Below are positions 1 to 64,000 of a stretch of DNA of 64,000 nucleotides, piece by piece. Origin of the DNA: a virus. The notes beneath the pieces were generated by a model. That model was not told where the DNA came from. It saw only the letters and a program-made list of their open reading frames with translations, and did no database searches. The stretch lies in IMG/VR virus record IMGVR_UViG_3300035680_001201, positions 1 to 64,000 of that record; one strand, written 5' to 3'. Each line of letters begins with the position of its first letter. Positions within the stretch are counted from its first letter, which is position 1. Made by a program: the position numbers and the translations under genes.

Positions 1-2312
1 CATCAGGTACAAGTGGTACGTCAGGTACAACTGGTACATCGGGTACATCGGGTACATCGGGTACATCAGGCACAAGTGGTACTTCGGGTACATCAGGCAC
101 AAGTGGAACCTCGGGTACATCAGGTACATCAGGTACTTCAGGTACTTCAGGTAGAGATGGTACATCGGGTACAAGTGGTACATCAGGTACATCAGGTACG
201 TCAGGTACTTCTGGTACATCGGGTACAAGTGGAACCTCGGGTACAAGTGGTACATCGGGTACAAGTGGTACAAGTGGTACATCAGGTACAAGTGGTACAT
301 CGGGTACATCGGGTACAAGTGGAACCTCGGGTACAAGTGGTACATCGGGTACAAGTGGAACTTCCGGTATAGATGGTCAAGTAGGAATGTTTGGCGGTAA
401 TTCAGTATTGTATAGATACGCAAGCGTAGCTAAGGATCCAGATTATTATCCAGTCTTCGCAGCAGAAGCATGTTTCCCAACTGCTTCGTTCGGTAGTGTT
501 ATTAACGTTGATTACAGATCAATGACTTTATATCCGCCAGGTGATTTTAGTATAACACCAACGACGAATGTAACAAAATGGTGGCAATCTGTATCGGCAT
601 CTGTGCCTGGATATTTAAGAGTCAGTCACGCTTTCAGTTCTAGTAGATTCGTAATCACTAAAGTTACATCCGTACAAGAGTTTGCATCTAGTCCGTTTGT
701 AGGTTTCCAAATAACTGGTACTCCAGTTATGTCATCATCGATTGATCCATTCACCGACAATCTTGCTGAACCCGCTGATCGATTGGTTATGACATGGACA
801 GCAAATGGTGCAAGTGGTACATCGGGTACATCGGGTACATCGGGTACATCGGGTACATCGGGTACATCGGGTACATCGGGTACATCGGGTACATCGGGTA
901 CATCGGGTACATCGGGTACAAGTGGAACCTCAGGTACAAGTGGAACCTCAGGTACATCAGGTACAAGTGGTACATCGGGTACAAGTGGTACATCAGGTAC
1001 AAGTGGTACATCGGGTACATCGGGTACATCGGGTACATCGGGTACATCGGGTACATCAGGTACATCAGGTACAAGTGGTACATCGGGTGCAGCAGGTCAG
1101 AACGCGTCTAACGTTATACAGTGGTTGTACGATACAAACATTCGTGATTCCGCTCCAAACGTAACAACTGTGGCTAGTGGTTCAGCCGGTGCCGTCAGTG
1201 GAAGTTTGTATATATCAGAATACTCATATCCATTTGTTGCTCCGGGAAATAATTATTTTGACTTATTTAATACAATAAATAACGTTAATAATCCTACAAA
1301 AGCAGTCGTTACAGTAACAGCAAAAGATGATCCTACAACATGGCAGATCTATAAAATTACTAGTGCTGCTTATTTTAATTTGAAAAGATATTGGGTTTTC
1401 GGTATCACTGGTCTTGGATCTGGTAATGGAGATAATACATGGGGTACTGTTCAGAATTTGACATTTAGTTTCTCTGGTGAATCTGGAGGAGCTGGGGCAG
1501 CTGGTACTTCGGGTACTTCGGGTGTACAAGGTGCAAGTGGAACCTCGGGTACAAGTGGTACAAGTGGTACTTCAGGTACATCAGGTACAAGTGGTACATC
1601 AGGTAGAAACGGTACATCGGGTACAACTGGTACATCAGGTACAAGTGGTACAAGTGGTACAAGTGGTACTTCGGGTACGTCAGGTACTTCGGGTACATCA
1701 GGTACAAGTGGTACTTCGGGTACATCGGGTACGTCAGGTACTTCGGGTGCACAAGGTCCAAGCGGTACATCTGGTACATCAGGTGCGGGTTCTCCGGGTG
1801 GCAGTGGTTCATCTGGTACAACCGGTACATCGGGTGCCGCTGGTACATCTGGTACAAGTGGAACCTCGGGTACATCGGGTAGAAACGGTACAAGTGGAAC
1901 ATCTGGTACTTCAGGTACTTCAGGTACTTCAGGTACAAGTGGAACCTCGGGTACATCGGGTGCACAAGGTGCACCAGGCGCTGGTGGTGGTGGTGACGTA
2001 ACTGGACAAGCAAGTGGTTTCCAAGACTACTTAGTCAAGTGGGATGACACCAGTGGCAAGGCAATCACTGGATCTCTTTGGGCAGAGTCCTTGGGTGATT
2101 TGTACAGTGCAACTACCGGTTTCGCCGCTATGACATATGGGTTTGTTTGGATTCCATGTGATGCAGGTGCACCAACGGGCGATCTCCTCAATGATGGTCA
2201 AGCTCTTACTTTGACAGCCAACCGTGCTGCTATGTATTGGGATGCCGATGAAAAACGTTTGTACGTTTATGACTCAACAAATGGATGGTCGTACAGTCCA
2301 ATATTTACCTGA
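1..2312 (+). CDS. Collagen-like (Gly-Thr-Ser)n tail fibre protein, 5' end outside window
   Basis: The reading frame is open from base 3 and continues in frame through the Met codon at 387, so that Met is internal and the gene starts left of the window. The visible 769 residues alternate collagen-type Gly-X-Y blocks, almost all Gly-Thr-Ser, with two globular insertions (about 387-810 and 1096-1495). A non-repetitive C-terminal cap (about 1990-2312) ends in a Leu-Tyr-Val-Tyr-Asp-Ser...Trp motif. The second insertion, and less clearly the first, has the 'phrase-Tyr-x-Ile/Val-Thr' beta-rich look of domains interrupting phage collagen-like fibres. The likely role is a trimeric fibre or whisker on the virion. 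The Thr/Ser-dense triplets are plausible O-glycosylation targets, and two glycosyltransferase genes follow directly. The precise virion position is inferred. Confidence 0.85.
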   Translation, partial: SGTSGTSGTTGTSGTSGTSGTSGTSGTSGTSGTSGTSGTSGTSGTSGTSGRDGTSGTSGTSGTSGTSGTSGTSGTSGTSGTSGTSGTSGTSGTSGTSGTSGTSGTSGTSGTSGTSGTSGTSGIDGQVGMFGGNSVLYRYASVAKDPDYYPVFAAEACFPTASFGSVINVDYRSMTLYPPGDFSITPTTNVTKWWQSVSASVPGYLRVSHAFSSSRFVITKVTSVQEFASSPFVGFQITGTPVMSSSIDPFTDNLAEPADRLVMTWTANGASGTSGTSGTSGTSGTSGTSGTSGTSGTSGTSGTSGTSGTSGTSGTSGTSGTSGTSGTSGTSGTSGTSGTSGTSGTSGTSGTSGTSGTSGTSGAAGQNASNVIQWLYDTNIRDSAPNVTTVASGSAGAVSGSLYISEYSYPFVAPGNNYFDLFNTINNVNNPTKAVVTVTAKDDPTTWQIYKITSAAYFNLKRYWVFGITGLGSGNGDNTWGTVQNLTFSFSGESGGAGAAGTSGTSGVQGASGTSGTSGTSGTSGTSGTSGTSGRNGTSGTTGTSGTSGTSGTSGTSGTSGTSGTSGTSGTSGTSGTSGTSGAQGPSGTSGTSGAGSPGGSGSSGTTGTSGAAGTSGTSGTSGTSGRNGTSGTSGTSGTSGTSGTSGTSGTSGAQGAPGAGGGGDVTGQASGFQDYLVKWDDTSGKAITGSLWAESLGDLYSATTGFAAMTYGFVWIPCDAGAPTGDLLNDGQALTLTANRAAMYWDADEKRLYVYDSTNGWSYSPIFT
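3..377 (+). repeat. Collagen-type GTS-coding repeat block 1
   Basis: About 375 bp of 9-bp units (ggt-aca-tcN / ggt-aca-agt) encode Gly-Thr-Ser triplets, with one Gly-Arg-Asp-Gly break. It continues leftwards out of the window. Synonymous codons (tca, tcg, agt, tct) are mixed, which reduces perfect identity between units. Confidence 0.95.
816..1085 (+). repeat. Collagen-type GTS-coding repeat block 2, with 11 perfect 9-bp units
   Basis: The block opens with eleven consecutive identical units ggtacatcg (816-914), then changes to mixed synonymous units. The perfect part looks recently expanded by slippage, because the codons are identical and not only the amino acids. A length change in steps of 9 bp would keep the frame. 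Confidence 0.95.
1503..1980 (+). repeat. Collagen-type GTS-coding repeat block 3
   Basis: Gly-X-Y coding repeat, mainly Gly-Thr-Ser, with occasional Gly-Arg-Asn-Gly, Gly-Ala-Gln-Gly and Gly-Pro-Ser breaks. It leads into the C-terminal cap of the fibre protein. Units are synonymously diverse, so it looks older than block 2. Confidence 0.93.
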
Positions 2313-2371
2313 GAATAACGATTGAAAAATTAAAATAAATTTTAGTGGTCATTGATCACTATTTTAATATA

Positions 2372-4804
2372 ATGAGTTATAAAATTTTATATATCACTCC
2401 TCATTTATCTACTGGGGGGTGTCCGCAGTATCTTTTGAAGAAACTGAATGTATTAAAAGATACACATAAGTTATATTGTGTTGAGTATAACAATTACGGT
2501 GAGTGGTTCATAGTACAAAAGACTCAAGTACGTGAACTGCTTGGTGATTGTTATCATGTATTGGGAGATAACAAGCATCAATTGTTATCGATTATAGATG
2601 ATATTCAACCGGACATAATACATTTGGAGGAGATGCCAGAGTATTTTATGTCGGATGATGTTACTGCGAAGGTGTATAACAATGAACGTAAGTATCATAT
2701 TGTTGAGACATCCCACGACAGCAGTTTTAATTCTGCTAACAAGCGATTTTTTCCGGATCGGTTTGTATTTGTTAGCAACTATCAAAAAAATGCATTGAGT
2801 GTACTTAATGTACCTTCACATGTAATTGAGTATCCAATATACATTAAGGATAAGGCGAGCAATCGTGATGAAGTTCTTAGAAAGTTGGGATTGGATCCGT
2901 CGTTGTTGCATATTGTTAATGTTGGTTTGTGGTCGCGTCGTAAGAATCAGGGTGAAATTATTGAATATGCTAATAAGATGTTAGATTGTCCGGTGCAGTT
3001 TCATTTTGTTGGAAACACCGCTGGAAATTTTGAATCATATTGGTCACCGTTGCTTAAGAATTTGCCAAAGAACTGTAAGGCGTGGGGTGAACGTAATGAT
3101 GTTGATACGTTTTACAGTTGTATGGATTTGTTTTTGTTTACGAGTCGTGGAAGTGAGAATGATAAAGAGACTAGTCCGATTGTAATACGAGAGGCGATTA
3201 GTTATAAGATACCATCGTTGATATATAATTTGCCTGTATATTTGAACATGTATAACAGATATTCAAATATTTCTTATTTGTCGAATGATTTGAATGACAA
3301 TGTTAAAAAGATCAAGTCGTGTTTGAATATTCAGAATAAAAAGCGTAACTATGCTTATGTTGTTTCGACGTATCCAACGACATCTGTTGAATTTGATACT
3401 ACAGTACAGTGTTTGAATGCTTTGAGTGATTCGGAGACTATATTGACGACCCATCATTCTGATTATGAGAAGTTTAACACTATAGCTAATAGTGTTGTGT
3501 ATGATGTTAGTAATCCTATAATCAAGCATAATTTTTATTGTAAGTATTGGTATCGTGATAATGTGTTTGACTTTGATTTGAATTTGAAGAAGAACGACAA
3601 TGATAATTATCATGGGTTGGCTGTTTGGACCAATTATCAGAATGGTATACGTAAGTCTAAGGAGTTGGGTTATAAGTACAGTGTATGTTTGAATTATGAT
3701 ATAGTATTGAGTGGCGGTGATTTGAGTGTAATTGGTACTATTGTTAATGATTTGGAAGTGTCTAAGAGCAAGGGGTATTTTATCCATGAAGTTATGGGTG
3801 AAGGAGACACGTTAAAAACTGTATTTTTTGTAATTGACAATGATTATTTCATAGAAAAGTTTGAGAGGGTTGATACTGAGAGTGAGTATAATGCTAGTCT
3901 TGTGAAATATAATTCTCCGTCGAATGGTTTGGAGAATTATGTTTATAATGTATTAAAGAATGATTTGAGCAGTTTTACTTTGACTAAAGACAAGGAAGAG
4001 AAGATATTTCCGAATAGTTCTTTGAATGCGTTTTCTAGGGTAGAATATTTCTCAGTGGTACCAAACGATGATTTGTCTAGTTTTTATATTTGGAAGAGTT
4101 CTAATAATGTAGTTGATAACAAGTCGGTGAGTATCAGAGTATATGAAGATAACAAGATAGTATTAAAAGTTGCTTATCAACAGTTAATGAATGGTATTTT
4201 TTATCAACCGGTCAAATATAAGACTGGAAGTAAATACCTTGTTATGTTGGAAGAATATAATTCTGATTTGAAGGTTATTGATAGAAGGAACATTGAATTT
4301 AGTGATATTAATCAGATACGAGACAATGGTAAGTTTACATTGATGCCTCGTTCGGCAGTGAATGCGTCGAACACGATTAATATACACCATGTTAATCCAA
4401 ACGATATTTTGTTTAATGATTTATCAGAACTAAGTGCGCATAAATGTGTTTATCGTAATTACATTCAAAGTTCTGAGATTGATGTGGTGAACAATTTGTT
4501 TAATTATAACAACAATATAAATGTGGTAATTAAGAATGTTCAATTGAATGTAAAGTCTGAAGAGTTTGTTCAGAGTGTTCGTCAGGCTCACAAGTATTTG
4601 GTTGATAACCATGAATCCGTTCTTGGTTTGGTTATTGGTGATACTCCTTATATTGGCATGAGTCCGTATTACAAGTCTAGCAAAAAGAATGTGGATGTGT
4701 ATGTGATTAATAATAATCATTTGCATCAATTTAAAACAATTGGATCATTATCTGATTTGCATAGTTATATCAAAATTTTTACAACTAAGTCATTGGCTAA
4801 ATAA
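2372..4804 (+). CDS. Large multidomain glycosyltransferase (GT4-type N-terminal domain)
   Basis: An 810-residue protein. I place the start at the ATG at 2372, because the sequence from there begins with the usual GT-B beta strand (Lys-Ile-Leu-Tyr-Ile-Thr-Pro); a GTG at 2345 would only add nine unlikely residues. Residues about 1-310 look like a GT4 GT-B enzyme. There is a Gly-Leu-Trp-Ser-Arg-Arg-Lys-Asn donor-site strand near 185 and an acidic Glu-x7-Glu region near 265-275. The middle (about 325-540) resembles a GT-A-like fold with a Tyr-Asp acidic strand, and the C-terminal 250 residues are beta-rich and unrecognised. It lies between the collagen-like fibre gene and a second fused transferase with only 2 bp to the latter, so it probably acts with that enzyme. 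The acceptor is unknown; fibre modification is an inference from position. Confidence 0.7.
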   Translation: MSYKILYITPHLSTGGCPQYLLKKLNVLKDTHKLYCVEYNNYGEWFIVQKTQVRELLGDCYHVLGDNKHQLLSIIDDIQPDIIHLEEMPEYFMSDDVTAKVYNNERKYHIVETSHDSSFNSANKRFFPDRFVFVSNYQKNALSVLNVPSHVIEYPIYIKDKASNRDEVLRKLGLDPSLLHIVNVGLWSRRKNQGEIIEYANKMLDCPVQFHFVGNTAGNFESYWSPLLKNLPKNCKAWGERNDVDTFYSCMDLFLFTSRGSENDKETSPIVIREAISYKIPSLIYNLPVYLNMYNRYSNISYLSNDLNDNVKKIKSCLNIQNKKRNYAYVVSTYPTTSVEFDTTVQCLNALSDSETILTTHHSDYEKFNTIANSVVYDVSNPIIKHNFYCKYWYRDNVFDFDLNLKKNDNDNYHGLAVWTNYQNGIRKSKELGYKYSVCLNYDIVLSGGDLSVIGTIVNDLEVSKSKGYFIHEVMGEGDTLKTVFFVIDNDYFIEKFERVDTESEYNASLVKYNSPSNGLENYVYNVLKNDLSSFTLTKDKEEKIFPNSSLNAFSRVEYFSVVPNDDLSSFYIWKSSNNVVDNKSVSIRVYEDNKIVLKVAYQQLMNGIFYQPVKYKTGSKYLVMLEEYNSDLKVIDRRNIEFSDINQIRDNGKFTLMPRSAVNASNTINIHHVNPNDILFNDLSELSAHKCVYRNYIQSSEIDVVNNLFNYNNNINVVIKNVQLNVKSEEFVQSVRQAHKYLVDNHESVLGLVIGDTPYIGMSPYYKSSKKNVDVYVINNNHLHQFKTIGSLSDLHSYIKIFTTKSLAK

Positions 4805-4806
4805 AT

Positions 4807-6903
4807 ATGAGAATTTGTCAAGTTACACCGGGATTGATATCGATACCACCAAATGGTTGGGGAGCTATAGAAAAGATTATATGGGAATATAAGCAATCAT
4901 TGGAAAGAATGGGTCATGTTTGTGACATTAAATATTTGGATGATGTTAAAGTTGAAAACTATGATGTAGTTCATATTCATGTTGCTAATTTGGCTTTACT
5001 TGCACATGAACGTAAAATTCCTTATGTGTTTACCATGCACGATCATCATACTGAAGTATATGGTGATCAGTCTGCATTATATAATCAGAATCGTGAGGCG
5101 ATGGAAAAGTCTATAATTTCCTTTGTTCCTGCCACTCATTTGGTTTCGTATTTTAATAGTAGACGTGTAAAGTATTTGCGTCATGGTGCTAACACATCAT
5201 TTTTTACTCCGGGTGATCCTAATAATAAAAAACATAAGTTGTTGTGTGTTGGAAGAAACGGATTACATGCAAACATGTCATTTGACCGTAAAGGGTTTGT
5301 TTATGCAATTGAGGCAGCTCGTAAGCATGATCTTGAATTGACTATTGCTGGTCCATCTGCTAATAAAGAGTTTTTTGAAACCAACAAAGATTTCAAGCCG
5401 TATGACAAAGTGAAATTTTTGTATGATTTGAACGAAAAAGATTTGGTTGAAGTTTATCGTGATCATACTATTTTTCTACATCCATCGTCAGTTGAGGCCG
5501 GTCATCCTAATTTGACGTTGGTTGAAGCTATGTCATGTGCACTTCCGGTAGTTTCTACATATGATACTGATGCTTTGCCAGGCATGGTTAAGATAGAACG
5601 TAATGTTGAATCAGTATATAAAGGAATATCTACTGTAATGAATAACTGGCAGCAATTGCGACGAGATGCGTTAACATATGCTAAATCGAATGATTGGAAC
5701 TTTGTTGTTGATGATTTGATCAAAGAGTATAGAAAAGTGGATGAATATCGTATGAAAAACGAACTGAACGATGTTTATGATCAAACACTTATGAATGTCA
5801 AGCAACACCAGAGTGCGAAGATCACAATTGATTATTGTGATGGAGCTTATATTTCTATAAACGGTGGCGATCCATCAACTAAGTACGATTTTGATTTTGT
5901 TGATGAAAATACTGGTACTTCATTATTTGGTGGCACGTTAAAATCAAATGAATGGTCTCGGTGTTTTGTGAAGCGTTTTATTCCGTACAACATTAAAATT
6001 AGTTCGGGGTCAAAATTAATTTTGGATAGTAAGTTAGATTTGAAAAACAAAAACGTGTTGATTTGTTTGGATACACGATCATTGGGTGATTGTATTGCTT
6101 GGTTTCCGTATGTAGAGGAGTTTAGAAAGAAACATGGGTGCAATATCACGTGTGCAACAAATTGGAGCACATTGTTTCAAGACAATTATCCTGACATTAA
6201 GTTTTGTGGATTAGAATGGCATGGTGATTTTTACGCCGTTTACCGAATTGGTTGTTATCCTGATAAACATCGTTCATTTTATACATATAAAGAGGTTACA
6301 TTACAGAAATTGTCATCTTCGATATTGGGACTTGATCATACAGACATTAAACCAAAAATTTCTGTTAGAAATAAGAATCGTCTTGTTGAAGATCGTTATG
6401 TTTGTTTTGCCACACATTCTACTTCGCAGGCTAAGTTTTGGAATAATCCTACTGGTTGGCAGGAAATGTGTGATTATTTGAATAGTATTGGTTTGAAACC
6501 AATGTTGATTCAGTTGGAAGAAAAGAATGATATTACTAATATTATTAACAAGTCTGGTGCAAAGGATATACACGAAACTATAAATTTGTTGTATAACTGT
6601 GAATTCTTTGTTGGAATTGGATCGGGGTTATCATGGTTGTCATGGGCATTGAATAAGCCAACGGTTTTGGTGAGTGGATTTAGTTTACCAGAGAGTGAGT
6701 TTTATACACCTTACCGTGTTATTAACAAAGACGTGTGTCATGGTTGTTGGAATGATTGTGATTTTGATAAGGGTGATTGGAATTGGTGCCCTCGACAAAA
6801 GGGTACTGATAGACAGTTTGAGTGTTCTAAACAAATTAGTTCTCAAATGGTTATAGATAAAATCAATGACCTTATTAAGACTGAAAGTATACGCACCTCT
6901 TGA
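4807..6903 (+). CDS. Fused GT4 glycosyltransferase and BAHT/TibC-like O-heptosyltransferase
   Basis: A 698-residue protein with two catalytic halves. Residues 1-310 form a GT4 GT-B domain: Pro-Pro-Asn-Gly-Trp-Gly-Ala near the N-terminus, His-Pro-Ser-Ser-Val-Glu-Ala and a later Glu in the donor site. Residues about 335-690 resemble bacterial autotransporter heptosyltransferases (BAHT: Aah, TibC). There is a beta-rich stretch, then a GT9-like half with Asp-Thr-Arg-Ser-Leu-Gly-Asp and Gly-Ile-Gly-Ser-Gly-Leu-Ser-Trp. A cysteine cluster follows (Cys644, 647, 651, 661, 673), placed like the iron-finger of TibC. BAHT enzymes heptosylate Ser in beta-helical autotransporters; here the adjacent Gly-Thr-Ser fibre is the obvious candidate acceptor. 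The GT4 half might extend the first sugar. The sugar donor cannot be read from sequence. Confidence 0.75.
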   Translation: MRICQVTPGLISIPPNGWGAIEKIIWEYKQSLERMGHVCDIKYLDDVKVENYDVVHIHVANLALLAHERKIPYVFTMHDHHTEVYGDQSALYNQNREAMEKSIISFVPATHLVSYFNSRRVKYLRHGANTSFFTPGDPNNKKHKLLCVGRNGLHANMSFDRKGFVYAIEAARKHDLELTIAGPSANKEFFETNKDFKPYDKVKFLYDLNEKDLVEVYRDHTIFLHPSSVEAGHPNLTLVEAMSCALPVVSTYDTDALPGMVKIERNVESVYKGISTVMNNWQQLRRDALTYAKSNDWNFVVDDLIKEYRKVDEYRMKNELNDVYDQTLMNVKQHQSAKITIDYCDGAYISINGGDPSTKYDFDFVDENTGTSLFGGTLKSNEWSRCFVKRFIPYNIKISSGSKLILDSKLDLKNKNVLICLDTRSLGDCIAWFPYVEEFRKKHGCNITCATNWSTLFQDNYPDIKFCGLEWHGDFYAVYRIGCYPDKHRSFYTYKEVTLQKLSSSILGLDHTDIKPKISVRNKNRLVEDRYVCFATHSTSQAKFWNNPTGWQEMCDYLNSIGLKPMLIQLEEKNDITNIINKSGAKDIHETINLLYNCEFFVGIGSGLSWLSWALNKPTVLVSGFSLPESEFYTPYRVINKDVCHGCWNDCDFDKGDWNWCPRQKGTDRQFECSKQISSQMVIDKINDLIKTESIRTS

Positions 6904-6946
6904 AATCAATTGATTGGGGTATGTTTTAGTGGTTAATTGGGAAGAT

Positions 6947-6976
6947 GTTTAATACCCATATTATAGGGTACTAAAC
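6947..6976. promoter_or_regulatory. Inverted repeat between the glycosyltransferase and sheath genes
   Basis: An 11-bp arm gtttaataccc (6947-6957) pairs with gggtactaaac (6966-6976) with one mismatch across an 8-base loop. No T-run follows, so it is not a clear intrinsic terminator. It could be a weak terminator, an mRNA processing hairpin or an operator. It sits in the 219-bp gap before the sheath gene. Confidence 0.4.
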
Positions 6977-7056
6977 GTCAGTATGAGTGTGCATATGACA
7001 TTTCTTTAAAAAGTAGACTTAAAATATAAATATGTTGTCTTTCAAATTTTTAGAAA

Positions 7057-7064
7057 TATTTATA
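7057..7064 (+). promoter_or_regulatory. TATTTATA box, candidate late promoter of the sheath gene
   Basis: Perfect TATTTATA, 58 nt before the sheath ATG, in an AT-rich leader. A Shine-Dalgarno-like gaaagg lies at about 7107-7112. The same box recurs before other virion genes in the window. Confidence 0.45.
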
Positions 7065-7122
7065 TTTAGAGTTTTTTGTATGTTTTTCATGCAACTTAAC
7101 TAATTGAAAGGAAATTTAACAT

Positions 7123-10100
7123 ATGCCAATTACAGAAGGGGGTACATTTACTCCACATAATCCAATAGTGAGTCCGGGCGTTTTTAGTCGTGAAAACGAC
7201 CTATCAGGTCTCGCTCAGGGTGTTGCTGATATTGGTGGAGCAATTGTCGCTCCCTTTCCAAAGGGACCGGGTTTTGCTCCAACAGTTGTCACCAGCGTTG
7301 CTGAGTTAGAAGAAAAATTTGGTGTAGCGGACGGAGTATATTACGGTCCTTACACTGCTAAACAATATCTACAAGAACAAGGTCTTGTGACTGTGTGTCG
7401 TGTAGGTGCGTTAACAGGTTACGAACAAGATAATCCGTTTGTGATTTACGCAATTCCGGGTTATTATAATCGTGCCACCGAAAGTGGTTCATTTACCGCT
7501 TTGGGAACTGCTGATTCATCATATATTGCTCTTGATCCTGATGATATCATGGTCAATATTCAATATGTCAGTTCTAGTGCAACTGAAACATTGACGATTA
7601 CTGGTAGTTTGTACGCAAACTTTGAAACCAGTTCATTCTCAGTGTACAACCCACCGGGAACACCAGGCAACAAGACATATACCACTCGTTACATCGGTGA
7701 TGTACATTTTACATTTGATGCTGCGCACTTTGAAATCAGTTCAAGTTATCAAGGTGACGGATCACTTAGTGCAGATGCTAAGTTGTTGCGTGCTCTTGCT
7801 GAACAAACCGGAAAGTTCTCTGGAAGTTTGGCAACAAGCAGCAGTTTGGTTAAGTTGAGTGATGATTTCCCTGTGTCTGGTACCGCATCTGAAGTTATTA
7901 TCAATAACATCAGTTTTGCTAAATATCGTCCAGCTAATAGCTGTGGTGTTCAAATTCAATTGACATGTAACATTAGCGGTAGTTTTGGTAAATACACTTC
8001 ATTTGTTGAAACTACGGTTTCTGGTGGAGATCCTTGTAATGATGGTGTTGCTCGTGAGTCTATAGTTTTAGCTGTATTGGCAAATACACAAAATGCAGCC
8101 ATTCAATCTGATGCCAATAACAAATTGGCACAAGTTGTATATGGATTTGAGGGTTCTGCTTTAAGTAAGAAGATTGCAACATCAGGATTGTACAGTGGTA
8201 GTATTGATCCGACCGCACAAGACTTTGTTCTTGATTTGCGTTATAACATCGGTGGTACAAGTGGAAGTTACGGAATCTATGAATTCTCATTGGATCCAGC
8301 AAGTTCTAATTATATTACCAACGTGTTTGGATCTGATCCAACTGCTGGTGATCCAGCAAAACAAGTTGCTGGTCAAAAGATTGAAGCTGCTTATTTATAT
8401 AAGATCTTCAAGGATACAATTGGACGTATTGTTCAAGAAGCAACAGATCCATCTGATGGATGGTTGATTGTTGGTAGTTCAGCTCCATATGTTCCATCTG
8501 GGGGTGCAAATGAACTTACCTTTAATGGTAATCCAATGAAGTTTACTGACGACTACGGTTACGCACCAACAACTGGTGATAGTGATTTTAGTTTGAAGTG
8601 GGCATCAACACCTTGGATTAACTCACAACAAGTTGCACCATTTACTGGTACATCAGATGTAACTGCACAACCACAACGTTTCCCATTATTCCGTGTTCAC
8701 ACTCTTGCTGACGGAACCAATATGAACACGTCATACAAGATCGAAATCAGTGATGTAAAACTCGCTGGTACCGTTACTGGTAGTGATTATGGTTCATTTA
8801 CATTGGCAGTACGTAAGTTTAGTGATACTGATAAGAATCCTAAGTATTTGGAACGTTTCCAAAACTTGAATCTTGATCCTGATAGCAGCAACTTCATTGC
8901 TCGTCGTATTGGTGATCGTTACAACTATATTTCTTACTCCGGTAAGATTATTGAGTTTGGTACGTATTCCAATTTGAGTAAGAATATTCGTATTGAAATG
9001 ACCGAGAACGTGTATCCAATATCAGCAGTTCCTTACGGATTTGATGCTCTTGCTACACCACTTGGTGGTAACGTCGGTGGATATTTGCCACCAGTTCAAT
9101 TCAGTCGCGCATCAACATATTCAACTGCTCCGGGTAGATATCCATCTGGTATTGTATTCGGTGAACCACCAATTGGTGCAGCTGATGATTTGTTGGCATT
9201 GTATCCTACATCATCACTTGGTGTATACAGTGTATATAACGACAATATTCAATACTTTGCTCCATTGCCTTCTTATGAAGGATTTAGTTCAATTGGCAAC
9301 AATGTTGTATTTGACCTTGAAACAGGTGATACATACAATCCAGTTGGTTCTAAACAACCAGATGTTCAAAACGACAGTGCTGGTATTCCATCAACTTATG
9401 ACGCTGCATACGAATCAACCCGTGTGAAGATGCGTAAGTTTATACTTGGATTCCAAGGTGGATTTGATGGTCAATCACCAGCAATTCCAATCAACGTTGG
9501 ATCTGATATCATTCCAGGCAACACGCAAGGTTTGAACTGTACTAGTATTACAAGTCCAGGCAGTATTGCTTACAGACAATGTATTGGTGCACTAGGTAAT
9601 GCTGACGAGTTTGATATTAACTTGATTGTGACTCCGGGTATCTTCTATCAACACCACAGTTATGTGGCACAGTTGACAATTGATATGTGTGAAGCACGTG
9701 GTGATTGTTTCTATATCATGGATAACGTGGTATTCCCTAAGAGCAATCAAAGCGTTGGATTGATTGATGCTGCTATTAATGTGGCTGCTACAATTGACAG
9801 CAGTTACGTTGCTACATACTATCCATGGGTCAAGATTCTTGATACCAATTTGAACAAGATTGTTAGTGTTCCACCATCAGTTGTTCTACCTGCTATCTAC
9901 GCAGCAAACGATAAAGCATCTGCTGAATGGTTTGCTCCAGCTGGTTTAAACCGTGGTGGTATTACACAAGCAGTTCAAGTGTTGGATCGTTTGACACACG
10001 GTGAACGTGATACCCTCTATGAAGGTCGTGTGAACCCAATTGCAGCATTCCCCGGTCAGGGTATCTGTGTATGGGGTCAAAAAACTCTTCAAATTGCCCC

Positions 10101-10428
10101 AAGTGCATTGGATCGTATCAATGTTCGTCGTTTGATGATCAACTTGAAGAAGTTTATTGCTTCAAGTTCACGTTTCTTGATTTTCGAACAGAACGTCGCA
10201 AATACACGTAACCGTTTCTTGAGTATTGTAAATCCTTACCTTGAACAGGTTCAACAACGTAGTGGTGTGTACGCTTTCCAAGTGAAGATGGATGAAACAA
10301 ATAATACACCTGATTTGATTGATAGAAATATCCTTTATGGTCAAATCTTCCTACAACCAACCAAGACTGCTGAATTCATTATTCTTGATTTCAACATCTT
10401 GCCTACGGGTGCATCGTTCGGTGCTTAA
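7123..10428 (+). CDS. gp18: Contractile tail sheath protein
   Basis: A 1101-residue protein, longer than the roughly 660-residue T4 gp18, as is common in large phages. The N-terminus has the sheath-type 'Ser-Pro-Gly-Val-Phe-Ser-Arg-Glu-Asn-Asp' opening. The C-terminal 130 residues carry the conserved sheath core: an Asn-x-Arg-Arg-Leu-Met-Ile-Asn-Leu-Lys-Lys helix, Phe-Glu-Gln-Asn-Val-Ala-Asn-Thr-Arg, and a final beta strand (Ala-Glu-Phe-Ile-Ile-Leu-Asp-Phe-Asn). The middle is a large variable beta-rich insertion (about 120-700) that would be exposed on the sheath surface. It has a good ribosome site (gaaagg) and its own upstream TATTTATA box. An intrinsic terminator follows directly, so it is probably a monocistronic, highly expressed late transcript. 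Confidence 0.95.
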   Translation: MPITEGGTFTPHNPIVSPGVFSRENDLSGLAQGVADIGGAIVAPFPKGPGFAPTVVTSVAELEEKFGVADGVYYGPYTAKQYLQEQGLVTVCRVGALTGYEQDNPFVIYAIPGYYNRATESGSFTALGTADSSYIALDPDDIMVNIQYVSSSATETLTITGSLYANFETSSFSVYNPPGTPGNKTYTTRYIGDVHFTFDAAHFEISSSYQGDGSLSADAKLLRALAEQTGKFSGSLATSSSLVKLSDDFPVSGTASEVIINNISFAKYRPANSCGVQIQLTCNISGSFGKYTSFVETTVSGGDPCNDGVARESIVLAVLANTQNAAIQSDANNKLAQVVYGFEGSALSKKIATSGLYSGSIDPTAQDFVLDLRYNIGGTSGSYGIYEFSLDPASSNYITNVFGSDPTAGDPAKQVAGQKIEAAYLYKIFKDTIGRIVQEATDPSDGWLIVGSSAPYVPSGGANELTFNGNPMKFTDDYGYAPTTGDSDFSLKWASTPWINSQQVAPFTGTSDVTAQPQRFPLFRVHTLADGTNMNTSYKIEISDVKLAGTVTGSDYGSFTLAVRKFSDTDKNPKYLERFQNLNLDPDSSNFIARRIGDRYNYISYSGKIIEFGTYSNLSKNIRIEMTENVYPISAVPYGFDALATPLGGNVGGYLPPVQFSRASTYSTAPGRYPSGIVFGEPPIGAADDLLALYPTSSLGVYSVYNDNIQYFAPLPSYEGFSSIGNNVVFDLETGDTYNPVGSKQPDVQNDSAGIPSTYDAAYESTRVKMRKFILGFQGGFDGQSPAIPINVGSDIIPGNTQGLNCTSITSPGSIAYRQCIGALGNADEFDINLIVTPGIFYQHHSYVAQLTIDMCEARGDCFYIMDNVVFPKSNQSVGLIDAAINVAATIDSSYVATYYPWVKILDTNLNKIVSVPPSVVLPAIYAANDKASAEWFAPAGLNRGGITQAVQVLDRLTHGERDTLYEGRVNPIAAFPGQGICVWGQKTLQIAPSALDRINVRRLMINLKKFIASSSRFLIFEQNVANTRNRFLSIVNPYLEQVQQRSGVYAFQVKMDETNNTPDLIDRNILYGQIFLQPTKTAEFIILDFNILPTGASFGA

Positions 10429-10450
10429 TTAAAGTAACCGATTAATCAAA

Positions 10451-10480
10451 ACCTCACCTAGAAATAGGTGGGGTTTTTTT
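10451..10480 (+). terminator. Intrinsic terminator after the sheath gene
   Basis: Stem CCTCACCTA (10452-10460) pairs with TAGGTGGGG (10465-10473, one G-T pair) around a gaaa loop, followed by seven T. The stem is almost the same as that of the terminator at 12349-12377. Confidence 0.9.
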
Positions 10481-10519
10481 ATTTAAAAAATAATTTTACA
10501 ATTCTAGTTTTTTATACTA

Positions 10520-10527
10520 TATTTATA
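10520..10527 (+). promoter_or_regulatory. TATTTATA box before the homing-endonuclease-like gene
   Basis: Perfect TATTTATA embedded in tactatatttatagta, 28 nt before the ATG at 10556. Candidate late-type promoter letting this gene be transcribed separately from the sheath gene. Confidence 0.4.
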
Positions 10528-10555
10528 GTATATCATAGTAACACCATGACAATAT

Positions 10556-12343
10556 ATGCCTTATAAAAGATGTAATCAATGTAAAAAAAGATTGAGCGAT
10601 AATCATAGTAATTTTTTTTGTAATATTATATGTGAAAATTTGTATGTAAATTCATCAGATATTTTTTGTAAATTTTGCAACGTCCTATTAGGAAAACAGT
10701 CTACAATTAAAAATAAAATTTTTTGTAATACTGTGTGTCATAATAAGCATCAACAAAAAACAAATTTAGAAAATAGAAATTGCATCTATTGTAATACTAC
10801 TTTTGTAGTTACGAGAAGTTCTAAAAGAAAAAAATTATGTTCACCTGAATGTGAAACGTTTCATGCTAAATCAAGTGAAAGAAACGACAAACGAAAAAAT
10901 ACATTAATTCAAAATAATTTAGAAAAATACGGCGTAGAAAGTATTTTTTCGTTGAAAGAGGTACAAGAAAAATCTAAAAAAACAAAATTAAATAAATATG
11001 GACATGAATATTTTAATAATAACGAGATTGCTAAACAAACAAAATTAAATAAATATGGAACTTTAGATTTTAGTGATAAAGCAAACAAAACAAAATTAAA
11101 AAAGTACGGTACTTTAAATGTAAACGATAAATCAAAACGGACTAAACTAGATAAATATGGTACATTAGATTTTAGTAATAAAGCAAACAAAACAAAATTA
11201 GACAGATATGGCACTAAAAACTTTAGTAACAAAGCTAAAAAAACAACTATAGAAAAATATGGGTCATATTCAAATATTTTATTAAAAAAATCATTTAAAC
11301 GATTAGAAGAAAAATATTCATCAATTGTTAAATTTTTATTTTCAGAAGATGAATATGTTGGTGTGAATGAATATAAAAAATATAAATTTGAATGTTTAAG
11401 ATGTTCTAATATTTTTGTAGATGATATGTGTAATGGTAGTTCGCCTATTTGCAGAATTTGTAATCCAATAACAAGTAATATTTCAAGTGAAGAAAAAGAA
11501 ATTTTATCTTATATAAAAACAATTTGTGATGCTGAAATTATAGAGAATGATAGAAATACATTAAATGGACAAGAAATTGATATTTTAATACCAAACTTAA
11601 ATTTGGGTATCGAATATAACGGAATATACTGGCATAGTGAACTTGTTGGCGGTAAAGATAAACACTATCATTTAAACAAAACTAAGTTATCACTTGATAA
11701 AAATATTCAATTGATGCACATATGGGATTGGGAATGGCGGTGCAAAAACTCTATAATTAAAAGTATTTTGATTAATAAGATGGGTAAATCTGCGAAAGTT
11801 TATGCACGAAAATGTGTGGTTAAAGAAGTGTCAAATGAAGATAAATCAACCTTTTTGGAAGACAATCATATACAGGGAGATGATACGTCATCAGTACGAT
11901 TAGGGTTATATCATAACAACGCATTGGTTTCTATAATGACATTTGTCAAATCCAGATACGATAAAAAATATCAATACGAACTATCTAGATATTGCAATTT
12001 GTTAAACACAAATATTGTGGGAGGATCTTCTAAGTTATTCACGCATTTTATTAAAAATTATGATGTGAGTTCAGTTGTGACTTACAGCGATAAACGTTTA
12101 TTTACAGGAAAAGTTTACGAAAGGTTGGGTATGCGGAGGTTGAAAAATACTCCCTGTGGTTATCATTATTTTCATAAAAATAACGGTATTCCAATGAATA
12201 GAACTCATTTTCAAAAACACAAGCTTAATAGAATCTTAGAAAAGTTTGATAGTGGTTTGAGTGAATGGCAGAACATGCAAATTAATGGTTATGATCGCAT
12301 ATGGGACTGTGGACACTTTAAGTTTGAATGGACACGAAAATAA
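10556..12343 (+). CDS. Homing-endonuclease-like protein with zinc fingers and tandem DNA-binding repeats
   Basis: A 595-residue protein. The first 110 residues carry several Cys-x2-Cys pairs (Cys7/10, 22/26, 38/41 and further pairs), which look like treble-clef or zinc-ribbon fingers. Residues about 140-240 hold about six tandem copies of a roughly 17-residue unit around Thr-Lys-Leu-x-Lys-Tyr-Gly-Thr. Such Lys-Tyr-Gly units occur in phage homing nucleases as DNA-binding modules. A further Cys-x2-Cys pair lies near 285-300. After about 345 a nuclease-like core appears: Glu-Ile-Asp-Ile-Leu-Ile-Pro, Gly-Ile-Glu-Tyr-Asn-Gly-Ile-Tyr-Trp-His, then His-Ile-Trp-Asp-Trp-Glu-Trp, as in Vsr/PD-(D/E)xK-type homing enzymes. 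It is more AT-rich than the flanking virion genes and is bracketed by matching terminators, as expected for a mobile insertion. No intron boundaries are visible, so it looks free-standing. Confidence 0.8.
   Translation: MPYKRCNQCKKRLSDNHSNFFCNIICENLYVNSSDIFCKFCNVLLGKQSTIKNKIFCNTVCHNKHQQKTNLENRNCIYCNTTFVVTRSSKRKKLCSPECETFHAKSSERNDKRKNTLIQNNLEKYGVESIFSLKEVQEKSKKTKLNKYGHEYFNNNEIAKQTKLNKYGTLDFSDKANKTKLKKYGTLNVNDKSKRTKLDKYGTLDFSNKANKTKLDRYGTKNFSNKAKKTTIEKYGSYSNILLKKSFKRLEEKYSSIVKFLFSEDEYVGVNEYKKYKFECLRCSNIFVDDMCNGSSPICRICNPITSNISSEEKEILSYIKTICDAEIIENDRNTLNGQEIDILIPNLNLGIEYNGIYWHSELVGGKDKHYHLNKTKLSLDKNIQLMHIWDWEWRCKNSIIKSILINKMGKSAKVYARKCVVKEVSNEDKSTFLEDNHIQGDDTSSVRLGLYHNNALVSIMTFVKSRYDKKYQYELSRYCNLLNTNIVGGSSKLFTHFIKNYDVSSVVTYSDKRLFTGKVYERLGMRRLKNTPCGYHYFHKNNGIPMNRTHFQKHKLNRILEKFDSGLSEWQNMQINGYDRIWDCGHFKFEWTRK
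10979..11270 (+). repeat. Tandem 51-bp repeats encoding a Thr-Lys-Leu-x-Lys-Tyr-Gly unit
   Basis: About six units of 17 residues (51 bp), each with Lys-Leu-x-Lys/Arg-Tyr-Gly-Thr followed by a Phe-Ser-x-Lys-Ala linker. At DNA level the copies share long stretches such as aaaacaaaatta. This suggests recent internal duplication within the homing-endonuclease-like gene. Confidence 0.8.
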
Positions 12344-12348
12344 CTCAA

Positions 12349-12377
12349 ACCTCACCTATTTCTAGGTGAGGTTTTTT
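12349..12377 (+). terminator. Intrinsic terminator after the homing-endonuclease-like gene
   Basis: Perfect stem ACCTCACCTA (12349-12358) with TAGGTGAGGT (12363-12372) around a tttc loop, then a T-run. The arms match the terminator at 10451-10480 and the loop is its reverse complement. Confidence 0.92.
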
Positions 12378-12399
12378 GTTTTGTATTGCTGTATATTGA

Positions 12400-12407
12400 T
12401 ATTTATA
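12400..12407 (+). promoter_or_regulatory. TATTTATA box before the small gene at 12411
   Basis: Perfect TATTTATA three bases before the GTG at 12411. If transcription starts about 6-7 nt after the box, as for a -10-like element, the message would be leaderless or the true start lies slightly elsewhere. Confidence 0.35.
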
Positions 12408-12410
12408 TAT

Positions 12411-12623
12411 GTGGAAACAAACAATGATAAATTTGAGGTTTATGATGATAATAAACTAAATCATGTGATTGCTGCGCCTGATTATGGCCAGACTGGAGAT
12501 ACTGATTTGGCTTGGAGTTGTGAAAACTCAAAAGAATATAAGCAGATATGTTTTTGCGATTCAAGCAGTTCAAAACTACTAATTAAAGTTATAGATTTTT
12601 TAAAAAGTGAAAAAAGTGATTAA
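12411..12623 (+). CDS. Small acidic hypothetical protein
   Basis: A 70-residue protein if started at the GTG at 12411. The frame extends further upstream to a GTG at 12366, but that codon lies inside the terminator stem and would add a hydrophobic stretch encoded by its T-run, so I reject it. No ATG is in frame, which lowers confidence. The protein is acidic with Cys residues in the second half (Trp-Ser-Cys-Glu-Asn, Ile-Cys-Phe-Cys-Asp). I do not recognise a family. It sits between the homing-endonuclease-like gene and a HAD phosphatase gene. Confidence 0.5.
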   Translation: METNNDKFEVYDDNKLNHVIAAPDYGQTGDTDLAWSCENSKEYKQICFCDSSSSKLLIKVIDFLKSEKSD

Positions 12624-12691
12624 TTGATTATTGCGCAGCAATGCTTATAGGTAATTTCTCACATTGTCAAGATCTTATTGAATTTTCTTGA

Positions 12692-12699
12692 TATTTATA
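12692..12699 (+). promoter_or_regulatory. TATTTATA box before the HAD phosphatase gene
   Basis: Perfect TATTTATA, five bases before the ATG at 12705. This short spacing recurs at 14639 and 37214 and would imply very short or absent 5' leaders. Confidence 0.4.
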
Positions 12700-12704
12700 C
12701 TCAA

Positions 12705-13331
12705 ATGATACAATTAAAACAAACTCTTCTTGAAGTTTTTGATCATAATCTATTGGAGACTGATGATGAAAATTCAACGGTCATTTATTGTGACATGGAT
12801 GGAGTTTTAGCTGATTTTGATAAGGGATTTGAAAAGTTATCCAATGGAGTATCTGCTGCTGAATTTGATCAAAGAAATCAAAGTAGTGAAATTTGGAGAC
12901 TAATATGGAGCGCTCCACCGGATCATGGTATTACGTGGTGGTCAATATTGCCAAAAATGGAAGATTGTGATGTTCTTTGGAAGTTTATAACATCATTAAA
13001 AGTACCGGTCAAAATTTTAAGTAGTACATCTTCCAGAAGGTCAAAAACTAATAATGCTGAAATTGGTAAACGTAAGTGGTTATCAACCAATTTAACTCCA
13101 ACACCTAAAGACGAAAATATAATACTAGTTGATAGTTCAGAAGCTAAGCAACAATATGCGTTAGGACCAAATCATATATTAATTGATGATTTGCCTTCGA
13201 ATATATCTCAATGGAGAGCAAAAGGTGGAACTGCAATTGAACACAAAAAAGCGGAATCAACTATACCTGAATTAAAAAGAATTTTAGGAATAACACAAGA
13301 AAGTTACGGATATAGTTGGTCAAATATATAA
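12705..13331 (+). CDS. HAD-superfamily phosphatase, 5'(3')-deoxyribonucleotidase-like
   Basis: A 208-residue protein. I choose the ATG at 12705 because a TTG at 12678 would place the TATTTATA box inside the gene. The HAD nucleophile motif Asp30-Met-Asp32-Gly-Val-Leu-Ala-Asp is clear. A Ser/Thr motif follows near 107 (Leu-Ser-Ser-Thr-Ser), and a late acidic motif (Ile-Leu-Ile-Asp-Asp-Leu-Pro) completes the active site. This pattern fits 5'(3')-deoxyribonucleotidases (NT5C type) found in T4-like phages, which would dephosphorylate dNMPs. It is one base away from the following nucleotidyltransferase gene, suggesting one transcript. The extra N-terminal 20 residues contain a Leu-Leu-Glu-Val site resembling head-protease sites, so packaging cannot be ruled out. 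Confidence 0.75.
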   Translation: MIQLKQTLLEVFDHNLLETDDENSTVIYCDMDGVLADFDKGFEKLSNGVSAAEFDQRNQSSEIWRLIWSAPPDHGITWWSILPKMEDCDVLWKFITSLKVPVKILSSTSSRRSKTNNAEIGKRKWLSTNLTPTPKDENIILVDSSEAKQQYALGPNHILIDDLPSNISQWRAKGGTAIEHKKAESTIPELKRILGITQESYGYSWSNI

Positions 13332-13332
13332 T

Positions 13333-14019
13333 ATGAAAGCGGTAATTTATAACAATACACTCAATCCCAATATCTGGAACAATGATAAAACAATACAGCC
13401 AGATGTTCGTGACGCTTTACTAAAAGTTGCTCAGGACTTTTATGAAGAGACAGAATTGTCAGCACCAATTGAAGATGTGTACATGTTGGGAAGTGCTGCA
13501 AATTACAATTGGGGTCCAACAAGTGATATTGATCTTCATATTTTGATCAATTTTGATAAACTTGGATTGGAACACGATCTTGTAAAAAAAATGGTAGATA
13601 GTATTAAAGCCAATTGGAATAAAAATCATGACATACGTATTCATGGTCACCGAGTAGAGTTGTATATTCAGGATATTAAAGAAACCAATAGAGCATTAGG
13701 AATATACAGTATTTTGAACAATAAGTGGATAAAAGTACCACAGAAGTTGAATTTGAATTTGGATAAGAACGTAATTCAACAAAAATACACAGATATGGTG
13801 GTACAAATTAAAAATGCTATCAAGTCAAATAACTTAACAGATTTAAAACGTGTGTTAAAATCAGTATACGATATGCGTGAAGCTGGTTTAAGTAAAGGTG
13901 GTGAATTCAGTGTGGAAAACATTGTTTTCAAATTACTTCGTACTCGTAATCACGTTGATAATTTGAAAACTGCTGTTAATAAAGTTTATGATACGCAAAA
14001 TTCATTAAAAGAATCATAA
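13333..14019 (+). CDS. DNA polymerase beta-superfamily nucleotidyltransferase
   Basis: A 228-residue protein. It has the nucleotidyltransferase signature Gly53-Ser-Ala followed by Ser-Asp65-Ile-Asp67-Leu-His. A third likely metal ligand is the Glu in Arg-Val-Glu-Leu-Tyr-Ile. The rest is mainly helical and resembles no named family to me. Enzymes of this fold transfer NMP groups to proteins, RNA or small molecules; MNT-type toxin-antidote pairs are another use. It overlaps no gene but follows the HAD phosphatase by one base, so the two probably work in the same nucleotide-related process. Substrate unknown. Confidence 0.7.
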   Translation: MKAVIYNNTLNPNIWNNDKTIQPDVRDALLKVAQDFYEETELSAPIEDVYMLGSAANYNWGPTSDIDLHILINFDKLGLEHDLVKKMVDSIKANWNKNHDIRIHGHRVELYIQDIKETNRALGIYSILNNKWIKVPQKLNLNLDKNVIQQKYTDMVVQIKNAIKSNNLTDLKRVLKSVYDMREAGLSKGGEFSVENIVFKLLRTRNHVDNLKTAVNKVYDTQNSLKES

Positions 14020-14048
14020 GATTTTTAGAAAAAATCGAAAACTAAAAC

Positions 14049-14056
14049 TATTTATA
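14049..14056 (+). promoter_or_regulatory. TATTTATA box before the tail tube gene
   Basis: Perfect TATTTATA (context aaactatttatatac), 24 nt before the tube ATG at 14081. Candidate late promoter. Confidence 0.45.
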
Positions 14057-14080
14057 TACAAGACCTAATAATAAAAATAT

Positions 14081-14572
14081 ATGGCAGATCTACTAAATCC
14101 AAACGAAATGTTTTACACCGTATTTGAACCAAAAGTTCAAAACCGTTTCATTTTCAGTGTTGACGGTATTCCATCTTTCATCATCAAAAAGACGGATCGT
14201 CCAAAGTTGAATCAAGAAAAGAAGACCATTGATTATATCAATACACAACGTTACTATAAAGGTAAGAGCGTTTGGAACGACATTAGTCTTGAACTTTATG
14301 ACCCAATTGCACCATCTGGTGCTCAGGCTGTTATGGAATGGGTACGTTTGCATCACGAATCTGTAACTGGCCGTGATGGTTATCTTGACTTTTATAAGAA
14401 GGATTGCGCCATTTCAATTCTTGGTCCAGTAGGTGACAAGGTTGAAGAGTGGGTATTGAAGGGTGCACAAATTGTAAGTGCAGAGTTCGGTAGTGTTGAT
14501 TGGTCAAATATGGGAGATTCATTGAATATTACATTGAACCTCGCCTACGATTACGCTATACTTCAATTTTAA
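14081..14572 (+). CDS. gp19: Tail tube protein
   Basis: A 163-residue protein, the usual length for T4 gp19. It begins with Met-Ala-Asp-Leu and shows the gp19/Hcp-like beta-barrel pattern: Asn-Arg-Phe-Ile-Phe-Ser-Val-Asp-Gly-Ile-Pro, a long loop, then Trp-x-Asp-Ile-Ser-Leu-Glu-Leu-Tyr-Asp-Pro. Its last strand has the Gly-Asp-Ser-Leu-Asn-Ile-Thr-Leu pattern seen in phage tubes. It stacks as hexamers inside the sheath and conducts DNA. Separated by a terminator from the next gene and preceded by its own TATTTATA box, it is probably expressed alone at a high level. Confidence 0.9.
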   Translation: MADLLNPNEMFYTVFEPKVQNRFIFSVDGIPSFIIKKTDRPKLNQEKKTIDYINTQRYYKGKSVWNDISLELYDPIAPSGAQAVMEWVRLHHESVTGRDGYLDFYKKDCAISILGPVGDKVEEWVLKGAQIVSAEFGSVDWSNMGDSLNITLNLAYDYAILQF

Positions 14573-14594
14573 TATAAAACATCTATTGTATTCA

Positions 14595-14627
14595 AACCTC
14601 TCAACTCAAACAGTTGGGAGGTTTTTT
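14595..14627 (+). terminator. Intrinsic terminator after the tail tube gene
   Basis: Stem AACCTCTCAACT (14595-14606) pairs with AGTTGGGAGGTT (14612-14623) around a caaac loop, with one G-T pair, followed by a T-run. Confidence 0.92.
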
Positions 14628-14638
14628 ATGCGGTATAC

Positions 14639-14646
14639 TATTTATA
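14639..14646 (+). promoter_or_regulatory. TATTTATA box before the small coiled-coil gene
   Basis: Perfect TATTTATA (context tactatttatacg), only four bases before the ATG at 14651 and directly after the tube terminator. No Shine-Dalgarno sequence can fit between box and start. Confidence 0.45.
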
Positions 14647-14650
14647 CGAT

Positions 14651-14998
14651 ATGAAGATTACCAGATCAGAATTGAAATCAATCATTAACGAAGTATTGTC
14701 TGAAGTGGTTGATTCCGATAAATTCACAAAAACATTGGATGGTTTGAGGAAAAAACAACAAGGATTAAAGGTACAAGTAGCAAAAGTAGGTGTTGATATC
14801 GCTAAAGTACTTGTTGCGCAGTCACTAGAACGTGAACAAACCGCGTCCGATACACTTGATGCTGCAGAAAATCGTGGAGAAGACAAATCAAAAGAAACAG
14901 AAGCATTAAATACGGCAAAGGAAAATACAAAAAAATCCAGAGATGGTCTAGATGCAGCAAATGATAGTTTGAAAGCTGCACAAAAAGGTGGATCTTGA
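14651..14998 (+). CDS. Small coiled-coil protein with capsid-targeting-like leader
   Basis: A 115-residue, highly charged, almost wholly helical protein. It is rich in Lys, Glu, Ala and Gln with heptad-like spacing from about 25 to 110. The N-terminus (Met-Lys-Ile-Thr-Arg-Ser-Glu-Leu...) forms an amphipathic helix with Ile-Asn-Glu-Val and Leu-Ser-Glu-Val, which fit the L/I-x-E cleavage pattern of the T4 gp21 head protease. T4 internal proteins carry such leaders for packaging. It lies between tube and chaperone genes, so a virion or scaffold role is likely. An internal head protein is a hypothesis; a small tail assembly factor is the alternative. Confidence 0.6.
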   Translation: MKITRSELKSIINEVLSEVVDSDKFTKTLDGLRKKQQGLKVQVAKVGVDIAKVLVAQSLEREQTASDTLDAAENRGEDKSKETEALNTAKENTKKSRDGLDAANDSLKAAQKGGS

Positions 14999-15062
14999 TA
15001 CTTAATTAAAATAACAAAAAGTTTTATTGAGATACTATATATTGTTACATTAAAGAGTTATT

Positions 15063-15941
15063 ATGAGTGAAGAAAATATTTCCATTACACGACCATCGAC
15101 AATTGTTGGCGGTCCACCTATTGCACGTCAACCATCAATGTCAGTTCCGTTTAATCAAACTGATATTCCCCAAAAGGTTGTTAGCAAGTTTCCAACTGAG
15201 ACAATTGAATTGCCAAGTGAGGGTCATTTTTATCCAGAAGGTCATCCTCTTTCAGATGGACATTTGGAATTGAAAATGATGACTGCAAAGGAAGAAGATA
15301 TTCTCACCAATCAGAATCTAATTCGTAAAGGTGTCGTTTTGGATAAACTTCTTGAATCGTTGATTGTAACTCAGGTTAAAATTGATGATATTCTTATTGG
15401 TGACAAGAACGCAGCGTTTTTTGCGGCAAGACGACTTGCCTACGGTGATGTTTATGGTCCCGTCAAGATTACGTGTCCTAAGTGTCAGACTGAGTGTGAA
15501 CGAAAGATTGATCTTAGTCTGATGAAGTCTAAGGAATTGGATTTAACTGTGTACCCTAAGGGTCAGAACGAGTTTGAATTTCTTTTACCATATACCAAGA
15601 AGGTTGTTAAGTACAAGTTATTAACACACCGTGATGAAATGACAATTGATGCTGAAATCAAGGCTATGGTCAAGATCAATAAGAATGCAAGTAGTGACGT
15701 TACCACACGTTTGCGTAACATGATTTTATCGATTGATGGTAATTCAGATAGAGCGTTTATTCAGAAGTTTGTAACACAAGAAATGCCATCGAGAGATAGT
15801 TTGGCGTTTAGACAACATGTACGTGAACAAACTCCTGATTTGGATATGACGTTTGATTTTGGATGTGATGAATGTTCGCATGAGGAAAGGGTTTCGGTGC
15901 CGATGACGGCACAGTTTTTTTGGCCTGACTCCGGAGGATAA
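15063..15941 (+). CDS. Tail assembly chaperone / gp26-type baseplate protein, upstream frame of a frameshift pair
   Basis: A 292-residue protein. After a flexible Pro-rich start it has the motif Glu-Leu-Pro-Ser-Glu-Gly-His-Phe-Tyr-Pro. Then comes Met-Thr-Ala-Lys-Glu-Glu-Asp-Ile-Leu-Thr, as in the T4 gp26/gp51-related baseplate family (T4_baseplate). Two Cys pairs (Cys-Pro-Lys-Cys near 140 and Cys-Asp-Glu-Cys near 275) could bind zinc. It lies between the tube and tape-measure genes, exactly where myoviruses encode tail assembly chaperones. Near its 3' end seven T (15915-15921) allow a shift into a second frame that continues to 16119. Its own stop follows only 20 bases after the T-run, as expected for a G/GT-like pair. 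Confidence 0.75.
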   Translation: MSEENISITRPSTIVGGPPIARQPSMSVPFNQTDIPQKVVSKFPTETIELPSEGHFYPEGHPLSDGHLELKMMTAKEEDILTNQNLIRKGVVLDKLLESLIVTQVKIDDILIGDKNAAFFAARRLAYGDVYGPVKITCPKCQTECERKIDLSLMKSKELDLTVYPKGQNEFEFLLPYTKKVVKYKLLTHRDEMTIDAEIKAMVKINKNASSDVTTRLRNMILSIDGNSDRAFIQKFVTQEMPSRDSLAFRQHVREQTPDLDMTFDFGCDECSHEERVSVPMTAQFFWPDSGG

Positions 15942-16119
15942 GATATCGTTACATACACAAATCTTTGATTTGGCGTATTATTCGGAGGGTGCTTTCAATC
16001 ATGAAATAGTGTACAATTTGCCTGTACACTTGCGTGTCTTTTACCTGCGTAAATTGGCCGAAGTTCGGAAAAAAGAAAACGAACAGATGGAAAAAGCATC
16101 AAAACCTAAAGGTAAATAA
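15916..16119 (+). CDS. Frameshift extension of the chaperone (GT-like), +1 or -2 shift at a T7 run
   Basis: This frame lacks any ATG near its beginning; the only ATG encodes a Met 11 residues before the end. Yet it has convincing coding character: about 65 residues with hydrophobic helices (Ile-Phe-Asp-Leu-Ala-Tyr-Tyr-Ser-Glu-Gly, Leu-Arg-Val-Phe-Tyr-Leu-Arg-Lys-Leu) and a basic Lys-rich tail. It is entered from the 15063 frame at ag-ttttttt-gg (T run 15915-15921). A +1 shift gives Gln-Phe-Phe-Gly-Leu-Thr-Pro-Glu-Asp, and a -2 shift adds one Phe. The fused product would be about 351 residues. Phage tail chaperones are classically made as such a pair directly upstream of the tape measure, usually by -1 and in Mu by -2. 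A homopolymer sequencing error is the alternative. Confidence 0.7.
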   Translation, partial: FFGLTPEDKISLHTQIFDLAYYSEGAFNHEIVYNLPVHLRVFYLRKLAEVRKKENEQMEKASKPKGK

Positions 16120-16154
16120 CCATAGAAAATCGAACAATAACTGTATGAATTTTA

Positions 16155-16162
16155 TATTTATA
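16155..16162 (+). promoter_or_regulatory. TATTTATA box before the tape measure gene
   Basis: Perfect TATTTATA, 17 nt before the ATG at 16180, in the gap after the chaperone frameshift product. Candidate late promoter giving the tape measure and downstream baseplate genes their own transcript. Confidence 0.4.
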
Positions 16163-16179
16163 ATGTACAATAGATTTTT

Positions 16180-19005
16180 ATGGCAGATGATACTGTAGAT
16201 CAAGCACGAAAGATTCAGGACCAGTTGAACGAAAGTTTTCGACGTGGTGCTAAAACCGCGCAAATGACTTCTGATCAAGTTAAAATTCTTAATAATGCTT
16301 ACGATCATCTTGCGGCTGCTGCAAAGATGGCATCAAAACAAGCCAGAGAATTATACAAAGATATTGATATAGTAACTACAGCTTTTTATAATCCGGCGGA
16401 AACGTTCTCAGGATTTTTGCAAAATGGCGTAAATTCGGGTGAAGATTTGTTAAAAACGTTCAGTGCAATTGCAGGATTAATGTTTGATGAACCACTTAAG
16501 AAAGTCAACGACGAATTAAACAAAGAAAAAGCAATATTGGCGGATTTGGAGAAGGCAAGACAAAAGGATATTGCAATCGGAGAAGATTCTGTAAAGAATT
16601 TGGAAGAGAAGTTAAAGAAAGAAAAAGATTTTTGTGATAAGGTAACAAAGTGTGATGATAGTAAAATAAAATCACTTGAAGACCAAATTAAGAAAGAGGG
16701 TGAAAAAGTTACTAAACAAAAAGAAGGCGGGTCATTAGATGATGAAGCAATAAAAGATCAAAAGAAGAAAATTGAAAAGGCCGAAGAATATCTTAAAAAA
16801 CAACAAGCAATTGCAGGTGTTATTAAAGAATTTATTGCAGCATTTGGTGACGCTTTTGATCGTTTTGTTGAGTTGGATAAAGCAGCGGCTGATTTTCGTA
16901 AAGAACTTGGATTGGGAAGAGATATTGCAAGAGGATTGGAACAAACTGCACTTCAATTAAATCAACAATTTGTAAGTTTAGGCGTAACCATTGAAGGTGC
17001 ATACGCTTCTTTAAAAGCAATTGGTAAAGAATTTGGAACCGCTTTATTGATTAATAAAGAACTTGCACAAACCACTGCTCTTTTGGCTGCAAATTATGGT
17101 GTATCTGAAGGTAACGCTGCTGGATTCTTACAAAAGATGTCATCTATTGGAGGAATGACAGATAAACAAGCCAGTGCAATGGCTGGGTTTACTGCTAACC
17201 TTGCAAATGCAGCAGGAGTTAATTTGGATGAAGTGATGAGAGATGTGGCAAACGCATCTGACGATACGGTTACCTTGATGAGAGGCAATGTCAAACAAAT
17301 GACCATGGCCGCAATTCAAGCAAAACAAATGGGTGTAAGTCTTGATAAGTCTGCAAGTTCTGCAAAAGGACTATTGAACTTTACTCAGAGTGTATCTGAT
17401 GAAATGGAAGCTAGTGTATTATTGGGTAAGAACTTGAATCTCAATGCAGCACGTCAACTATCATTCCAAGGAGACGTAGCTGGTGCACAAAAAGAAATAT
17501 TGAATCAAGTGCGTTCGATGGGAGATTTCAATAAGATGAATGTCTTCCAACAAGAAGCACTTGCTAAGGCAACTGGATATAGTGCAGTTGAGTTGACCAA
17601 GATGTTGAAGAACGAAGAGAAACTTGCACAGTTGTCTGACAAGGAAAAGGCTTCATATGAAAAAGCACTTGAAGCAATGAAAGAACAGAATGAAGAAACA
17701 GGAAAAGACCTGTTGATGAAGACTCAAATGCAAAGTGCTATGGCACAATTGAGTAATACGTTCAAATCTTTCAAACAGATACTTGCTGATATTTTGACAC
17801 CGGTTGTAAATGTTGCTGTCAAGTTATTGATTCCAGCATTGAAAATCGCTTTGGTGGTTTTCAACTTATTGTTAGTACCAATAAAGGTTCTTGCTAATGC
17901 ATTGTATAAAATGTGGGAACCAATTGAACCGTTGGTTCAATCATTTAGTGACTCGTTAGATGGTGCAAATAAATTTATCGAGGAAATTGTACAAAAGGGA
18001 ATTGATTTTGGGGTAGTGTTCTTAAAAATTAATTCTGCGATAATGTTGTTTGGTGCTATGTTCAAAACATTTCTAAATCCAATTGAGTTGGTATTTAAAG
18101 GAATTGGTAGAATATTTTCAATGATTAATTCGGGAGCAAGTCGCTTATTAAGTCCGATAAGTGGAATAATTAGTGCGTTTGGAAGTGCAGGTGGAGTGGT
18201 TGGAAAGTTTGCATCCGGATTTGGAAATGTTGGTCGTATCGTTGGTCTTTTGGGAACTGCTGGAAAAGCTATACCGATTGTTGGAACGGTTATCACTGTA
18301 CTACAAGCTGTTTGGGGATTATTTAGTCGTATCAGTAAAGGAATGGGAATATTCGATGCGTTGGGTGAAACACTATACGATGTCTTTGTTGGACCATTTG
18401 AGATGTTAGTAGAACTTTTAACTAAGATTCCGATTATCGGTGATTTATTTAAACCCTTACTTGCAGTATTTCCAATTATTAAATCATCAATTAAAAGTTT
18501 ATTTGGTATGTTTCCTTCTATGTTTGAAAACGTAGTTTCTATACTTAAATCATTTGGATCCGTGTTGTATAAAGTATTCATTCAACCATGGGTCGATGCT
18601 TGGGATTTTATATCAAATTTGTTTGTTGGTAGAAGTAATTCCACACTGGGTAATGGAATTATCAAAGGATTGATTGGCGTTGGAACTGCAATATTGAAAA
18701 TCTTTACGTCTCCCTTTGAATTTATATTTCAAATGATTATGACAGGATTTACGTCAATCGCAACGTTCGTACAAAACGTATTGAGTGTGCCATTCAAGAT
18801 TGTAGGCAAACTAATAGGAGTTGATACTGGAGGAATCGGTGGGGGTGTTGAAGCGGGTAACACGTCACAATCTGATACGATTGCTGCAATAGAACAAACC
18901 AATCAAAAACTTGATACTCTTATCAGTTTAATGATGAACGGTGGTATTGCTGTAAATCTTGATGGTAGAAAAGTAAGTGAACAACTTGCTATTGCAAGTT
19001 CATAA
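16180..19005 (+). CDS. Tail tape measure protein
   Basis: A 941-residue protein, the longest helical protein in the tail module and placed directly after the chaperone pair. The N-terminal half is Ala/Lys/Glu/Gln-rich coiled coil (strong charged repeats about 100-210). The middle (about 560-900) has several Gly/Ile/Val-rich hydrophobic segments typical of tape measures that cross the host membrane. The end carries Ile-Ala-Val-Asn-Leu-Asp-Gly-Arg-Lys-Val, a short motif common at tape-measure C-termini. By the usual rule of about 0.15 nm per residue it predicts a tail of roughly 140 nm. A Cys-x6-Cys pair near 148-155 is unusual in this class. The next gene starts 9 bp later. Confidence 0.88.
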   Translation: MADDTVDQARKIQDQLNESFRRGAKTAQMTSDQVKILNNAYDHLAAAAKMASKQARELYKDIDIVTTAFYNPAETFSGFLQNGVNSGEDLLKTFSAIAGLMFDEPLKKVNDELNKEKAILADLEKARQKDIAIGEDSVKNLEEKLKKEKDFCDKVTKCDDSKIKSLEDQIKKEGEKVTKQKEGGSLDDEAIKDQKKKIEKAEEYLKKQQAIAGVIKEFIAAFGDAFDRFVELDKAAADFRKELGLGRDIARGLEQTALQLNQQFVSLGVTIEGAYASLKAIGKEFGTALLINKELAQTTALLAANYGVSEGNAAGFLQKMSSIGGMTDKQASAMAGFTANLANAAGVNLDEVMRDVANASDDTVTLMRGNVKQMTMAAIQAKQMGVSLDKSASSAKGLLNFTQSVSDEMEASVLLGKNLNLNAARQLSFQGDVAGAQKEILNQVRSMGDFNKMNVFQQEALAKATGYSAVELTKMLKNEEKLAQLSDKEKASYEKALEAMKEQNEETGKDLLMKTQMQSAMAQLSNTFKSFKQILADILTPVVNVAVKLLIPALKIALVVFNLLLVPIKVLANALYKMWEPIEPLVQSFSDSLDGANKFIEEIVQKGIDFGVVFLKINSAIMLFGAMFKTFLNPIELVFKGIGRIFSMINSGASRLLSPISGIISAFGSAGGVVGKFASGFGNVGRIVGLLGTAGKAIPIVGTVITVLQAVWGLFSRISKGMGIFDALGETLYDVFVGPFEMLVELLTKIPIIGDLFKPLLAVFPIIKSSIKSLFGMFPSMFENVVSILKSFGSVLYKVFIQPWVDAWDFISNLFVGRSNSTLGNGIIKGLIGVGTAILKIFTSPFEFIFQMIMTGFTSIATFVQNVLSVPFKIVGKLIGVDTGGIGGGVEAGNTSQSDTIAAIEQTNQKLDTLISLMMNGGIAVNLDGRKVSEQLAIASS

Positions 19006-19014
19006 TTATAGAAT

Positions 19015-21639
19015 ATGGCTGATCAAATTCAAAGAAACTCAATTGCGTTTCCACTAGAAACTCGTTATAACAACGCATCTAGTTCACCAACGCCTGGTAG
19101 TGAACCAAGAGATAGTCGTAGAATGGTACCACCAATTAATACGATACCTAAAGATTATCCACTTGGTGCTGCTCCCGGTAAAATTGAGAAACTGTATATT
19201 GCTAACAATAAACAAATTTTAACAAGATTCAGTGCAAAAACTGATTATGCTAATAGTTTGTTGAAGTTCGGTCCACGTCAACCCTTTCTTTGGTATAACC
19301 CAAATGAAGGTAATGGTGGAACCAATGCAATTAAGAAATATGACAGTCGTGCATTTCCAATTGGATCTACATTACAAGATGTGGTTCGTATCTCCAAATA
19401 TACTGTATCTGGAAATGGTGTCACGTTTTTATTGAAACAAGCACTAATTCAAAATTTACAACCATTCAATGAAACGGCGTTATACAATCCAGCCGTGCCT
19501 ATTGTCGCTGCATTACGGCCAGGATCGCTTGGGTTACTTCCAAGACCAACAAGACACATTGATTTGAGTGGCGGTATTTTAGGTGCATTAGCAAGTGTTG
19601 TAGGCTTTAGTGTAAATAACGGTACATCGTCACCAAAGGGTACTGTAGGAAGCGGAAAGCCAGATGAATCTGATAACTCTCCTTTATCAAAACAATCAAT
19701 CGGCGGTGGCAAAGGTCTTTTGAGAGCAAAAACCGCATCATCTGGATATAATTCTTTAGCTTCACGTTGGGGAGGTAATGCAAATAAGAACAGTTTTCTA
19801 AAATCCATAGTTTCATCTGTATTTCCTTCATTAATTAAAACAAATCAACCGTCAAAAACAGGATATAGAGCGGATGAAGGTGCATATGGAATGATGATTT
19901 CGGATATCAAAGGTAAGTTTACCAAACGAAATGTCATTACCAATGTAGAAATACCATTAAACCAATTATGGATCGCTGGAAGCAGCGATGGTGGAGAAAA
20001 GAATATTAGAAAAAATGGCAATGAAGTGCCACAAAATCGTAAAATTGTGTTTGTGGACGGTACAGAACAAAAAATTTCAGGTACCGACATAAGTGGTCCA
20101 ACAATAAACGGTGGAACGACTGGATTTAAGTTTGAAAAAGATGTAGATAATGTTGAAAAATACGGAAAATCAGTTGGTATAGAGCCATATCGTAAAGACA
20201 GTTCAAATAATTTCAAGTTTTCTGTGATGTTGATGAACTATAAAAAGTTTATCGACAAGACAAACCGTTTTCCAACCAAAATGGATGGTCCTCCGTTGGA
20301 CTTAACCAATGCGGATGAACCAACTATCATACTATCACAGAAAAATTTCTTCAAAAAATACGGATTCGACACGATTCCTCAGGTTTTTGTCATCAAAACG
20401 ATGCCAAATATACCAACACGTCAAGGAAGTGGTGACGAAAATCGATCAGCATACTTAGTTGATGGAACATATTCGAAAAATCGTAAAGATGCTGGTGGAA
20501 ATGGTAATCTTTCCGAGTTTTTGAAGAACATGGAGGACAATAAACTTCAAAATGTACCTTCCGAAGTCACTGATTTGCCAGATCGAATCAATGCAACGCT
20601 TCAAACCAAGAAAGAAGATCCAATTAATGCAAAACGTGTTGATAATCTTAAAGAATTGGTCACAAAAATCAAAAACGCGGGATATTCGGTGTCATTTTCA
20701 AATGTTGATACTAGAGTTATGTCTAGCCCCGACTCGACTGTATATGGTATAGAGAAGTTAAAACAAACAAACATCACCGATAAAAAATATTCAGACAATT
20801 ATAAAGAAAGTACCCAATTATTAGACGGTCTTAATAATTCACGTAAGAACAGTCGTAAAATGTCTGGGACTTACAAAGGTGATGATCTCAATAAGTTGAC
20901 TATTTTGGATAAACAACGTAGGATTATTGATGAAACAGATATATCTGGGTGGAATGTATACGAACCATATAATGATGATTTGATTGCTTTCTACTTTTAT
21001 GACATGGTAAATGAAAAACATATACCATTTCGAGCAAGTGTAACCGGAATCAATGATAGTTTTCAAGCAGACTGGGCAAATTACAAATATATTGGTCGTG
21101 CTGACAAACTATATGTGTACGATGGTGTTACTCGTCAATTAAGTTTTAGTTTCAAGGTAATTGCTAATAGCATTAAAGAATTGCTTCCAATGTGGAAACG
21201 TATTAATTATTTGTGTGGATTAACATTACCTGCTAATTACACATCTGCACCAAGTCAACAAGATGGCAGTGAGAATCAGTTTATGATTCCATCATTTGTT
21301 TTGTTGACGTTAGGTGATATGTATAAAGAACAACCCATTATAATTAATCGTGTAGGACTTACCATACCAGAAGGTGCGTCGTGGGAAACTGTGAGTGAAA
21401 ACTCGGAACAAGATTGGTCATATTTGAATAACATTATTACATGGACTGGTTCAAAAGGAAAAGTTGCTCAATTTCCAAGAGAAGTTGAAATATCAGTTGA
21501 TTTGACACCATTGTTCAAAGAACGACCTGTCACTGGAATGGCAAACTTTGGACATGCTCCAAGAGATCTTAAGAACATTGGATTGGTTGGAGGATTTAAT
21601 AATGAGTTTTCAGAAGCCTTAACGGTTAATCGTGTATAA
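19015..21639 (+). CDS. Baseplate or tail-tube-associated structural protein
   Basis: An 874-residue protein, second of four closely spaced genes after the tape measure (9-10 bp gaps or overlaps). It starts with an extended Pro/Ser-rich segment, and residues about 190-260 are Gly/Ser-rich and probably flexible. The C-terminal third is best conserved in appearance. It has Asp-Leu-Ile-Ala-Phe-Tyr-Phe-Tyr-Asp-Met, then a beta-rich part with Leu-Tyr-Val-Tyr-Asp-Gly-Val-Thr-Arg and Leu-Pro-Met-Trp-Lys-Arg-Ile-Asn-Tyr-Leu. That pattern of a beta-barrel followed by a helix occurs in tube-initiator and hub proteins (T4 gp48/gp54-like). Position after the tape measure and before a LysM protein supports a baseplate role. 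The precise T4 counterpart cannot be named. Confidence 0.6.
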   Translation: MADQIQRNSIAFPLETRYNNASSSPTPGSEPRDSRRMVPPINTIPKDYPLGAAPGKIEKLYIANNKQILTRFSAKTDYANSLLKFGPRQPFLWYNPNEGNGGTNAIKKYDSRAFPIGSTLQDVVRISKYTVSGNGVTFLLKQALIQNLQPFNETALYNPAVPIVAALRPGSLGLLPRPTRHIDLSGGILGALASVVGFSVNNGTSSPKGTVGSGKPDESDNSPLSKQSIGGGKGLLRAKTASSGYNSLASRWGGNANKNSFLKSIVSSVFPSLIKTNQPSKTGYRADEGAYGMMISDIKGKFTKRNVITNVEIPLNQLWIAGSSDGGEKNIRKNGNEVPQNRKIVFVDGTEQKISGTDISGPTINGGTTGFKFEKDVDNVEKYGKSVGIEPYRKDSSNNFKFSVMLMNYKKFIDKTNRFPTKMDGPPLDLTNADEPTIILSQKNFFKKYGFDTIPQVFVIKTMPNIPTRQGSGDENRSAYLVDGTYSKNRKDAGGNGNLSEFLKNMEDNKLQNVPSEVTDLPDRINATLQTKKEDPINAKRVDNLKELVTKIKNAGYSVSFSNVDTRVMSSPDSTVYGIEKLKQTNITDKKYSDNYKESTQLLDGLNNSRKNSRKMSGTYKGDDLNKLTILDKQRRIIDETDISGWNVYEPYNDDLIAFYFYDMVNEKHIPFRASVTGINDSFQADWANYKYIGRADKLYVYDGVTRQLSFSFKVIANSIKELLPMWKRINYLCGLTLPANYTSAPSQQDGSENQFMIPSFVLLTLGDMYKEQPIIINRVGLTIPEGASWETVSENSEQDWSYLNNIITWTGSKGKVAQFPREVEISVDLTPLFKERPVTGMANFGHAPRDLKNIGLVGGFNNEFSEALTVNRV

Positions 21640-21649
21640 TTATTGATAT

Positions 21650-21946
21650 ATGAGATATGACAAAAGTGTCAACATAAAGAAAAGATGGGATGGTAAAAGA
21701 TATTTTGGTACACGATTGTATCCAAATATTCCAGTCACTTCATCTGATATGTATGTTGTAACAAACGAAAGTGACACGTTGGATAATTTAGCGTTCAAAT
21801 ATTATAAGAATCCTTCATTGTGGTGGATTATTGCTCAAGCAAATAATATTGGAAAAGGAAAATTGTCGGTGCCTGCTGGATTACAACTACGTATACCTAT
21901 AAACGTGACTACAATTTTAAATAATTATACCGTTCTTAATTCATAA
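21650..21946 (+). CDS. LysM-like baseplate protein (gp53 / gpX type)
   Basis: A 98-residue protein. The core Asp-Thr-Leu-Asp-Asn-Leu-Ala-Phe-Lys-Tyr-Tyr-Lys-Asn-Pro followed by Leu-Trp-Trp-Ile-Ile-Ala-Gln-Ala-Asn is the typical LysM signature of contractile-tail adaptor proteins. The domain then ends in Val-Pro-Ala-Gly-Leu-Gln-Leu-Arg-Ile-Pro. In T4 this fold is found in the wedge protein gp53, and in P2-like tails in gpX. There it links hub and wedge and does not degrade peptidoglycan. It is packed between two large baseplate genes, 10 bp after one and 5 bp before the other. Confidence 0.8.
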   Translation: MRYDKSVNIKKRWDGKRYFGTRLYPNIPVTSSDMYVVTNESDTLDNLAFKYYKNPSLWWIIAQANNIGKGKLSVPAGLQLRIPINVTTILNNYTVLNS

Positions 21947-21951
21947 CAGTT

Positions 21952-24405
21952 ATGTCTACTCGATTCGTAGCGCCATTTGAAATTCAACCGTTTCCAAAAT
22001 ACATTCGTGACGAACTAGAACGTCGTGAAAAAGATATTGGAATGAACTTTATTTCCAACACTATTGCTAGTTGGGATGATGACGGTAACTGGAATACATA
22101 CAAAGGACCAATGCGTTGTTGGGTTCGTGTATGTTCCAATGGTATTGGTGAAGAAAAATATGGTTCCAAAGAAGGTTTTGTAATGGGTGGTGCAAATGGT
22201 TTTTATAAAGACTACGGATTTGATCCAACAACTTACAACAAAACTGAAACTGTATTGGGATTTACTCCGTCTGGAGTTGAACATAGTATTGTCGGTGAAA
22301 ACAATCAAAATGGAATTATAAATAAACATGTTCCACCACCGGGTATTATCAGCATCGATGCTATAATGCAAAAGTCGATGTATCGTCAGATTACTATCAA
22401 GTGGAAGTGTTATTCTAAAGATCATTTGAATTACATGACGCCGTACTTTATGTCCCCTGGCGTTTCAATGTTTATTGAATGGGGTTGGAATCATTATAAT
22501 CCCAAGTGTTTGTTAAACTTAACCGATATTGGTCAACCAGCAAAAATGAAGGAGTCTGTTGACGATAAAACACCCGGACCATCTGGAGATCCTGAAGATC
22601 CCAGAAAGACTAAAGGATTTGGTTTATTGGGAATTTACACCGATCCATTGGAACAACAATTGATTGTTGAAGACGGTAAAGGTCTGTATGATTTAACTTG
22701 TGGTATTATAAGTAATTTTGATTATTCTTTACAACCAGATGGTTCATACGACTGTACCACGGAGGTAAAGAGCAATAGCTTCATATATAGTGGCGTTCAA
22801 ACTCGTAGTAACGCTATGGCATCAACGTCACCGGCTGATAGTAAAGGAAACAAAAAGCCAGAACCGGTTAAGACTCTCAAAGAATACATCCAGAATGACT
22901 TTAAATCGTTACCAAAGACCGTATTAACCGGTTTGAATGGTAATACTCCACTATTCCCTATTACGGGATGGCCGGGACCAGAAACCCGTGTATTTATTCC
23001 ACGTAACTTGGATACTTCTAATGATCCACGTACAAAAATTGATAATGTAACAAAATACAGTTTTGACTCTGGTGCAAACGATGAGTTTTGGATTACTATG
23101 GGTTTATTTGTAGACTTGATTAACAAGTTCTGCACAGCAGAGTCACAGAAAACTGGCGCTACATTTAATCAAGTTGACATCAAATCATCGTGGATTGGCG
23201 GACATAAAAATCTAATAAGTATTGATGGTAAGGTATTGTTGATACCAAATTCTCAGGCACCTAATATTTCACCATCTGTTGAAGATCGTGGAAACTCAAA
23301 AAACTATACAACACCTGACACGCAAAAGGACGGTAAGGATCCATCTGCAATTAGCGAGGCGGATAAAACTCTACAGTCGATATTCAATAGTACAACAAGA
23401 CAAGATCTCAATGAAATTGTTAACTATTTTAGAATAAAGAACGGTGGCAAAAATCCTGCTGATGTTGAATTTCCATCAAAACAATATGATTATAATTTGG
23501 GCAAGTTGGAGAACTTGTATATTCATAAAGATGTCGTTATAAAAGCGGTTGAAAAATCAGAAACGATTACCGACATATTGAACTTCGTTCTGAATAAGAT
23601 TTCCGAATCTGTCAACGGCCTTTGGAAGTTTAACCTTATTCAATTTGGACCTTCTAATTCTTTGTTATCCATTATTGATACCGATTGTTTTAGTTTGAAA
23701 CGTTTACAAGAATTGAATTCGGATAAGCGGCCGTATTTGTATTTCTTCAAAAATAGAGCCAGTAGAAACAATATTCAGGCATTGAATTTTAGTGTTAAAT
23801 TAAGTGATAAGGTTGCTACTTCGGTCATGTTTAATTCACCAAATGATAATAAAACATCTGTTCCTTTGAAGAATCCGTTTAGATTTGTAATAAGAGATAG
23901 ATTCTATAAGACTATAAACGACGCATCGTATTTGTCTCCGAAAGATCAACAAACTTTAATTAAAGATAAACAAAATCTTGAATTGGAACGTAAACGGTTG
24001 GATGAAAAACGTCAAGATGCTATTAAAAAGGAACGTGATGTAAAGGATGGTGCGTACATTTATGGTGTTGTTACCCGTGAAAATGGTGAAGAAAAGACTT
24101 ATATTCGTAAGTTGGTACTGACTCAAAAAGACTTATTGACTTTATTGGTTAATGATAAAGATCCGTATAATGGTTCGATCAATTCGTTTCCACAACCGGG
24201 AATAAAAGCGGAAATTACGGTGACAGGAATTGGGGGACTAAAAACATTTCAAATTTTTGGAATTGACAATTTGCCAGAACCATACGATAAAGACATATTG
24301 TTTCAGATAGAAGATGTAAAACATAGTTTACAAAGTAATGGTCAATGGACTACTACTATTACTGCTGGTATACGTCCTACAAAAGGATTAAACGTTAAAT
24401 CATGA
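21952..24405 (+). CDS. Large baseplate hub-like structural protein
   Basis: An 817-residue protein directly after the LysM gene. It opens with Phe-Glu-Ile-Gln-Pro-Phe-Pro-Lys-Tyr-Ile and contains beta-rich stretches such as Ile-Thr-Ile-Lys-Trp-Lys-Cys and Ser-Met-Phe-Ile-Glu-Trp-Gly-Trp. A charged helical segment lies near 665-690. The order tape measure, tube-associated protein, LysM protein, large protein matches the position of gp27/gpD-type hub proteins in contractile tails, and this is the basis of the call. No lysozyme or cell-wall hydrolase motif is visible. Its stop overlaps the start of the next gene (ATGA), showing translational coupling. Confidence 0.55.
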   Translation: MSTRFVAPFEIQPFPKYIRDELERREKDIGMNFISNTIASWDDDGNWNTYKGPMRCWVRVCSNGIGEEKYGSKEGFVMGGANGFYKDYGFDPTTYNKTETVLGFTPSGVEHSIVGENNQNGIINKHVPPPGIISIDAIMQKSMYRQITIKWKCYSKDHLNYMTPYFMSPGVSMFIEWGWNHYNPKCLLNLTDIGQPAKMKESVDDKTPGPSGDPEDPRKTKGFGLLGIYTDPLEQQLIVEDGKGLYDLTCGIISNFDYSLQPDGSYDCTTEVKSNSFIYSGVQTRSNAMASTSPADSKGNKKPEPVKTLKEYIQNDFKSLPKTVLTGLNGNTPLFPITGWPGPETRVFIPRNLDTSNDPRTKIDNVTKYSFDSGANDEFWITMGLFVDLINKFCTAESQKTGATFNQVDIKSSWIGGHKNLISIDGKVLLIPNSQAPNISPSVEDRGNSKNYTTPDTQKDGKDPSAISEADKTLQSIFNSTTRQDLNEIVNYFRIKNGGKNPADVEFPSKQYDYNLGKLENLYIHKDVVIKAVEKSETITDILNFVLNKISESVNGLWKFNLIQFGPSNSLLSIIDTDCFSLKRLQELNSDKRPYLYFFKNRASRNNIQALNFSVKLSDKVATSVMFNSPNDNKTSVPLKNPFRFVIRDRFYKTINDASYLSPKDQQTLIKDKQNLELERKRLDEKRQDAIKKERDVKDGAYIYGVVTRENGEEKTYIRKLVLTQKDLLTLLVNDKDPYNGSINSFPQPGIKAEITVTGIGGLKTFQIFGIDNLPEPYDKDILFQIEDVKHSLQSNGQWTTTITAGIRPTKGLNVKS

Positions 24406-24779
24406 TTGAACTAAGTAAATATATTAATTTGGCAGGCAACGTAATACCTCCAGTATTTCCACGTGCATATTTGTTTTCATCTTCTGACATTGATTATAGC
24501 ATTCCATACACTCGTCGTTATTTTGTAAAAAAGGTCAACGATAACGATGTTATTGAGGTTGAGGGTGACAATTTTAAAAATGTACCAGATAATATCTATC
24601 AAAAAGTGAGTATCAACTGGCAAGTTTCAGGAATTCAACGTAGTGTCATTAATGATGGCAAGGTGATACAAGAAGGCGCTTACGAGTATAATCGTAAACA
24701 AGTTAAGTTGGCAGAAAAATACATGCCGGGGTTAACAATGAGAATTAGTGAAAAATACTTGGCAGGATTTAAAAGTTGA
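24402..24779 (+). CDS. Small baseplate-module protein of unknown function
   Basis: A 125-residue protein whose ATG overlaps the stop of the preceding hub-like gene. It is beta-rich at the N-terminus (Ile-Pro-Tyr-Thr-Arg-Arg-Tyr-Phe-Val-Lys-Lys) and ends in a basic amphipathic helix. I do not recognise a family. Coupling to the hub-like gene and its place as the last gene of the tail module suggest a virion component or assembly partner. A sigma70-like promoter for the next gene begins within its stop codon region. Confidence 0.6.
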   Translation: MIELSKYINLAGNVIPPVFPRAYLFSSSDIDYSIPYTRRYFVKKVNDNDVIEVEGDNFKNVPDNIYQKVSINWQVSGIQRSVINDGKVIQEGAYEYNRKQVKLAEKYMPGLTMRISEKYLAGFKS

Positions 24780-24804
24780 CTTTTTGAAAAGATCACGATA
24801 TGTT
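24776..24804 (+). promoter_or_regulatory. Sigma70-like promoter before the DNA polymerase gene
   Basis: -35 TTGACT (24776-24781), 17-bp spacer, -10 TATGTT (24799-24804). The TTGACTTTTT start is shared with the promoter at 28907. It marks the switch from tail to replication genes. Confidence 0.6.
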
Positions 24805-24812
24805 ATTGTCAA

Positions 24813-26153
24813 GTGAACCAATTGACAAAAATTTCATCTGAAATAGGAAAAAAAGATATTATTATGGATGTTATTCCGTTATCGGAATCTACGCATCCTA
24901 CGGTTACACAACCGTGTTTGGTTCTGATTAAGATAGTACTCACTGATCAATTTTACTGTCTTCATATCGACAGTTATGATGACTTTACATGTTACAAAAA
25001 AAGTGAAATTGAACAATTTTTGAATAAACGTCGTGGACGTATTTTTTGTTTTTCAAAACGAAAGGTTTTGCATCAACTAAACGTCAATAATCTTTTGGAT
25101 TTATCTCTGGTTTGTTTTATTGAACAAGGTGACACTATTGAACAGGATGACTATGACACGTCATCACATTTGTTTTTTAAAAACAAATATCAAAACCACA
25201 ATGAGATAAATAAAATTATTCCAGCCAACAATCACATATCACGGTTTCTGGATATGTGTGAAGACGTTAAAGTTTATGTCAAAAAGAAATATGACGATTC
25301 ATACCATGTTGTAAATAGTGCAATTATTGAAACTCTTCAATCAATTGAATCACACGGATTGCAAATTGATTCGGAACAATTTGAGAAACACTTTCCAGAA
25401 AGGAAACACTTGGTTATAAATAATAAAGTATATACCGAGTATAATATTTTTACATCAACTGGACGGCCAAGTAATCGATTTGGAGGTATCAACTATTCGG
25501 CACTCAATAAAGACAATGAATGTCGTAAAAGTTTTGTATCGCGACACGGCAATGATGGATTATTGGTGATGTTGGACTATAGTGCGTATCATCCACATAT
25601 CATTGGAAAGTTGATTCGATACAATTTTCCGGAAGGAGTAAATATTTATCGTTATTTGGGTCAATATTATTTCAAAACTGAAGATCTTTCCGAAGATCAG
25701 TTGAAGAAGTCGAAAACGTTAACGTTTCAACAATTATATGGGTCCATTTCAGAAGAATATGTTAAAATTCCTTATTTTGCGAAGATTCGTGAATATATTC
25801 AACATCGATGGGAATTTTTTAATGAATTTGGGTACATTGAAACGCCAATTTTCAAGAGACCGATTACCAAGAATCACTTGAAAGACGCAAATCCAAATAA
25901 ATTGTTTAATTACATTCTACAAGCGTCTGAAACTGAGTTTTCAGTTCAAAGTTTGATGGATATCAATCGATATTTAACAGACAAACTGACAAAACCGGTT
26001 CTGTATACGTATGATTCAATTTTGTTTGACGTAAATAAGTTTGAAGGAACAACGGTGTTGATGGAAATTACAAGATTAATGCAAAATCAAGGATTTCCCA
26101 CCAAGTGTTATTTTGGACAGAATTATCATGACATGCAAACTGTAACTATTTAA
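24813..26153 (+). CDS. Compact family A DNA polymerase, polymerase domain only
   Basis: 446 residues from the GTG at 24813. An ATG at 24864 (429 residues) with a weak upstream agg is the alternative start. All three Pol I palm/finger motifs are visible. Motif A is Met-Leu-Asp255-Tyr-Ser-Ala-Tyr-His-Pro-His. Motif B is Lys-Ser-Lys-Thr-Leu-Thr-Phe-Gln-Gln-Leu-Tyr-Gly. Motif C is Tyr400-Asp401-Ser-Ile-Leu-Phe-Asp, where Pol I has His-Asp-Glu. The Ser-Thr-Gly-Arg-Pro-Ser primer-grip region precedes motif A. The N-terminal 200 residues are too short for a normal 3'-5' exonuclease and show no Asp-x-Glu motif. Rhodothermus phage RM378, also a distant T4 relative, has a split family A polymerase with the exonuclease encoded apart; that arrangement may apply here. 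Confidence 0.8.
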   Translation: MNQLTKISSEIGKKDIIMDVIPLSESTHPTVTQPCLVLIKIVLTDQFYCLHIDSYDDFTCYKKSEIEQFLNKRRGRIFCFSKRKVLHQLNVNNLLDLSLVCFIEQGDTIEQDDYDTSSHLFFKNKYQNHNEINKIIPANNHISRFLDMCEDVKVYVKKKYDDSYHVVNSAIIETLQSIESHGLQIDSEQFEKHFPERKHLVINNKVYTEYNIFTSTGRPSNRFGGINYSALNKDNECRKSFVSRHGNDGLLVMLDYSAYHPHIIGKLIRYNFPEGVNIYRYLGQYYFKTEDLSEDQLKKSKTLTFQQLYGSISEEYVKIPYFAKIREYIQHRWEFFNEFGYIETPIFKRPITKNHLKDANPNKLFNYILQASETEFSVQSLMDINRYLTDKLTKPVLYTYDSILFDVNKFEGTTVLMEITRLMQNQGFPTKCYFGQNYHDMQTVTI

Positions 26154-26180
26154 AAAGTTCAGTTTTGGTAAGATACACAA

Positions 26181-26188
26181 TATTTATT
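26181..26188 (+). promoter_or_regulatory. TATTTATT box before the gene at 26204
   Basis: One-base variant (TATTTATT) of the recurring box, 15 nt before the ATG at 26204. It is flanked by an inverted repeat acacaatat / atattgtgt (26175-26183 and 26190-26198) that could be an operator. Confidence 0.35.
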
Positions 26189-26203
26189 AGATATTGTGTC
26201 GTC

Positions 26204-27817
26204 ATGAATAAAAATAAAATTATAAAAGATATTCTAACTGAGTATGCGTTATTAGTTGAAGATGGTGGAATCTCCAAAGTTGATGCTGACAAGTTATTAA
26301 CCGCTATTGAAAACTGTGGATATAGTGAGTATTTTTCACCAACAACTGTTCAGAAGATTGTTGAGGCTGACACAAAGATCGGTTCTTCGAAATATTTGAC
26401 CGATGATGAAATTAAATCGTTCAACGTCATGGTTGGACCATTGAGACGTGCTGGTGATTTCAATGACAATGATTTGAAGCAAGTTGATCTAAGTTTGGCT
26501 TATAACAAGCCAGCAGAACGTTTTCCGGGCGATGTTCATGTACCCAATGGTTTGACCTACGACGAAATGGTTGACTTGGTTTCAAATCCAGAAAAACGCA
26601 AAGAGTATGGAATCCCTGAAAACCTTGAATTAAATTTCACAAATTCAAACACAAAGTTAAGACTTAAGTTTGGACCCAAGTTGGTCTCAATGATCAACGT
26701 GCCACAGGGATTGAAAATTGGCACTCCCGGTTGGAGATCTGTTTTGTTGTATTTGCAATTGTACCGTTCACTTGGTGATTTGTTGAAATCAAAGACAGTT
26801 AAGGCAAGTGGCATTGAACAAGAAAAGATCAAGGCTGATCAACTTAACGAGTGGCTCAAAGAAAACAATCCAGAGAAAGTTGTATTTGATCTTCATGTTT
26901 GGGACAAGGGAGAACACGTTAACACTGGTGTAAAAGTTGATTCTGCTATACACCTACAATTGGGTACTGGAGAAAAGGCAGACATTGCCATGTTGGAACG
27001 TGGGCGTGAAGTATTTTGGATTTCCTTCAAGGGTGGTGATTTCAAGGAGGGAATGAGTACCAGTGAATTGGCAAATGTTGATTTTCCACAATATGGTGGA
27101 TTCGTTGGATTGGATGACATTTATAAGACTGACAAAGTATGGTTGAGTGTCAAATCAAAGATGGTATCTGGTATTGTTAAGAACTATCCAAATCGTATTG
27201 AAGTCAATCCAAAGACTACTACATTTGATGAAAAGGGCAATCTTGTTAATTTTAACGGTGTTCCCGCCATTGAATCACTAAAGGGTCAAGGTGAAATGTA
27301 CAATCTATTGATTGGTGCATTTAAGAAGGGATTTTATCGATTTGTTACAGATCCTAACACTAAACGTAAGTATCTGTACATGATGAACAACTTTGATGCT
27401 TATTTGGATTTCTTGGATGGATCACCAAAGACCAAAGAAATTGCAGGAAAAGCAATTTATGGTACCGATTTCACTTTGGATAAGAGCAAGCCATTTAGTC
27501 GTCAAAATTGTAGTATTTTGATGCAATCAAGAACTCCTTTGATTATGTCGAGAATTCCTAGCAAGTCAAAGAAAAATATACAATTGTTGATTAGAACAGA
27601 TGAAAACGGACACGTGTTGTTCAATCCAAATCTTCCTTTGCCAAAGAACGCTCAAGATCCATTTCAAAAGTACAAACCGGTGATGTATTTTAGAAGTGGA
27701 ACAAACGAACAGTTTACTACGAATTACAATGGTGATGGATATATGTTCATGAGAGCCAGAATCGTAGTCATTCCAGCAGCTAAGATTGCTCCAAAGGCAA
27801 TTAATCTTGCAAGTTAA
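26204..27817 (+). CDS. Unknown protein, possible PD-(D/E)xK-like fold, with capsid-targeting-like leader
   Basis: A 537-residue protein starting at the ATG at 26204, after a TATTTATT box; an upstream start at 26165 would cross that box. The first 20 residues (Ile-Leu-Thr-Glu-Tyr, Leu-Leu-Val-Glu-Asp) contain L-x-E sites like those removed by T4-type head proteases. Near residues 255-275 the sequence Ala-Asp-Ile-Ala-Met-Leu ... Val-Phe-Trp-Ile-Ser-Phe-Lys-Gly-Gly resembles a PD-(D/E)xK core, with Ser in place of the usual acidic residue before the Lys. I cannot assign a family. It is 2 bp from the next gene. A late, virion-packaged protein is a reasonable hypothesis; an enzymatic role is weakly supported. 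Confidence 0.55.
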   Translation: MNKNKIIKDILTEYALLVEDGGISKVDADKLLTAIENCGYSEYFSPTTVQKIVEADTKIGSSKYLTDDEIKSFNVMVGPLRRAGDFNDNDLKQVDLSLAYNKPAERFPGDVHVPNGLTYDEMVDLVSNPEKRKEYGIPENLELNFTNSNTKLRLKFGPKLVSMINVPQGLKIGTPGWRSVLLYLQLYRSLGDLLKSKTVKASGIEQEKIKADQLNEWLKENNPEKVVFDLHVWDKGEHVNTGVKVDSAIHLQLGTGEKADIAMLERGREVFWISFKGGDFKEGMSTSELANVDFPQYGGFVGLDDIYKTDKVWLSVKSKMVSGIVKNYPNRIEVNPKTTTFDEKGNLVNFNGVPAIESLKGQGEMYNLLIGAFKKGFYRFVTDPNTKRKYLYMMNNFDAYLDFLDGSPKTKEIAGKAIYGTDFTLDKSKPFSRQNCSILMQSRTPLIMSRIPSKSKKNIQLLIRTDENGHVLFNPNLPLPKNAQDPFQKYKPVMYFRSGTNEQFTTNYNGDGYMFMRARIVVIPAAKIAPKAINLAS

Positions 27818-27819
27818 AA

Positions 27820-28521
27820 ATGAAAAAGATTTATAAGAACATTTCTGAGTTGTTATCCGAACTTTGTTTAGACAAACGAGTTCATGATGGCACATTTGAT
27901 ATTTTCAACAATAACCACATGGATATTTTGCGAGAAAAACTTGCAGAAATGGAAATTCCATCAAATGAAATTGTTGAATTAGCCAATAAAGTTATCGAAG
28001 GTAAGTATCCAGAACGTCAGGCATATAATGCCAAGGGCATTTTGGTTACGTTTCCTAACGCTGAATATAAACAACGTGCGATACGTCGTGGAACACATTT
28101 TGAAGAAGATCCTACAAAGGGTCAACACAATTTGGATTTTTCGACACCATCACAAACAATACAACAAGAACCGACATCATCTAATGAAAAACCTATTGAA
28201 ATTGAGCCAGGTGTTCAAGAACCTAATCAACAAACTGTTCAACAAAACATCAGTACAACCGATCAGTCAACCAGTCAATCCACCAGTCAAGGTCAATCCG
28301 GAGTTGACACAACCGATCTCGAAACCAGAAGTGCCGATCAAAAAGAAAAAGACGCCGAAGAAGTCGAAAAAATCCTAACGACAGAATTTACGTTGGAAGA
28401 GGCTGTAAATAACAACTGGATCAAAAACAAAGGTCGTTGGTATAATTCTGACGGACTATTAGTTGGTTACGAATGGTATAATGTAAATAGCCAAAAAACC
28501 ACAATATTGTCCACAAGATGA
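27820..28521 (+). CDS. Unknown protein with Gln/Thr/Ser-rich linker
   Basis: A 233-residue protein, 2 bp after the preceding unknown gene. An N-terminal helical domain (1-115) has repeated Ile-Ser-Glu / Leu-Ser-Glu sites and a basic part (Arg-Ala-Ile-Arg-Arg-Gly-Thr-His). Residues about 115-175 form a low-complexity Gln/Thr/Ser/Pro linker. A C-terminal domain (about 185-233) has Trp-Ile-Lys-Asn-Lys-Gly-Arg-Trp-Tyr-Asn-Ser-Asp-Gly. Domain-linker-domain architecture is common in virion or scaffold proteins. Its stop overlaps the next ATG. Function unknown. Confidence 0.6.
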   Translation: MKKIYKNISELLSELCLDKRVHDGTFDIFNNNHMDILREKLAEMEIPSNEIVELANKVIEGKYPERQAYNAKGILVTFPNAEYKQRAIRRGTHFEEDPTKGQHNLDFSTPSQTIQQEPTSSNEKPIEIEPGVQEPNQQTVQQNISTTDQSTSQSTSQGQSGVDTTDLETRSADQKEKDAEEVEKILTTEFTLEEAVNNNWIKNKGRWYNSDGLLVGYEWYNVNSQKTTILSTR

Positions 28522-28910
28522 AAGATACACAATTACTTTGTACGTTTTCTATACCAACTGAATATAAGTTGATATTGGAACAGATCAAATCTTTTTATAA
28601 ATTATCAAACAATAAGATTTTTGTTTTTAATAATGAAAAAAACAATAATGAGTTATATTTGACTTATAATATTGTTTACACAGAGTCCGGTTTAAAAAAA
28701 CTGCCTAATACTATTTCTATACATCGTAAAAAACAAACCAATACTTTGTATACGTTAAATGCCATGAATAAGTTGATTACTGAAGAAAACAATGGCGTTT
28801 TTGATAAGTCATATCAGTTAAATTGGGAGTATTATAAAAACTCATTAATTATAACAAATGAGGTATCGGTTAAAATAATTTCTTTGAAGATTTTTGACGT
28901 AATAAGTTGA
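28518..28910 (+). CDS. Conserved-looking small protein upstream of the SSB gene
   Basis: A 130-residue protein overlapping the previous stop (ATGA). Its opening, Leu-Leu-Cys-Thr-Phe-Ser-Ile-Pro, and a later Leu-Tyr-Leu-Thr-Tyr-Asn strand look like a compact alpha/beta domain. It has the general character of small conserved T4-like phage proteins of unknown role encoded near gene 32. No catalytic motif is evident. The SSB promoter lies across its stop codon. Confidence 0.6.
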   Translation: MKDTQLLCTFSIPTEYKLILEQIKSFYKLSNNKIFVFNNEKNNNELYLTYNIVYTESGLKKLPNTISIHRKKQTNTLYTLNAMNKLITEENNGVFDKSYQLNWEYYKNSLIITNEVSVKIISLKIFDVIS

Positions 28911-28935
28911 CTTTTTCGAGTACGTTCACTATAGT
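28907..28935 (+). promoter_or_regulatory. Sigma70-like promoter of the gp32-like SSB gene
   Basis: -35 TTGACT (28907-28912), 17-bp spacer, -10 TATAGT (28930-28935). It is the best sigma70-type promoter in the window. It would give an 80-nt leader carrying the hairpin at 28961-28976. Confidence 0.7.
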
Positions 28936-28960
28936 TATACCAGAATTAGTTACACTGTTT

Positions 28961-28976
28961 GATTTCGAGTGAAATC
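28961..28976 (+). promoter_or_regulatory. Leader hairpin of the SSB gene, possible autoregulation site
   Basis: Six-base stem gatttc / gaaatc with a gagt loop, followed by an unstructured A/T-rich stretch (28980-29021) to the ATG. T4 gene 32 is autoregulated through a leader structure followed by an A/U-rich tract, so the layout is similar. A pseudoknot is not evident by eye. Confidence 0.35.
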
Positions 28977-29021
28977 GAACTATATACTAATTACTACTTA
29001 ACAATTAATAAATAAATAATT

Positions 29022-29891
29022 ATGGCAATCGACTTGTCTAAAATCAAGAGCCGTTTGAACTCCCTTTCAAACACAAATAATAAGACTCAAATTATTTGGA
29101 AGCCAAAGCCCGGTAAGCAAACTATTCGTATCGTACCTTATCGATATCAACCAGATACCCCGTTTATTGAACTCAAGTTCCATTACGGCATCAATAACAA
29201 GACTTATCTATCGCCTGATAGCTTTAATCGTCCTGATCCTATCGTCGAGTTTAGCAATAGACTCAAGAAGACTGGCTCCAAGGAAGATTGGCAGACCGGA
29301 CGTAAGATGGAACCCAAGATGCGTACTTTCGCGCCAGTGATCGTTCGTGGTGAAGAACATGAAGGTGTCAAGTTCTGGGGATTCGGAAAGCAGGTCTATC
29401 AAGAGATTCTATCGGTTATGGCTGACCCAGATTACGGTGATATTAGTGATCTATCGTCAGGACGTGATATCGTTGTTGAGTTTCGTACCGCTGATGACAG
29501 TGGTAAGAGTTATCCGGAAACTTCAATTCGTGTAAAGCCTAACTCTACACCAGCTGTTGATCCTAAGGATACTAAGATGATTGAGGCAATCAAGAGTCAG
29601 CCAGACATTCTTGATTTGTTCCCAGAACCTAAGTATGATGAACTTAAGGAGGTTATGAATGCATGGCTAAATCCAGAGGAAGCTCAGTCTGAGACCGTCA
29701 CTAACTCAGTTGTTGACGAAGAGGATACTCAACCAGTCGCTGTAGCAGCTATTGCTCAGTCGGACGATGTGAGTACTAAGTCTCCAACTCCTAGTAAGCC
29801 CGCAAGTACTGGTAAGTCTCCAAGTGCTAGTTCAGCAAAGTCAAACACCGAAGACCTAACAAAGGCGTTTGATAATTTGTTCAGTAATTAA
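29022..29891 (+). CDS. gp32: Single-stranded DNA-binding protein, gp32-like
   Basis: A 289-residue protein, close to T4 gp32 (301). It has the short N-terminal Lys/Arg segment used for cooperativity (Lys-Ile-Lys-Ser-Arg-Leu). An OB-fold core follows with Arg-Ile-Val-Pro-Tyr-Arg and Phe-His-Tyr-Gly-Ile. The C-terminal tail is Ser/Thr/Pro-rich, ending in Asp-Leu-Thr-Lys-Ala-Phe-Asp-Asn-Leu-Phe, which resembles the partner-binding tail of gp32. The T4 zinc-finger cysteines are not seen. It binds replication and recombination intermediates and should interact with UvsX and the helicase encoded just downstream. A strong promoter and a terminator bracket the gene. Confidence 0.85.
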   Translation: MAIDLSKIKSRLNSLSNTNNKTQIIWKPKPGKQTIRIVPYRYQPDTPFIELKFHYGINNKTYLSPDSFNRPDPIVEFSNRLKKTGSKEDWQTGRKMEPKMRTFAPVIVRGEEHEGVKFWGFGKQVYQEILSVMADPDYGDISDLSSGRDIVVEFRTADDSGKSYPETSIRVKPNSTPAVDPKDTKMIEAIKSQPDILDLFPEPKYDELKEVMNAWLNPEEAQSETVTNSVVDEEDTQPVAVAAIAQSDDVSTKSPTPSKPASTGKSPSASSAKSNTEDLTKAFDNLFSN

Positions 29892-29902
29892 TAAATCACA
29901 AT

Positions 29903-29939
29903 AGGAGAGGTGATGGGCAAACTGTCACCTCTCCTTTTT
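29903..29939 (+). terminator. Intrinsic terminator between SSB and UvsX genes
   Basis: Perfect 11-bp stem AGGAGAGGTGA (29903-29913) with TCACCTCTCCT (29925-29935), then a T-run. No promoter is obvious in the 16 bases left before the uvsX ATG, so downstream genes may depend on read-through. Confidence 0.92.
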
Positions 29940-29955
29940 AGTTTTCAAAAAAGTT

Positions 29956-31152
29956 ATGACAGAAGATACACAAAAAAAGAAAAAGAAATCAACTCATGTA
30001 ACTCATGAAGTTGAATCACAACGAGATGAACTAGTTGAGTCTCTCGCTGATGTTCTAAACAAGGCCAATAAAGACGCAGGCAAGTGTGCGTTTTTCTTGG
30101 ATCAAAAGGAAGATCCATCCACGATTACGGATTGGATCAGTACAGGTTGCGACATATTGGATCTCGCAATTTCAAATCGTCCACATGCAGGTATTCCAGT
30201 TGGACGTATAACCGAAGTTACTGGACTTGAAGCATCGGGTAAGAGTTTGTTGGCAGCTCATTTGCTTGCGGAAACTCAAAAGAAGGGCGGACTTGCAGTG
30301 TTTATTGACACAGAACAATCAGTTTCACAAGACTTTTTGGCTGCAATTGGAGTTAACGTACCAAAGATGTTGTATGTTGATGCTCACACGGTAGAAGACA
30401 TCTTTGAAAAGATTGAAACACTGATTGCTCATGTTCGTAAGTCAAATCGAGATCGTCTTGTTACAATCGTTGTTGATAGTGTTGCTGCTGCATCAACCAA
30501 GGGAGAATTGGAAGCAGATCATGGTAAGGATGGTTTTGCTACTGGTAAGGCAATTATCATTTCTAAGGCGATGCGTAAGATTAACGATATGATTGGTAGA
30601 CAACGTATTGCGTTGATTTTCACTAATCAGCTACGTGTAAATCTTCAGGCAGCAATGTTTGGAGACAAGTATACTACTAGTGGTGGTAAGGCTATTCAGT
30701 ATCATGCTAGTGTTCGTCTTCGTTTGAAGGGTATGGGAGCACTGAAGGTTACTCAGAATGGTGAACCAGCCCATATTGGTGTCAAGACACGAGCAGTCGT
30801 TGTAAAGAATCGTATGGGTCCGCCTATGAGATTTGCTGACTTTAATATCTACTTTGATAGTGGCATTGATAATTATGGTAACTGGATTGAGGTGTTGAAG
30901 AAACACTCAATTATTACAGGAGCGAAATCACCATATTCTTATACTAAGAACAATGGTGAAATTGTTAAGATCGATACCAAGACGTTTGCTAAGGACGTAA
31001 AGGTTGATAACGAACTTCGTGAGGAGCTGTATCAAAAGATTGCTGATGTTACGATCATGAAGTATAAGTCACCTGACAGTGAAATTCGTGAGGATGTGGA
31101 AGTAGATTCTTCTGAAGATGCAGAAGAAGTTGGTGGAGAAGCTGAAGAATAA
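29956..31152 (+). CDS. uvsX: UvsX/RecA-type recombinase
   Basis: A 398-residue protein of RecA/UvsX length. Walker A is Gly90-Leu-Glu-Ala-Ser-Gly-Lys-Ser97. The catalytic Glu lies in Phe-Ile-Asp-Thr-Glu-Gln-Ser, and Walker B in Leu-Val-Thr-Ile-Val-Val-Asp-Ser-Val-Ala-Ala. A Phe-Thr-Asn-Gln-Leu-Arg loop is typical of RecA/UvsX. The N-terminus is Lys-rich, and the C-terminus is a long acidic tail (Glu/Asp-rich, about 370-398) as in bacterial RecA and UvsX, which tunes DNA binding. It forms filaments on single-stranded DNA and drives recombination-dependent replication. It is followed 6 bp later by the 5'-3' exonuclease gene. Confidence 0.92.
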   Translation: MTEDTQKKKKKSTHVTHEVESQRDELVESLADVLNKANKDAGKCAFFLDQKEDPSTITDWISTGCDILDLAISNRPHAGIPVGRITEVTGLEASGKSLLAAHLLAETQKKGGLAVFIDTEQSVSQDFLAAIGVNVPKMLYVDAHTVEDIFEKIETLIAHVRKSNRDRLVTIVVDSVAAASTKGELEADHGKDGFATGKAIIISKAMRKINDMIGRQRIALIFTNQLRVNLQAAMFGDKYTTSGGKAIQYHASVRLRLKGMGALKVTQNGEPAHIGVKTRAVVVKNRMGPPMRFADFNIYFDSGIDNYGNWIEVLKKHSIITGAKSPYSYTKNNGEIVKIDTKTFAKDVKVDNELREELYQKIADVTIMKYKSPDSEIREDVEVDSSEDAEEVGGEAEE

Positions 31153-31158
31153 TAATAT

Positions 31159-32223
31159 ATGAGTTTTAATCAAGACGAAAAAAAGAGATTGTTCTCTATC
31201 TTTGAAAATATTTCACAAGAAGATAAGAATAAAGTATCTAATCGAAATCAAAATTCCGATATTCTCTTGATCGATGCGCTCAATACATTTATTCGTGCTT
31301 ATTCGGTAATGCCATCCATGAATGAAGATGGTCTTCATACGGGTGGCATTGCCGGATTTCTTAAAAGTATGGGATATGCAATTAAATTGCTTAACCCTAC
31401 CCGATGTGTTGTTATATTTGATGGTAATGGTGGAAGCATGAAGCGTCGTAAGATTTATCCACAATACAAAGATAAACGACACACAAAAATTCGTCTTAAC
31501 AGAGCATATTCAGAGTTGTCTACATCTGACGTAGAAGAAAAGAATATGAAATCTCAATTGTTGAGGTCAGTTCATTATTTGGATTGTTTGCCAGTTTCAA
31601 CTATGGCAATTGACCACATTGAAGCAGACGATACTATTGCTTATATTGCGCAACAATACTGCAAGGATAGTAATGTTACTATAATGAGCGCTGACAAAGA
31701 TTTTCTACAATTAGCCAGTGAAAAAGTCAAGATTTGGAGTCCTACTAAAAAGAAACTATATGGATGTGCTGAGATTCTAAATGAATACGGCGTTAGTTGT
31801 CAAAATTATATTTGGTATAGAGTTTTAGAAGGAGACGTATCTGATAATATCGACGGCATACAAGGAGCTGGCTTAAAAACGGTCATCAAGTGTTTTCCTT
31901 TTTTTGCCGAGAATCGACATGTAGAACTAGACGAGATTTATAATTACTGTGAAAATAATCAAAGTAAGTATAAATTGTATCGTACCATACTTGAAAACAA
32001 AGATGTTGTAGAACGTAACTATACGTTGATGCAGTTGAAAGACACGGAGGTTCAAAGTTTCTCACAACTCCGTATTAATGAAATACTAGATAAGCCAACA
32101 CAGAAGCTGGACCGAGTTAGTTTTTCTAAATTGGTCACTGAAGATAAAATGTGGAGTAACATTCCCAATTACCAAATATGGCTCAATGAATGTTTTGGTA
32201 AGTTGACCACGTTGGTGAGATAA
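31159..32223 (+). CDS. FEN-family 5'-3' exonuclease (T4 RNase H-like)
   Basis: A 354-residue protein. The FEN/PIN catalytic acids are visible: Leu-Leu-Ile-Asp-Ala-Leu-Asn near 35; Val-Ile-Phe-Asp-Gly near 92; the His-Ile-Glu-Ala-Asp-Asp cluster near 154-158; and Ser-Ala-Asp-Lys-Asp-Phe near 176. A helix-hairpin-helix follows (Gly-Asp-Val-Ser-Asp-Asn-Ile-Asp-Gly-Ile-Gln-Gly-Ala-Gly). This is the T4 RNase H / Pol I 5'-nuclease fold that removes RNA primers and 5' flaps. It supplies the 5' nuclease function missing from the compact polymerase at 24813. It is co-transcribed with uvsX. Confidence 0.9.
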   Translation: MSFNQDEKKRLFSIFENISQEDKNKVSNRNQNSDILLIDALNTFIRAYSVMPSMNEDGLHTGGIAGFLKSMGYAIKLLNPTRCVVIFDGNGGSMKRRKIYPQYKDKRHTKIRLNRAYSELSTSDVEEKNMKSQLLRSVHYLDCLPVSTMAIDHIEADDTIAYIAQQYCKDSNVTIMSADKDFLQLASEKVKIWSPTKKKLYGCAEILNEYGVSCQNYIWYRVLEGDVSDNIDGIQGAGLKTVIKCFPFFAENRHVELDEIYNYCENNQSKYKLYRTILENKDVVERNYTLMQLKDTEVQSFSQLRINEILDKPTQKLDRVSFSKLVTEDKMWSNIPNYQIWLNECFGKLTTLVR

Positions 32224-32295
32224 TAAATCAATAAAATAAGTATACAAATAGGAAAATATAACCTACACTGGTTATGTAGTAAAATATTATTAATT

Positions 32296-33681
32296 ATGAG
32301 TGAAAATCACATTATAGACAATTTGAAGAAGTTTGGATCTGAATTCCAAATCAAATGCATATCTGGAATTCTTAGCGATAAGACTTTCTTGGAGAGACTT
32401 TCTGATATCATTGATCCAACTTCATTTGAATCAGATGCACATCAATGGATTGTAAAACAAACTGTATCGTACTTTATGCATTATAAAGATCTACCTACAC
32501 TTAATGTATTTAAGATAAAGGTGGATGGAATTGAAAACAACGTATTGAAGGAAAGTGTTGTTTCACAACTTCGTAATGTGTATCAAAAAATCACAGATAG
32601 TGATTTGAAGTTTGTTAAAGAACAGTATCTTGAATTTTGTAAGAGTCAAAAACTCAAGAGTGCAATTATGGACAGTGTTAATTATCTGAAACAGGGTAAT
32701 TATGAACAAGTCAAAGCATTGGTTGACAATGCAATGAAGGCTGGAATGGAACGTAATATTGGTCATGACTATATGACTGAAGTTGAAAAACGTATGAGTG
32801 TTATGGCCCGTAACACGGTAAAGACCAACTGGAACGAGGTTGATACCATTATGGACGGTGGACTGGCGGCTGGTGAACTTGGAATTATTACGGCTTGTGC
32901 TGGTGCTGGAAAAAGTTGGGTTCTTGCCAAGATGGGGGCTGAGGCGATGAAACAAGGTAAGAACGTAGTTCATTTTACTCTTGAGTTGAATGAAAACTAT
33001 GTGGGTCTTCGTTATGATAGTTGTTTTACCGGAATTGATTTCCAAAATATTCGTAACAATGTAGATATTGTCCGTAAGAAGATCGAACAAGTGCCTGGCA
33101 AGTTGTTCATCAAGTATTTTCCAATTAAGACTGTCAGTGCACATCATTTGAAGATGCATGTCGAACGTATTGCTATGTTGGGAAGTAAGATTGATATGAT
33201 TGTCGTCGATTATGCTGATATTCTACGACCTTATCAGAGTGACCGTAATAGCAATAGTTACAGTGAAGCAGGTGGTATATATGAGGAACTTCGTAGTGTT
33301 GCGGGTGAATTGCAAGTACCTATTTGGAGTGCTTCACAGAGTAATCGTGCTGCTATGGATGAAGATATTATTCAGGCAAACAATATTTCGGATTCATATC
33401 GTAAGATCATGACAGCTGACTTTGTTATGTCACTTAGTCGTAAAGTTACCGATAAAGTTGCTAATACTGCACGGTTTCATATTATTAAGAATCGTTTTGG
33501 TCCTGATGGACTGACATTTCCTGCCAGAATGAACGCTGGATGTGGTGATATTCAAATTTTTGCTGAAAATTCGAAGGATGGTATGGCTATTATTAACGAA
33601 ATGGGAGACAGTGAGAATTTGGTTAAGAAGGCATTGTCAAACAAGTGGAATACTCACATGGGAGATGATGATGATGAATGA
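32296..33681 (+). CDS. gp41: Replicative DNA helicase, DnaB/gp41-like
   Basis: A 461-residue hexameric-helicase protein. The C-terminal RecA-like core has Gly-Gly-Leu-Ala-Ala-Gly-Glu-Leu before Walker A (Ala200-Cys-Ala-Gly-Ala-Gly-Lys-Ser207). Then come a Phe-Thr-Leu-Glu-Leu motif and Walker B in Met-Ile-Val-Val-Asp-Tyr-Ala-Asp. The H3-type Trp-Ser-Ala-Ser-Gln-Ser-Asn-Arg motif and an arginine region near Lys-Asn-Arg-Phe-Gly follow. The N-terminal helical domain matches DnaB-type primase/loader interaction domains. The last residues are a run of Asp, as in many T4-like gp41 tails. A 72-bp gap upstream contains only a small ctaca/tgtag inverted repeat. Confidence 0.9.
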   Translation: MSENHIIDNLKKFGSEFQIKCISGILSDKTFLERLSDIIDPTSFESDAHQWIVKQTVSYFMHYKDLPTLNVFKIKVDGIENNVLKESVVSQLRNVYQKITDSDLKFVKEQYLEFCKSQKLKSAIMDSVNYLKQGNYEQVKALVDNAMKAGMERNIGHDYMTEVEKRMSVMARNTVKTNWNEVDTIMDGGLAAGELGIITACAGAGKSWVLAKMGAEAMKQGKNVVHFTLELNENYVGLRYDSCFTGIDFQNIRNNVDIVRKKIEQVPGKLFIKYFPIKTVSAHHLKMHVERIAMLGSKIDMIVVDYADILRPYQSDRNSNSYSEAGGIYEELRSVAGELQVPIWSASQSNRAAMDEDIIQANNISDSYRKIMTADFVMSLSRKVTDKVANTARFHIIKNRFGPDGLTFPARMNAGCGDIQIFAENSKDGMAIINEMGDSENLVKKALSNKWNTHMGDDDDE

Positions 33682-33778
33682 TAGTATGTAACAGTCGGAA
33701 AACATTAAAAAAATTATAAAAAATCAACATCAACATATAAAATTTAGAGTGAAAGTATCATAGTTATTTTTTGTCTAT

Positions 33779-36079
33779 ATGAAAAAAGAAATCTTTATTA
33801 AAAAAAGAAGCGGATTATTGGAAAAATTCAATGCTGATAAAATCAACAAGGTTTTACAATGGGCAACTGAAGGTATTAAGAATGTCTCGTTTGAAGAAGT
33901 CGCAATGAACGCACATTTGTCGTTCTTTGATGGAATGTCATCTGGTGCAATTCATGCAATGTTGATTGAAGCTGCCTCAAATTTGATTTCAATCGAAAAG
34001 CCAAATTATCAATTTGTGGCATCAAGGTTGATGAACTACCAACTTCGTAAAAAGGTGTGGGGAGGAAAGAATCCTCCTAAGTTGTATGATCTTTTAAAGA
34101 CCAATATTGATAAGTTGGTGTACGATGACGCTATCTTGGATTGGTATTCCAAAAAGGATTTTGACAAATTGGATGAATATTTGAAGCATGATCGTGACTT
34201 TGATTTTTCTTATGCTGGAATCAAACAGTTGTGTGACAAGTATCTGATTCAAAACCGTAGTACTAAGGAGATCTACGAGACTCCGCAATTCGCTTATATG
34301 CTAATTGCAATGACTTTCTTCAAGGACTATAGTGATAACCGTATTGAGTACGTCAAGAAGGCCTATAACTACTTCAGCAAACATAAGATCAACCTTCCAA
34401 CTCCAATTATGGCAGGTGTTCGATCAGTTATGAAGAGTTATGCTTCATGCAGTTTGTTTACCGTTGATGATACACTCAAAAGTATCTTCAGCAACAACAC
34501 TGCTGTTGGATTTGCAACCGCTAGTCGTTATGGAATCGGACTCAATTTGAGTCGTTTGCGTGCTACAAACGCCCCAATCCGTAATGGTGAAGTGATTCAT
34601 ACCGGCCCAATTCCTTTTGCCAAGGCTTTTGAGTCTACTGTGAAGTGTTGTCACCAGAATGGTATTCGTGGCGGTAGTGCAACAGTCAATTTTGCATGGT
34701 TTCACTACGACATCATGGATATTTTGGTATTGAAGAACAACGCTGGAACGGATGATAACCGTGTTCGTAAGTTGGATTACTGTATTGGTCTTGATAAGTT
34801 GATCTTTGAACGCTTCTTGGAAAACAAGGACGTGACATTGTTCAGTTATCATGAGTGTGCAAGTCTCTGGAACACATTTGGATATCCCGAATTTAAGGAG
34901 AAGTATGAAAAGGCTGAAGCTAACAAGAACATCAAGTTCAAGAAGACGGTCAAAGCTCGTGAATTGATGGGTCTTCTTGCTAAGGAACGTCTTGAAACCG
35001 GGCGTATTTACACAATGTTCGTGGATCATGCAAATGAACACGGTAGTTGGTTAGATCAAGTTGATACGAGCAATCTTTGTCTTGAGGTGAATCATCCTTT
35101 GATTCCTATTGAGGATGTGAATGATCCTAATGGTGAGATTGGCGTGTGTATTTTGGCCGCTGTAAATTGGTTGGAGATCAAGGATGACGATGAAATGAAG
35201 AACGTTTGTGACGTTATCGTTCGTATGTTGGATTCTTTGATTGAACACCAGAACTATTTCGTTCCTGCTGCTGAAAACTTCGCTAAAAAGCGTCGTAGTC
35301 TTGGTGTTGGAGTGAGTAACTTGGCTGCTCTACTTGCTAGAGAGGGTTTGAAGTATTGGGATAAGGATGCTCCAAACTTTGTTGCCAAGTGGATGGAGAA
35401 GATGAGTTACTACTTGATTGAAGCGAGTGTTGAAATGGCTAAGGAACGTGGTGTATGTGAAAAGTTTGATCGTACTAAGTTCAGTAAAGGTATTTTGCCA
35501 ATCGATACATACAAGAAGGACATTAATGAATTCATTACTGAACCATTACACATGGATTGGGAAGGATTGCGTGTTAAGATTAAACAACATGGAATGCGTC
35601 ATAGTACATTGACTGCTTGTATGCCTGTTGAATCCAGCAGTGTTATTCAGAGTAGTACCAATGGAATCGAACCTCCACGTAGTTTGATTAGTTACAAGGG
35701 CAGTAAGGCTAACATTTTGCCGGTAGTGGTACCTGGCATCGATAAGTATAGTGAAAATTATACGTTTGCGTTTGACATGCCGGATAATAGTGGGTACCTT
35801 AAGGTAGCAGCTGCTATTCAGAAGTTTACTGATATGAGCATCAGCACCAATACGTACTATGTTCCGTCACGTTATTCTCAAAACAAAGTTCCTGTTCAAG
35901 AGGTAATTAAGGATATTTTGTTGGCATACAAGTATGGTATCAAAAATCTGTATTATGCTAATACAGATGACGGTGACAAACAGACTGCAATGGAAGATAA
36001 TAAACAAAACGTTAAAGTTATTGAACCTAAAATTGAAGAAGAGTCAACTGGGTGTTCCAGTGGGGCTTGTGCTATGTAA
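33779..36079 (+). CDS. nrdA: Class I ribonucleoside-diphosphate reductase, large subunit
   Basis: A 766-residue protein of normal NrdA length. An N-terminal ATP-cone-like start (Lys-Arg-Ser-Gly-Leu-Leu-Glu-Lys-Phe) precedes the barrel. The redox and radical residues are in place: Ala-Ser-Cys-Ser-Leu-Phe near 222; Asn-Leu-Cys-Leu-Glu-Val near 431, with Asn and Glu of the active site; and the C-terminal Cys-Ser-Ser-Gly-Ala-Cys pair that accepts electrons from thioredoxin or glutaredoxin. Ser-Ser-Thr-Asn-Gly-Ile-Glu-Pro-Pro-Arg is the conserved substrate loop. It makes dNDPs for phage DNA and is coupled to nrdB 3 bp later. The 97-bp gap upstream shows no convincing promoter. Confidence 0.95.
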   Translation: MKKEIFIKKRSGLLEKFNADKINKVLQWATEGIKNVSFEEVAMNAHLSFFDGMSSGAIHAMLIEAASNLISIEKPNYQFVASRLMNYQLRKKVWGGKNPPKLYDLLKTNIDKLVYDDAILDWYSKKDFDKLDEYLKHDRDFDFSYAGIKQLCDKYLIQNRSTKEIYETPQFAYMLIAMTFFKDYSDNRIEYVKKAYNYFSKHKINLPTPIMAGVRSVMKSYASCSLFTVDDTLKSIFSNNTAVGFATASRYGIGLNLSRLRATNAPIRNGEVIHTGPIPFAKAFESTVKCCHQNGIRGGSATVNFAWFHYDIMDILVLKNNAGTDDNRVRKLDYCIGLDKLIFERFLENKDVTLFSYHECASLWNTFGYPEFKEKYEKAEANKNIKFKKTVKARELMGLLAKERLETGRIYTMFVDHANEHGSWLDQVDTSNLCLEVNHPLIPIEDVNDPNGEIGVCILAAVNWLEIKDDDEMKNVCDVIVRMLDSLIEHQNYFVPAAENFAKKRRSLGVGVSNLAALLAREGLKYWDKDAPNFVAKWMEKMSYYLIEASVEMAKERGVCEKFDRTKFSKGILPIDTYKKDINEFITEPLHMDWEGLRVKIKQHGMRHSTLTACMPVESSSVIQSSTNGIEPPRSLISYKGSKANILPVVVPGIDKYSENYTFAFDMPDNSGYLKVAAAIQKFTDMSISTNTYYVPSRYSQNKVPVQEVIKDILLAYKYGIKNLYYANTDDGDKQTAMEDNKQNVKVIEPKIEEESTGCSSGACAM

Positions 36080-36082
36080 AAT

Positions 36083-37141
36083 ATGAAAACTGTATTGAAT
36101 AAAAAGAATATCGACCAACTGAGAAACCCAATGTTTTTCGGTGAAGATCTATCTCTTCAGAGATATGATAAAATCAAATATCAAAAGTTCTATGATCTTT
36201 ATGATCAACAACTCAACTTTTTTTGGCGTCCTCAAGAAGTGAACCTTGTAAAGGACATTAGTGACTACAAGGTGTTGTCTGATGAGGAACGGTTTGTGTT
36301 TGATAGCAATCTTAAGTTTCAGACCATGACCGACAGTATGTTGAGTCGTAGTATTCACGAATTGATGAAGCATTGTACAAATCCAGAACTGGAAATTTGT
36401 ATGAATACTTGGTCGTTTTTTGAAACTATCCACAGTAACAGTTATACATACATTCTTAACAATGTTTATCCAGATGCTACCAAGTTCTTTGATAGTGTAT
36501 TAGAAGACGAAGAAATTGTAAAACGCGCTAAAGCTATTAGTAAGAAGTATGACGAACTATTGGCACCATCAGATGACGTTAAACAACAGTTGTTTGATGC
36601 TATTCTTGCTACGCAGATCACTGAGGGATTGATTTTCTATGTGAGTTTTGCTTGTAGTTTCTATTTTGGATTTCGTGGAAAGATGGAGGGTAATAGTAAG
36701 ATTATTAAGTTTATTAGCCGCGATGAAAATCTACACGTGGCTATTACCCAAAATATTATGAAGAACTGGATTAATAACCCAGAAGAAGGATTCCAAGATA
36801 TTGTTAAGAAGAACGAAGACAAAATCTATGCTGCATATGAAATGGCAGTTAATGCAGAAAAAGACTGGGCTGATTATCTTTTCAGTAAAGGTAATCTAGT
36901 AGGTTTGACCAGTGAAAGTCTAAAACACTATATTGAATGGTTGGCAAACAATCGTTTATCTAGTATGGGATACAAAAAGATTTACAGTAATGCTAAGGTA
37001 AATCCTCTATCTGGATGGTTGGATAGTTATTATGATAGTAAAAAGTTACAAGTTGCTCCTCAAGAAACAGAATTGAGTAGTTATGTCAAAGGAGTGGATA
37101 ATACCATCAATGATGATGCTTTTGATGGATTTAAACTCTAA
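36083..37141 (+). CDS. nrdB: Class I ribonucleoside-diphosphate reductase, small subunit
   Basis: A 352-residue protein. The di-metal ligands are visible: an Asp in Met-Thr-Asp-Ser; Glu and His in Phe-Glu-Thr-Ile-His-Ser-Asn-Ser-Tyr; Glu in the Thr-Glu-Gly-Leu-Ile-Phe helix; and Glu/His in Arg-Asp-Glu-Asn-Leu-His. The Tyr four residues after the first His occupies the place of the radical Tyr122 of E. coli NrdB, so this is a Tyr-radical class Ia-type enzyme. It ends with the Phe-rich C-terminal tail (Asp-Ala-Phe-Asp-Gly-Phe-Lys-Leu) that docks in NrdA. An intrinsic terminator follows directly. Confidence 0.95.
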   Translation: MKTVLNKKNIDQLRNPMFFGEDLSLQRYDKIKYQKFYDLYDQQLNFFWRPQEVNLVKDISDYKVLSDEERFVFDSNLKFQTMTDSMLSRSIHELMKHCTNPELEICMNTWSFFETIHSNSYTYILNNVYPDATKFFDSVLEDEEIVKRAKAISKKYDELLAPSDDVKQQLFDAILATQITEGLIFYVSFACSFYFGFRGKMEGNSKIIKFISRDENLHVAITQNIMKNWINNPEEGFQDIVKKNEDKIYAAYEMAVNAEKDWADYLFSKGNLVGLTSESLKHYIEWLANNRLSSMGYKKIYSNAKVNPLSGWLDSYYDSKKLQVAPQETELSSYVKGVDNTINDDAFDGFKL

Positions 37142-37160
37142 TTGAGGTCAATTGTCAAAA

Positions 37161-37191
37161 AGAACACCCTCTAAAAGGGTGTTCTTTTTTT
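37161..37191 (+). terminator. Intrinsic terminator after nrdB
   Basis: Perfect 10-bp stem AGAACACCCT (37161-37170) with AGGGTGTTCT (37176-37185) around ctaaa, followed by seven T. It closes the ribonucleotide reductase transcript. Confidence 0.94.
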
Positions 37192-37213
37192 GTTATTATA
37201 TGTAAACTTCGTA

Positions 37214-37221
37214 TATTTATA
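37214..37221 (+). promoter_or_regulatory. TATTTATA box before the candidate internal protein gene
   Basis: Perfect TATTTATA, eight bases before the ATG at 37230 and directly after the nrdB terminator. Here an isolated virion-like gene sits among replication genes, which supports a separate late-type signal. Confidence 0.45.
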
Positions 37222-37229
37222 GGTATAAT

Positions 37230-37913
37230 ATGAAAATTGACCAATTCCGCCAACTTATTTCTGAGAGTATTAAGGAAGTTCTTGTAGAACGTGCTGAAAA
37301 AAAGAAACGTTTAAATGAAAACAAAAAACTTTCTGTATTGTTAAAGAGTTTGATTGCTGAAATAATTGAAGAAAAAACAATAGAGTTTGATAAAACATGT
37401 GTCCAGATGGAAGAAGAATTGAATAGATTGGCACAAGGCATCAATAAAACATATAGTGTTAAGAAAAACGATGCTGGAAACTTTGAATTATGTGGATGTG
37501 AACCATATCACATTCATATTAGACCACGTTGGAACAACAATTTTGAAATTTTGGCATACAAAGACAAAATTGATAGAACTAAGAAGATTGGATGTGATTA
37601 TGACGAAGTAAAAGACTTTCTAAAGTCGTTTTTGACTAGCGATAAAGAAAATTATATTAATGCTGCATATAACAAATCAGCAGAAAATAGCGTTGATAAG
37701 GAAAAAAAGAAGAATCAAGGAGATAAACCGCAAGAAACTGATGAAAAAGTGGTGGATGCTGTTAAAAAGGAAGAAGATTTGCCAGATAAACCAATGCAAG
37801 ATGTGAATCTTAAGAAGGTTGAAAAGCAATCTGATCACTCTTTGAAGGGCGAAAAGGCCAAATACAAGTATCCTAAACAAAAGGATGACAACTTGACTGT
37901 TAAGTTTAAGTGA
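37230..37913 (+). CDS. Lys/Glu-rich candidate internal head protein
   Basis: A 227-residue protein. The leader Met-Lys-Ile-Asp-Gln-Phe-Arg-Gln-Leu-Ile-Ser-Glu-Ser-Ile-Lys-Glu-Val matches the style of T4 capsid-targeting sequences, with Ile-Ser-Glu-Ser and Ile-Lys-Glu-Val as candidate cleavage sites. Residues about 55-140 form a small alpha/beta domain (Cys-Gly-Cys-Glu-Pro-Tyr-His-Ile-His-Ile). The last 85 residues are disordered and very Lys-rich, which would suit DNA association. A TATTTATA box and upstream terminator isolate it as a single-gene late unit. Packaging with the DNA is an inference; a non-virion DNA-binding protein is the alternative. Confidence 0.55.
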   Translation: MKIDQFRQLISESIKEVLVERAEKKKRLNENKKLSVLLKSLIAEIIEEKTIEFDKTCVQMEEELNRLAQGINKTYSVKKNDAGNFELCGCEPYHIHIRPRWNNNFEILAYKDKIDRTKKIGCDYDEVKDFLKSFLTSDKENYINAAYNKSAENSVDKEKKKNQGDKPQETDEKVVDAVKKEEDLPDKPMQDVNLKKVEKQSDHSLKGEKAKYKYPKQKDDNLTVKFK

Positions 37914-37967
37914 GTTGATCGAATATGGGTACAGTCTGTATGGTCAAACCACTGTCGGATAAAACCT

Positions 37968-38270
37968 ATGAAAAAAATTATTACTAAATCATTGTTAGTT
38001 GCCGCATTACTCAGTACTTTTTCTGTTAATGCCGGTCACTTCAGTTGGGGAGTTTCCATTGGATTTGGTGGACCAGTATATTGTCCACCACCAGTTGTTT
38101 ATGCTCCCGTGGTTTATCAGCCACAAGTGGTCGTAGTCCAACAACCGGTGGTTCAACATGTAGTGTATCCACAACCAGTGGTTATAGTTGCTCCACCGCC
38201 GGTAGTTTATTATCCATCTCCTACGATCTGGATTGGTGGTGGTCACCATCATCATGGACATAGACGTTAA
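37968..38270 (+). CDS. Secreted Pro/Val-rich protein with His-rich tail
   Basis: A 100-residue protein with a textbook Sec signal peptide: Met-Lys-Lys, hydrophobic core to about residue 19, and Val-Asn-Ala cleavage after residue 22. The mature part is a low-complexity Val-Val-Tyr/Gln-Pro repeat with Pro-Pro pairs and ends in Gly-Gly-Gly-His-His-His-His-Gly-His. No lipobox is present, so it is not a typical outer spanin. Similar Pro/Val/Tyr-rich secreted proteins occur in Gram-negative bacteria, so it may be a host-derived gene. The likely location is periplasm or outer membrane. Roles such as metal binding or envelope change during infection are only guesses. A terminator follows. Confidence 0.7.
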   Translation: MKKIITKSLLVAALLSTFSVNAGHFSWGVSIGFGGPVYCPPPVVYAPVVYQPQVVVVQQPVVQHVVYPQPVVIVAPPPVVYYPSPTIWIGGGHHHHGHRR

Positions 38271-38293
38271 ATTTGATTCAAAAAACTACTTTG

Positions 38294-38323
38294 AAAGCCG
38301 CTGAAAAAAACAGCGGCTTTTTT
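38294..38323 (+). terminator. Intrinsic terminator after the secreted protein gene
   Basis: Perfect 10-bp GC-rich stem AAAGCCGCTG (38294-38303) with CAGCGGCTTT (38311-38320), loop aaaaaaa, then a T-run. It directly abuts the next promoter. Confidence 0.93.
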
Positions 38324-38324
38324 G

Positions 38325-38352
38325 TTGACTTCTTTTAAAGTTGGTGTAGGAT
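38325..38352 (+). promoter_or_regulatory. Sigma70-like promoter of the MoxR/CobS-type ATPase gene
   Basis: -35 TTGACT (38325-38330), 16-bp spacer, -10 TAGGAT (38347-38352). The stretch tggtgtaggata is repeated in the promoter of the next gene at 39326-39354, indicating duplicated or co-regulated promoters. Confidence 0.65.
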
Positions 38353-38368
38353 AAAGAAAATTAAGTTT

Positions 38369-39316
38369 ATGAAAAACACTAACAAGTCATTCAATCAAAT
38401 CCTCGATTCTGCTCTTTCTAAGAAGCCGGATAATGTTATTATTTCGGACATCAAGTGGAAGTATCTCGTTCGATCCGTTCTTTATGGAAAGAACGTGTTG
38501 ATGGTTGGACCTACCGGATGTGGCAAGACGCTTGCTGCCCAAACAGTTGCCAAGACATTTAACCGTCCATTCTTTTACTTCAACATGGGGTCTACCCAAG
38601 ATGCTCGTAGTGCTCTTATTGGTAATACTCACTTTGAAAAGGAAACGGGAACAATTTTCAGTGAATCTACTTTTGTAAAGGCAATTCAAACTCCAAACGC
38701 TGTTATTCTGTTGGATGAAATTAGTCGTGCTCATCACGACGCTGCAAACATCATGATGACTGTACTTGATACTCTTCAACGATATCTTCGATTGGATGAA
38801 AAGAAGGACAGTGAAGTTGTTAATGTTGCATCTGGTGTATGTTTCATTGGAACGGCTAATATTGGCAATCAATATACTGCTACCCGTGTTATGGACCGTG
38901 CTCTTATGGATCGATTCTCTGTTAAGATTGAAATGGACTTTCTTGACAAACAGTCCGAATTCACTTTGATGATCAATCGATTTGGAATTGATACAAATGA
39001 TACGAATTTGGTTAATACGATTACTTCTATCTGTGATATTTCCGCTCATACCCGTGATCAATATCGCCAGGAAGATGGCAAGATTACCAACTTTGTTTCA
39101 ACTCGAGCGGTTTGTGAAATGGTTGAACTTGCCAAGGATGGATTTAGTCTTAAGGAAATTGCTGAAAGCGTAATCTATCCGGAGTTTTCTTCTGATGGTG
39201 GAGTTGATAGTGAACGTACTTACATCAAACAAGTTGTTCAAAAGTATGTTCCAAGTGAAGCTACAAATGATCCGTTGATGAACGATCCGTTGAAGAAGAA
39301 TCAACCTCCTTTCTAA
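38369..39316 (+). CDS. MoxR/CobS-type AAA+ ATPase
   Basis: A 315-residue AAA+ protein. Walker A is Gly-Pro-Thr-Gly-Cys-Gly-Lys-Thr near 50. Walker B is Val-Ile-Leu-Leu-Asp-Glu-Ile-Ser-Arg-Ala near 113-122. Sensor 1 lies in Phe-Ile-Gly-Thr-Ala-Asn, followed by the Asp-Arg-Ala-Leu-Met-Asp-Arg-Phe arginine-finger motif. These match the MoxR/CbbQ/CobS group; T4-like cyanophages carry a 'cobS' gene of this class. Such ATPases act with a VWA-domain partner to remodel proteins or insert metals, and that partner is encoded 48 bp downstream. No cobalamin genes are nearby, so a cobaltochelatase role is unlikely here. Confidence 0.88.
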   Translation: MKNTNKSFNQILDSALSKKPDNVIISDIKWKYLVRSVLYGKNVLMVGPTGCGKTLAAQTVAKTFNRPFFYFNMGSTQDARSALIGNTHFEKETGTIFSESTFVKAIQTPNAVILLDEISRAHHDAANIMMTVLDTLQRYLRLDEKKDSEVVNVASGVCFIGTANIGNQYTATRVMDRALMDRFSVKIEMDFLDKQSEFTLMINRFGIDTNDTNLVNTITSICDISAHTRDQYRQEDGKITNFVSTRAVCEMVELAKDGFSLKEIAESVIYPEFSSDGGVDSERTYIKQVVQKYVPSEATNDPLMNDPLKKNQPPF

Positions 39317-39325
39317 AAAAAGTCA

Positions 39326-39354
39326 TTGACTTTGTTATAATGCTGGTGTAGGAT
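39326..39354 (+). promoter_or_regulatory. Sigma70-like promoter of the VWA protein gene
   Basis: -35 TTGACT (39326-39331), 17-bp spacer, -10 TAGGAT (39349-39354). It repeats the tggtgtaggata block of the promoter at 38325-38352. Confidence 0.65.
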
Positions 39355-39363
39355 ATTAACACA

Positions 39364-41415
39364 ATGAAAAACAAATCTACTATTCACTCTGACTTTTGGT
39401 TGGATGAGTTTGATGACTTTGATGATTCCGTTACGATGGACGATACTACTCGTCTGATTCGTCTCAACATGAATCGTCGTGCTGTTTCAAATTTTGTTAG
39501 TATTCTCACCAGCAAGTCTATTCCTGTCGTTTTTAACGACGAAAACGTAAATGCAACCAATGGAAATATTGTTCATCTATCCGCTGATATTGAAAAGGCT
39601 GAAGACTTTGACAGTACTGTTGGACTTGCCCTACATGAGGGATCTCATATTTTGCTCAGTGATTTTCGATTGATTGCTGATATTTGGCAGAACGTTCCTC
39701 GTAGTCTATATAATATTGCTGAGACTAAAGGTTTCAGCAAAACGGAAGTTGCTTCATATATTAAGACTATATTGAATATTATTGAAGATAGGTATATTGA
39801 TAACTTTGTTTACAATTCTGCTCCGGGATATCGTGGTTATTATTTGGCATTGTACGAAAAGTACTTTAATAGTCCACATGTTAAGACACTGTTGACTACT
39901 GATTTGTATCGGTCTACCACGGTTCAGTCGTATGAAGCGAGACTGATCAATCTAATGAATCCTCATACTGATTTGGATGCATTGCCTGCTTTTAGAAAGA
40001 TTGCTGAGTGCATTGATGTTGCTAATATCAGCAGACTTAAGACTCCTAAGGACCGTTACGAAGTGGCGTTGCAAGTTTGTGAAATGATTTATGAGAATGT
40101 TAGTATTGATGACCAACAAAAAGAGAATGAGTCTGCTCAATTGGAAATGAGTGGCAGTGGCAGCAGTAATGAATCTCAAGTTGTGGTTGTAGTCAATTCC
40201 GGATCAGATGATGGTTTTGGTGGAATTGAAACAGAAACAAATCCAGTTGGTACTGACAAGTCTGAAGAAAAGACAAAGAAAGACAATGATAAGACGTGCA
40301 TTTCCAAGAGCAAATTGAAAGCAATTGAGAAGGCTCTTAATAAACAACGTGACTTTTTGTCTGGTAAAATCAAGAAGAAGAAGGTTAACAGCCGTGAAAA
40401 TTGTATTCTTGAAGACTTGGAGAAGGCAGGTGTAACTATTGTGAATGTAGGAGCCAATCTAGATGATACTACAGTTATTACTAACGGTGTTGACTGTGTA
40501 GTCGTGAAGAATTTTACCAAGGAATTTGCTTTGTCAGATAGTTGTCCTTGTGTATTGGTTGATAGGGATAAAAATCCATTTCCAAAGAATGTTGATGCTG
40601 TAAATCGTGGCATTCAACTTGGTAACCTTTTGGGAAAACGTCTTAGTATTCGCAGTGAAATTAACACTACTAAGTATATGAGAAAGTCTACTGGTAAGAT
40701 TGATCGTCGTGTACTTTCTGATTTGGGTATTGATAATGAGAATGTTTTTTATCGTATTGACACAGATCAGTATAAGAAAGGATTCATTCATATTTCAATG
40801 GATGCTAGTGGAAGTATGCAACACGCTAATAAGTGGACTAATACAATTACCAGCGTCACTGCTATTTGTAAGGCAGCATCCATGATCAGTAACATTCGGG
40901 TTAGTGTTAGTATGAGAACTACTGGACAGAATGGTCTTCCATATATTGCTATGGTGTATGATTCTGCCAAGGATTCGTTTAACAAGGTTCGTACTATTTT
41001 TCCGTATCTTTATTGTAACGGAAGTACCCCCGAAGGATTGTGTTATGAAGCCATTATGGATCTACTCAAGGAATGTGGCGAATACGAAGACTGTTATTTC
41101 CTAAATTTTTCAGATGGCGAACCCACATATAGTTATAATAAAAGTGGTAACTACATGTCTTATGGTCCCAAAAATGGAGGTATTCATACTCGTAAACAGG
41201 TGAATAAGATTCGTGGAAAGGGATATAAGGTGTTGTCATATTTTATTGCAGAAACAGCAATTAATAAAATAAAGGTTGACAGTGCTAGTTATGGACCGTA
41301 TGTTTGTTTCAAAACAATGTATGGCGCCGATGCAAGATTTATTGATGTAACTAACATCATTAGTGTTGCTAAGACAATGAATGAAATGTTTTTGAGCAGT
41401 AATAGTAAAATTTAA
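39364..41415 (+). CDS. VWA-domain protein with HExxH zincin-like motif, partner of the AAA+ ATPase
   Basis: A 683-residue protein. An N-terminal domain carries His91-Glu-Gly-Ser-His95, a zincin-type motif within Leu-Ala-Leu-His-Glu-Gly-Ser-His-Ile-Leu-Leu. The centre (about 245-345) is acidic then Lys-rich and probably disordered, as in CobT-type proteins. The C-terminal von Willebrand A domain has a complete MIDAS start, Asp480-Ala-Ser-Gly-Ser484, a Thr in Ser-Thr-Pro-Glu-Gly and an Asp in Phe-Ser-Asp-Gly-Glu. MoxR-type ATPases are usually paired with such proteins (CobS-CobT, CbbQ-CbbO, RavA-ViaA). The zincin motif suggests proteolytic or metal-binding activity controlled by the ATPase. The target is unknown. 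Confidence 0.85.
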   Translation: MKNKSTIHSDFWLDEFDDFDDSVTMDDTTRLIRLNMNRRAVSNFVSILTSKSIPVVFNDENVNATNGNIVHLSADIEKAEDFDSTVGLALHEGSHILLSDFRLIADIWQNVPRSLYNIAETKGFSKTEVASYIKTILNIIEDRYIDNFVYNSAPGYRGYYLALYEKYFNSPHVKTLLTTDLYRSTTVQSYEARLINLMNPHTDLDALPAFRKIAECIDVANISRLKTPKDRYEVALQVCEMIYENVSIDDQQKENESAQLEMSGSGSSNESQVVVVVNSGSDDGFGGIETETNPVGTDKSEEKTKKDNDKTCISKSKLKAIEKALNKQRDFLSGKIKKKKVNSRENCILEDLEKAGVTIVNVGANLDDTTVITNGVDCVVVKNFTKEFALSDSCPCVLVDRDKNPFPKNVDAVNRGIQLGNLLGKRLSIRSEINTTKYMRKSTGKIDRRVLSDLGIDNENVFYRIDTDQYKKGFIHISMDASGSMQHANKWTNTITSVTAICKAASMISNIRVSVSMRTTGQNGLPYIAMVYDSAKDSFNKVRTIFPYLYCNGSTPEGLCYEAIMDLLKECGEYEDCYFLNFSDGEPTYSYNKSGNYMSYGPKNGGIHTRKQVNKIRGKGYKVLSYFIAETAINKIKVDSASYGPYVCFKTMYGADARFIDVTNIISVAKTMNEMFLSSNSKI

Positions 41416-41442
41416 CAAAAAATAGAAAGGTAAATATATAAC

Positions 41443-41853
41443 ATGAAAAAGACAAATCGACAGAATAAGACAGGACTCAGCGTTAACTGGCCTAATGGTT
41501 TTTATACCATGGATATCAGTGAGTCTCACCCCAACATTACAAACCTCTGGGATCAGAACCGGCATTTTGCCGCTTTGATTACGCTTCGGGTTCGTCTCAC
41601 AAACGCACTTGAGGATAATCAAGTTGTTAAGTTGGGTACAATCAAGGGAAGTAAGGGTCGTCCTAAGTTGGTTTTTGCCAACGCTCCTGTTTCTCAAGAA
41701 ACCATTGATGCCGCTCGTACTGCAGGAGTTATCCTTGAGGATAACATTCCTAATGTGGTGAATGTTGTTAATGTTAAGCCAACTGAGATTGAGACTACTG
41801 AGAGTGTTGAAACCACGGTTCGTACAGAAACCTACGTTCCTCAGACTGTTTAA
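41443..41853 (+). CDS. Small protein of unknown function
   Basis: A 136-residue protein with a good ribosome site (gaaagg, 11 nt upstream). The first 25 residues are basic (Lys-Lys-Thr-Asn-Arg-Gln-Asn-Lys). The core (Val-Asn-Trp-Pro-Asn-Gly-Phe-Tyr-Thr-Met-Asp) looks like a compact folded domain. The region Ile-Lys-Gly-Ser-Lys-Gly-Arg-Pro-Lys suggests nucleic acid contact, and the C-terminal 40 residues are Thr/Val/Glu-rich and probably disordered. It follows the VWA gene by 27 bp and may share its transcript. No family recognised. Confidence 0.6.
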   Translation: MKKTNRQNKTGLSVNWPNGFYTMDISESHPNITNLWDQNRHFAALITLRVRLTNALEDNQVVKLGTIKGSKGRPKLVFANAPVSQETIDAARTAGVILEDNIPNVVNVVNVKPTEIETTESVETTVRTETYVPQTV

Positions 41854-41887
41854 AATAAAGATGGTGGTGTCATTTTCTTCTATGTAT

Positions 41888-41906
41888 ATGAGTTGTAAAA
41901 ACTCAT
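41888..41906 (+). promoter_or_regulatory. Small hairpin just before the start at 41911
   Basis: Perfect 7-bp stem atgagtt / aactcat with a gtaaa loop, ending four bases before the ATG. No Shine-Dalgarno sequence is visible, so the hairpin may affect ribosome access. Confidence 0.3.
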
Positions 41907-41910
41907 TACT

Positions 41911-42192
41911 ATGAAGAGAAAACATTACTATTATTTTGAATTGGCTAAGGGAGATGGTTATCTTTTATATGATGGGGAGAATCTAATAAAATTAGATTCT
42001 CCTCTTTCTATTGGCGATGAACGTGAAGTTAAGAATGCAGTAACTAAACTTCCTAAAGATAAAAACGGTAAAATGCCAATTGTGACTTATTCTGAACTAA
42101 CAGATGTTAAGATATCATCATCTAAGATAGTGTTTGACTTTAAGCGTGGTACTACTATAGACTTTGAAGAACGAAACAAAAAGAAAACCTAA
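41911..42192 (+). CDS. Small hypothetical protein
   Basis: A 93-residue, basic protein of beta-rich character (His-Tyr-Tyr-Tyr-Phe-Glu-Leu, Lys-Ile-Val-Phe-Asp-Phe-Lys). It has no recognisable motif. Its TAA overlaps the ATG of the next gene (taatg), so the two are translationally coupled. Confidence 0.6.
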   Translation: MKRKHYYYFELAKGDGYLLYDGENLIKLDSPLSIGDEREVKNAVTKLPKDKNGKMPIVTYSELTDVKISSSKIVFDFKRGTTIDFEERNKKKT

Positions 42193-43367
42193 TGAATCAA
42201 TTTTTCCAAATAGACGATTTTCCATATGACGTAGAAAAACAAAAGTTCATAGACAATATGAACTATTTGAAGTCTATGAGCGTAGAAGAAGCTACGTTTT
42301 ATAAGAAATGGGAAGAGGTCAGAGAATATCGTAACTTTGCGTCCCGATCAGATGATGTTAAGTATAAAATCTGGAAGCCAACTGATATTTACAATGAAGA
42401 ATTGACGTTGAAAGAATTGGATGAATTGAATCCTACTATGGTTCATGTTGAAACGGAACAACAAGAATTGGATTGGTTGATGTTGCGTGTATTTTGTCAT
42501 ACGATGGAGTTTAGTCAAACTCCGGGTAGGTTTTTGAAGTTTCTCATCACAGACGGTAACAGTGAGCGCACACGGTACCTAGGAGCGGTTTCTGTATCAA
42601 GTGACGTTATTACCATTACGGATCGTGACAAGTATATTGGATGGACTCCAAAGAACAAGTTGGAAGAGGGCAAATTGACGCATAGTGCGATTGGAAGTTG
42701 TATTATGAGTACTCAGCCGTTTGGATATAATTTTTTAGGTGGTAAGTTGGTTGCGTGTTTGGTCACATCATCTGTGGTTAGAGATGTTTGGAAGAAACTT
42801 TATAATCAAACTTTGGTTGGCATGACTACTACTAGTTTATATGGTAGTTATAGTATGTATAATAGTTTGAAATGGTGGCACAAGTGTGGTACAAGTACTG
42901 GTAAAATACCTATTAAGCCAGACGACCATGTATATCAGATTTGGCATGATTGGATCAAGGAGAACAAATCTGAGGAATATACCAAGAAAATGACACAAAA
43001 GGATGATGTGTCTGGACCAGTAACAGGTGCTAAACAGCGAGTTATAAGCATGATATTTCAGGAATTGAATATTAAAACTCAAAATTATGTTCATGGGTAT
43101 GAGCGTGGTGTCTACTATAGTAGTTTTTATGAAAATACCAAGGAATTCTTACAAAACAAGGTAAATGAAGACCAACTGGTGATGAAAAAGTTGTTTTTTG
43201 ATGATAAAAAGGCTATTTTGGACTGGTGGAAAGTAAAAGCCAAAGATAGATATTTGAAATTGAAGTCTGAAAATAACCTTAAGAAGGACATATTGTACTA
43301 TAACTCTATAATGGATATGTCATATAACACCGCTAAGAGTAATTTTTTTCAAGAGGTTGGTAGATAA
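42192..43367 (+). CDS. Unknown protein, possibly DUF4338/DruA-like
   Basis: A 391-residue protein. A central segment (about 115-225) has an Arg-Tyr-Leu-Gly-Ala-Val-Ser strand, then Thr-Asp-Arg-Asp-Lys-Tyr-Ile-Gly-Trp. It continues with Gly-Gly-Lys-Leu-Val-Ala-Cys-Leu and ends in Gly-Met-Thr-Thr-Thr-Ser-Leu-Tyr-Gly. The 'Leu-Gly-Ala...Arg-Asp-x-x-Ile-Gly-Trp' layout recalls DUF4338, the family of the Druantia protein DruA, but the match is by eye and partial. The flanking N- and C-terminal regions are helical and charged. It is coupled to the upstream 93-residue protein and ends before a TATTTATA box. A GNAT-like or nucleic-acid-modifying role is possible but unproven. Confidence 0.5.
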   Translation: MNQFFQIDDFPYDVEKQKFIDNMNYLKSMSVEEATFYKKWEEVREYRNFASRSDDVKYKIWKPTDIYNEELTLKELDELNPTMVHVETEQQELDWLMLRVFCHTMEFSQTPGRFLKFLITDGNSERTRYLGAVSVSSDVITITDRDKYIGWTPKNKLEEGKLTHSAIGSCIMSTQPFGYNFLGGKLVACLVTSSVVRDVWKKLYNQTLVGMTTTSLYGSYSMYNSLKWWHKCGTSTGKIPIKPDDHVYQIWHDWIKENKSEEYTKKMTQKDDVSGPVTGAKQRVISMIFQELNIKTQNYVHGYERGVYYSSFYENTKEFLQNKVNEDQLVMKKLFFDDKKAILDWWKVKAKDRYLKLKSENNLKKDILYYNSIMDMSYNTAKSNFFQEVGR

Positions 43368-43372
43368 GTTTA

Positions 43373-43380
43373 TATTTATA
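43373..43380 (+). promoter_or_regulatory. TATTTATA box before the virion-tip-like protein gene
   Basis: Perfect TATTTATA six bases after the preceding stop and 23 nt before the GTG at 43404. It again precedes a likely structural gene. Confidence 0.42.
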
Positions 43381-43403
43381 TAGCACAAGAAACAGGATTT
43401 TTT

Positions 43404-44033
43404 GTGTTAGACTTTATTTCTTATAACAGATTCAATACGTTTATTGATCGTTTAGTCACAGTACGTACTACTGTGACTTCTACGTCTTACGTAGATAACT
43501 CTCCAAATGATTTGTTTACCAGTCCAACTGGTACAATTCTTCAAAAGAGAGGAAATGTATTTTCATATAAATATCCAGGCGATTCTGACTTTACTACTAT
43601 CAATTATGCCAATAATTCGATAGAAAAACTGTGTAAGAAATATGAGGTGTTATTAAGTGGCGGGGTTAATAGAAATGTAACTTGGATTAAAACGGATAAT
43701 AGTCCTAATAAAACGTGGGCAAATCGTGGTGTTAGTGTACAAGAGTGTATTATTTGTGAAATAGCACCTTCAGCACCATGTGCAACACCTATTGTTACAT
43801 ATATAATTCCTACGTATCCAATTCCTACGTATCCATTGCCAAATTGTTGTGGTGATTTGGGTGATTCTGTGACTATCAATACATTGAGAGTTACTACGTT
43901 GATTGTAGACAGCACTACAGATTGTCCTCCATCAACGGCTGGAACGTATGGACAAATCTCAGTTTGTGAAAATTATTTATATATTTACGACAGTGCTGGA
44001 TGGAAACGCTTTGAACTTTCTAATTATTATTGA
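43404..44033 (+). CDS. Virion-tip or fibre-like protein
   Basis: A 209-residue protein from a GTG start placed after a TATTTATA box. The first half is beta-rich with Thr/Val/Ser repeats. A Pro-rich hinge follows near 130-145 (repeated Ile-Pro-Thr-Tyr-Pro). The C-terminal module has Ser-Thr-Ala-Gly-Thr-Tyr-Gly-Gln-Ile, Cys-Glu-Asn-Tyr-Leu-Tyr-Ile-Tyr-Asp and Gly-Trp-Lys-Arg. That module is repeated in the next gene and resembles the fibre cap at 2255-2312 (Leu-Tyr-Val-Tyr-Asp...Trp). Such 'label' domains usually end phage fibres or appendages. It overlaps the following ORF region by a few bases. The virion location is inferred. Confidence 0.6.
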   Translation: MLDFISYNRFNTFIDRLVTVRTTVTSTSYVDNSPNDLFTSPTGTILQKRGNVFSYKYPGDSDFTTINYANNSIEKLCKKYEVLLSGGVNRNVTWIKTDNSPNKTWANRGVSVQECIICEIAPSAPCATPIVTYIIPTYPIPTYPLPNCCGDLGDSVTINTLRVTTLIVDSTTDCPPSTAGTYGQISVCENYLYIYDSAGWKRFELSNYY

Positions 44034-44035
44034 TT

Positions 44036-44227
44036 ATGGCAGACACATGTGATGAAATTATAGCGGGAACTGCGACAATCACAACATTAATTGTGAATGA
44101 TCCGGGTTCTTGTACACCTACACCAAGTACTGCTGGTACGTTTGGACAGATTATTGTTTGTGAAAATTACATTTATGTCTACGACGGCGTTCAATGGAAA
44201 CGTGGTGAGTTGAGCGTATTTTCATAA
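44036..44227 (+). CDS. Short paralogue of the virion-tip-like protein
   Basis: 63 residues from the ATG at 44036 (Met-Ala-Asp-Thr-Cys); an ATG at 44030 in the same frame overlaps the previous stop. It consists of little more than the C-terminal module of the preceding gene: Thr-Ile-Thr-Thr-Leu-Ile-Val, Ser-Thr-Ala-Gly-Thr-Phe-Gly-Gln-Ile, Cys-Glu-Asn-Tyr-Ile-Tyr-Val-Tyr-Asp, Trp-Lys-Arg. It is therefore a tandem duplication that kept only the tip domain. It may co-assemble with, or replace, the longer protein. Confidence 0.65.
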   Translation: MADTCDEIIAGTATITTLIVNDPGSCTPTPSTAGTFGQIIVCENYIYVYDGVQWKRGELSVFS

Positions 44228-44234
44228 AAAATAC

Positions 44235-44277
44235 TTTACATAGAACTTTACGCATGATAAAGTATTGTCATGCGTAA
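44235..44277 (+). promoter_or_regulatory. Promoter and operator-like palindrome over the UV endonuclease start
   Basis: -35 TTTACA (44235-44240), 17-bp spacer, -10 TAAAGT (44258-44263), with the ATG at 44270 near the expected transcription start. A perfect 10-bp inverted repeat TTACGCATGA (44248-44257) / TCATGCGTAA (44268-44277) encloses the -10 box and covers the start codon. A second repeat ATACTTTA / TAAAGTAT (44231-44238, 44258-44265) overlaps it. Confidence 0.5.
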
Positions 44278-45217
44278 TTTACGTTTCGGACTTTGTTGTA
44301 TTTCCCTCAAACTTCAAGAACAGGGAATTCAATCATCTACCATGACTAAAACTCGTTTCCTTCAATTGGAACGAGTCAACGCCGAACGTATTGTTGCGGA
44401 TCGGACCCTAAACAACGTAGTTGTAACACGTAAAACCCTAGAGTATTGTGTGTCTCGTAAGTGGAATTACCGTATCAGTAGCGGTATGATGCCGTTGGAA
44501 ACACTTCCAGAAGCAAATCTTTCAATTGAAACCACTTACAACTTTGACAAAATCAAACGTGAGTTTGAATTGTGTGCATCTGTAATCAAACAAAATAACA
44601 TTCGTTGTTCGACACATCCCGATCAATTTGTGGTTCCTGCTAGCGCAAATCCCAATGTAGTTCAAAAATCTGTTATTGAGTTGAAAGCTCATGGAAAAAT
44701 GATGGATTATCTAGGACTTCCACAATCTTATGATGCACCTATCAATATTCATATGAATTGTTTCAAAGGTGCTGATATAAAAGACATCGCAAAGCGTTTT
44801 ATTGACGTATACAACGATCTTCCTGTGAATGTGAAGAGTAGATTGGTTTTGGAAAACGAAGACAAGCCTAACAGTTGGAATGTGGAACAACTGTATGAAC
44901 ATGTTTATCAACAGACTGGAATTCCCATTACTTACGACAATTTGCACTTTCGGTGTAATCCGGGTCGTCAAACTGCCGACGAAGCAATTTCTATGGCAAA
45001 AAACACATGGCAACAATATGTTCCGTTGTTTCATTTTAGTGATAACGACCCCACTGAAAAAAACGTGCGTGCTCATGGATATTATGTCACGTCATTTCCC
45101 GAAGAATTTCATAATGCCAATTGTCCGTTGGATTTGGAAATGGAGTTTAAAGCCAAAGATTACGCTATTGAAAAGTTTCAAATCGAATTCAATAAAAAAA
45201 TGAATTTAGTTGACTAA
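44270..45217 (+). CDS. UV damage endonuclease (UvdE/UvsE family)
   Basis: A 315-residue TIM-barrel endonuclease. It begins with Leu-Arg-Phe-Gly-Leu-Cys-Cys-Ile-Ser. Metal-binding residues are visible in Ser-Thr-His-Pro-Asp-Gln-Phe, Ile-Asn-Ile-His-Met-Asn, Leu-Val-Leu-Glu-Asn-Glu-Asp, Tyr-Asp-Asn-Leu-His and His-Phe-Ser-Asp. It nicks DNA 5' to UV photoproducts and other lesions, starting excision repair, and it plays the part that DenV plays in T4. The gene has its own promoter with a palindrome over its start, and its last codons contain the next promoter's -35 box. The C-terminal His-Gly-Tyr-Tyr-Val motif is also typical of the family. Confidence 0.88.
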   Translation: MRNLRFGLCCISLKLQEQGIQSSTMTKTRFLQLERVNAERIVADRTLNNVVVTRKTLEYCVSRKWNYRISSGMMPLETLPEANLSIETTYNFDKIKREFELCASVIKQNNIRCSTHPDQFVVPASANPNVVQKSVIELKAHGKMMDYLGLPQSYDAPINIHMNCFKGADIKDIAKRFIDVYNDLPVNVKSRLVLENEDKPNSWNVEQLYEHVYQQTGIPITYDNLHFRCNPGRQTADEAISMAKNTWQQYVPLFHFSDNDPTEKNVRAHGYYVTSFPEEFHNANCPLDLEMEFKAKDYAIEKFQIEFNKKMNLVD

Positions 45218-45237
45218 GACAATAGTTATGATATGAT
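45210..45237 (+). promoter_or_regulatory. Sigma70-like promoter of the small basic protein genes
   Basis: -35 TTGACT (45210-45215, inside the end of the UV endonuclease gene), 16-bp spacer, -10 TATGAT (45232-45237). It leads into a cluster from 45291 to the kinase and sugar genes. Confidence 0.6.
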
Positions 45238-45290
45238 AGAGGTAAGTTAGTTCTAAAACTAATGAAATAAATAAAAAATATAAAAGTTAT

Positions 45291-45527
45291 ATGAAGATTA
45301 TTAATGATTCACGTCGTAAGACGTATTTTGTTCAACGAAAGAATACAACAATTAACACTTATATTGCTGGCCCAACGAATGGCGCACATCGTGCGACTCG
45401 TATGACTATTCAGTCGGGAAAGACTCGATTGGATCTTAACGGTCGTCAGATTCGAGCAATTCGTGAAGTACTTGATGCAAGTAAGAATGTTGCTGGTGTT
45501 CGTACTCGTAAGAACGTTAAGAAGTAA
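45291..45527 (+). CDS. Small basic protein
   Basis: A 78-residue, strongly basic protein (many Arg/Lys, with Arg-Thr-Arg-Lys-Asn-Val-Lys-Lys at the end). The middle has a helix with Leu-Asn-Gly-Arg-Gln-Ile-Arg-Ala-Ile-Arg. This would suit nucleic acid binding. It is the first gene after a sigma70-like promoter, with a 53-nt leader. No family recognised. Confidence 0.6.
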   Translation: MKIINDSRRKTYFVQRKNTTINTYIAGPTNGAHRATRMTIQSGKTRLDLNGRQIRAIREVLDASKNVAGVRTRKNVKK

Positions 45528-45546
45528 ACACTAAATTATAGAGAGT

Positions 45547-45693
45547 ATGGGAAAGACTTATAGACGCAATTCGGATTCTTTTGAACGTAAGCGTAAGAAT
45601 AAAAATCGGATGGAAAACTTCAAAGGAAAGTCTAAACCGATGAAATTTGACAAAAATCGTATTTCTGGAAAAGACGACGAAGAATATGCTTAA
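45547..45693 (+). CDS. Very small basic protein, 48 residues
   Basis: ATG at 45547, stop at 45691-45693. It encodes 48 residues of which roughly half are Lys, Arg, Asp or Glu (Tyr-Arg-Arg-Asn-Ser, Arg-Lys-Arg-Lys-Asn-Lys-Asn-Arg). It ends acidic (Asp-Asp-Glu-Glu-Tyr-Ala). Support comes from position: it is 19 bp after the previous basic gene, and its stop overlaps the ATG of the next (ATGCTTAA). Such mini-proteins are common in T4-like phages. Function unknown. Confidence 0.55.
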   Translation: MGKTYRRNSDSFERKRKNKNRMENFKGKSKPMKFDKNRISGKDDEEYA

Positions 45694-46003
45694 AAAGATT
45701 ATAATTACACTATTAGTAATATTATCTTTGTTAACCTATAAGTTTCAATCACTGATACCACTGGGATTTATTCTGGTGGTATTTTATTTGGCACAGGTCG
45801 ATAAGATGTTACTGATCAATAAAAATATTATTGATGAAAATACAGTTCACACTAATAAGGTTATAACAACTTTACTAAACAATCAAAAAGTGTTATTGTC
45901 AGATCTTAAACTGTTAAGAAACGAAATCAATAAAAACCATAAGAATGGCAACAAAAAAATCATCAGTAAAGAAGTCAAAAAAGGAATTGACAGACAACAG
46001 TAA
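45686..46003 (+). CDS. Small membrane protein with coiled-coil tail
   Basis: 105 residues from the ATG at 45686 (Met-Leu-Lys-Lys-Ile-Ile-Ile). An upstream start at 45647 would add charged residues before the membrane segment. Two hydrophobic stretches at about 4-16 and 21-36 make a membrane hairpin or one long anchor. Then follows a helical Asn/Lys/Leu-rich segment with heptads and a basic end. It overlaps both neighbours. Membrane-anchored holin-like or exclusion proteins have similar size, but no specific match is seen. Confidence 0.6.
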   Translation: MLKKIIITLLVILSLLTYKFQSLIPLGFILVVFYLAQVDKMLLINKNIIDENTVHTNKVITTLLNNQKVLLSDLKLLRNEINKNHKNGNKKIISKEVKKGIDRQQ

Positions 46004-46460
46004 TGTACCAAAAGCATTAGGTTTGTTTGATCATGTCAATCACATTCGTGGTGTACAAAACCCAAAATATTTTTCAACACTGAGTGATGCTGATAAAAAG
46101 AGTTTTACTCATGTGATGTTGATGAAGTTTTTGTCAATGGATCGTAATGCTCTTGATTCACTTTCTTATATTGGAAAGTATCAAGATAGTATGCCCTCTG
46201 AAAATTTTTATACTGTATTGACGGCTATAGTACCACGTACCAATCAGTTTCATAAGTATATTAAAGCGGCTAAGAACAATTACGATGACGAGTTTTACAA
46301 ACTATTGGCGAGGTGGTATGAATGTTCATCATCAGAAGCAGAAGAATATTCTGAGATTCTTGGACAAACGGATGATGGAATCAAAGAAATGATCAATATA
46401 TGTAAAGCATATGGTTTGACGGATGGTGAAGTAGAAAAGTTAATGACTAATGAAAAATAA
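45945..46460 (+). CDS. Probable sliding-clamp-loader small subunit (gp62-like)
   Basis: A 171-residue protein overlapping the preceding gene by 59 bp. After a Lys-rich start it has Leu-Phe-Asp-His-Val-Asn-His-Ile, then Tyr-Phe-Ser-Thr-Leu-Ser-Asp-Ala-Asp-Lys-Lys-Ser-Phe. A helical pattern follows to Leu-Ala-Arg-Trp-Tyr-Glu-Cys-Ser-Ser-Ser-Glu-Ala-Glu-Glu-Tyr. This resembles gp62 of T4-like phages, which joins gp44 to load the gp45 clamp. The Ser-Glu-Ala-Glu-Glu-Tyr motif and length (T4 gp62 is 187 residues) support this. gp44 and gp45 are not in the window. Identification by eye only. Confidence 0.5.
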   Translation: MATKKSSVKKSKKELTDNSNVPKALGLFDHVNHIRGVQNPKYFSTLSDADKKSFTHVMLMKFLSMDRNALDSLSYIGKYQDSMPSENFYTVLTAIVPRTNQFHKYIKAAKNNYDDEFYKLLARWYECSSSEAEEYSEILGQTDDGIKEMINICKAYGLTDGEVEKLMTNEK

Positions 46461-47115
46461 ACTTTATATTGGAATATCAGGAGTAGCAAGATCTGGAAAA
46501 AATCTGTTTTGCGACATTTCTAAGAAAATTATATCTGAAAAATATGGATTGACATGTAGTTCATATGCACTTGCATTTTCTTTAAAGAACGATTGTAAAG
46601 AGTTTGTCAAAGATAAATTGGGATTGGATGTATTTACAGAAGAGACTGAAGAAAAAAAGATCTTTAGAGAAATGCTTGTTTGGTATGGTGATGTCAAACG
46701 TAAACAATCACATGGACGGTATTGGACTGAAAAGCTTCAATCTGAAATGGAAAAGGATGATTCTGATGTTATTTTTATAACTGACATACGTTATAACTTT
46801 TATCCTAAAGATGAGGTATATTGGATCAACAATGATTTGAACGGTAAGTTGATTCACATATCAAAATACACATATGGTTTCCCTACTGATGGTAGACGTA
46901 TTCGTGGTGATATTGCTAATACAAATCAAAAGATTTGGGTAGAACCTGTCAATGATCATGAACGATGGAACGATCCGAAGGTTAAGGCTGAAGCTGATTA
47001 TGTTGTCGAATGGCCTCATGTAAAATCAGAAGGTAAAACTTATCAAGATATAATTAATGATGATCAATTAAATAAGATAATATCACCTATATATGAACGT
47101 ATATTTTCCGTATGA
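46450..47115 (+). CDS. Deoxynucleoside monophosphate kinase-like P-loop protein
   Basis: A 221-residue protein. The N-terminal P-loop Gly-Ile-Ser-Gly-Val-Ala-Arg-Ser-Gly-Lys-Asn is followed by a helical lid region with Arg-Glu-Met-Leu-Val-Trp-Tyr-Gly-Asp. An Asp-Ile-Arg-Tyr strand (Ile-Thr-Asp-Ile-Arg-Tyr-Asn) is typical of T4 gp1-like dNMP kinases. It would convert dNMPs to dNDPs and so complement the reductase and dUTPase. It overlaps the genes on both sides by a few bases and thus lies in one transcript with the clamp-loader-like and RmlA genes. Confidence 0.72.
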   Translation: MKNKLYIGISGVARSGKNLFCDISKKIISEKYGLTCSSYALAFSLKNDCKEFVKDKLGLDVFTEETEEKKIFREMLVWYGDVKRKQSHGRYWTEKLQSEMEKDDSDVIFITDIRYNFYPKDEVYWINNDLNGKLIHISKYTYGFPTDGRRIRGDIANTNQKIWVEPVNDHERWNDPKVKAEADYVVEWPHVKSEGKTYQDIINDDQLNKIISPIYERIFSV

Positions 47116-47954
47116 AAGGTATTATTTTATCAGGCGGTACAGGATCTAGGTTATATCCATTGACAACAGTTGTTAATAAACAATTGTTGCCGGTATATGA
47201 TAAACCGATGATTTATTATCCACTATCAACATTAATTTCTTGTGGAATCAAAGATATTTGCATCATATCATCATATGATTTTCTTCCATTGTACCAAAAG
47301 TTATTTGGTGATGGTGAACATTTAGGATTGAATCTGACCTACAAGGTACAACCAAAACCGGATGGTATTGCACAATCGTTTTTGATTGCTGAAGACTTTA
47401 TTGGTAACGACAGTGTTTGTTTGATTTTGGGTGACAATGTGTTTCACGGATTCAACCGTATGAAGGTCGATTTCACCGGTGCGGTAATATTTGCTTATAA
47501 AGTAAACAATCCTCAAGAATATGGTGTAATTGAGTTTGATTCTAACGGCAAAGCGTTGTCTATTGAAGAGAAACCAAAGATGCCTAAAAGCAAATATGCG
47601 GTTCCTGGCCTATATTTTTACGACAATAATGTAATTGAATATTCTAGAATATTGAAACCTTCCAAACGTGGTGAATATGAGATCACCGATATCAACCGTA
47701 GATATATGGAAGAGGGGAATTTGAATGTAGTAAAAATGCCAAAAGGTACGGTTTGGTTGGATGCAGGGTCACCAACAACATTGGGACAAGCAAGTAATTA
47801 TGTACAGACTGTACAAGACCGTCAAGGATGTAAAATTGCATGTATTGAAGAAGAGTGTTTAAATCAAAAATTTATCGATCAAACACAATTTGTTAAATTG
47901 ATAGAAAAAACGCCAAAATCGGAATATAGAAATTATTTAGAATCTGTCATATGA
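47112..47954 (+). CDS. rmlA: Glucose-1-phosphate thymidylyltransferase
   Basis: A 280-residue protein, the usual RmlA length (about 290). The nucleotide-binding start Gly-Ile-Ile-Leu-Ser-Gly-Gly-Thr-Gly-Ser-Arg-Leu-Tyr-Pro-Leu-Thr is complete. So is Lys-Gln-Leu-Leu-Pro-Val-Tyr-Asp-Lys-Pro-Met. The Gln-Pro-Lys-Pro-Asp-Gly-Ile-Ala-Gln substrate loop and Leu-Ile-Leu-Gly-Asp-Asn metal motif follow, then Glu-Ile-Thr-Asp-Ile-Asn near the end. It makes dTDP-glucose from dTTP and glucose-1-phosphate, the first step of deoxysugar synthesis. The ATG overlaps the previous stop (ATGA). Downstream lie reductase, methyltransferase and RmlB genes, forming a sugar cassette. Confidence 0.93.
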   Translation: MKGIILSGGTGSRLYPLTTVVNKQLLPVYDKPMIYYPLSTLISCGIKDICIISSYDFLPLYQKLFGDGEHLGLNLTYKVQPKPDGIAQSFLIAEDFIGNDSVCLILGDNVFHGFNRMKVDFTGAVIFAYKVNNPQEYGVIEFDSNGKALSIEEKPKMPKSKYAVPGLYFYDNNVIEYSRILKPSKRGEYEITDINRRYMEEGNLNVVKMPKGTVWLDAGSPTTLGQASNYVQTVQDRQGCKIACIEEECLNQKFIDQTQFVKLIEKTPKSEYRNYLESVI

Positions 47955-47969
47955 TATATATGAACAGTT

Positions 47970-48836
47970 ATGATTTTACTATTAGGCGCATCTGGTTATA
48001 TTGGCCACGAATTCAATAAACAATTATTTCAAAACGGTCTTCCAGTTAGAACGTGTTCAACTCCTACCAAGGAGTTGACGTATACTCATTTGGATCTGTT
48101 ACATAAAACATTAAAGTTAACAACTATAGTTAACTGTGCTGGATATACAGGCAAACCAAATGTGGATGCTTGTGAAACTGATAAACACAATACCATTTAT
48201 GGAAACGTTGTAGTTCCAGAGATGTTATCAATATTTTGCCGTAACAACGGAATTTTACTTGGACATGTATCGTCTGGGTGTATTTATACAGGACGTAGAT
48301 CAGATGGTACGCCATTCACTGAAAACGACCGTCCAAACTTTAGTTTTGAACAAAACAATTGTAGTTTTTATAGCGGAACTAAAGCACTTGCTGAGGATGT
48401 CATTCGACACAATTGGGGCAATCATTATATTTGGAGACTACGTATTCCATTTGAAGAAAAACACAATCCTCGAAACTATTTGTCCAAGATGTTGAATTAT
48501 AAGAAACTTTTGGATGCTGAAAACTCTATATCTAATAAACAAGATTTTGTTAACGCTTGTGTACAAACTCTTGTTAAAAAGGTTCCATACGGAACATATA
48601 ATGTTACAAATACTGGTTTTGTGACTACTAAACAAGTTATTGAAAAGATGCAAAAAACAATTGCTAAAGACAAGATCTTTGAGTTTTTTGACAATGAAGA
48701 TGACTTTTATAAAACGGCTGTAAAAACACCACGTTCAAACTGTGTGATGAGTAATCAAAAGTTGTTGAATGTGGGAATTAAAATGAGAACCGTGGATGAA
48801 GCATTGGATAATTGTTTAGAAAATTGGAAAGAATAA
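47970..48836 (+). CDS. RmlD-like NDP-sugar reductase/epimerase (SDR family)
   Basis: A 288-residue extended short-chain dehydrogenase. The nucleotide motif Gly-Ala-Ser-Gly-Tyr-Ile-Gly is at the N-terminus. It also has Asn-Cys-Ala-Gly-Tyr-Thr-Gly, a Ser-Ser-Gly-Cys-Ile-Tyr active-site strand, and the catalytic Tyr-Ser-Gly-Thr-Lys. The form resembles RmlD and the bifunctional epimerase/reductase of plant-type rhamnose synthesis (UER-like) more than RmlB. It probably reduces a dTDP-4-keto-6-deoxysugar. It sits 15 bp after rmlA and 1 bp before the methyltransferase. Stereochemistry of the product cannot be inferred. Confidence 0.75.
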   Translation: MILLLGASGYIGHEFNKQLFQNGLPVRTCSTPTKELTYTHLDLLHKTLKLTTIVNCAGYTGKPNVDACETDKHNTIYGNVVVPEMLSIFCRNNGILLGHVSSGCIYTGRRSDGTPFTENDRPNFSFEQNNCSFYSGTKALAEDVIRHNWGNHYIWRLRIPFEEKHNPRNYLSKMLNYKKLLDAENSISNKQDFVNACVQTLVKKVPYGTYNVTNTGFVTTKQVIEKMQKTIAKDKIFEFFDNEDDFYKTAVKTPRSNCVMSNQKLLNVGIKMRTVDEALDNCLENWKE

Positions 48837-48837
48837 T

Positions 48838-50097
48838 ATGAAATACACTGAAAAAGTTAAAAGTTGTAGAGTATCAAATGACCCATTGGTTTCATTGTTT
48901 ACTTTAGGCGATTTGTTTATATCAAACTTTCTCAAGGACCAACCATCGGATGACTATAGGTCGGAAATGAAATTGATGTATTCTCCTACATCAAAGTTGG
49001 TTCAGTTGGAACAAGGCGCAGATCCTAACAAAATGTATGGCCAATATTGGTACCGTTCCGGTACGAATCAGACGATGCGTAATCAACTTAAGAACGTGGT
49101 TGATAGTTGTATGATGGTTCATACTCCAACTGATAATCCACTATGGTTAGATATTGCGTGTAATGATGGAACATTGTTGAGTTATGTACCATCACCATAT
49201 TCACGTTTGGGTATTGATCCCGCCGACGATTCTTATACCAAAGAAAGTGTTAAATTTGCTGATCAAGTAGTTCAGGAGTATTTTTCAAAGAATACGTTTG
49301 ATCGAAGTATTTTTAAAGGACGAAAGTGTGATGTGATTACATGTATCGCAATGTTTTATGATCTTCCGGATCCAGTTGCTTTTCTAAATGATGTATATGA
49401 TGTGTTACACGATGAAGGTTTGTTTGTAGTACAAATGAGTTATACGCCGTTGATGGTTCAACAAATGGCATTTGACAATATTTGTCATGAACATTTGATG
49501 TATTACTCGTTACATTCATTTAAACATGTTATAGAAAAAGCCAAGTTTAAGATTGTAGATTGTGAGTTGAATGATGTTAATGGTGGATCTTTCCGAGTAT
49601 ACTTACAGAAAGATATTGCTAAGGTTACATCATTTGCAACTGCTCCATACCGTGATGTTGCACGTTATCGTATTAACTCTACTTTGGAGTATGAAAACAA
49701 GATTGGAGCAAATACAGTTGAGTTTTATATGAATTTCTATAAGAAACTTCAGGAGTTGAAGGAAAAAACATATAACTTTATCAAACAAGAAAAAGAAAAG
49801 GGTAAGAGCATTTGGGTCTATGGCGCATCAACCAAGGGAAATACTCTTCTTCAATATTTTGGATTGGATAAGACTTTGATTGATGGTGCAGCAGAACGTA
49901 GTCCATATAAGTTTGGACTAAAGACTGTGGGAACTGATATTACAATTTATTCCGAACAAGATATGAGAAAGGCTAACCCAGATTATCTTTTGATATTGCC
50001 ATGGCATTTCATTGATGAATTCAAGAGACGTGAGGCTCCATATCTAATGAGTGGAGGTCATTTTATTGTACCTTGTCCTGTATTTGAAATTGTATGA
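48838..50097 (+). CDS. Deoxysugar C-methyltransferase (NovU/TylCIII/TcaB9-like)
   Basis: A 419-residue protein with the three-part layout of sugar C-methyltransferases. The N-terminal domain is about 1-95; the SAM-binding core is about 96-260, with Leu-Asp-Ile-Ala-Cys-Asn-Asp-Gly-Thr; and the C-terminal domain is about 265-419, with Tyr-Gly-Ala-Ser-Thr-Lys-Gly-Asn-Thr. The catalytic region Ile-Cys-His-Glu-His-Leu-Met-Tyr-Tyr-Ser is intact. Family members normally bind zinc through two Cys-x2-Cys pairs at the N-terminus. Here the first reads Cys-Arg-Val-Ser and the second has no Cys, so the zinc site seems lost. It would add a methyl branch to a dTDP-4-keto-deoxysugar made by RmlA and RmlB. 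Its stop overlaps the rmlB start. Confidence 0.82.
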   Translation: MKYTEKVKSCRVSNDPLVSLFTLGDLFISNFLKDQPSDDYRSEMKLMYSPTSKLVQLEQGADPNKMYGQYWYRSGTNQTMRNQLKNVVDSCMMVHTPTDNPLWLDIACNDGTLLSYVPSPYSRLGIDPADDSYTKESVKFADQVVQEYFSKNTFDRSIFKGRKCDVITCIAMFYDLPDPVAFLNDVYDVLHDEGLFVVQMSYTPLMVQQMAFDNICHEHLMYYSLHSFKHVIEKAKFKIVDCELNDVNGGSFRVYLQKDIAKVTSFATAPYRDVARYRINSTLEYENKIGANTVEFYMNFYKKLQELKEKTYNFIKQEKEKGKSIWVYGASTKGNTLLQYFGLDKTLIDGAAERSPYKFGLKTVGTDITIYSEQDMRKANPDYLLILPWHFIDEFKRREAPYLMSGGHFIVPCPVFEIV

Positions 50098-51056
50098 CTA
50101 AAAAAAACATATTAGTCACAGGTGGATGTGGTTTTATTGGATCACATTTTGTTGAAAAGTTAATAAACAACCCAGACATTGGGTGTATTGTTAATTTTGA
50201 TAAAATGACATATGCTGCTAATCGTGAATTGGAATTTCATAAAGACGAACGATACAAACATTACATTGTTGATATCAACGACAGTGTTGCTGTTTATAAT
50301 GCGTTAAAGGAACATCAAATTACACATGTAGTACACTTTGCTGCTGAAAGTCACGTTGATAATTCAATTTACTCTCCTGATGCTTTCGTTGAAACAAACG
50401 TTGTTGGGACATTTAATTTGATGAAAGCTGCATTTGATTATGATAAACTTGAAAAGTTTATTCATATTTCAACTGATGAAGTATATGGATCTTTGAATAC
50501 AAAAGAATCTGCGTTTACTGTGGATAGTCCATATAGACCCAACAGTCCATATTCTGCTACAAAGGCTGGAAGTGATTTGTTGGTTCGTAGTTATTATCAT
50601 ACATACAAGTTTCCAACCATCATTACAAATTGTAGCAATAATTTTGGACCAAGACAACACTTTGAAAAGTTGATTCCAACGTGTATTAGAAAGTTGAAAA
50701 ACAATGAATCAATTCCAGTTTATGGAAATGGGTCCAATATACGTGATTGGATTTACGTTAAAGATCATGTAAATTGTATTTGGAATGTTCTTGAAAACGG
50801 AGATGTTGGAAATCAATACTTGATTGGCGGAAATAATGAAATGACCAATCTTGAATTGATTGAAAACATTAAGATTGCATATGAAGAAGTTACTAATACA
50901 AAAGTAGATTATGATTACATTCAATATGTAACAGATCGTAAAGGTCACGATTTACGTTATGCCATTGATATGTTTGACTATGAACAAAAGTTTGGTAAAT
51001 TACAATATTATAACTTTACAGAATCATTGAAACAGACTATTATCAGTTATCTATGA
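50094..51056 (+). CDS. rmlB: dTDP-glucose 4,6-dehydratase
   Basis: A 320-residue protein of typical RmlB build. Gly-Gly-Cys-Gly-Phe-Ile-Gly-Ser-His binds NAD. Phe-Asp-Lys-Met-Thr-Tyr-Ala matches the conserved 'Asp-Lys-Leu-Thr-Tyr-Ala' region. His-Phe-Ala-Ala-Glu-Ser-His-Val-Asp, the catalytic Ser-Thr-Asp-Glu-Val-Tyr-Gly, Tyr-Ser-Ala-Thr-Lys-Ala and Asn-Asn-Phe-Gly-Pro-Arg-Gln are also present. It converts dTDP-glucose to dTDP-4-keto-6-deoxyglucose. Overlapping starts tie it to the methyltransferase before it and the glycosyltransferase after it. An RmlC 3,5-epimerase is not present in the cassette, which argues against ordinary dTDP-L-rhamnose. Confidence 0.93.
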
Positions 51057-52378
51057 GTGAATTTTTTGAAACGACGTGGGACGAAAAGGAATATAAACAC
51101 AAAATTTTGGTTTGGCCTAATATCACATACTCTGATGATCTTGAAAAGGATTCATATGTAATTGTATTATCCAATATTATTCGTAGTTTAAATTCGATAC
51201 GGAATGATATATTCTGGACTATTGTTACACCCGGCCCCGTTAAATTGCTACAACATGAAAATACTGAACAGATCTTTTATAAATTGCCTACGTATCCGAA
51301 TTCAATGCGAATTCATTTTGATGTGGCTAAAGTGGCAGATATTCTTGATTTATATAACCAAGACTATGATGTAATTTATTCACATCTTCCCGAACATACT
51401 CTTCAACTTTCAAATTTTGTGTACAACAATGCTGGTATTAAGCCAAAGATTGTTGGATATTGTCATTGGTATGAAGTGGCTGAAAATACTGGATATCCTA
51501 AGAATGTATTTGATTTGAATGTTTTGGGAACTCTTGAAATGGAACAATGTGGAGTAAACTCACAATGGCTTAAAAATCTGGTTCTTGAAAGAGCTGAAGA
51601 ACGATTTAATATTTCGGTTGTAAAGAAGCTGAATCAGATAATTCAACCTCATTATCTTGGCACCGATAGTGACTTTGACGGATTGAGTCTAATTAACAAA
51701 TCTATTTTCTTCAATCATCGTCCAAATGAATATACTGGATGGAATGACTTTTTGAAAGTTATGGACAAGTTGTATGAAAAACGTCAGGATTTTACTGTAT
51801 ATGTAACATTGGCAGATGAATGTCGTCCATATATCAAGAGAGTCGAATTGGAACGTAACAAATACTATGACTTCATCAAACAAATGCATGTGGGTGTGGG
51901 ATACTTTCAAACATATTCCGCGTGGTCATTGTCAGTTACAGATGGTTTGAGTCGTGGCCTACCTTATTTGTTGCCAAAGAAATTGTGTTACCCAGAAATG
52001 GTTGGTCATGATTATCCATTATTTTATGAAAACGAAGCTGAGTTTTTGAATAAGTTAGAAGCAGCTTTGGATGACAAGTCATTCAAGAACAATTATTTGC
52101 CACTTTTGAAGAAGATTGTAAATGATCTTCAGTGGAAGAATACCGTGAGTTCTTGGTTTAATAACTGGGACATTCTCAATGAGTATGAAGGAATTAAACG
52201 TAGCAAATCGTATACTGATATTGTAAATTACATTAAGTCAAAACGTAGTGTATCAAAGAGAGAAATCTTGAATCATCTCAACTGGGGACGACAAATATCA
52301 TTTACGCCATATCGTAATGCACTAAGAGAAGATCCCAGAATTATATTGACCAAAGACAGGTATATTTACAAGGGATAA
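51053..52378 (+). CDS. GT-B glycosyltransferase with C-terminal winged-helix-like segment
   Basis: A 441-residue protein whose ATG overlaps the rmlB stop. Residues about 15-375 have GT-B features: an early Ile-Leu-Val-Trp-Pro strand; Tyr-Cys-His-Trp-Tyr-Glu in the acceptor domain; [11 protein letters not shown] opening the donor domain; and [11 protein letters not shown] near the donor site. It probably uses the sugar nucleotide made by the cassette before it. The last 60 residues look like a small winged-helix domain ([10 protein letters not shown]), an odd appendage for a transferase. Its 3' end overlaps the convergent minus-strand gene by 13 bp. Confidence 0.7.
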
Positions 52379-52665
52379 AACTCTTTGATAATTGACTGAT
52401 TGTTTTGAATGAATTTTAAGTGTTGATCATTCAATGATGTTTTGAATAGGTTAATATTATTCAACACGTCTGTATTTACCAATGTTCTATAACGGCTTTC
52501 ACATTCTAGTTTAAGCCGTTGTTTTTCACTGTTGCGGCAACTACAAGTATTTTTAAACCGTTCAACCAAAAAAATAAATTCTGATAAACTGGAAATTGTT
52601 TGCGTTATATTTGGATGAGTTTTAAGTAGAGTATAAAACTCAGTAAAATTTTGAATGGTCACCAT
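52366..52665 (-). CDS. Small hypothetical protein at the convergent junction
   Basis: A 99-residue helical protein, last gene of the minus-strand run, separated by one base from the membrane protein gene upstream. It contains Cys-Ser-Cys-Arg-Asn in the middle and Leu-Glu-Cys-Glu-Ser later; the Cys residues could bind a metal. It has no recognised family. Its 3' end overlaps the plus-strand glycosyltransferase by 13 bp, leaving no space for a terminator between the converging transcripts. Confidence 0.55.
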
Positions 52666-52666
52666 A

Positions 52667-53011
52667 TTATCTAAAAAATTGTTTTACTATTTGTAGATAT
52701 ATAACAAGAGTTGCCACATAAATTACTGGAAAAATATAAATAGTATATAAAAATAGTGAGACTGTTAGTGTAAACCAAAAACCAATACACCATGGACAGT
52801 TAATTAGTTTTGTAAAAAAGTTTGGATATGACGATTTTAACCACGGTAAATACTCCAATGTAAAATCTTTGTTGTGTGCTGTTTCAAATTCATTTATCTT
52901 TAGAATTTTAGATAGTTTGAATAACTTTCCGTATTCAATAAATGCTTCAGTATGAAACCATACAATTAAAAATGCCACGCCCATGAAAATTGAGTTTAAT
53001 AAGTCTATCAT
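52667..53011 (-). CDS. Small membrane protein with Cys-Pro-Trp-Cys motif
   Basis: A 114-residue protein with hydrophobic segments at about 5-22 and 73-112. A Cys-Pro-Trp-Cys-Ile-Gly-Phe-Trp motif lies just before the second segment. This 'Cys-x2-Cys-x-Gly-Phe-Trp' pattern recalls DUF1360-type small membrane proteins found in phages and bacteria. Its ATG overlaps the stop of the upstream glycosyltransferase gene by four bases, so it belongs to the glycan operon. Membrane anchoring of glycan assembly or an unrelated envelope role is possible. Confidence 0.6.
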   Translation of the reverse strand: MIDLLNSIFMGVAFLIVWFHTEAFIEYGKLFKLSKILKINEFETAHNKDFTLEYLPWLKSSYPNFFTKLINCPWCIGFWFTLTVSLFLYTIYIFPVIYVATLVIYLQIVKQFFR

Positions 53012-53913
53012 ATTGATTTGAATGAGTATTGGTTTTTGTTAACAAAGTCTCTCAGGCAGTCGCCTAACGCTGCCTCTGCATTGCTCTTAAAGTTGTTTCT
53101 GTCTTCAAAATATGTAATGTAGTTTTTATATGGATTGTGTCTCAATAAATAGTTCTCAGCTACAATAATATTCTCCATCAAGTATTGTTGAAAATCTACT
53201 CTATTGAGTTTCATTATTTGAGCCGCAAACATAACATAGGTATCATCAACACCATACGGTCCCAGAACGTCTGGAATATCCGTAAACGTCAACAGATTGG
53301 AACTTATAAGGTTAAACCACCCACCACCAAATTTGGTAGGATCACAGTTAATTAAGTTGACATTACCACTATATGACTTACGGTTAACTTCAAAATATGG
53401 ATTGATAATGCGTTCACTTCCATATTTGTTGTTAATAAATTGGTGATTTACTAAATGATCCCACGTTTGATCCCAAATCTTGGTGATCTGAGGTGAAATA
53501 ATATAATATTTGTTCTTTACCTGAGTAGCACAGTGTATCGAATATGACAAAGTTGCTGGAGGGAATACCAAGTCTGAATCCAAGTATATAAATGCGTCTA
53601 CATCTTTACCGTATTTACGTATGCTATTACGACGTTTGTCGTTGATACCTCTACAGGTACCATGATCATCTATATCAAAGATATAGTTTCTTGCCCAACT
53701 GGTGTGAGTAACATACTTTGACAACGATGTGAACTTCTCAATAAAGAAATCTTTTGGAATTTTTGTTTTATTCCAATCAACGGTGTTCAAATTCAATGTA
53801 ACATCCAAGATGACTTCATGTGAATCAATCAGTTCTTGACTCAATACGGTTAACTGACGTTCAAATTCATCCAATTCGTGGGGAAGAAGGTGTGTAACAA
53901 TTTGTACTTTCAT
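53008..53913 (-). CDS. GT-A glycosyltransferase with Asp-Ser-Asp motif
   Basis: A 301-residue protein. Near 110 it has Ala-Phe-Ile-Tyr-Leu-Asp-Ser-Asp-Leu-Val, a GT-A metal-binding DxD motif. The Gly-Gly-Gly-Trp-Phe-Asn-Leu and Gly-Pro-Tyr-Gly-Val-Asp-Asp-Thr motifs further on suit an acceptor/catalytic region. No particular GT family is recognised. The gene lies 22 bp after a GT4 gene on the minus strand and is coupled to the membrane protein gene. It is part of the long glycan cluster. Confidence 0.68.
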   Translation of the reverse strand: MKVQIVTHLLPHELDEFERQLTVLSQELIDSHEVILDVTLNLNTVDWNKTKIPKDFFIEKFTSLSKYVTHTSWARNYIFDIDDHGTCRGINDKRRNSIRKYGKDVDAFIYLDSDLVFPPATLSYSIHCATQVKNKYYIISPQITKIWDQTWDHLVNHQFINNKYGSERIINPYFEVNRKSYSGNVNLINCDPTKFGGGWFNLISSNLLTFTDIPDVLGPYGVDDTYVMFAAQIMKLNRVDFQQYLMENIIVAENYLLRHNPYKNYITYFEDRNNFKSNAEAALGDCLRDFVNKNQYSFKSI

Positions 53914-53935
53914 AGTTTTACAGGTGTGTGATTAC

Positions 53936-54883
53936 TTACTGTGAGATAATTTGATTAACCACGTTCATATATTGTTTTACGACGTTTTCCCATGCAAATT
54001 TTGTGATTCCATATTCACGAATTGCGTCACGGTGTAACAAAGATTGTTGTCTATTTGTTTCAATTACACCTCGGATATAATTCAAATCATAAATTTTATT
54101 TTCTGGTACTACACTAATATATGGTTTTGACAAATCCAAATTGGCAATAGAACATTCTGAAATAACCACACCTAAACCTGCAATCAACGCTTCTTTAGTT
54201 ACAAGTGGATCTGCTTCACCGTCACTTAACAATATTAAGTTGGCATAATTGGTGAGATTGTCATACAATGTAGACTTATCCCATTCTCCAATATAGTTTG
54301 GACGAGAGAAATTAAATCGGTTATCATCTTTATTACCAATAAAGTCAATGTTATTGATGTTTTGATACATCCACTGACGTTTTCTATCTGTAATTTTAGC
54401 GAGATAAACACTCTTTTCGGGTTTAGATGGCGTTGATGTATATCGGAACATGTCTTGTCTTGCACCGTTACACACTACGTACAATCTATTTTCATTGGCA
54501 CCATATTGTTTATACACGTTTTTGATACCTTCTGACAAACAGATGACGTTGAAGTCTCCACGAAGGAATGCGTCAAAGATTCGAGCATATCCGCCGTAAC
54601 GATGTGGTTGTTCTAGGTAGCCATAATGGGTGGTTGCTGCTTTGTGTTTACATTTGATATACGGCAACACATCAAACAAGTCGTCGTATTGAAGATGTAC
54701 AAAGTCAGGATTATATTGATTAACTTGATCAATAATCTCTTGACGATTTTGTGTGTTGACAATTTGTACATCGTGACCAAGTTTTTTTAATTCGATGTTA
54801 TAATCCCATATCAGAGATTCTACAGCACCCCATCCTTTAGGAGGAATGGGCATAATTCCGGGTCCAATAATTGAAATTTTCAT
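53936..54883 (-). CDS. GT4-type glycosyltransferase
   Basis: A 315-residue GT-B protein. It begins Lys-Ile-Ser-Ile-Ile-Gly-Pro-Gly, followed by Pro-Pro-Lys-Gly-Trp-Gly-Ala-Val-Glu, the same acceptor-domain motif as at the N-terminus of the protein at 4807. The donor side has Tyr-Leu-Ala-Lys-Ile-Thr-Asp-Arg-Lys and a Ser-Asp-Gly-Glu-Ala-Asp-Pro-Leu...Lys-Glu-Ala region (Glu-x7-Glu type). It is thus a paralogue of the GT4 half of that fused enzyme. Its start overlaps the upstream FkbM gene's stop. Confidence 0.78.
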   Translation of the reverse strand: MKISIIGPGIMPIPPKGWGAVESLIWDYNIELKKLGHDVQIVNTQNRQEIIDQVNQYNPDFVHLQYDDLFDVLPYIKCKHKAATTHYGYLEQPHRYGGYARIFDAFLRGDFNVICLSEGIKNVYKQYGANENRLYVVCNGARQDMFRYTSTPSKPEKSVYLAKITDRKRQWMYQNINNIDFIGNKDDNRFNFSRPNYIGEWDKSTLYDNLTNYANLILLSDGEADPLVTKEALIAGLGVVISECSIANLDLSKPYISVVPENKIYDLNYIRGVIETNRQQSLLHRDAIREYGITKFAWENVVKQYMNVVNQIISQ

Positions 54884-55500
54884 ATATAAATGTCACAGTC
54901 GTTAATTCTTATATCAAACTTATAACCTCTCTCGGTCATATATTCACGATATGAGTTTTCATTAAAGATATTTTCTAACATAACTACTTTTGGTTTGAGT
55001 AAACAAAGTCCTTTCATGACTTCTATCTCCCAACCTTCAGTATCAACTGAAAGAATATCGAGTTGTTCGATATTCGCTTCTTTAATTATTGTATCTAAAC
55101 GACGTTGTTTAACTTTAATTTGGGTTTTATTTAATTTATTTACCCATCCATTCGATATTGACTGGTATGATTCTTTGATTTTTAATGATGAAAATGCGTG
55201 ATCGGTAACACTACCACCAGTGATGTGAACAATCGTAAAATCTACATTATCTTCATCAGTTTCAGACGCTGCGTATTCATATATTTCATTTCCAATATCA
55301 CGATGCATTTTAGCAAATGTCGGATTTGGTTCTACAATAACAGTTCTCCATTTGTTTAATGTAAAGTGACGAGATACAGATATAAACTCAGGAGTTGCAC
55401 CACCGACTTCAATCATAGTACCCTTGTAACTATAATCAGGAAAGTATTTTACTCTTAAAAATTGATCTTCTTTATGTTCTGCAAAAAATGATTCGTTCAT
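54880..55500 (-). CDS. FkbM-family methyltransferase
   Basis: A 206-residue SAM-dependent methyltransferase. The glycine motif Met-Ile-Glu-Val-Gly-Gly-Ala is near 30, with Ile-Val-Glu-Pro-Asn-Pro about 25 residues later. The FkbM signature Leu-Asp-Ile-Leu-Ser-Val-Asp-Thr-Glu-Gly-Trp-Glu is clear. FkbM-type enzymes O-methylate sugars or related hydroxyls, and often cap or decorate glycans. It is coupled to the GT4 gene that follows it on the minus strand. It is the second methyltransferase of the right-hand glycan region when read in transcription order. Confidence 0.82.
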   Translation of the reverse strand: MNESFFAEHKEDQFLRVKYFPDYSYKGTMIEVGGATPEFISVSRHFTLNKWRTVIVEPNPTFAKMHRDIGNEIYEYAASETDEDNVDFTIVHITGGSVTDHAFSSLKIKESYQSISNGWVNKLNKTQIKVKQRRLDTIIKEANIEQLDILSVDTEGWEIEVMKGLCLLKPKVVMLENIFNENSYREYMTERGYKFDIRINDCDIYI

Positions 55501-55535
55501 ATAACTATTTTTTATTATCTGTTGTAAATTATATT

Positions 55536-56312
55536 TTAATGTATTTTAAATTGGTTTTTGTCAGTTCTATGAGTGAACAATAATTTCCAAAATCTTAACA
55601 GTTCGTCATGATAATGACGACCCATTTCATTCATAATTTGTTTTTCAGTAGCACAATTTCCATATTTTTCTGGCCATTGACTTTTTGCAAGTTCATGATC
55701 CCATGACATTGATTTTGGATGAAATCTTTCTAATAGATATTGATAAACCGATATAGGACGTTGATATATTAATTTTTTTGAAACGCTGAATGTTGGACCA
55801 TGATCGTTGGTATATATTTTTCCCGGAAAACTACCTTTACCAAATATATGATTGTACCAATCGATATTTGAATCAGAATTAGATTTGTACCATCCTTTAC
55901 GAACGCCTTTGACATTATTAATGTTTACATCGATACATAACTTTTCTGGGACCGTACCATCGTGCCAATTATAACATCTTGAATCTCTCCCTATTTCTAT
56001 ATAATCATATTCGACGCAATTTTTTATTATATACGAAAAATCAAATCTAGGCGGTGGATTATACCAGTGAATTTTTGTAAAAACAGTTACATCATTCAAT
56101 GTATAGTAGTTGTTGATAATGTGTAACAAAAATGCATAATCACAACGTCCAATATTTGGAATATTAATATAACCATCCTTGACAAATGATTCGTCTATGT
56201 TTAAATCGTCGTTCTTTTTATAAATTATTAAATTACAGTTTTCAACATAATTTTTCCAAGTGAGGTTGTGAATGTCATTATAAAAAGAAGTTACTACATC
56301 TATTTTTTTCAT
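55536..56312 (-). CDS. DUF3431-like glycosyltransferase-type protein
   Basis: A 258-residue protein. After an initial Asp-Val-Val-Thr-Ser-Phe-Tyr-Asn strand it has Ile-Pro-Asn-Ile-Gly-Arg-Cys-Asp-Tyr-Ala-Phe-Leu. That leads into a helix with His-Ile-Ile-Asn-Asn-Tyr and a Val-Thr-Val-Phe-Thr-Lys strand, the pattern of DUF3431 proteins. A later Gly-Pro-Thr-Phe-Ser-Val-Ser-Lys and Arg-Pro-x-x-Val-Tyr-Gln-Tyr-Leu-Leu fit the same group. They are thought to be transferase-like. The ATG overlaps the upstream HtrL-like gene's stop. Confidence 0.58.
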   Translation of the reverse strand: MKKIDVVTSFYNDIHNLTWKNYVENCNLIIYKKNDDLNIDESFVKDGYINIPNIGRCDYAFLLHIINNYYTLNDVTVFTKIHWYNPPPRFDFSYIIKNCVEYDYIEIGRDSRCYNWHDGTVPEKLCIDVNINNVKGVRKGWYKSNSDSNIDWYNHIFGKGSFPGKIYTNDHGPTFSVSKKLIYQRPISVYQYLLERFHPKSMSWDHELAKSQWPEKYGNCATEKQIMNEMGRHYHDELLRFWKLLFTHRTDKNQFKIH

Positions 56313-57058
56313 ATTAAAGATTTCAATATTGGTAAATGTTTACTGTTCAATCTTACATAAATGTTAAATAAATAGGGATTACGTTTAAATATATATGCTA
56401 ATGCAATTTGTTCATTGTTAATCATATTTTGATCCAACATTTCTTCTTGTAAAAATTTAAGTGTTAAATCTGATACTTGAATGACATATTCACGTGGCCC
56501 ACCGAAGAAAGTGCCAACTAAAATACAATCTGATATCCATTTGTAGGTTTCGTCAATTGGAATACGGTTAGTATTCATATTCCCTTGAATTAAGAACTTT
56601 GAGGGTAGTTTATTTGAATTCGGAAACGTTAATGGTAATCCGTCAAAGAATCTGCTGCAACCAGCGTCCATCCAAAAAAAATAGTCTGAATTAAATGGAT
56701 TTTCTTCGATGGTACGTTTTAACCATTCAAACTTAGAATATTGAATGACACTGTACATTGGTAATACACATTCAACTCTATTAGGATCTTTGATTTTTTG
56801 TAGATACTCTGAATTTTTTAATATACTTTGAATCATTGTACATTTATTGTACAATGGAATTTGTTTTGTTGTAGTAACAATAACTTTAATGTTAGGTTTT
56901 TGAGGAATGTAAGGAACTACACCTTGTTCTGTATATATGACATAATTACACGACAATGATAAAGTTTCTGGAAGCCATTTTAGATAATCTTGAAATGACC
57001 TACCATCACCATTTTTTTCACGATTAATGTCATACAACGCTGTTACGATTGTTGTCAT
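56309..57058 (-). CDS. HtrL/YibB-like glycosyltransferase-type protein
   Basis: 249 residues from the ATG at 57058 (Met-Thr-Thr-Ile-Val-Thr-Ala-Leu-Tyr-Asp-Ile-Asn-Arg). A longer frame to 57169 would lie inside the upstream gene and adds unlikely sequence. The start, the Gly-Asp-Gly-Arg-Ser-Phe-Gln-Asp-Tyr-Leu motif and Tyr-Phe-Phe-Trp-Met-Asp-Ala-Gly-Cys-Ser are typical of the HtrL_YibB / WlaTC group found in lipopolysaccharide loci. The Trp-Met-Asp-Ala-Gly motif is probably the metal or donor site. It overlaps the next upstream transferase gene by 29 bp. Confidence 0.72.
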   Translation of the reverse strand: MTTIVTALYDINREKNGDGRSFQDYLKWLPETLSLSCNYVIYTEQGVVPYIPQKPNIKVIVTTTKQIPLYNKCTMIQSILKNSEYLQKIKDPNRVECVLPMYSVIQYSKFEWLKRTIEENPFNSDYFFWMDAGCSRFFDGLPLTFPNSNKLPSKFLIQGNMNTNRIPIDETYKWISDCILVGTFFGGPREYVIQVSDLTLKFLQEEMLDQNMINNEQIALAYIFKRNPYLFNIYVRLNSKHLPILKSLI

Positions 57059-57776
57059 AGAAATATTTAAATTGATGTACGAGTGGATGTGATGTTTTTT
57101 GCCAATATGGATTTCGATTACATTCAACGATCTCACTATTAAATACTTCTTGTTCTCCTTGCAATGCAAATAAAATTGGGAGAATCACATCATGCGCAAA
57201 AATAGCGTAAAAAGTTTTTGCAATACGTGGTAAAAAAGTTGGATCTTGTTCCATCACATACTTATGTGATTTCAAAAATGTTTCACAATGAATTATTGCG
57301 GGAGTTGCTCCCCAACAATCAATATCGATTGCACCCGATGTTTCTTGAAGTATTTTTCTTAGTGTCCATGGTAATCCGACGTTTATTCTTGATCCTAACA
57401 ATTTGGCACCGTCTGGAAAAGACAATTCGCCACGAACAAGAGTATCGGGATCCATCAATAATAAATAATCAGATTGACAATATTCTATGGCTTGTTTTAC
57501 ACGATTTAAAAAAGCGTTAGTTGCTACTAATATTTTTTCCTGAAAATGATATTCTAAAAAATTTTCGTGAGTTATTTTAGGAATGAAATACATTGTATCT
57601 TCTACATGATTGATACTAATATGGTTTAATTTAAGTAAATTACTATAATCCGAAGTTTTACTTTCGGTAGTAAGATAAATCTTTGTTGTCGGATATATTT
57701 CTCTAAAAGATTTTAAAGAATATTCTACCGCACGTACTTCATTATAACATGTAACTAAAACTCCAAACATGGTCAT
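57030..57776 (-). CDS. GT-A glycosyltransferase with Asp-Pro-Asp motif
   Basis: A 248-residue protein starting at the ATG at 57776; an in-frame ATG at 57770 is an alternative. It opens Gly-Val-Leu-Val-Thr-Cys-Tyr-Asn-Glu, as in GT2-like enzymes, and has Leu-Leu-Leu-Met-Asp-Pro-Asp-Thr-Leu-Val near 104, the likely DxD. Further on, Asp-Ile-Asp-Cys-Trp-Gly-Ala-Thr and Ala-His-Asp-Val suit an acceptor region. A specific family is not recognised. It lies 39 bp after a methyltransferase gene in the same direction. Confidence 0.68.
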   Translation of the reverse strand: MTMFGVLVTCYNEVRAVEYSLKSFREIYPTTKIYLTTESKTSDYSNLLKLNHISINHVEDTMYFIPKITHENFLEYHFQEKILVATNAFLNRVKQAIEYCQSDYLLLMDPDTLVRGELSFPDGAKLLGSRINVGLPWTLRKILQETSGAIDIDCWGATPAIIHCETFLKSHKYVMEQDPTFLPRIAKTFYAIFAHDVILPILFALQGEQEVFNSEIVECNRNPYWQKTSHPLVHQFKYFYDNNRNSVV

Positions 57777-57815
57777 ATCACGATATTATGAATAACGTTT
57801 TTAAATGAAGTAGTT

Positions 57816-58406
57816 TCATAGATTGGAAATAATATCCTCAGGAAATAAATTATCAAAATAATAATGATTTTTTTCAAGAGATGGATGTATCCACCAATCT
57901 TCAAATCCAACATTTTCTTCTTTTCTACCATTTTTACCTCTTGGAACTTTTACGTTGGATCCAACCAAATGATATCCCTTAGACAATAGAAATTCTCGTT
58001 GTCTCTTTTTATATTTATCCCCATATATATAAAAATCGTGTTCTATAGTAATTACATTAAAAGTATAATCGTTGTGGGGAAGAATCAAAAGAGCGTCCAA
58101 ACTTAATTCATCAATATCTAAAGACAAATAATCAATTGTTTTTGGAAAATTTTCTTGTTCAAAAACATTTTTGTAGTTTATCTTCAATGCGTCTTGATTG
58201 ATAAATTTACATGTTCTTGAAACATAACTTTGTGTGTATGATGGGTTAATTTCTACACAAATACCTCTCCATCCAAGAGACTCAAAGAAGTATGTATTGT
58301 TGGAGTTAATTGCACCACAACTTCCAATATCTAAGAAATAACCATTACGTTTTCCGTTTAGAATTTTGTGTACAAATTGATCTTGAAACGCGTCTGATTT
58401 AAACAT
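57816..58406 (-). CDS. FkbM-like methyltransferase
   Basis: A 196-residue protein. SAM-binding Phe-Leu-Asp-Ile-Gly-Ser-Cys-Gly occurs near 24-31, then Cys-Val-Glu-Ile-Asn-Pro-Ser. An FkbM-type Tyr-Leu-Ser-Leu-Asp-Ile-Asp-Glu-Leu strand follows, where the usual Glu-Gly is replaced by Asp-Glu. It ends with a region rich in Trp/His (Glu-Asp-Trp-Trp-Ile-His-Pro) usual for this subgroup. It probably O-methylates a sugar in the glycan built by its neighbours; it is 3 bp from the transferase gene upstream. Confidence 0.72.
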   Translation of the reverse strand: MFKSDAFQDQFVHKILNGKRNGYFLDIGSCGAINSNNTYFFESLGWRGICVEINPSYTQSYVSRTCKFINQDALKINYKNVFEQENFPKTIDYLSLDIDELSLDALLILPHNDYTFNVITIEHDFYIYGDKYKKRQREFLLSKGYHLVGSNVKVPRGKNGRKEENVGFEDWWIHPSLEKNHYYFDNLFPEDIISNL

Positions 58407-58409
58407 AAA

Positions 58410-59372
58410 TTATAAAATTGAAAATAAACTATTGATTCTGTTTATATATGTATGATTTTCTTTTACGTACAACATTGATTTTTTGATAAAATCATAATTT
58501 TTACGATTTTGCATACCTATACTAAAAAGTTCGGTAGGATCGGAATTGTATAAACAATTTCCTTCCATTTCATTGTATATTTCTTGAGAATTAGTTAATC
58601 CAATATGTCCATAACTGACGTTTTTGAATATTCTGCACGTAATTATGCCGGTCTTAACGTGTTCCGGTCCACGAATATCAATACCCAACAATGATTTTTG
58701 AACAAGTTCTTTTACTTTGTCGTCTGATATTGGATTTTTCCATGGATCGTTGTGATAGAACGTAATGTTATTGTGTTTACATTGTTGTATAAATGGAAAC
58801 CAATTACTCATATTTTCACATACGCCTGAATTTGAAAGACTTCCGCAGAAATAAATTGCGTTTTCTCTAGGAAGATAAACATCATCAAGATTAAATTCTT
58901 GTGGTAATAGATTTGTTGCCCAACTCAAATAAAATTTGTCAAAATCATCAATGGTATAATCAACATAATCGTTTTTGATACGTACTTTATCGTTGGTTTT
59001 TGGAATAAAATAACATGATGGTCCAACTTTTTGAGTTGTATTTTTGTCAACTGAATATTCATGAATGTGATCTTTGTGATTTTTTGCTACACATCTAACA
59101 TCAATATATCGTTTAACACCTGCATCTAAATACTTCTTTGGAGACGGACAATACATCACAAAGTATGTACTTGTATTATTTAGAGGAATGTTCTGATCAG
59201 CAAATCCTTCAGTGATAAAAATACAATTGGAATAGTCAAAATCTTTGGGATAATCTTTGTCATGAAACCAATGTACTTCGTGACCCATATGAGACGCTGC
59301 TTTGTAGTATGAAGAATGAACATACGAATGAGTATGTGAATAAAGAGGATGACCCCAAATAACTATTTTCAT
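58410..59372 (-). CDS. Glycosyltransferase-like protein (GT-B type)
   Basis: A 320-residue protein. It begins Lys-Ile-Val-Ile-Trp-Gly-His-Pro-Leu-Tyr. The C-terminal half has Leu-Leu-Gly-Ile-Asp-Ile-Arg-Gly-Pro-Glu and Arg-Ile-Phe-Lys-Asn-Val-Ser-Tyr-Gly-His-Ile-Gly-Leu-Thr-Asn. These resemble donor-binding strands of CgeB/GT1-like enzymes. A Tyr-Phe-Cys-Gly-Ser-Leu strand starts the second Rossmann domain at about 196. The N-terminal domain shows no known acceptor signature. Its ATG overlaps the stop of the GT6 gene upstream. Confidence 0.65.
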   Translation of the reverse strand: MKIVIWGHPLYSHTHSYVHSSYYKAASHMGHEVHWFHDKDYPKDFDYSNCIFITEGFADQNIPLNNTSTYFVMYCPSPKKYLDAGVKRYIDVRCVAKNHKDHIHEYSVDKNTTQKVGPSCYFIPKTNDKVRIKNDYVDYTIDDFDKFYLSWATNLLPQEFNLDDVYLPRENAIYFCGSLSNSGVCENMSNWFPFIQQCKHNNITFYHNDPWKNPISDDKVKELVQKSLLGIDIRGPEHVKTGIITCRIFKNVSYGHIGLTNSQEIYNEMEGNCLYNSDPTELFSIGMQNRKNYDFIKKSMLYVKENHTYINRINSLFSIL

Positions 59373-60079
59373 GTGAGTGACGCTCCTTTAAATCGTGGAT
59401 ATTCCACCATATTTTTATCTTTATGAACCATTAGTTTGTTAACAGGCAAATCCCAATGTTCTGGATATGACATACTAGGACTTAAAATAGCCGTATCGGT
59501 TCGATGATCAACTATAAATTTGTTTAGGTGAGATTCATCATGCCATACTGCAATGATATTGTTTTGAAGATCCGTACTGATGTTATTCTTCATTAAATTG
59601 ACCATATATTCGATGTGACTTCCTTTTGCACCCCATACACATCCTTGAACGTATACACAATTATGTTTTTCTGGAATATATGCGGTTGAATTAACATTAG
59701 TCTCGACTGGCCAGAACTTTTGATTTAAAATCACAGACGGATGACAAACCGCAAAATACTTCTTTTGTCCAACATCAAAATTACTCAATGTATCTACAAA
59801 TTCCATATCACTATCAATATAGAAAATATAATCATATTGAGACAACTCTTTTAAACATTCGGATATAAATTCAAATCGTTTGAGAGTAATATATGGCCAT
59901 GGTTCATGATTGATCTTGTACCACTTTATAGAATCATCAAACCAGTCTAATTTTTCATCGGTAAAGAAGTAAAAGTCTTTTTGAACATGTGGAATAAAAT
60001 ATTTTTGGATAGAAGTCCACAATGGATGTAGAAACGTTTTATATTTATTTGTGGCCAACGTAATAACGGCAATCTTCAT
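59369..60079 (-). CDS. GT6-family (ABO blood-group type) glycosyltransferase
   Basis: A 236-residue protein matching GT6 enzymes along its length. The motifs are Phe-Phe-Thr-Asp near 38; Trp-Pro-Tyr-Ile-Thr-Leu-Lys-Arg-Phe near 60; Tyr-Ile-Asp-Ser-Asp-Met-Glu-Phe as the metal-binding DxD; Gly-Cys-Val-Trp-Gly-Ala; and Trp-His-Asp-Glu-Ser-His-Leu-Asn-Lys, the acceptor/catalytic motif. Then comes Leu-Ser-Pro-Ser-Met-Ser-Tyr-Pro-Glu. GT6 enzymes are retaining alpha-1,3-Gal/GalNAc transferases. Most bacterial members have Asn-x-Asn in place of DxD, while mammalian ones and the GT6 of a marine T4-like cyanophage keep DxD, as here. The predicted linkage is alpha-1,3 to a beta-Gal or fucosylated acceptor. 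Confidence 0.85.
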   Translation of the reverse strand: MKIAVITLATNKYKTFLHPLWTSIQKYFIPHVQKDFYFFTDEKLDWFDDSIKWYKINHEPWPYITLKRFEFISECLKELSQYDYIFYIDSDMEFVDTLSNFDVGQKKYFAVCHPSVILNQKFWPVETNVNSTAYIPEKHNCVYVQGCVWGAKGSHIEYMVNLMKNNISTDLQNNIIAVWHDESHLNKFIVDHRTDTAILSPSMSYPEHWDLPVNKLMVHKDKNMVEYPRFKGASLT

Positions 60080-60082
60080 AAC

Positions 60083-60913
60083 TTAATAATTGGTCAGATA
60101 CTTGACATCTGTATAATAGGTATTTAACTGATCTTGATTCATATCACTCAGTTTTTTATATAAATCGTTGTTAGATTTAAAGTATGGGTTTTTGTCGCTG
60201 GAATCAGATCCACGACAATGTTCAACATGATATACAAATCCTTTATCAAGATGGGTAACCATAGTATCAAATTTTTTGAATCGTTCATATCGTTCACGAT
60301 CTTCTGGACCATATGAGATAAAATGTTCATTCTCCCAACCATACTTTTTATATGTGGAAGTATTAAAGAACTGACAGTGACCGTATTCCGAAATACAATC
60401 CGAATAATCATGAGAGGTAAGTTCCACAAGTGACCCTTGGTTTAATAACTTTTCTCTACCAGATGTGTTAACTTTCTTTTGAAACTTGCCTATTGCAAAT
60501 GGATAAACTAAATCATGATTTTGTCGGATGATCTTTTTGTACGCTTGTAGATATGATTCTATTGGAAGAATTACATCTGCATCATAATTAACTGTTATTG
60601 TTGTGTTTGATAACGATAACATTCGGTTTAAGTATCTTGTTCTATGAAACGAGTCATCTGGTACGTTTTGATGAATGTATGTTACGTCATCTTTGATTAC
60701 CGATGGTATAACCGCTTCTTTTGAACATTCATATACGATGATGTTTGTTTCAAAATTACGACGTAAATATTCATATACAATAGTGAAGTTTTTCTTTCGG
60801 TCTTCACTTTCAATACAAACGGGTATGATAAATGTACAATCTTGTAATGGAATTAAACCATCTGTGATTGTTTTCGCTTTTTGTATTGTTTGAATTTCTT
60901 TCGGAATTTTCAT
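60083..60913 (-). CDS. GT-A galactosyltransferase-like enzyme
   Basis: 276 residues from the ATG at 60913 (Met-Lys-Ile-Pro-Lys-Glu). A longer frame to 60976 runs into the upstream gene and is rejected. It contains Cys-Thr-Phe-Ile-Ile-Pro-Val, then Val-Asn-Tyr-Asp-Ala-Asp-Val-Ile as the DxD. A Tyr-Gly-Pro-Glu-Asp-Arg-Glu motif matches the 'Gly-x-Glu-Asp' acceptor site of galactosyl and chondroitin-type GT2/GT7 enzymes. A later Tyr-His-Val-Glu-His-Cys-Arg-Gly follows. The ATG overlaps the stop of the fucosyltransferase gene. Confidence 0.75.
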   Translation of the reverse strand: MKIPKEIQTIQKAKTITDGLIPLQDCTFIIPVCIESEDRKKNFTIVYEYLRRNFETNIIVYECSKEAVIPSVIKDDVTYIHQNVPDDSFHRTRYLNRMLSLSNTTITVNYDADVILPIESYLQAYKKIIRQNHDLVYPFAIGKFQKKVNTSGREKLLNQGSLVELTSHDYSDCISEYGHCQFFNTSTYKKYGWENEHFISYGPEDRERYERFKKFDTMVTHLDKGFVYHVEHCRGSDSSDKNPYFKSNNDLYKKLSDMNQDQLNTYYTDVKYLTNY

Positions 60914-61725
60914 ATTACAATCCAACCGGGAACATATAAATCTTTTGTGTTTAACGGAACATTTGGACCAAACCATCGTGATGGAGCAATAACTTTTTTA
61001 TTTGTATTTACATTTAACCACGCACCCCACCAACTAAATGTACTGTTAGCAATAATGTTATGATTACATAGTGTCATAAGACACATATCAACAAACTGAT
61101 TGTGAGATTCTGATATAAAAAAGTTATCACTTCCTACAAATGTAGACTTTGCCCATTCAATATCATCAGATACAACAATGAAATTGTACGACTTATCCGT
61201 GAAATGACTTAATGCATTTGTATAATAGTTTAAATCACATGTGCCGTGATGTTTATATTTTAAATAATCACCTCGACGAACATGGATTGCAACCGTTTCA
61301 TATTCTTGTTTATCTTTGAGATATGAATTTGCAGTATTAATGATTTCTGGTCTAAACGTGAATTCTGAACGTACCGATGATTCAATGTGTTTAAAATACT
61401 TTTCCGTTTGAAAGTATCCATTTAAATGTACATTATCTCCCGTGTTAAAAAATTGGGGAATAAAATGATAGTTAGAATATTCTTCATTGATAATATTGTA
61501 CTTTTCATCACAATGTAAGGCCGACAATTGAAATGGCTTTGTTAAAACCAATGTATTTTTATTGATTTCTTCGTCGTCTGTAAAATCATTCCATGAAATT
61601 TTATTACCATTATAGTAATTAATTCCATATAAACAGTTTTGTTTAGTTGCAATACCCATTAATGATGCGTATTGAAACATTTGATTACCAAACCGCCCAT
61701 TCGTTCCAATAGTTATTGTGATCAT
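60910..61725 (-). CDS. GT11-family alpha-1,2-fucosyltransferase
   Basis: A 271-residue protein, the usual bacterial GT11 length. It begins with the GT11 hallmark Gly-Arg-Phe-Gly-Asn-Gln-Met-Phe-Gln-Tyr-Ala. The GDP-fucose motif His-Val-Arg-Arg-Gly-Asp-Tyr is near 150, and Asn-Ser-Thr-Phe-Ser-Trp-Trp-Gly-Ala-Trp-Leu near 228. It would transfer fucose alpha-1,2 to a terminal galactose, making an H-antigen-type end, which is a natural acceptor for GT6 enzymes. GDP-fucose must come from the host or from genes outside the window. It overlaps both neighbouring genes by four bases. Confidence 0.9.
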   Translation of the reverse strand: MITITIGTNGRFGNQMFQYASLMGIATKQNCLYGINYYNGNKISWNDFTDDEEINKNTLVLTKPFQLSALHCDEKYNIINEEYSNYHFIPQFFNTGDNVHLNGYFQTEKYFKHIESSVRSEFTFRPEIINTANSYLKDKQEYETVAIHVRRGDYLKYKHHGTCDLNYYTNALSHFTDKSYNFIVVSDDIEWAKSTFVGSDNFFISESHNQFVDMCLMTLCNHNIIANSTFSWWGAWLNVNTNKKVIAPSRWFGPNVPLNTKDLYVPGWIVI

Positions 61726-62375
61726 GTTGCTCTGTAATTGTCTTCTGTTGAGAATTCACTGATATATCGTTTATTATCTTCTCTCTGTTTTTTAATTGTT
61801 TTATTATGAAACAATGACAACTCTTCCATAGCCGGAATACGAGTAAATTCTTTAAATCCTACAATTGTTTCATGTAATTTACGATCCCACTTAATATTAG
61901 GTAAGTTTTTGTAAATACGTGATTGATAGTCTGGCCAATTAATACGACCTTTGTCATCAACTCGCCATCCGTAATTTCTAACATCTTCTTGAGTAACTCC
62001 ATAAAATGCATTAACTCTAGGAACCCAAAACATTTCACATGATGGATTTGATTTTAATAATGTGTATAAGTTTACCAACAATATTTCATTAGGAAGTTCA
62101 TCTGCATCTATTTGAAATACATATTCACCATCACATTGTCGTGTTCCATAAGTTTTGTGTGCACCATAATCTTTATTGAGATGGTGTGCAACCAATTTAA
62201 CACCAACTACTGATTGATATTCATGTAATACTTCTAAAGTAATTGGATCGGTAGAATAATCATCTAATACTACAATTTGATTTCCGTCTGAGTACTTTAA
62301 TAATAGAGATAAAAGGGTGCGCAATTGTGCACCCTCATTATGACATGTAACTAAATAAGATATAAATGGTATCAT
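61722..62375 (-). CDS. GT2-family glycosyltransferase
   Basis: A 217-residue GT-A enzyme. It starts Tyr-Leu-Val-Thr-Cys-His-Asn-Glu-Gly, has Val-Val-Leu-Asp-Asp-Tyr-Ser-Thr-Asp and Phe-Gln-Ile-Asp-Ala-Asp-Glu (DxD). It then has Trp-Val-Pro-Arg-Val-Asn-Ala-Phe and Arg-Lys-Leu-His-Glu-Thr-Ile, the arrangement of GT2 sugar transferases that initiate or extend surface glycans. It is somewhat short and lacks membrane segments, so it is probably soluble. It overlaps the GT4 gene upstream (four bases) and the fucosyltransferase gene downstream. Confidence 0.82.
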   Translation of the reverse strand: MIPFISYLVTCHNEGAQLRTLLSLLLKYSDGNQIVVLDDYSTDPITLEVLHEYQSVVGVKLVAHHLNKDYGAHKTYGTRQCDGEYVFQIDADELPNEILLVNLYTLLKSNPSCEMFWVPRVNAFYGVTQEDVRNYGWRVDDKGRINWPDYQSRIYKNLPNIKWDRKLHETIVGFKEFTRIPAMEELSLFHNKTIKKQREDNKRYISEFSTEDNYRAT

Positions 62376-63691
62376 ACCGATATCTTAGAAACTGGTGGAA
62401 GTGATGGAAGTTTTAATTGTGGAATCACAATTTTTTGTTCAATTGCAAATTGAGGAACGTATTTGTCAAGAATTCCATGTAGTACTTTATCCATAGATTG
62501 TGTAGAAAAAGATTCAGCATTTCGTTTAGCAAGTTCCAATGCGTTTGTTTTCGTTTTGTGATTCAGACTAAAATAAATCTGTTTCATACGTTCTTCTGCC
62601 AAACTATATGATACTGTAAACCATGCTGATTCTTTGATTAACCATTGATTTACAGATGCCGGATTGATTGTATCAACTTTACCCGGCAATAAACATTCTT
62701 TATTGGAATTCAAGAAATCCAAATGTCCACTCCAATCAGATGCAAGAATTGGTTTACCACTGAGCGAGGCTAACAACAGAGGATGCCCAAATCCTTCACC
62801 GTGTGTAAAATTTATATGACACTTCACTTTTTCATGATTGAAAAGTGCATTCATTTCAGTGTCAGTAAGTTCTCCATGAATCAAATATATGTTAGGCTTA
62901 TCACCCTTAATTTGTGATTCAATTGATTTGATTTTATTTAATATTTCATCTTTATCTATCTTGGAATAATTAACACCACTTGTTTTTAAGATCAAACATG
63001 GTTTTTGAATACGATCTTTAAATACGTTAATAAAGGTTTTAATCAAGTTGCCAATATCTTTGCGGTCATGATATGGATTCGAATGTGTCCATTGACCAAC
63101 AAACAAAAATGCAAATGACTCTGGAATTGTTGACATAATTTGTTCAACCGATTGAACTTTTTCATTCGTAATTTTATATAGATCAGTATTGGCTCCCCAG
63201 AAACACACTTCCATGGGTTTTATGTTACGTAGTTGTTCTTTACGTCCACTTCCGTCTTTATATTCCTTAGTATAGTCTGCATCATCAAATACCTTCTTGG
63301 AATGACGAGATGTAACAATGTTCATGTCCATTTTGTTTAGACCTTCAATCCATTCTCCTGCAGCTGCCGTGGTTTCAATTCCAGCCGTCATTCCAATATT
63401 GTACTTGCCAATAGGTTTAAACTCATTTGGAATTGATATTTGAATAAACAGATCTGGTTGACGGTTAATAGGTTCTTTCAACATCTTATCAAATAACGCA
63501 AGGTTGAGTGGATCGTTATAATCCAAATCATCTTGAAAACGTTTCACGGGATTTGCACCCCACTTGGTGTTTGCAATTCTTAAATCGTACTTATCGTAAC
63601 GTAGAATACTTTTAGCAACATCTTTTGCCCAGTCACCGTAGCCACTTCGACTAAAGACTGGTCCTTGTATAACACATAACGGTTTACTCAT
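62372..63691 (-). CDS. GT4-type glycosyltransferase
   Basis: 439 residues from the ATG at 63691; a TTG at 63703 in frame is less likely. It opens Cys-Val-Ile-Gln-Gly-Pro-Val-Phe-Ser-Arg-Ser-Gly-Tyr-Gly-Asp-Trp, as in GT4 'Gly-x-Gly' acceptor loops. The donor half has Leu-Phe-Val-Gly-Gln-Trp. A His-Gly-Glu-Gly-Phe-Gly-His-Pro-Leu-Leu-Leu-Ala donor-site motif near 300 matches the Glu-Gly-Phe-Gly-x-Pro of GT4 enzymes. It is the first glycosyltransferase of the minus-strand run, 1 bp after the dUTPase gene. A single long transcript thus joins nucleotide metabolism with glycan genes. Confidence 0.82.
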   Translation of the reverse strand: MSKPLCVIQGPVFSRSGYGDWAKDVAKSILRYDKYDLRIANTKWGANPVKRFQDDLDYNDPLNLALFDKMLKEPINRQPDLFIQISIPNEFKPIGKYNIGMTAGIETTAAAGEWIEGLNKMDMNIVTSRHSKKVFDDADYTKEYKDGSGRKEQLRNIKPMEVCFWGANTDLYKITNEKVQSVEQIMSTIPESFAFLFVGQWTHSNPYHDRKDIGNLIKTFINVFKDRIQKPCLILKTSGVNYSKIDKDEILNKIKSIESQIKGDKPNIYLIHGELTDTEMNALFNHEKVKCHINFTHGEGFGHPLLLASLSGKPILASDWSGHLDFLNSNKECLLPGKVDTINPASVNQWLIKESAWFTVSYSLAEERMKQIYFSLNHKTKTNALELAKRNAESFSTQSMDKVLHGILDKYVPQFAIEQKIVIPQLKLPSLPPVSKISV

Positions 63692-63692
63692 A

Positions 63693-64000
63693 TTAATTTC
63701 CAAAAAGTTTGTTGTCTCTTTCTTTAATCACTTCACTATATTTTTTAATGTTAGTATCAAAATTTGCTTCTTTTATTTTAAGCAAATCTTCAATAGTTTT
63801 TCCTGATGTAGTTGGTGTTGTAGTTGACTTGTTTATGTCAGTACTTCCAAATCCACCAACACCACGTTGAGTCGAATTCAAATCATCAACCTCGATAAAA
63901 CCTCCTACTGCGGTGCCACATCCTTCTATAATAATTTGAGCAATAGCGGTTTCTTTATCATCCTTAATAATTGGTAATTTAACGGGTTTATCACCTAGAT
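63693..64000 (-). CDS. dut: dUTPase, C-terminal part (gene continues past the right edge)
   Basis: The minus-strand frame is open to the window edge. The visible part has Lys-Glu-Thr-Ala-Ile-Ala-Gln-Ile, corresponding to the dUTPase Arg-Ile-Ala-Gln region. It then has the C-terminal Gln-Arg-Gly-Val-Gly-Gly-Phe-Gly-Ser-Thr motif V that closes over the nucleotide in trimeric dUTPases. Motif V is followed by about 50 further residues, Thr/Ser-rich then helical, an unusual C-terminal extension because motif V normally ends the protein. dUTPase removes dUTP and supplies dUMP for dTTP synthesis, which also feeds RmlA. The N-terminal motifs are outside the window. Confidence 0.82.
   Translation of the reverse strand, partial: LGDKPVKLPIIKDDKETAIAQIIIEGCGTAVGGFIEVDDLNSTQRGVGGFGSTDINKSTTTPTTSGKTIEDLLKIKEANFDTNIKKYSEVIKERDNKLFGN

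Follow-up and report, generated by a model that had tools for sequence, protein, structure and literature searches.

Some phages glycosylate virion proteins using glycosyltransferases of their own. Among the bacterial BAHT (Aah/TibC-type) enzymes, TibC and AAH modify serine, not threonine; in TibC, Arg286 contacts the adenine and is required for activity, and Pro300 selects D,D-heptose (PMC4358343). Glycans are also found on collagen-like proteins, and those of the bacterial protein BclA are believed to help hydration of the helix (PMC8968730). Here we describe a phage locus in which a BAHT domain, fused to a GT4 glycosyltransferase domain, is encoded beside a collagen-like tail fibre. From the association of the two across viral genomes, we consider it probable that the phage enzyme O-glycosylates serine residues of the phage's own fibre, with the GT4 domains probably lengthening the glycan.

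The locus opens the window, the 64,000-nt stretch of DNA analysed here, which comprises positions 1-64000 of the 126,384-base virus contig IMGVR_UViG_3300035680_001201 from a freshwater phage. Four genes follow one another on the plus strand: the 3' part of the collagen-like fibre gene (3-2312), a GT4-type (GT-B) glycosyltransferase gene (2345-4804, 819 aa), the GT4-BAHT fusion (4807-6903, 698 aa), and a gene for a tail sheath protein (7123-10428; Phage_sheath_1 and Phage_sheath_1C). The initial annotation had correctly placed two large transferases right after the fibre, but missed the sheath gene directly downstream of them, which places the BAHT locus in a contractile-tail module. About 220 bases separate the fusion and sheath genes in the window, which lacks the second, standalone BAHT-like gene, devoid of a beta-barrel, seen between them in four relatives (L006:5180-6025, L007:5362-6177, L009:5169-5993 and L318:6015-6860). 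An HNH/homing endonuclease gene (10556-12343, plus strand) lies right behind the sheath gene, and farther into the phage genome an ORF at 42192-43367 (plus strand) matches Druantia DruA (PF14236, 81.5 bits). A search for nucleotide-level relatives of the window among named phages found none; by tail sheath, the nearest named phage is the cultured Microcystis phage Mel-JY01, at 62%.

The C-terminal half of the fusion is, by sequence and fold, a BAHT-family domain and not an ordinary GT9 enzyme. Residues 333-688 (5803-6903, plus strand) match TIGR04414 (hepto_Aah_TibC) at 335.2 bits against a cut-off of 200, spanning positions 6-373 of the 374 in the model, and TibC (4rap/4rb4) is the domain's only PDB relative by sequence (E 2e-70). 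An AlphaFold model of the fusion (pLDDT 87.7) aligns with TibC at a TM of 0.87 by target length and contains the N-terminal beta-barrel domain, with strands at residues 338-409, so that the comparison with TibC suggested by the initial annotation came out in its favour. With the key TibC residues (catalytic, iron finger, donor contacts) taken from PMC4358343, the predicted catalytic residues are Asp428, Lys543 and Trp610, equivalent to TibC Asp110, Lys230 and Trp305; the Asp and Trp are present in 84 of 84 aligned rows and the Lys in 81 of 84. The cysteine cluster noticed at the outset (Cys644, 647, 661 and 673) is exactly as described: it aligns with TibC Cys339, 342, 358 and 370, is invariant in all 84 rows, and by this correspondence would form an iron finger. 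An ordinary GT9 or LPS heptosyltransferase lacking such a finger, the outcome that would have spoken against the annotation, is ruled out, as GT9 and heptosyltransferase models score at most 27 bits.

Residues 1 to about 310-330 of the fusion (4807-5800, plus strand) form the GT4 domain (Pfam Glycos_transf_1, 7e-14), which has 33 viral relatives. The neighbouring 819-residue protein likewise carries a GT4 domain at its N-terminus (Glycos_transf_1, 3.8e-8), followed by a long C-terminal region without an assigned role. The best PDB matches of its AlphaFold model (pLDDT 86.5) are the GT4 enzymes BshA/HepE, which supports a general GT4 assignment only. Homologues of this protein are present in most BAHT loci, making it a recurrent neighbour of the domain.

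What sugar might the phage enzyme transfer? The initial annotation called it a BAHT/TibC-like O-heptosyltransferase, which holds for the family but goes too far as regards heptose. The position of TibC Arg286 is occupied by Thr591; it is Arg in 29 of the 84 rows and varies among the viral relatives. The position of Pro300 is Gly in the window and Gly or Ser in nearly all rows. The thumb region of the fusion is about eight residues shorter than that of TibC, with Phe265-Val266 of TibC aligned to Asp-Ile, and the hydrophobic beta-hairpin thumb involved in TibC ring assembly was looked for in the fusion model, which has no hairpin; some other phage BAHT members have longer thumb regions. Given the Arg-to-Thr replacement and the shorter thumb, TibC-like ring chemistry cannot be assumed, and the shortened thumb leads us to class the fusion as the carrier of a BAHT-family domain rather than as a TibC-like ring enzyme. 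A search of 28 records for an ADP-heptose synthase domain (TIGR02199) gave no match over the cut-off; three weak matches occurred in other records and none in that of the window. An ADP-heptose donor for the phage BAHT can be supplied by the host.

The window phage has sugar genes of its own, namely rmlA, rmlB, an rmlD-like gene, GT6, GT4 and FkbM. A deoxysugar set on the plus strand (47112-51056) holds rmlA and rmlB, both above the curated cut-off, together with the rmlD-like gene and a C-methyltransferase, and another island of sugar genes, on the minus strand (53008-63703), holds GT4, FkbM methyltransferase, GT6-like, YibB-like and DUF3431 genes. In a pattern scan the GT6-like gene had only three IMG/VR relatives, and its use as a neighbourhood control was dropped for want of loci. 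This wealth of sugar genes, the replacement of the adenine-binding Arg, and the frequent fusion of BAHT domains to other transferases would also suit a cluster that builds a host surface lipid or LPS glycan, or that decorates DNA or another small target for takeover or superinfection exclusion, the protein specificity of the BAHT domain having been lost. We regard such a role as unlikely: the domain has retained both the beta-barrel and the iron finger, elements that TibC uses for its assembly and for handling the acceptor (PMC4358343), and the association of the BAHT genes is with fibres of a single composition class and does not extend to phages in general.

The fibre ORF is open at its 5' end, where the start of the contig cuts the gene. 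Its 770 residues within the window include 106 GTS triplets, 154 Ser and 150 Thr, bearing out the Thr/Ser-rich Gly-Thr-Ser fibre of the initial annotation. The GTS arrays, at about 3-370, 805-1090 and 1500-2010, alternate with globular inserts and give way to a C-terminal globular end. The Gly-X-Y arrays come with the hallmarks of phage fibres (PF01391, 161.7 bits; PHROG tail fiber families; tandem repeats) and may form a triple helix. The fibres of close relatives terminate in a Peptidase_S74 chaperone, a mark typical of phage fibres and spikes. Overlooked at first was that the fibre extends far beyond the window. The longer contig IMGVR_UViG_3300044624_002142 is identical to the window contig over the 6,484 bases compared, and in it the fibre frame is still open at 5,275 residues, a lower bound, with 1,142 GTS triplets, 1,358 Ser and 1,353 Thr. 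Repeat lengths assembled from metagenomes are unsafe and both contigs break inside a GTS array, making the exact length of the fibre uncertain. Given that these contigs and the Mel-JY01 record all start inside an array, as is typical of assembly breaks, the giant array could be taken for an assembly artefact and the true fibre for a short, ordinary one. We find this extremely improbable, since the two contigs agree base for base across the compared stretch, the repeat units differ in sequence, and arrays of 1,000-3,000 residues occur in unrelated records; only the exact length is in doubt.

BAHT relatives pair with GTS/GSS collagen-like fibres far above chance in diverse phages. The BAHT loci sampled were the 80 nearest to the window, and the records were mostly fragments. 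A Gly-X-Y gene lay in the fetched stretch of 28 of 50 BAHT locus clusters (dereplication at 90%), compared with 5 of 80 random viral stretches that were about half as long. Among whole records, 29 of 30 that bear a BAHT matched Pfam collagen at E <= 0.001, as did 4 of 25 random viral contigs; with the three random contigs that exceed the curated collagen cut-off, the comparison gives p 4e-11. The co-occurrence proposed as a check by the initial annotation is thus borne out. Among relatives by tail sheath of at least 50 kb, collagen was found in all 17 with a BAHT and in one of eight without (18/22 and 2/17 when shorter fragments are counted too), and a further 13 BAHT-bearing records outside the sheath relatives are diverse, with collagen in 12. 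On the sheath tree, BAHT presence changes about three times, leaving two to three independent comparisons within the clade, none of them discordant, a number too small for significance.

The partner fibres are also distinctive in composition, holding Ser mainly at one position of the triplet and almost no proline. The leading triplet is GTS or GSS in 23 of the 28 BAHT neighbourhoods; among generic viral collagens, picked regardless of their X and Y residues, this is so in 9 of 79. Ser occupies Y in a median of 71% of triplets in BAHT-linked fibres (36 loci), against 2% in the generic collagens; this second comparison includes L593-L595, from the GTS search, and L591, from the generic set, all four of which are excluded from the leading-triplet test. 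In L006 and L007 a BAHT is present and the fibre end is mainly GAQ.

The link is strong in the direction from BAHT to fibre and weak in the direction from fibre to BAHT. Of the 56 records carrying GTS-type arrays, 7 had a BAHT, whereas none of 44 other collagen records did, and 44 of 50 sampled GTS-fibre records, many of them fragments, are without one; the fibre therefore does not require a BAHT. This shortfall, with the variability of both transferase islands and fibres in phages, is what would be expected if receptor-binding genes and glycosyltransferases simply shared hypervariable islands, BAHT and fibre being functionally unlinked. Such hitchhiking has, in our view, only a small chance of accounting for the pairing, which is specific to Ser-rich Gly-X-Y repeats and persists when the genes are tens of kilobases apart. 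The fibre lies within 400 bp of the BAHT gene, on either side, in L016, L027, L032, L036, L041, L070, L078, L591, L593 and L594, but tens of kilobases away in G076 and G077, where it is still of the GTS/GSS type (1,909-1,912 aa, 89% Ser/Thr at X and Y); the pairing is thus not merely local.

In the phage group of the window, the BAHT gene immediately precedes the sheath gene, irrespective of an upstream fibre and even where the fibre is distant, and the GT4-BAHT gene holds this place in those BAHT-bearing relatives that were read closely. One may therefore ask whether the target of the transferase island is the tail sheath, or a structural protein encoded next to it, rather than the fibre, with collagen co-occurring because large phages tend to have both. 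Several observations make this quite improbable. Many BAHT genes adjoin GTS/GSS fibres on fetched stretches that show no sheath match (L591, L593 and L594, for example); both sheath size classes (1,067-1,333 aa) are present in relatives with and without a BAHT alike, with no pattern relating size class to BAHT presence among the sheath relatives; and modification of the sheath would leave the specific GTS composition, with Ser at Y, unexplained.

BAHT-domain relatives, standing alone or fused to GT4 or other domains, are encoded on at least 134 IMG/VR stretches. Named phage records with a BAHT are those of the huge uncultured phages LR756501/3 and LR756504 and that of Mel-JY01 (host Microcystis elabens), which has a GTS/GSS fibre as well, with 84% Ser/Thr at X/Y. 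The Mel-JY01 record (PP395634.1) opens within a 1,016-residue GTS/GSS frame (1-3052), of which only 2519-3052 is annotated as a gene. Another BAHT contig, L577, is filed under an uncultured Bacteroidetes genome, and its neighbouring genes look phage-like.

The collagen-like fibre is the likely acceptor because of the preference of TibC and AAH for Ser, which the fibre composition with Ser at Y fits, the Peptidase_S74 ends, and two negative results. The autotransporter acceptor repeat TIGR04415 was absent from the 25 virus records searched, including the window's, which leaves the phage genome with no match to the usual type of BAHT acceptor; near six bacterial BAHT relatives, no collagen-like gene was found. 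Of the fibre-modification reading in the initial annotation, the BAHT domain, the co-occurrence and the Ser composition stand, and the identity of the acceptor is a matter of association. The term "self-glycosylating" does not apply, as enzyme and fibre are separate proteins. The enzyme family, conserved residues, pairing and composition are computed; the acceptor, sugar, order of transfer and benefit are what we infer in the following model. Fibre chains and enzyme would both be made in the host cytoplasm, so that no export would be needed. During virion production the BAHT domain would attach the first sugar to many Ser residues, at the Y position of Gly-Thr-Ser, and the two GT4 units, one fused to it and one in the adjacent protein, would probably make the glycan longer or add a second linkage. 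The rmlA, rmlB, rmlD-like and other phage sugar genes could feed this extension. A sugar coat would stabilise the proline-poor Gly-X-Y fibre, alter its surface (hydration, adsorption, protease resistance), or both. With hardly any proline, a GTS helix would depend on the kind of help that glycans are believed to give BclA.

A bolder form of this proposal, which we advance tentatively and think rather doubtful as a whole, is that phages have adopted the BAHT enzyme to glycosylate Ser at Y in Gly-Thr-Ser fibres almost devoid of proline, at more than 1,000 positions in each chain and with an altered donor sugar and assembly, and that glycan, in place of proline or hydroxyproline, stabilises the viral collagen. 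If glycosylation of the fibre is correct, glycan-coated collagen-like fibres would be widespread in environmental phages, given the number of BAHT-bearing stretches in one collection, and would have been overlooked by annotation. They would add a new acceptor class to the BAHT family, otherwise known from bacterial adhesins in the sources read, and might explain how proline-poor viral collagens remain folded. Mel-JY01, which is cultured and carries both parts, makes fibre glycosylation directly testable.

How does this locus compare with described systems? No paper on phage BAHTs or GTS fibres was found among open-licence publications. As in phages with self-encoded virion glycosylation, the transferases lie near structural genes, but in the open-licence literature on those phages we found neither a BAHT-type enzyme nor a GTS collagen-like partner described. 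Like Bacillus BclA and mimivirus collagen, Gly-X-Y repeat proteins whose glycans are believed to promote hydration and stability, the phage fibre is a Gly-X-Y protein for which we propose glycosylation; unlike the phage pairing, their description does not include BAHT enzymes (PMC8968730). Whereas the preferred residues of bacterial collagens are Pro at X and Thr at Y (PMC8968730), the phage fibres have Thr or Ser at X, Ser at Y and almost no Pro. The closest counterparts remain Aah and TibC. Unlike these, the phage enzyme is phage-encoded, fused to GT4 (or to FkbM and other domains), and partnered by a Gly-X-Y fibre instead of the AIDA/TibA strand-loop-strand repeat (TIGR04415), and the window enzyme departs from TibC at Arg286 (Thr), Pro300 (Gly) and in its shortened thumb. 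It nevertheless shares with them the full-length domain of beta-barrel, catalytic core and iron finger, including the catalytic Asp, Lys and Trp and the four Cys, and like theirs its gene adjoins that of a repetitive, Ser-rich extracellular fibre.

Follow-up and report, generated by a model that had tools for sequence, protein, structure and literature searches.

Pairs of tail assembly chaperones are known from tailed phages in which the frameshift is -1, -2 (phage Mu) or, very likely, +1 (HSTV-2), and phage T4 was named in 2016 as an exception to frameshifted tail chaperones (PMC5009743). The T4 proteins gp26 and gp51 have been listed among the hub assembly chaperones (PMC3004832), and one GenBank record names gp26/gp51 as tape measure protein assembly chaperones. 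According to two papers that cite it (PMC10885494 and PMC12846349), the study of Vladimirov, Gautam and Davidson (2022, Virology 566:9-15) identified the tail assembly chaperone genes of T4-like phages; the former paper reports from it that some T4-like phages have one short gene and one fused long gene, and the latter attributes to it the finding of poly-T signals for -1 shifting in the short-chaperone genes of such phages. With regard to +1 shifting, CUU_U is the main shift site of the release factor gene RF2 (prfB) and UUU_U a minority variant, and in E. coli tests UUU_U shifted more weakly than CUU_U (PMC5009743). Herein we describe a phage locus that belongs to the T4 gp26/gp51 family and very probably specifies a short and a long form of a tail assembly chaperone, the long one being predicted to arise via a +1 frameshift.

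Two overlapping frames between the tail tube and tape measure genes

The window, namely the whole stretch of 64,000 nucleotides analyzed herein (positions 1 to 64,000 of the IMG/VR virus record IMGVR_UViG_3300035680_001201), is a portion of a 126,384-base contig, and its tail region showed almost no DNA-level matches among deposited phages. The frames, the shift site and the tail genes described in this section lie on the plus strand. A contractile tail sheath protein of 1101 aa (7123-10428; PF04984 and PF17482; phrog_23, E = 3e-69) is followed downstream by a gp19-like tail tube protein (14081-14572; phrog_4542, E = 1e-23), and the two-frame locus sits between the tube gene and that of the 941-aa tail tape measure protein (16180-19005; phrog_58, E = 5e-16), which is the next gene. 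The first frame (15063-15941) encodes a G-like short form of 292 aa (TAC-N), the 3' end of which reads CAG TTT TTT TGG CCT GAC TCC GGA GGA TAA with the stop codon at 15939-15941. This end includes the seven-T run (15915-15921) and the candidate shift site TTT TTT TGG CCT (15915-15926). The +1 frame, the entry point of which lies between 15920 and 15922, is open until the TAA at 16117-16119 and has the protein sequence FFGLTPEDKISLHTQIFDLAYYSEGAFNHEIVYNLPVHLRVFYLRKLAEVRKKENEQMEKASKPKGK; the part following the shift (15922-16119) comprises a T-like extension of 65 aa and the stop codon. Translation across both frames would yield a GT-like long form of 351 aa (TAC-NC; 15063-16119).

A previous sequence-only reading of this DNA had pointed to the frame at 15063, to the seven-T run and to a startless second frame ending at 16119, and an ORF check of the window confirmed all of these coordinates. 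Its interpretation as a programmed frameshift with the position and layout of a G/GT-type chaperone pair was supported as well, with the tube gene upstream and the tape measure gene downstream. Seven-T runs as such are common, 44 of them being found in the window, which is below the counts in shuffled sequences; TTTTTTTGGCCT occurred once versus 0.03 expected.

Relationship to T4 gp26/gp51

The first-frame protein matched the Pfam family T4_baseplate (PF12322) with an E-value of 9e-14 and 52.1 bits against a cut-off of 24.5, which bore out the previous assignment of the upstream partner to the gp26/gp51 type, and it also matched phrog_150 (baseplate hub, E = 3e-16). No second gene matching PF12322 was found in the contig. 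T4 gp26 (E = 9e-64) and T4 gp51 (E = 4e-52) both match this family and are therefore paralogues, gp51 being longer by about 48 residues. T4 and the window locus share the family and a short form ending at the same place, and probably also a related C-terminal domain in the long form, but T4 employs two paralogous genes, whereas the window locus has one gene and a putative frameshift.

In other T4-like relatives, the extension was found in the -1 frame. The cyanophage-type loci carried it with T_TTT_TTC at 80/80 sites (two contigs of this set stop short of a scorable extension), and the S13-like loci carried it at a poly-T site in 17 of 17 cases as well as in S13 (Cronobacter) itself. A -1 extension at poly-T was also present in Aeromonas phiAS5, Rhizobium LG08 and RL38J1, the jumbo phages XacN1 and RAS14, and LR756511. 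Profile comparison matched the -1 extension to the C-terminus of gp51 (E = 1e-14, Prob 98) and the +1 extension to the -1 extension (E = 5e-8, Prob 95) in an alignment starting at the FF junction, while the direct comparison of the +1 extension with the gp51 C-terminus gave a weak match (P = 0.007). These relatives accordingly resemble the window locus in their homologous first frame, the FF at the junction, and the homologous extension, but differ in that theirs is a -1 shift on the canonical heptamer U_UUU_UUC/G, in contrast to the proposed +1 shift on YUU_U. In a tree of the first-frame region, a branch with full support separated the -1 from the +1 rows, apart from a few jumbo and thermophile phages on long branches; gp26 and gp51 grouped together (support 93) among the former, and most +1 rows formed one clade (98) across the branch. 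The deeper order was unsure because of the long branches.

Structure predictions were made by running AlphaFold separately on the first frame and the extension. The first-frame model was confident (pLDDT 83) and had 'baseplate hub' as well as 'T4-like hub assembly' proteins among its best matches in BFVD, with E-values down to 4e-20. Against the PDB its fold gave no significant match; the top two of 41 weak matches by probability (0.28 and 0.15; E = 2.2 and 5.8) were to 2ob9, the tail assembly chaperone of HK97, one to each of its two chains, a similarity between a predicted and a known fold that offers a hint only. The extension (15916-16116; pLDDT 84) was predicted to form three helices, and its fold had nothing significant among viral models, its sequence nothing credible in PHROG; a sequence search of the PDB returned no match.

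Two observations on the annotated relatives may be added. In RB43 (L106, 2237-2244), homologues of gp51 and gp26 stand in tandem and overlap, an arrangement consistent with duplication. In P-SSM5, RL38J1, Cygsa01, phiAS5 and CZ01, a small ORF following gp26 is annotated as 'gp51 / baseplate hub assembly catalyst'; its counterpart in gp51 is the C-terminal extension only, and in most of these five phages it overlaps gp26 at a -1 slippery site.

Conservation of both frames

Relatives of the window locus were collected from IMG/VR in two groups, one of 80 loci (48-100% identity) obtained by scanning with the upstream protein, and a more distant one of 79 scorable loci of the Flavobacterium-phage-immuto type obtained with a broader alignment. 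The downstream frame was in the +1 phase with significant similarity in 80/80 loci of the first group and in the +1 phase in 79/79 of the second, both frames and the same offset thus being kept in 159/159 relatives; for one locus (L036), ORF length alone scores -1, and homology of the downstream frame gives +1. Tube homology was found upstream in 71/80 and 61/79 loci of the respective groups, and tape measure homology downstream in 76/80 and 50/79. The +1 layout was also present in the annotated records of immuto, Microcystis phage Mel-JY01, Rhodothermus phage RM378, Bacillus phage SP-15, Listeria LIS04 and Streptococcus GXN1, and a scan of genome contigs added three MAG contigs, which are probably phage.

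These relatives refuted the explanation that the gene is truly one continuous frame interrupted by an indel from sequencing or assembly. The location of the site in a homopolymer is just where such an error might be expected; however, the offset is identical in all 159 loci, which come from independent assemblies and include broken runs, and the GenBank isolates immuto, Mel-JY01 and RM378 share the layout, so that the probability left to this explanation is negligible. Relatives in which six or eight T give a single uninterrupted frame, proposed in the sequence-only reading as the mark of such an error, were sought and not found: three relatives have eight T and keep the offset, because the extra T is part of a TTC codon.

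The extension might also be expressed as a separate small gene, with its own start or by translational coupling. There is a parallel for this in the distant -1-type relatives AV101, D533 and Cygsa01, in which the extension has an ORF of its own (with TAATG, or close to the stop) and there is no canonical slip heptamer, possibly a further way to make the extension. In the window, however, no ORF of at least 60 aa starting with ATG, GTG or TTG ends at 16119, so that independent initiation at the start of the second frame is impossible, and the conserved first part of the extension has no start codon ahead of it. The search for an independent start in the relatives was equally negative, 64 of the 133 distinct sites having no possible +1-frame start before the upstream stop and the downstream starts being scattered. 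Moreover, the first +1 codons after the site are under selection: the entropy directly 3' of it follows the +1 codon grid (0.60/0.47/1.10 at positions 1/2/3 over the first 8 codons). A separate gene is thus very improbable for the window locus. Together with two almost invariant motifs, FF-G-L at the junction and a Y..P...R..Y core, these patterns in the aligned sequences indicate that the +1 frame is under selection and very probably translated in fusion with the first.

Candidate shift site and probable direction of the shift

The shift site conformed to the pattern TTY-YTT-T across the 133 distinct sites, with TTT TTT TGG at 107, TTT CTT TGG at 16, TTC TTT TGG at 4, TTT CTT TAC at 3, TTT TTT TTC at 2, and TTT TTT TAC at 1. 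All 133 had [U/C]UU followed by U. Upstream Phe codons of the same genes were TTT in 77% and TTC in 23% of cases, and the P-site codon ended in C at 0/133 sites. The seven-T run was broken in 23 of the 133 sites, which had TTC-TTT or TTT-CTT with runs of 3-4 T and never five. Hence, the seven-T run pointed out in the sequence-only reading is not the essential element; YUU with a U after it is. As judged from the alignment, what is common to all sites is a tRNA on YUU that is able to re-pair one base forward on UUU. Sites in the distant SP-15, GXN1, LIS04 and LR756508 differed around UUU, and the exact slip point is less clear in these.

The same variants bear on transcriptional slippage, in which loss of one U on the T run would create the fused frame in some of the mRNAs. 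Seven T at 107/133 sites would suit this mechanism, and removal of one T gives the right frame; the 23 sites with only 3-4 T (TTTCTTT, TTCTTTT) nevertheless retain the same offset and a conserved extension, and we thus regard slippage by the polymerase as hardly likely.

As for the direction, the previous reading had allowed either +1 or -2. A -2 ribosomal shift, by which the tRNA would move back two bases on the T run and one extra Phe would be inserted, leads to the same frame; it is the known mode of the tail chaperone shift in Mu (PMC5009743), it is feasible on TTT TTT T, and at the CUU variant the tRNA could re-pair with UUC. The family-wide invariant, however, is YUU and the following U, which is the requirement of a +1 shift. 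Furthermore, TTC TTT TGG occurs in six loci of several sub-lineages with the offset and the extension kept, and to slip by -2 at these loci tRNA-Phe would have to pair with UCU, mismatched at the middle position. Because the tRNA cannot re-pair two bases upstream at these sites, the -2 alternative was disfavored and is considered improbable. The best reading of the site alignment is therefore that of +1 slippage, in which the P-site tRNA-Phe (or tRNA-Leu) would move from YUU to UUU.

No conserved stimulator of the shift was found. By eye, the aligned sites had no Shine-Dalgarno sequence at the RF2 spacing (3-4 bases upstream of the shift codon), and RNA folding near the site was no better than that of shuffles (z of about -0.7 to -1.1). 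A perfect 6-bp inverted repeat, GTGCCG-ATGA-CGGCAC, is located at 15897-15912, two bases 5' of the shift site; the corresponding upstream hairpin GTGCCGATGACGGCAC was rejected as a stimulator, as it is not conserved in the relatives. The site nonetheless has the P-site CUU or UUU then U of RF2, with re-pairing on UUU (PMC5009743), while it differs from RF2 in having UGG, UAC or UUC in the A site in place of the UGA stop, in lacking a visible Shine-Dalgarno stimulator, and in implying no autoregulation.

Proposed model and comparison with known systems

In the proposed +1 mechanism, the majority of ribosomes would terminate at 15941 to give the 292-aa short form, and a minority would pause with UGG in the A site while the P site holds tRNA-Phe paired to UUU (15918-15920). 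The tRNA would then slip one base forward onto the overlapping UUU at 15919-15921, the next codon would be GGC (15922-15924), and reading on through GGC CUG ACU... would produce the 351-aa form with its helical C-terminal domain, presumably at low efficiency and hence as a low-abundance product. The tryptic peptide predicted for the junction in the window is VSVPMTAQFFGLTPEDK for the +1 shift and VSVPMTAQFFFGLTPEDK for the -2 shift.

The locus resembles lambda gpG/gpGT and the pairs of other long-tailed phages in its position before the tape measure gene, in its predicted short and extended forms, and in the proposed shift shortly before the first frame ends. It adjoins the tape measure gene after the tube gene, has an overlapping, startless and conserved second frame, and bears a conserved slippery site, as is typical of G/GT-type loci. 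These systems differ in using a -1 shift, and no sequence similarity to them was detected in the searches made. By analogy with gpG/gpGT, the tape measure protein would carry a coat of many copies of the short form and few of the long one, the extension would serve to bring in the tube protein or the baseplate, and both forms would be absent from the finished virion.

The connection between the gp26/gp51 family and tail chaperones, which the sequence-only reading had raised, holds; it is not new, because the 2022 study, as represented by the papers citing it, already reports it, and we therefore dropped the idea of gp26/gp51 as short and long forms as a novel one. No description of a +1 shift in this family was found in the literature, in which the 2022 work was represented by its citing papers, and the new part, provisionally, is thus no more than the +1 variant together with the conserved YUU_U site. 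The +1 arrangement is distributed over a large group of uncultured contractile-tailed phages, in which a fraction of the ribosomes would probably skip one base at the conserved UUU-U and thereby add 65 aa. With some reserve, we incline to the broader view that this chaperone family shared with T4 makes its short and long forms in several ways (-1 shift, +1 shift, gene duplication and separate overlapping ORF), and that a large uncultured lineage uses an RF2-like UUU_U/CUU_U +1 shift for which no stop codon and no Shine-Dalgarno sequence are needed, a type of signal not previously described for tail chaperones. Taken with the 2022 work on T4 as cited, this would mean that the two-form design was retained while the route of production changed, the direction of the shift having switched within the gp26/gp51 family with the Phe-Phe slip region kept, and it would provide a +1 site that occurs in nature, is strongly conserved and contains no stop codon. 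It would also correct the annotation of these phages, in which the extension is currently missed or named as a separate or hypothetical gene.

Other genes of the tail region

Several further genes were noted around the tail sheath gene of the window. Immediately 5' of it, a 698-aa protein (4807-6903) combines a glycosyltransferase group 1 part with a glycosyltransferase family 9 part. Between the sheath and tube genes, a 595-aa ORF (10556-12343) with repeated 'KYGTLDFSNKANKTKL' units, CxxC motifs and a weak match to DUF7487 has the look of a mobile, homing-endonuclease-like gene that was inserted there, and the region 12678-14019 encodes an NT5C-like 5'-nucleotidase and a nucleotidyltransferase-domain protein.

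Follow-up and report, generated by a model that had tools for sequence, protein, structure and literature searches.

The 64,000-nt stretch analysed here (the window) opens the 126-kb IMG/VR record IMGVR_UViG_3300035680_001201 of an uncultured, water-borne phage. On its minus strand an operon-like island (52667-63703) carries 13 genes of transferase type and one for a small membrane protein, with ~11 sugar-transferring enzymes, and is adjoined by a five-gene plus-strand block with RmlA and RmlB (47112-52378). The unexpected part lies outside the island coordinates, at the start of the window, where a collagen-like gene and a TibC-type enzyme were found. The features (coordinates, strand, assignment, supporting matches) were as follows.

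3-2312, plus: 3' end of a giant collagen-like gene, the proposed glycan acceptor (PF01391, 2.6e-32)
2345-4804, plus: GT4-containing protein, 819 aa (PF00534, 3.8e-8)
4807-6903, plus: GT4 domain fused to a TibC-type protein O-glycosyltransferase domain (PDB TibC 4rap, 1.9e-69)
47112-47954, plus: RmlA, glucose-1-phosphate thymidylyltransferase (TIGR01207, 390 bits vs 361)
47970-48836, plus: RmlD-like reductase (PF04321, 3.9e-22; TIGR01214 below cut-off)
48838-50097, plus: sugar C-methyltransferase (PF08484, 1.5e-42)
50094-51056, plus: RmlB, dTDP-glucose 4,6-dehydratase (TIGR01181, 376.5 bits vs 365)
51053-52378, plus: uncharacterised 441-aa protein of the sugar block (no Pfam match)
52667-53011, minus: small membrane protein, DUF1360 (PF07098, 4.1e-5, above cut-off; two hydrophobic helices)
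53008-53913, minus: putative GT-A enzyme (DSD-type motif, YLDSDLV, only)
53936-54883, minus: GT4-type glycosyltransferase (phrog_33732 glycosyltransferase, 1e-114)
54880-55500, minus: FkbM methyltransferase (PF05050, 6.6e-16; TIGR01444, 48.9 bits vs 37.7)
55536-56312, minus: DUF3431-family protein (PF11913, 2.1e-7, above cut-off)
56309-57064, minus: HtrL_YibB-family protein (PF09612, 4.6e-17)
57030-57776, minus: probable GT-A glycosyltransferase, weak (PF00535, GT2, 0.0099, below cut-off)
57816-58406, minus: FkbM-like methyltransferase, below cut-off (PF05050, 19.7 bits vs 22.7)
58410-59372, minus: GT-B-fold glycosyltransferase without a family model (AlphaFold model, pLDDT 69, pTM 0.70)
59369-60079, minus: GT6 glycosyltransferase (PF03414, 1.1e-24; phrog_3317, 3.6e-56)
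60083-60976, minus: GT7C/galactosyltransferase-like protein (phrog_15655 of unknown function, 1.9e-66; phrog_1721, 4e-4)
60910-61725, minus: GT11 glycosyltransferase, fucosyltransferase family (PF01531, 3.8e-34; phrog_2644, 3e-78)
61722-62375, minus: GT2 glycosyltransferase, 217 aa (PF00535, 7.8e-13)
62372-63703, minus: GT4-type glycosyltransferase, 438-443 aa (phrog_2170 glycosyltransferase, 6.6e-14; weak Pfam GT1, 0.0019)
63693-63998, minus: dUTPase of the same run (phrog_135, 1.4e-10; PF00692, 19.7 bits, just below cut-off)

All 14 island ORFs were on the minus strand, running from 63703 to 52667 at the positions first described, with 4-bp overlaps at six of the 13 junctions and neighbours within ~40 bp at the others. 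The run extended past the window to ~67.0 kb with the dUTPase gene (63693-64268 in full in the record) and a split GT4 gene. A second glycan region was seen at 70-93 kb of the record. Family matches backed most island genes, the structure model placed one further gene in the GT-B fold, and for three the matches were weak or motif-only. The curated Pfam cut-off was reached by the GT2, GT11, GT6, HtrL_YibB, DUF3431, FkbM (54880-55500) and DUF1360 proteins; below it, PHROGs supported 62372-63703, 53936-54883 and 60083-60976 (the last with weak GT7C and galactosyltransferase matches; PF02709 at 0.015, below cut-off). The GT11 protein had matches in 102 phage records, mostly cyanophages, and 53936-54883 had 47-53% matches in 16 cyanophage records, its N-terminus also matching the GT4 part of 4807-6903 at 40%. 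Thus ORF positions and family profile matches bore out a real operon-like GT island. The preliminary description had placed each enzyme in a different family, which held in that most families had one gene but failed for the two GT4-like ones; of its two FkbM methyltransferases, that at 54880-55500 was clear but that at 57816-58406 stayed below the cut-off, the latter being 52% identical to the annotated FkbM of DSL-LC02 (OR032571), an isolated freshwater Synechococcus phage of the Kyanoviridae.

The predicted structure of 58410-59372 aligned with GT-B enzymes in VIA-align over ~250 residues (Z up to 12.9, rmsd 4-5 Å) and had no Foldseek match at E <= 0.001; we took the consistent GT-B set as pointing to the fold only. 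The protein was 64% identical to DSL-LC02 99204, which sits inside the GT cluster of that phage, and the probable GT-A enzyme at 57030-57776 matched DSL-LC02 96705, within the GT run, at 47%. Sequence profiles of 58410-59372 and 53008-53913 found nothing meaningful in the PDB. The latter had no convincing Pfam or PHROG match and its structure model (pLDDT 37) was not used; it was 89-95% conserved in relatives.

Gene order was kept for 12/13 genes in two related genomes and for 9/13 in a third, where the middle was exchanged; therefore the island cannot be put down to scattered gains of individual genes. Island gene content varied among close relatives: the DUF3431 gene had no homologue in relatives G003, G004 and G006. 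In the adjoining block, the 441-aa protein was present in G004 (89%) and absent from G003 and G006. A near-identity search of the island against INPHARED phages gave no match. The island itself is of a known kind, since DSL-LC02 has a contiguous counterpart at 91.9-102.4 kb: a GT run with FkbM, a sugar C-methyltransferase and GDP-mannose dehydratase, which corresponds to the middle of the island; homologues of seven island genes and of the C-methyltransferase (33-64% identity) lie at 92.7-102.4 kb. DSL-LC02 also has collagen-like fibre genes elsewhere in its genome, with GT and FkbM genes adjoining. However, its gene order is different, the head GTs, DUF3431, DUF1360 and the 53008 gene are missing, there is no TibC-type gene, and its collagen triplets are GTQ/GTT.

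A defined heteropolysaccharide of about ten sugars, as initially proposed, was not supported, because i) the number of GTs is not the length of a chain; ii) no polytopic polymerase or flippase was found, a simple hydropathy count over the fragmentary 126-kb record giving at most four hydrophobic helices for any protein; and iii) gene content varies among relatives. No head genes were recognised in this fragment, which leaves room for a flippase or polymerase in the stretch of genome that the record lacks; the only small four-helix protein (record 109299-109637) had no Pfam match. Since gene content differs between close relatives, several short or variable glycans fit the island at least equally well.

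At the window start, the collagen-like gene had long uninterrupted Gly-X-Y repeats. In the near-identical contig G001 its frame was open over bases 1-15825, giving a gene of at least 5,275 aa with 1,460 Gly-X-Y triplets (1,141 of them GTS; longest run 402), 1,353 Thr and 1,358 Ser. The short ORF 13-372 was rejected as a gene because it reads the collagen repeat out of frame; ORF 387-2312 covers no more than the 3' portion of the true frame. The gene lies beside tail sheath and tube genes, so its product is probably a virion fibre. The only fibre ends visible in close relatives G003 and G007 were GAQ/GDK-rich, not GTS-rich, which tells against the fibre as glycan acceptor.

Two genes downstream, 4807-6903 encodes the TibC-type domain (5905-6903), which scored 325.9 bits with TIGR04414 (equivalog cut-off 200). 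Residues needed by TibC (PMC4358343) were retained: the iron-finger Cys339/342/358/370 aligned with Cys in the window, in the isolated Microcystis phage Mel-JY01 (PP395634) and in 55/55 viral sequences, and Asp110, Lys230 and Trp305 were kept in the window and all 55 aligned viral sequences. Thr226 was also kept in the window (Thr in 50 of the 55, Ser in five). The domain thus shares with the TibC/AAH (BAHT) heptosyltransferases the catalytic core, iron-finger cysteines, catalytic Asp and sugar-phosphate contacts, and its gene likewise adjoins a presumed acceptor; unlike them, it is fused to a GT4 domain, has Gly for Pro300, and adjoins a collagen-like protein, not an autotransporter, which is what TibC modifies. 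Moreover, the adenine-contacting Arg286 of ADP-sugar specificity was lost (Thr in the window, Ile in Mel-JY01, Arg in 11/55), so the domain probably does not hold its donor in just the way that ADP-heptose is held. From the conserved residues and the neighbouring gene we infer that this domain may transfer a sugar to Ser/Thr of the fibre, both acceptor and activity being predicted. The intervening GT4-containing gene (2345-4804) had a homologue in 66/80 TibC-type loci; the C-terminal half of its product found nothing in the PDB.

Collagen arrays (runs of >= 10 triplets) were found within 10 kb of 40 of the 51 viral TibC-type loci (dereplicated, >= 10 kb). The same runs occurred in 0/39 helicase loci (p=8e-16) and 5/37 tail-tube loci (p=1e-9), controls which match the TibC-type loci only roughly for phage lineage and habitat. 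In the arrays of TibC-type loci, Ser/Thr took 84% of X and 74% of Y positions, and Pro occurred in 0.4% of triplets. Among the papers searched, none linked TibC-type enzymes or GTS repeats to phage collagen-like fibres. Beyond the GT4 partner, few homologues of island genes lay within 10 kb of TibC-type genes (HtrL 6, GT4 62372 4, FkbM 1), so island and module are not physically linked; and related GT clusters are present in Kyanoviridae, among them S-CAM9 and Bellamy, that lack a TibC-type gene, so the island is independent of that enzyme. Mel-JY01 has both ends of the arrangement: the island head (split GT4, GT4, GT2) with its order kept, 62372-63703 matching its 84944 at 38%, near PD-(D/E)XK nuclease and PolB genes, and a giant GSS/GTS collagen-like frame followed by one structural gene and a GT4+TibC-type gene, whose TibC-type domain is at 7249-8427. 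The host of this phage is Microcystis elabens. It differs in lacking most of the island.

Our favoured reading, to which we give a probability of roughly 55%, is that the island is the elongating, variable part of a phage O-glycosylation system for its own virion, most likely for the (Gly-Thr-Ser)n fibre. The fibre, whose gene is present, would be made in the host cytoplasm, where the TibC-type domain would add the first sugar directly to Ser/Thr with no lipid carrier; the soluble GTs beside the TibC-type gene and those of the island would extend the chain and the FkbM enzymes methylate it. The neighbouring block (RmlA and RmlB equivalogs, C-methyltransferase, RmlD-like reductase) could supply dTDP-6-deoxy-sugars, the final sugar being a prediction. 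Gene exchange in the island middle, which was seen, may give close relatives different glycans. The likely benefits would be a collagen that is stiffer or more stable although almost devoid of proline, and a varied surface that helps against recognition by host or competitors. A precedent is the bacterial spore glycoprotein BclA3, whose collagen-like repeat is O-glycosylated on Thr by SgtA, encoded beside bclA3 (PMC7157674); in contrast to the phage module, SgtA is an O-GlcNAc transferase using UDP-GlcNAc, and the repeat is of a cellular spore coat with GPT, not GTS, triplets. The island lies ~46 kb from the fibre genes, which counts against this reading, and action of its enzymes on the fibre is conjectural. 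Among the targets named initially (virion fibre, capsid or host envelope), the fibre is now best supported, circumstantially.

Aquatic phages often carry GT clusters, and the usual explanation is that these change host LPS or shield DNA (PMC7029224; PMC10202952). The island may remodel a host surface glycan for superinfection exclusion, with the TibC-type/collagen module being separate; such remodelling is the usual view of related genes in aquatic T4-like phages (PMC7029224) and agrees with the presence of GT clusters in cyanophages that have no TibC-type gene. The GT2 also weakly matches GtrB-like O-antigen conversion families, but a full GtrB-like enzyme it is not: at 217 aa it had no hydrophobic helix by hydropathy and thus lacks the GtrB membrane helices. 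Neither a GtrA flippase nor a membrane-anchored GtrB was found in the incomplete record, which equally yielded no polytopic flippase or polymerase, and eleven enzymes would presumably bring a lytic phage little gain. We consider this reading unlikely. Glycosylation of other virion proteins, as in mycobacteriophages, is less probable again. There the acceptors are the C-termini of capsid and tail tube subunits, and fewer GTs are involved than in the island. Work cited in PMC12619734 places glycans on subunits of the capsid and the tail tube in Mycobacterium phages, a likeness in that phage virion proteins bear them, and soluble cytoplasmic GTs would suit any virion protein; however, a Ser/Thr-rich collagen-like fibre beside a dedicated O-glycosyltransferase is the more obvious acceptor. 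Hypermodification of phage DNA against restriction is very improbable: work cited in PMC12619734 describes phage GTs that act on DNA, the record has a gene of the thymidylate-synthase family, and T4 alpha- and beta-glucosyltransferases are among the enzymes with which the 58410-59372 model aligns, but these are two of many GT-B matches not specific to the T4 enzymes, GT2, GT6, GT11 and FkbM are glycan assembly families, and the number and exchange of enzymes are excessive for one base modification.

Many viral contigs have a TibC-type O-glycosyltransferase gene adjoining collagen-like genes rich in Ser/Thr, which offers a testable alternative to the usual views, namely that the phage glycosylates its own fibre. 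If true, this would explain the role of many 'auxiliary' GTs and how proline-free phage collagens could be stabilised. More tentatively, we suggest a widespread class of aquatic phages with a dedicated module for hyper-O-glycosylation of protein, made up of a TibC-type enzyme, its GT4 partner and a collagen-like fibre rich in Ser/Thr and almost free of proline. The module would give the virion a mucin- or collagen-like sugar coat, in some phages perhaps with micrometre-long fibres, and large GT islands with exchangeable genes, such as the present one, would diversify that coat. As an isolated phage, Mel-JY01 makes fibre glycosylation testable now. Its collagen-like gene spans the record origin and is annotated as hypothetical proteins on the wrong strand.

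The record (IMG/VR virus) is 126,384 bases long, and the window comprises its bases 1-64000. The remainder was read as stretches L002-L005, 20 kb of the near-identical contig G001 was read as L018 (13.5 kb of that beyond the window's start), and the more distant relatives G003, G004 and G006 were compared in pieces. The glycan-related features are as follows (GT, glycosyltransferase):

3-2312, part of a collagen-like open frame
2345-4804, plus strand, 819-aa GT4 protein
4807-6903, plus strand, 698-aa protein with a GT4 domain and a C-terminal TibC-like domain
Block converging on the island, plus strand, RmlA, RmlB, RmlD-like reductase, sugar C-methyltransferase, 441-aa protein without family
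63703 down to 52667, minus strand, island: GT4, GT2, GT11, GT7C/galactosyltransferase-like, GT6, putative GT-B enzyme, FkbM-like, GT-A-like, HtrL, DUF3431, FkbM, GT4, YLDSDLV-motif protein without family, small DUF1360 membrane protein
Record 70.6-92.8 kb (L002:10655-18041 and L003:1897-12813), beyond the window, second glycan region

The window's collagen-like bases fall in a reading frame that, in G001, stays open for 15.8 kb and encodes at least 5,275 aa with 1,460 Gly-X-Y triplets; Gly-Thr-Ser accounts for 1,141 of these. With the usual collagen rise of ~0.29 nm per residue, the fibre would be ~1.2 micrometres long if triple-helical throughout, bearing in mind that repeat assemblies can be wrong. 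Immediately 3' of this gene lie the 819-aa GT4 protein and then the 698-aa protein, whose C-terminal domain matched TibC (1.9e-69) and TIGR04414 (326 bits versus a cut-off of 200). TibC is a protein O-heptosyltransferase for which four iron-finger cysteines and the catalytic Asp110 have been described (PMC4358343); all five are conserved in the window's domain, which, judged by its sequence, has the catalytic core of the TibC family. However, TibC Arg286, which contacts adenine, is replaced by Thr (a position variable among viral sequences) and Pro300 by Gly. Donor and acceptor probably differ from those of the TibC family, and therefore we did not name the enzyme an autotransporter heptosyltransferase. 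In G003, G006 and another relative, G007, a second TibC-type reading, 32% identical and including one in-frame TAG in its match, adjoins the first (G003:102860-103690, G006:4926-5741 and G007:65394-66209).

Searching with a profile of the TibC-type domain gave 565 or more loci on viral contigs; of the 80 that were kept, 66 held a homologue of the 819-aa GT4 protein. After dereplication, and counting only loci 10 kb or longer, collagen-like runs (10 or more triplets) were found in 40 of 51 TibC-type loci, compared with 0 of 39 loci surrounding a same-lineage helicase (p=8e-16) and 5 of 37 surrounding a tail tube gene (p=1e-9). The runs at TibC-type loci carried Ser/Thr at 84% of X and 74% of Y positions and were almost proline-free. 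Moreover, the isolated Microcystis phage Mel-JY01 (PP395634) has the collagen-like frame and the GT4+TibC-type gene in the same order as the window. The collagen-like protein is the probable glycan acceptor and the TibC-type enzyme the probable initiator. In Mel-JY01 the collagen-like gene spans the origin of the deposited record (L037:1-3049; L039 from record 187687), and the annotation gives it as hypothetical proteins on the minus strand.

The minus-strand transferase island claimed in the preliminary description is real: the gene list given there was essentially right, all genes lie on one strand and the junctions are tight, the majority overlapping or only a few bases apart. The weakly supported members are 57816-58406, 57030-57776 and 53008-53913; 58410-59372 was assigned as a GT-B enzyme from a structure model of moderate quality (pLDDT 69, pTM 0.70), whose best structural matches were GT-B enzymes. 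In the converging block, RmlA and RmlB each scored above the NCBI equivalog cut-offs. The minus-strand run extends past the window through a dUTPase and a GT4 split in two adjacent genes (L002:4265-5236 and L002:5238-5789; split identically in close relatives and Mel-JY01), and ends at a PD-(D/E)XK nuclease-like gene that matches the nuclease of Mel-JY01. The dUTPase (record 63693-64268), inside the operon, was 35-38% identical to the relatives' counterpart versus ~80% for neighbouring genes, a pattern that looks like replacement.

G003 and G006 carried homologues of 12 of the 13 transferase-type island genes in unchanged order (median identity 84%), and G004 retained nine, with the middle part exchanged. 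The relatives carry extra genes missing here, such as those for UDP-galactopyranose mutase, WcbI and TylF-type proteins; the mutase gene (L013:16446-17531; also L009 and L015) sits inside their islands and is cleanly missing from the window at ~53914-53935. The island head and flank share their gene order with Mel-JY01, and a contiguous cluster in DSL-LC02 (an isolated freshwater Synechococcus phage; OR032571) matches seven further genes of the island, and the C-methyltransferase as well, at 33-64% identity. Therefore the island is a mosaic of two cyanophage-type clusters and, taken alone, of an already known kind. The nearest DNA polymerase was that of Mel-JY01 (45%), and thus a freshwater cyanobacterium is the likely host. 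On the short viral contig L017, the same GT families occur in different order and adjoin ORFs resembling, by eye, a cyanobacterial outer-membrane porin and a 2Fe-2S ferredoxin; DSL-LC02 has ferredoxin and "outer membrane protein" genes at the equivalent place.

The system is most likely one of cytoplasmic, lipid-free O-glycosylation of the virion fibre: i) the TibC-type enzyme would initiate the glycan on the fibre, in the cytoplasm and without lipid; ii) soluble GTs would extend the chain; and iii) FkbM enzymes would methylate it. The neighbouring sugar block would deliver dTDP-6-deoxy-sugars, and exchange of island genes would vary the product. No polytopic proteins were found in the record, which speaks against an exported polysaccharide, with the caveat that part of the genome is missing from the record. 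Two observations temper the fibre reading: similar GT clusters exist in phages without a TibC-type gene, and the island is distant from the fibre gene. DSL-LC02 is without a TibC-type gene, yet its collagen-like fibre genes are adjoined by mannosyltransferase and FkbM genes, a single case that fits a general link of collagen-like fibres to GT clusters. Thus, among the virion fibre, capsid and host envelope proposed earlier as targets, the fibre is favoured, while the proposed ten-sugar polysaccharide is unsupported.

The second glycan region encodes WavE-like proteins, nucleotidyltransferases, a DegT aminotransferase, an acetyltransferase (GNAT), GH130, GT25, DxD enzymes and DUF5672 proteins. 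It is much more variable than the island, with 8/22 and 6/22 genes in common with relatives, and most genes at 84.4-91.4 kb of the record are missing from close relatives. Between its glycan genes lies a RuBisCO-like gene (L002:11558-12766; record 71558-72766; Pfam RuBisCO_large 6.5e-28; best PDB match RuBisCO, 5e-31), in which the K-x-D-E metal-binding stretch is apparently kept. No relative of it was found among 50,697 INPHARED phages, and a 78% relative is present in G006. Elsewhere in the record, a thymidylate-synthase family protein (L004:9883-11067) has ~120 residues more than the Pfam profile, and the corresponding stretch of G006 is much longer.
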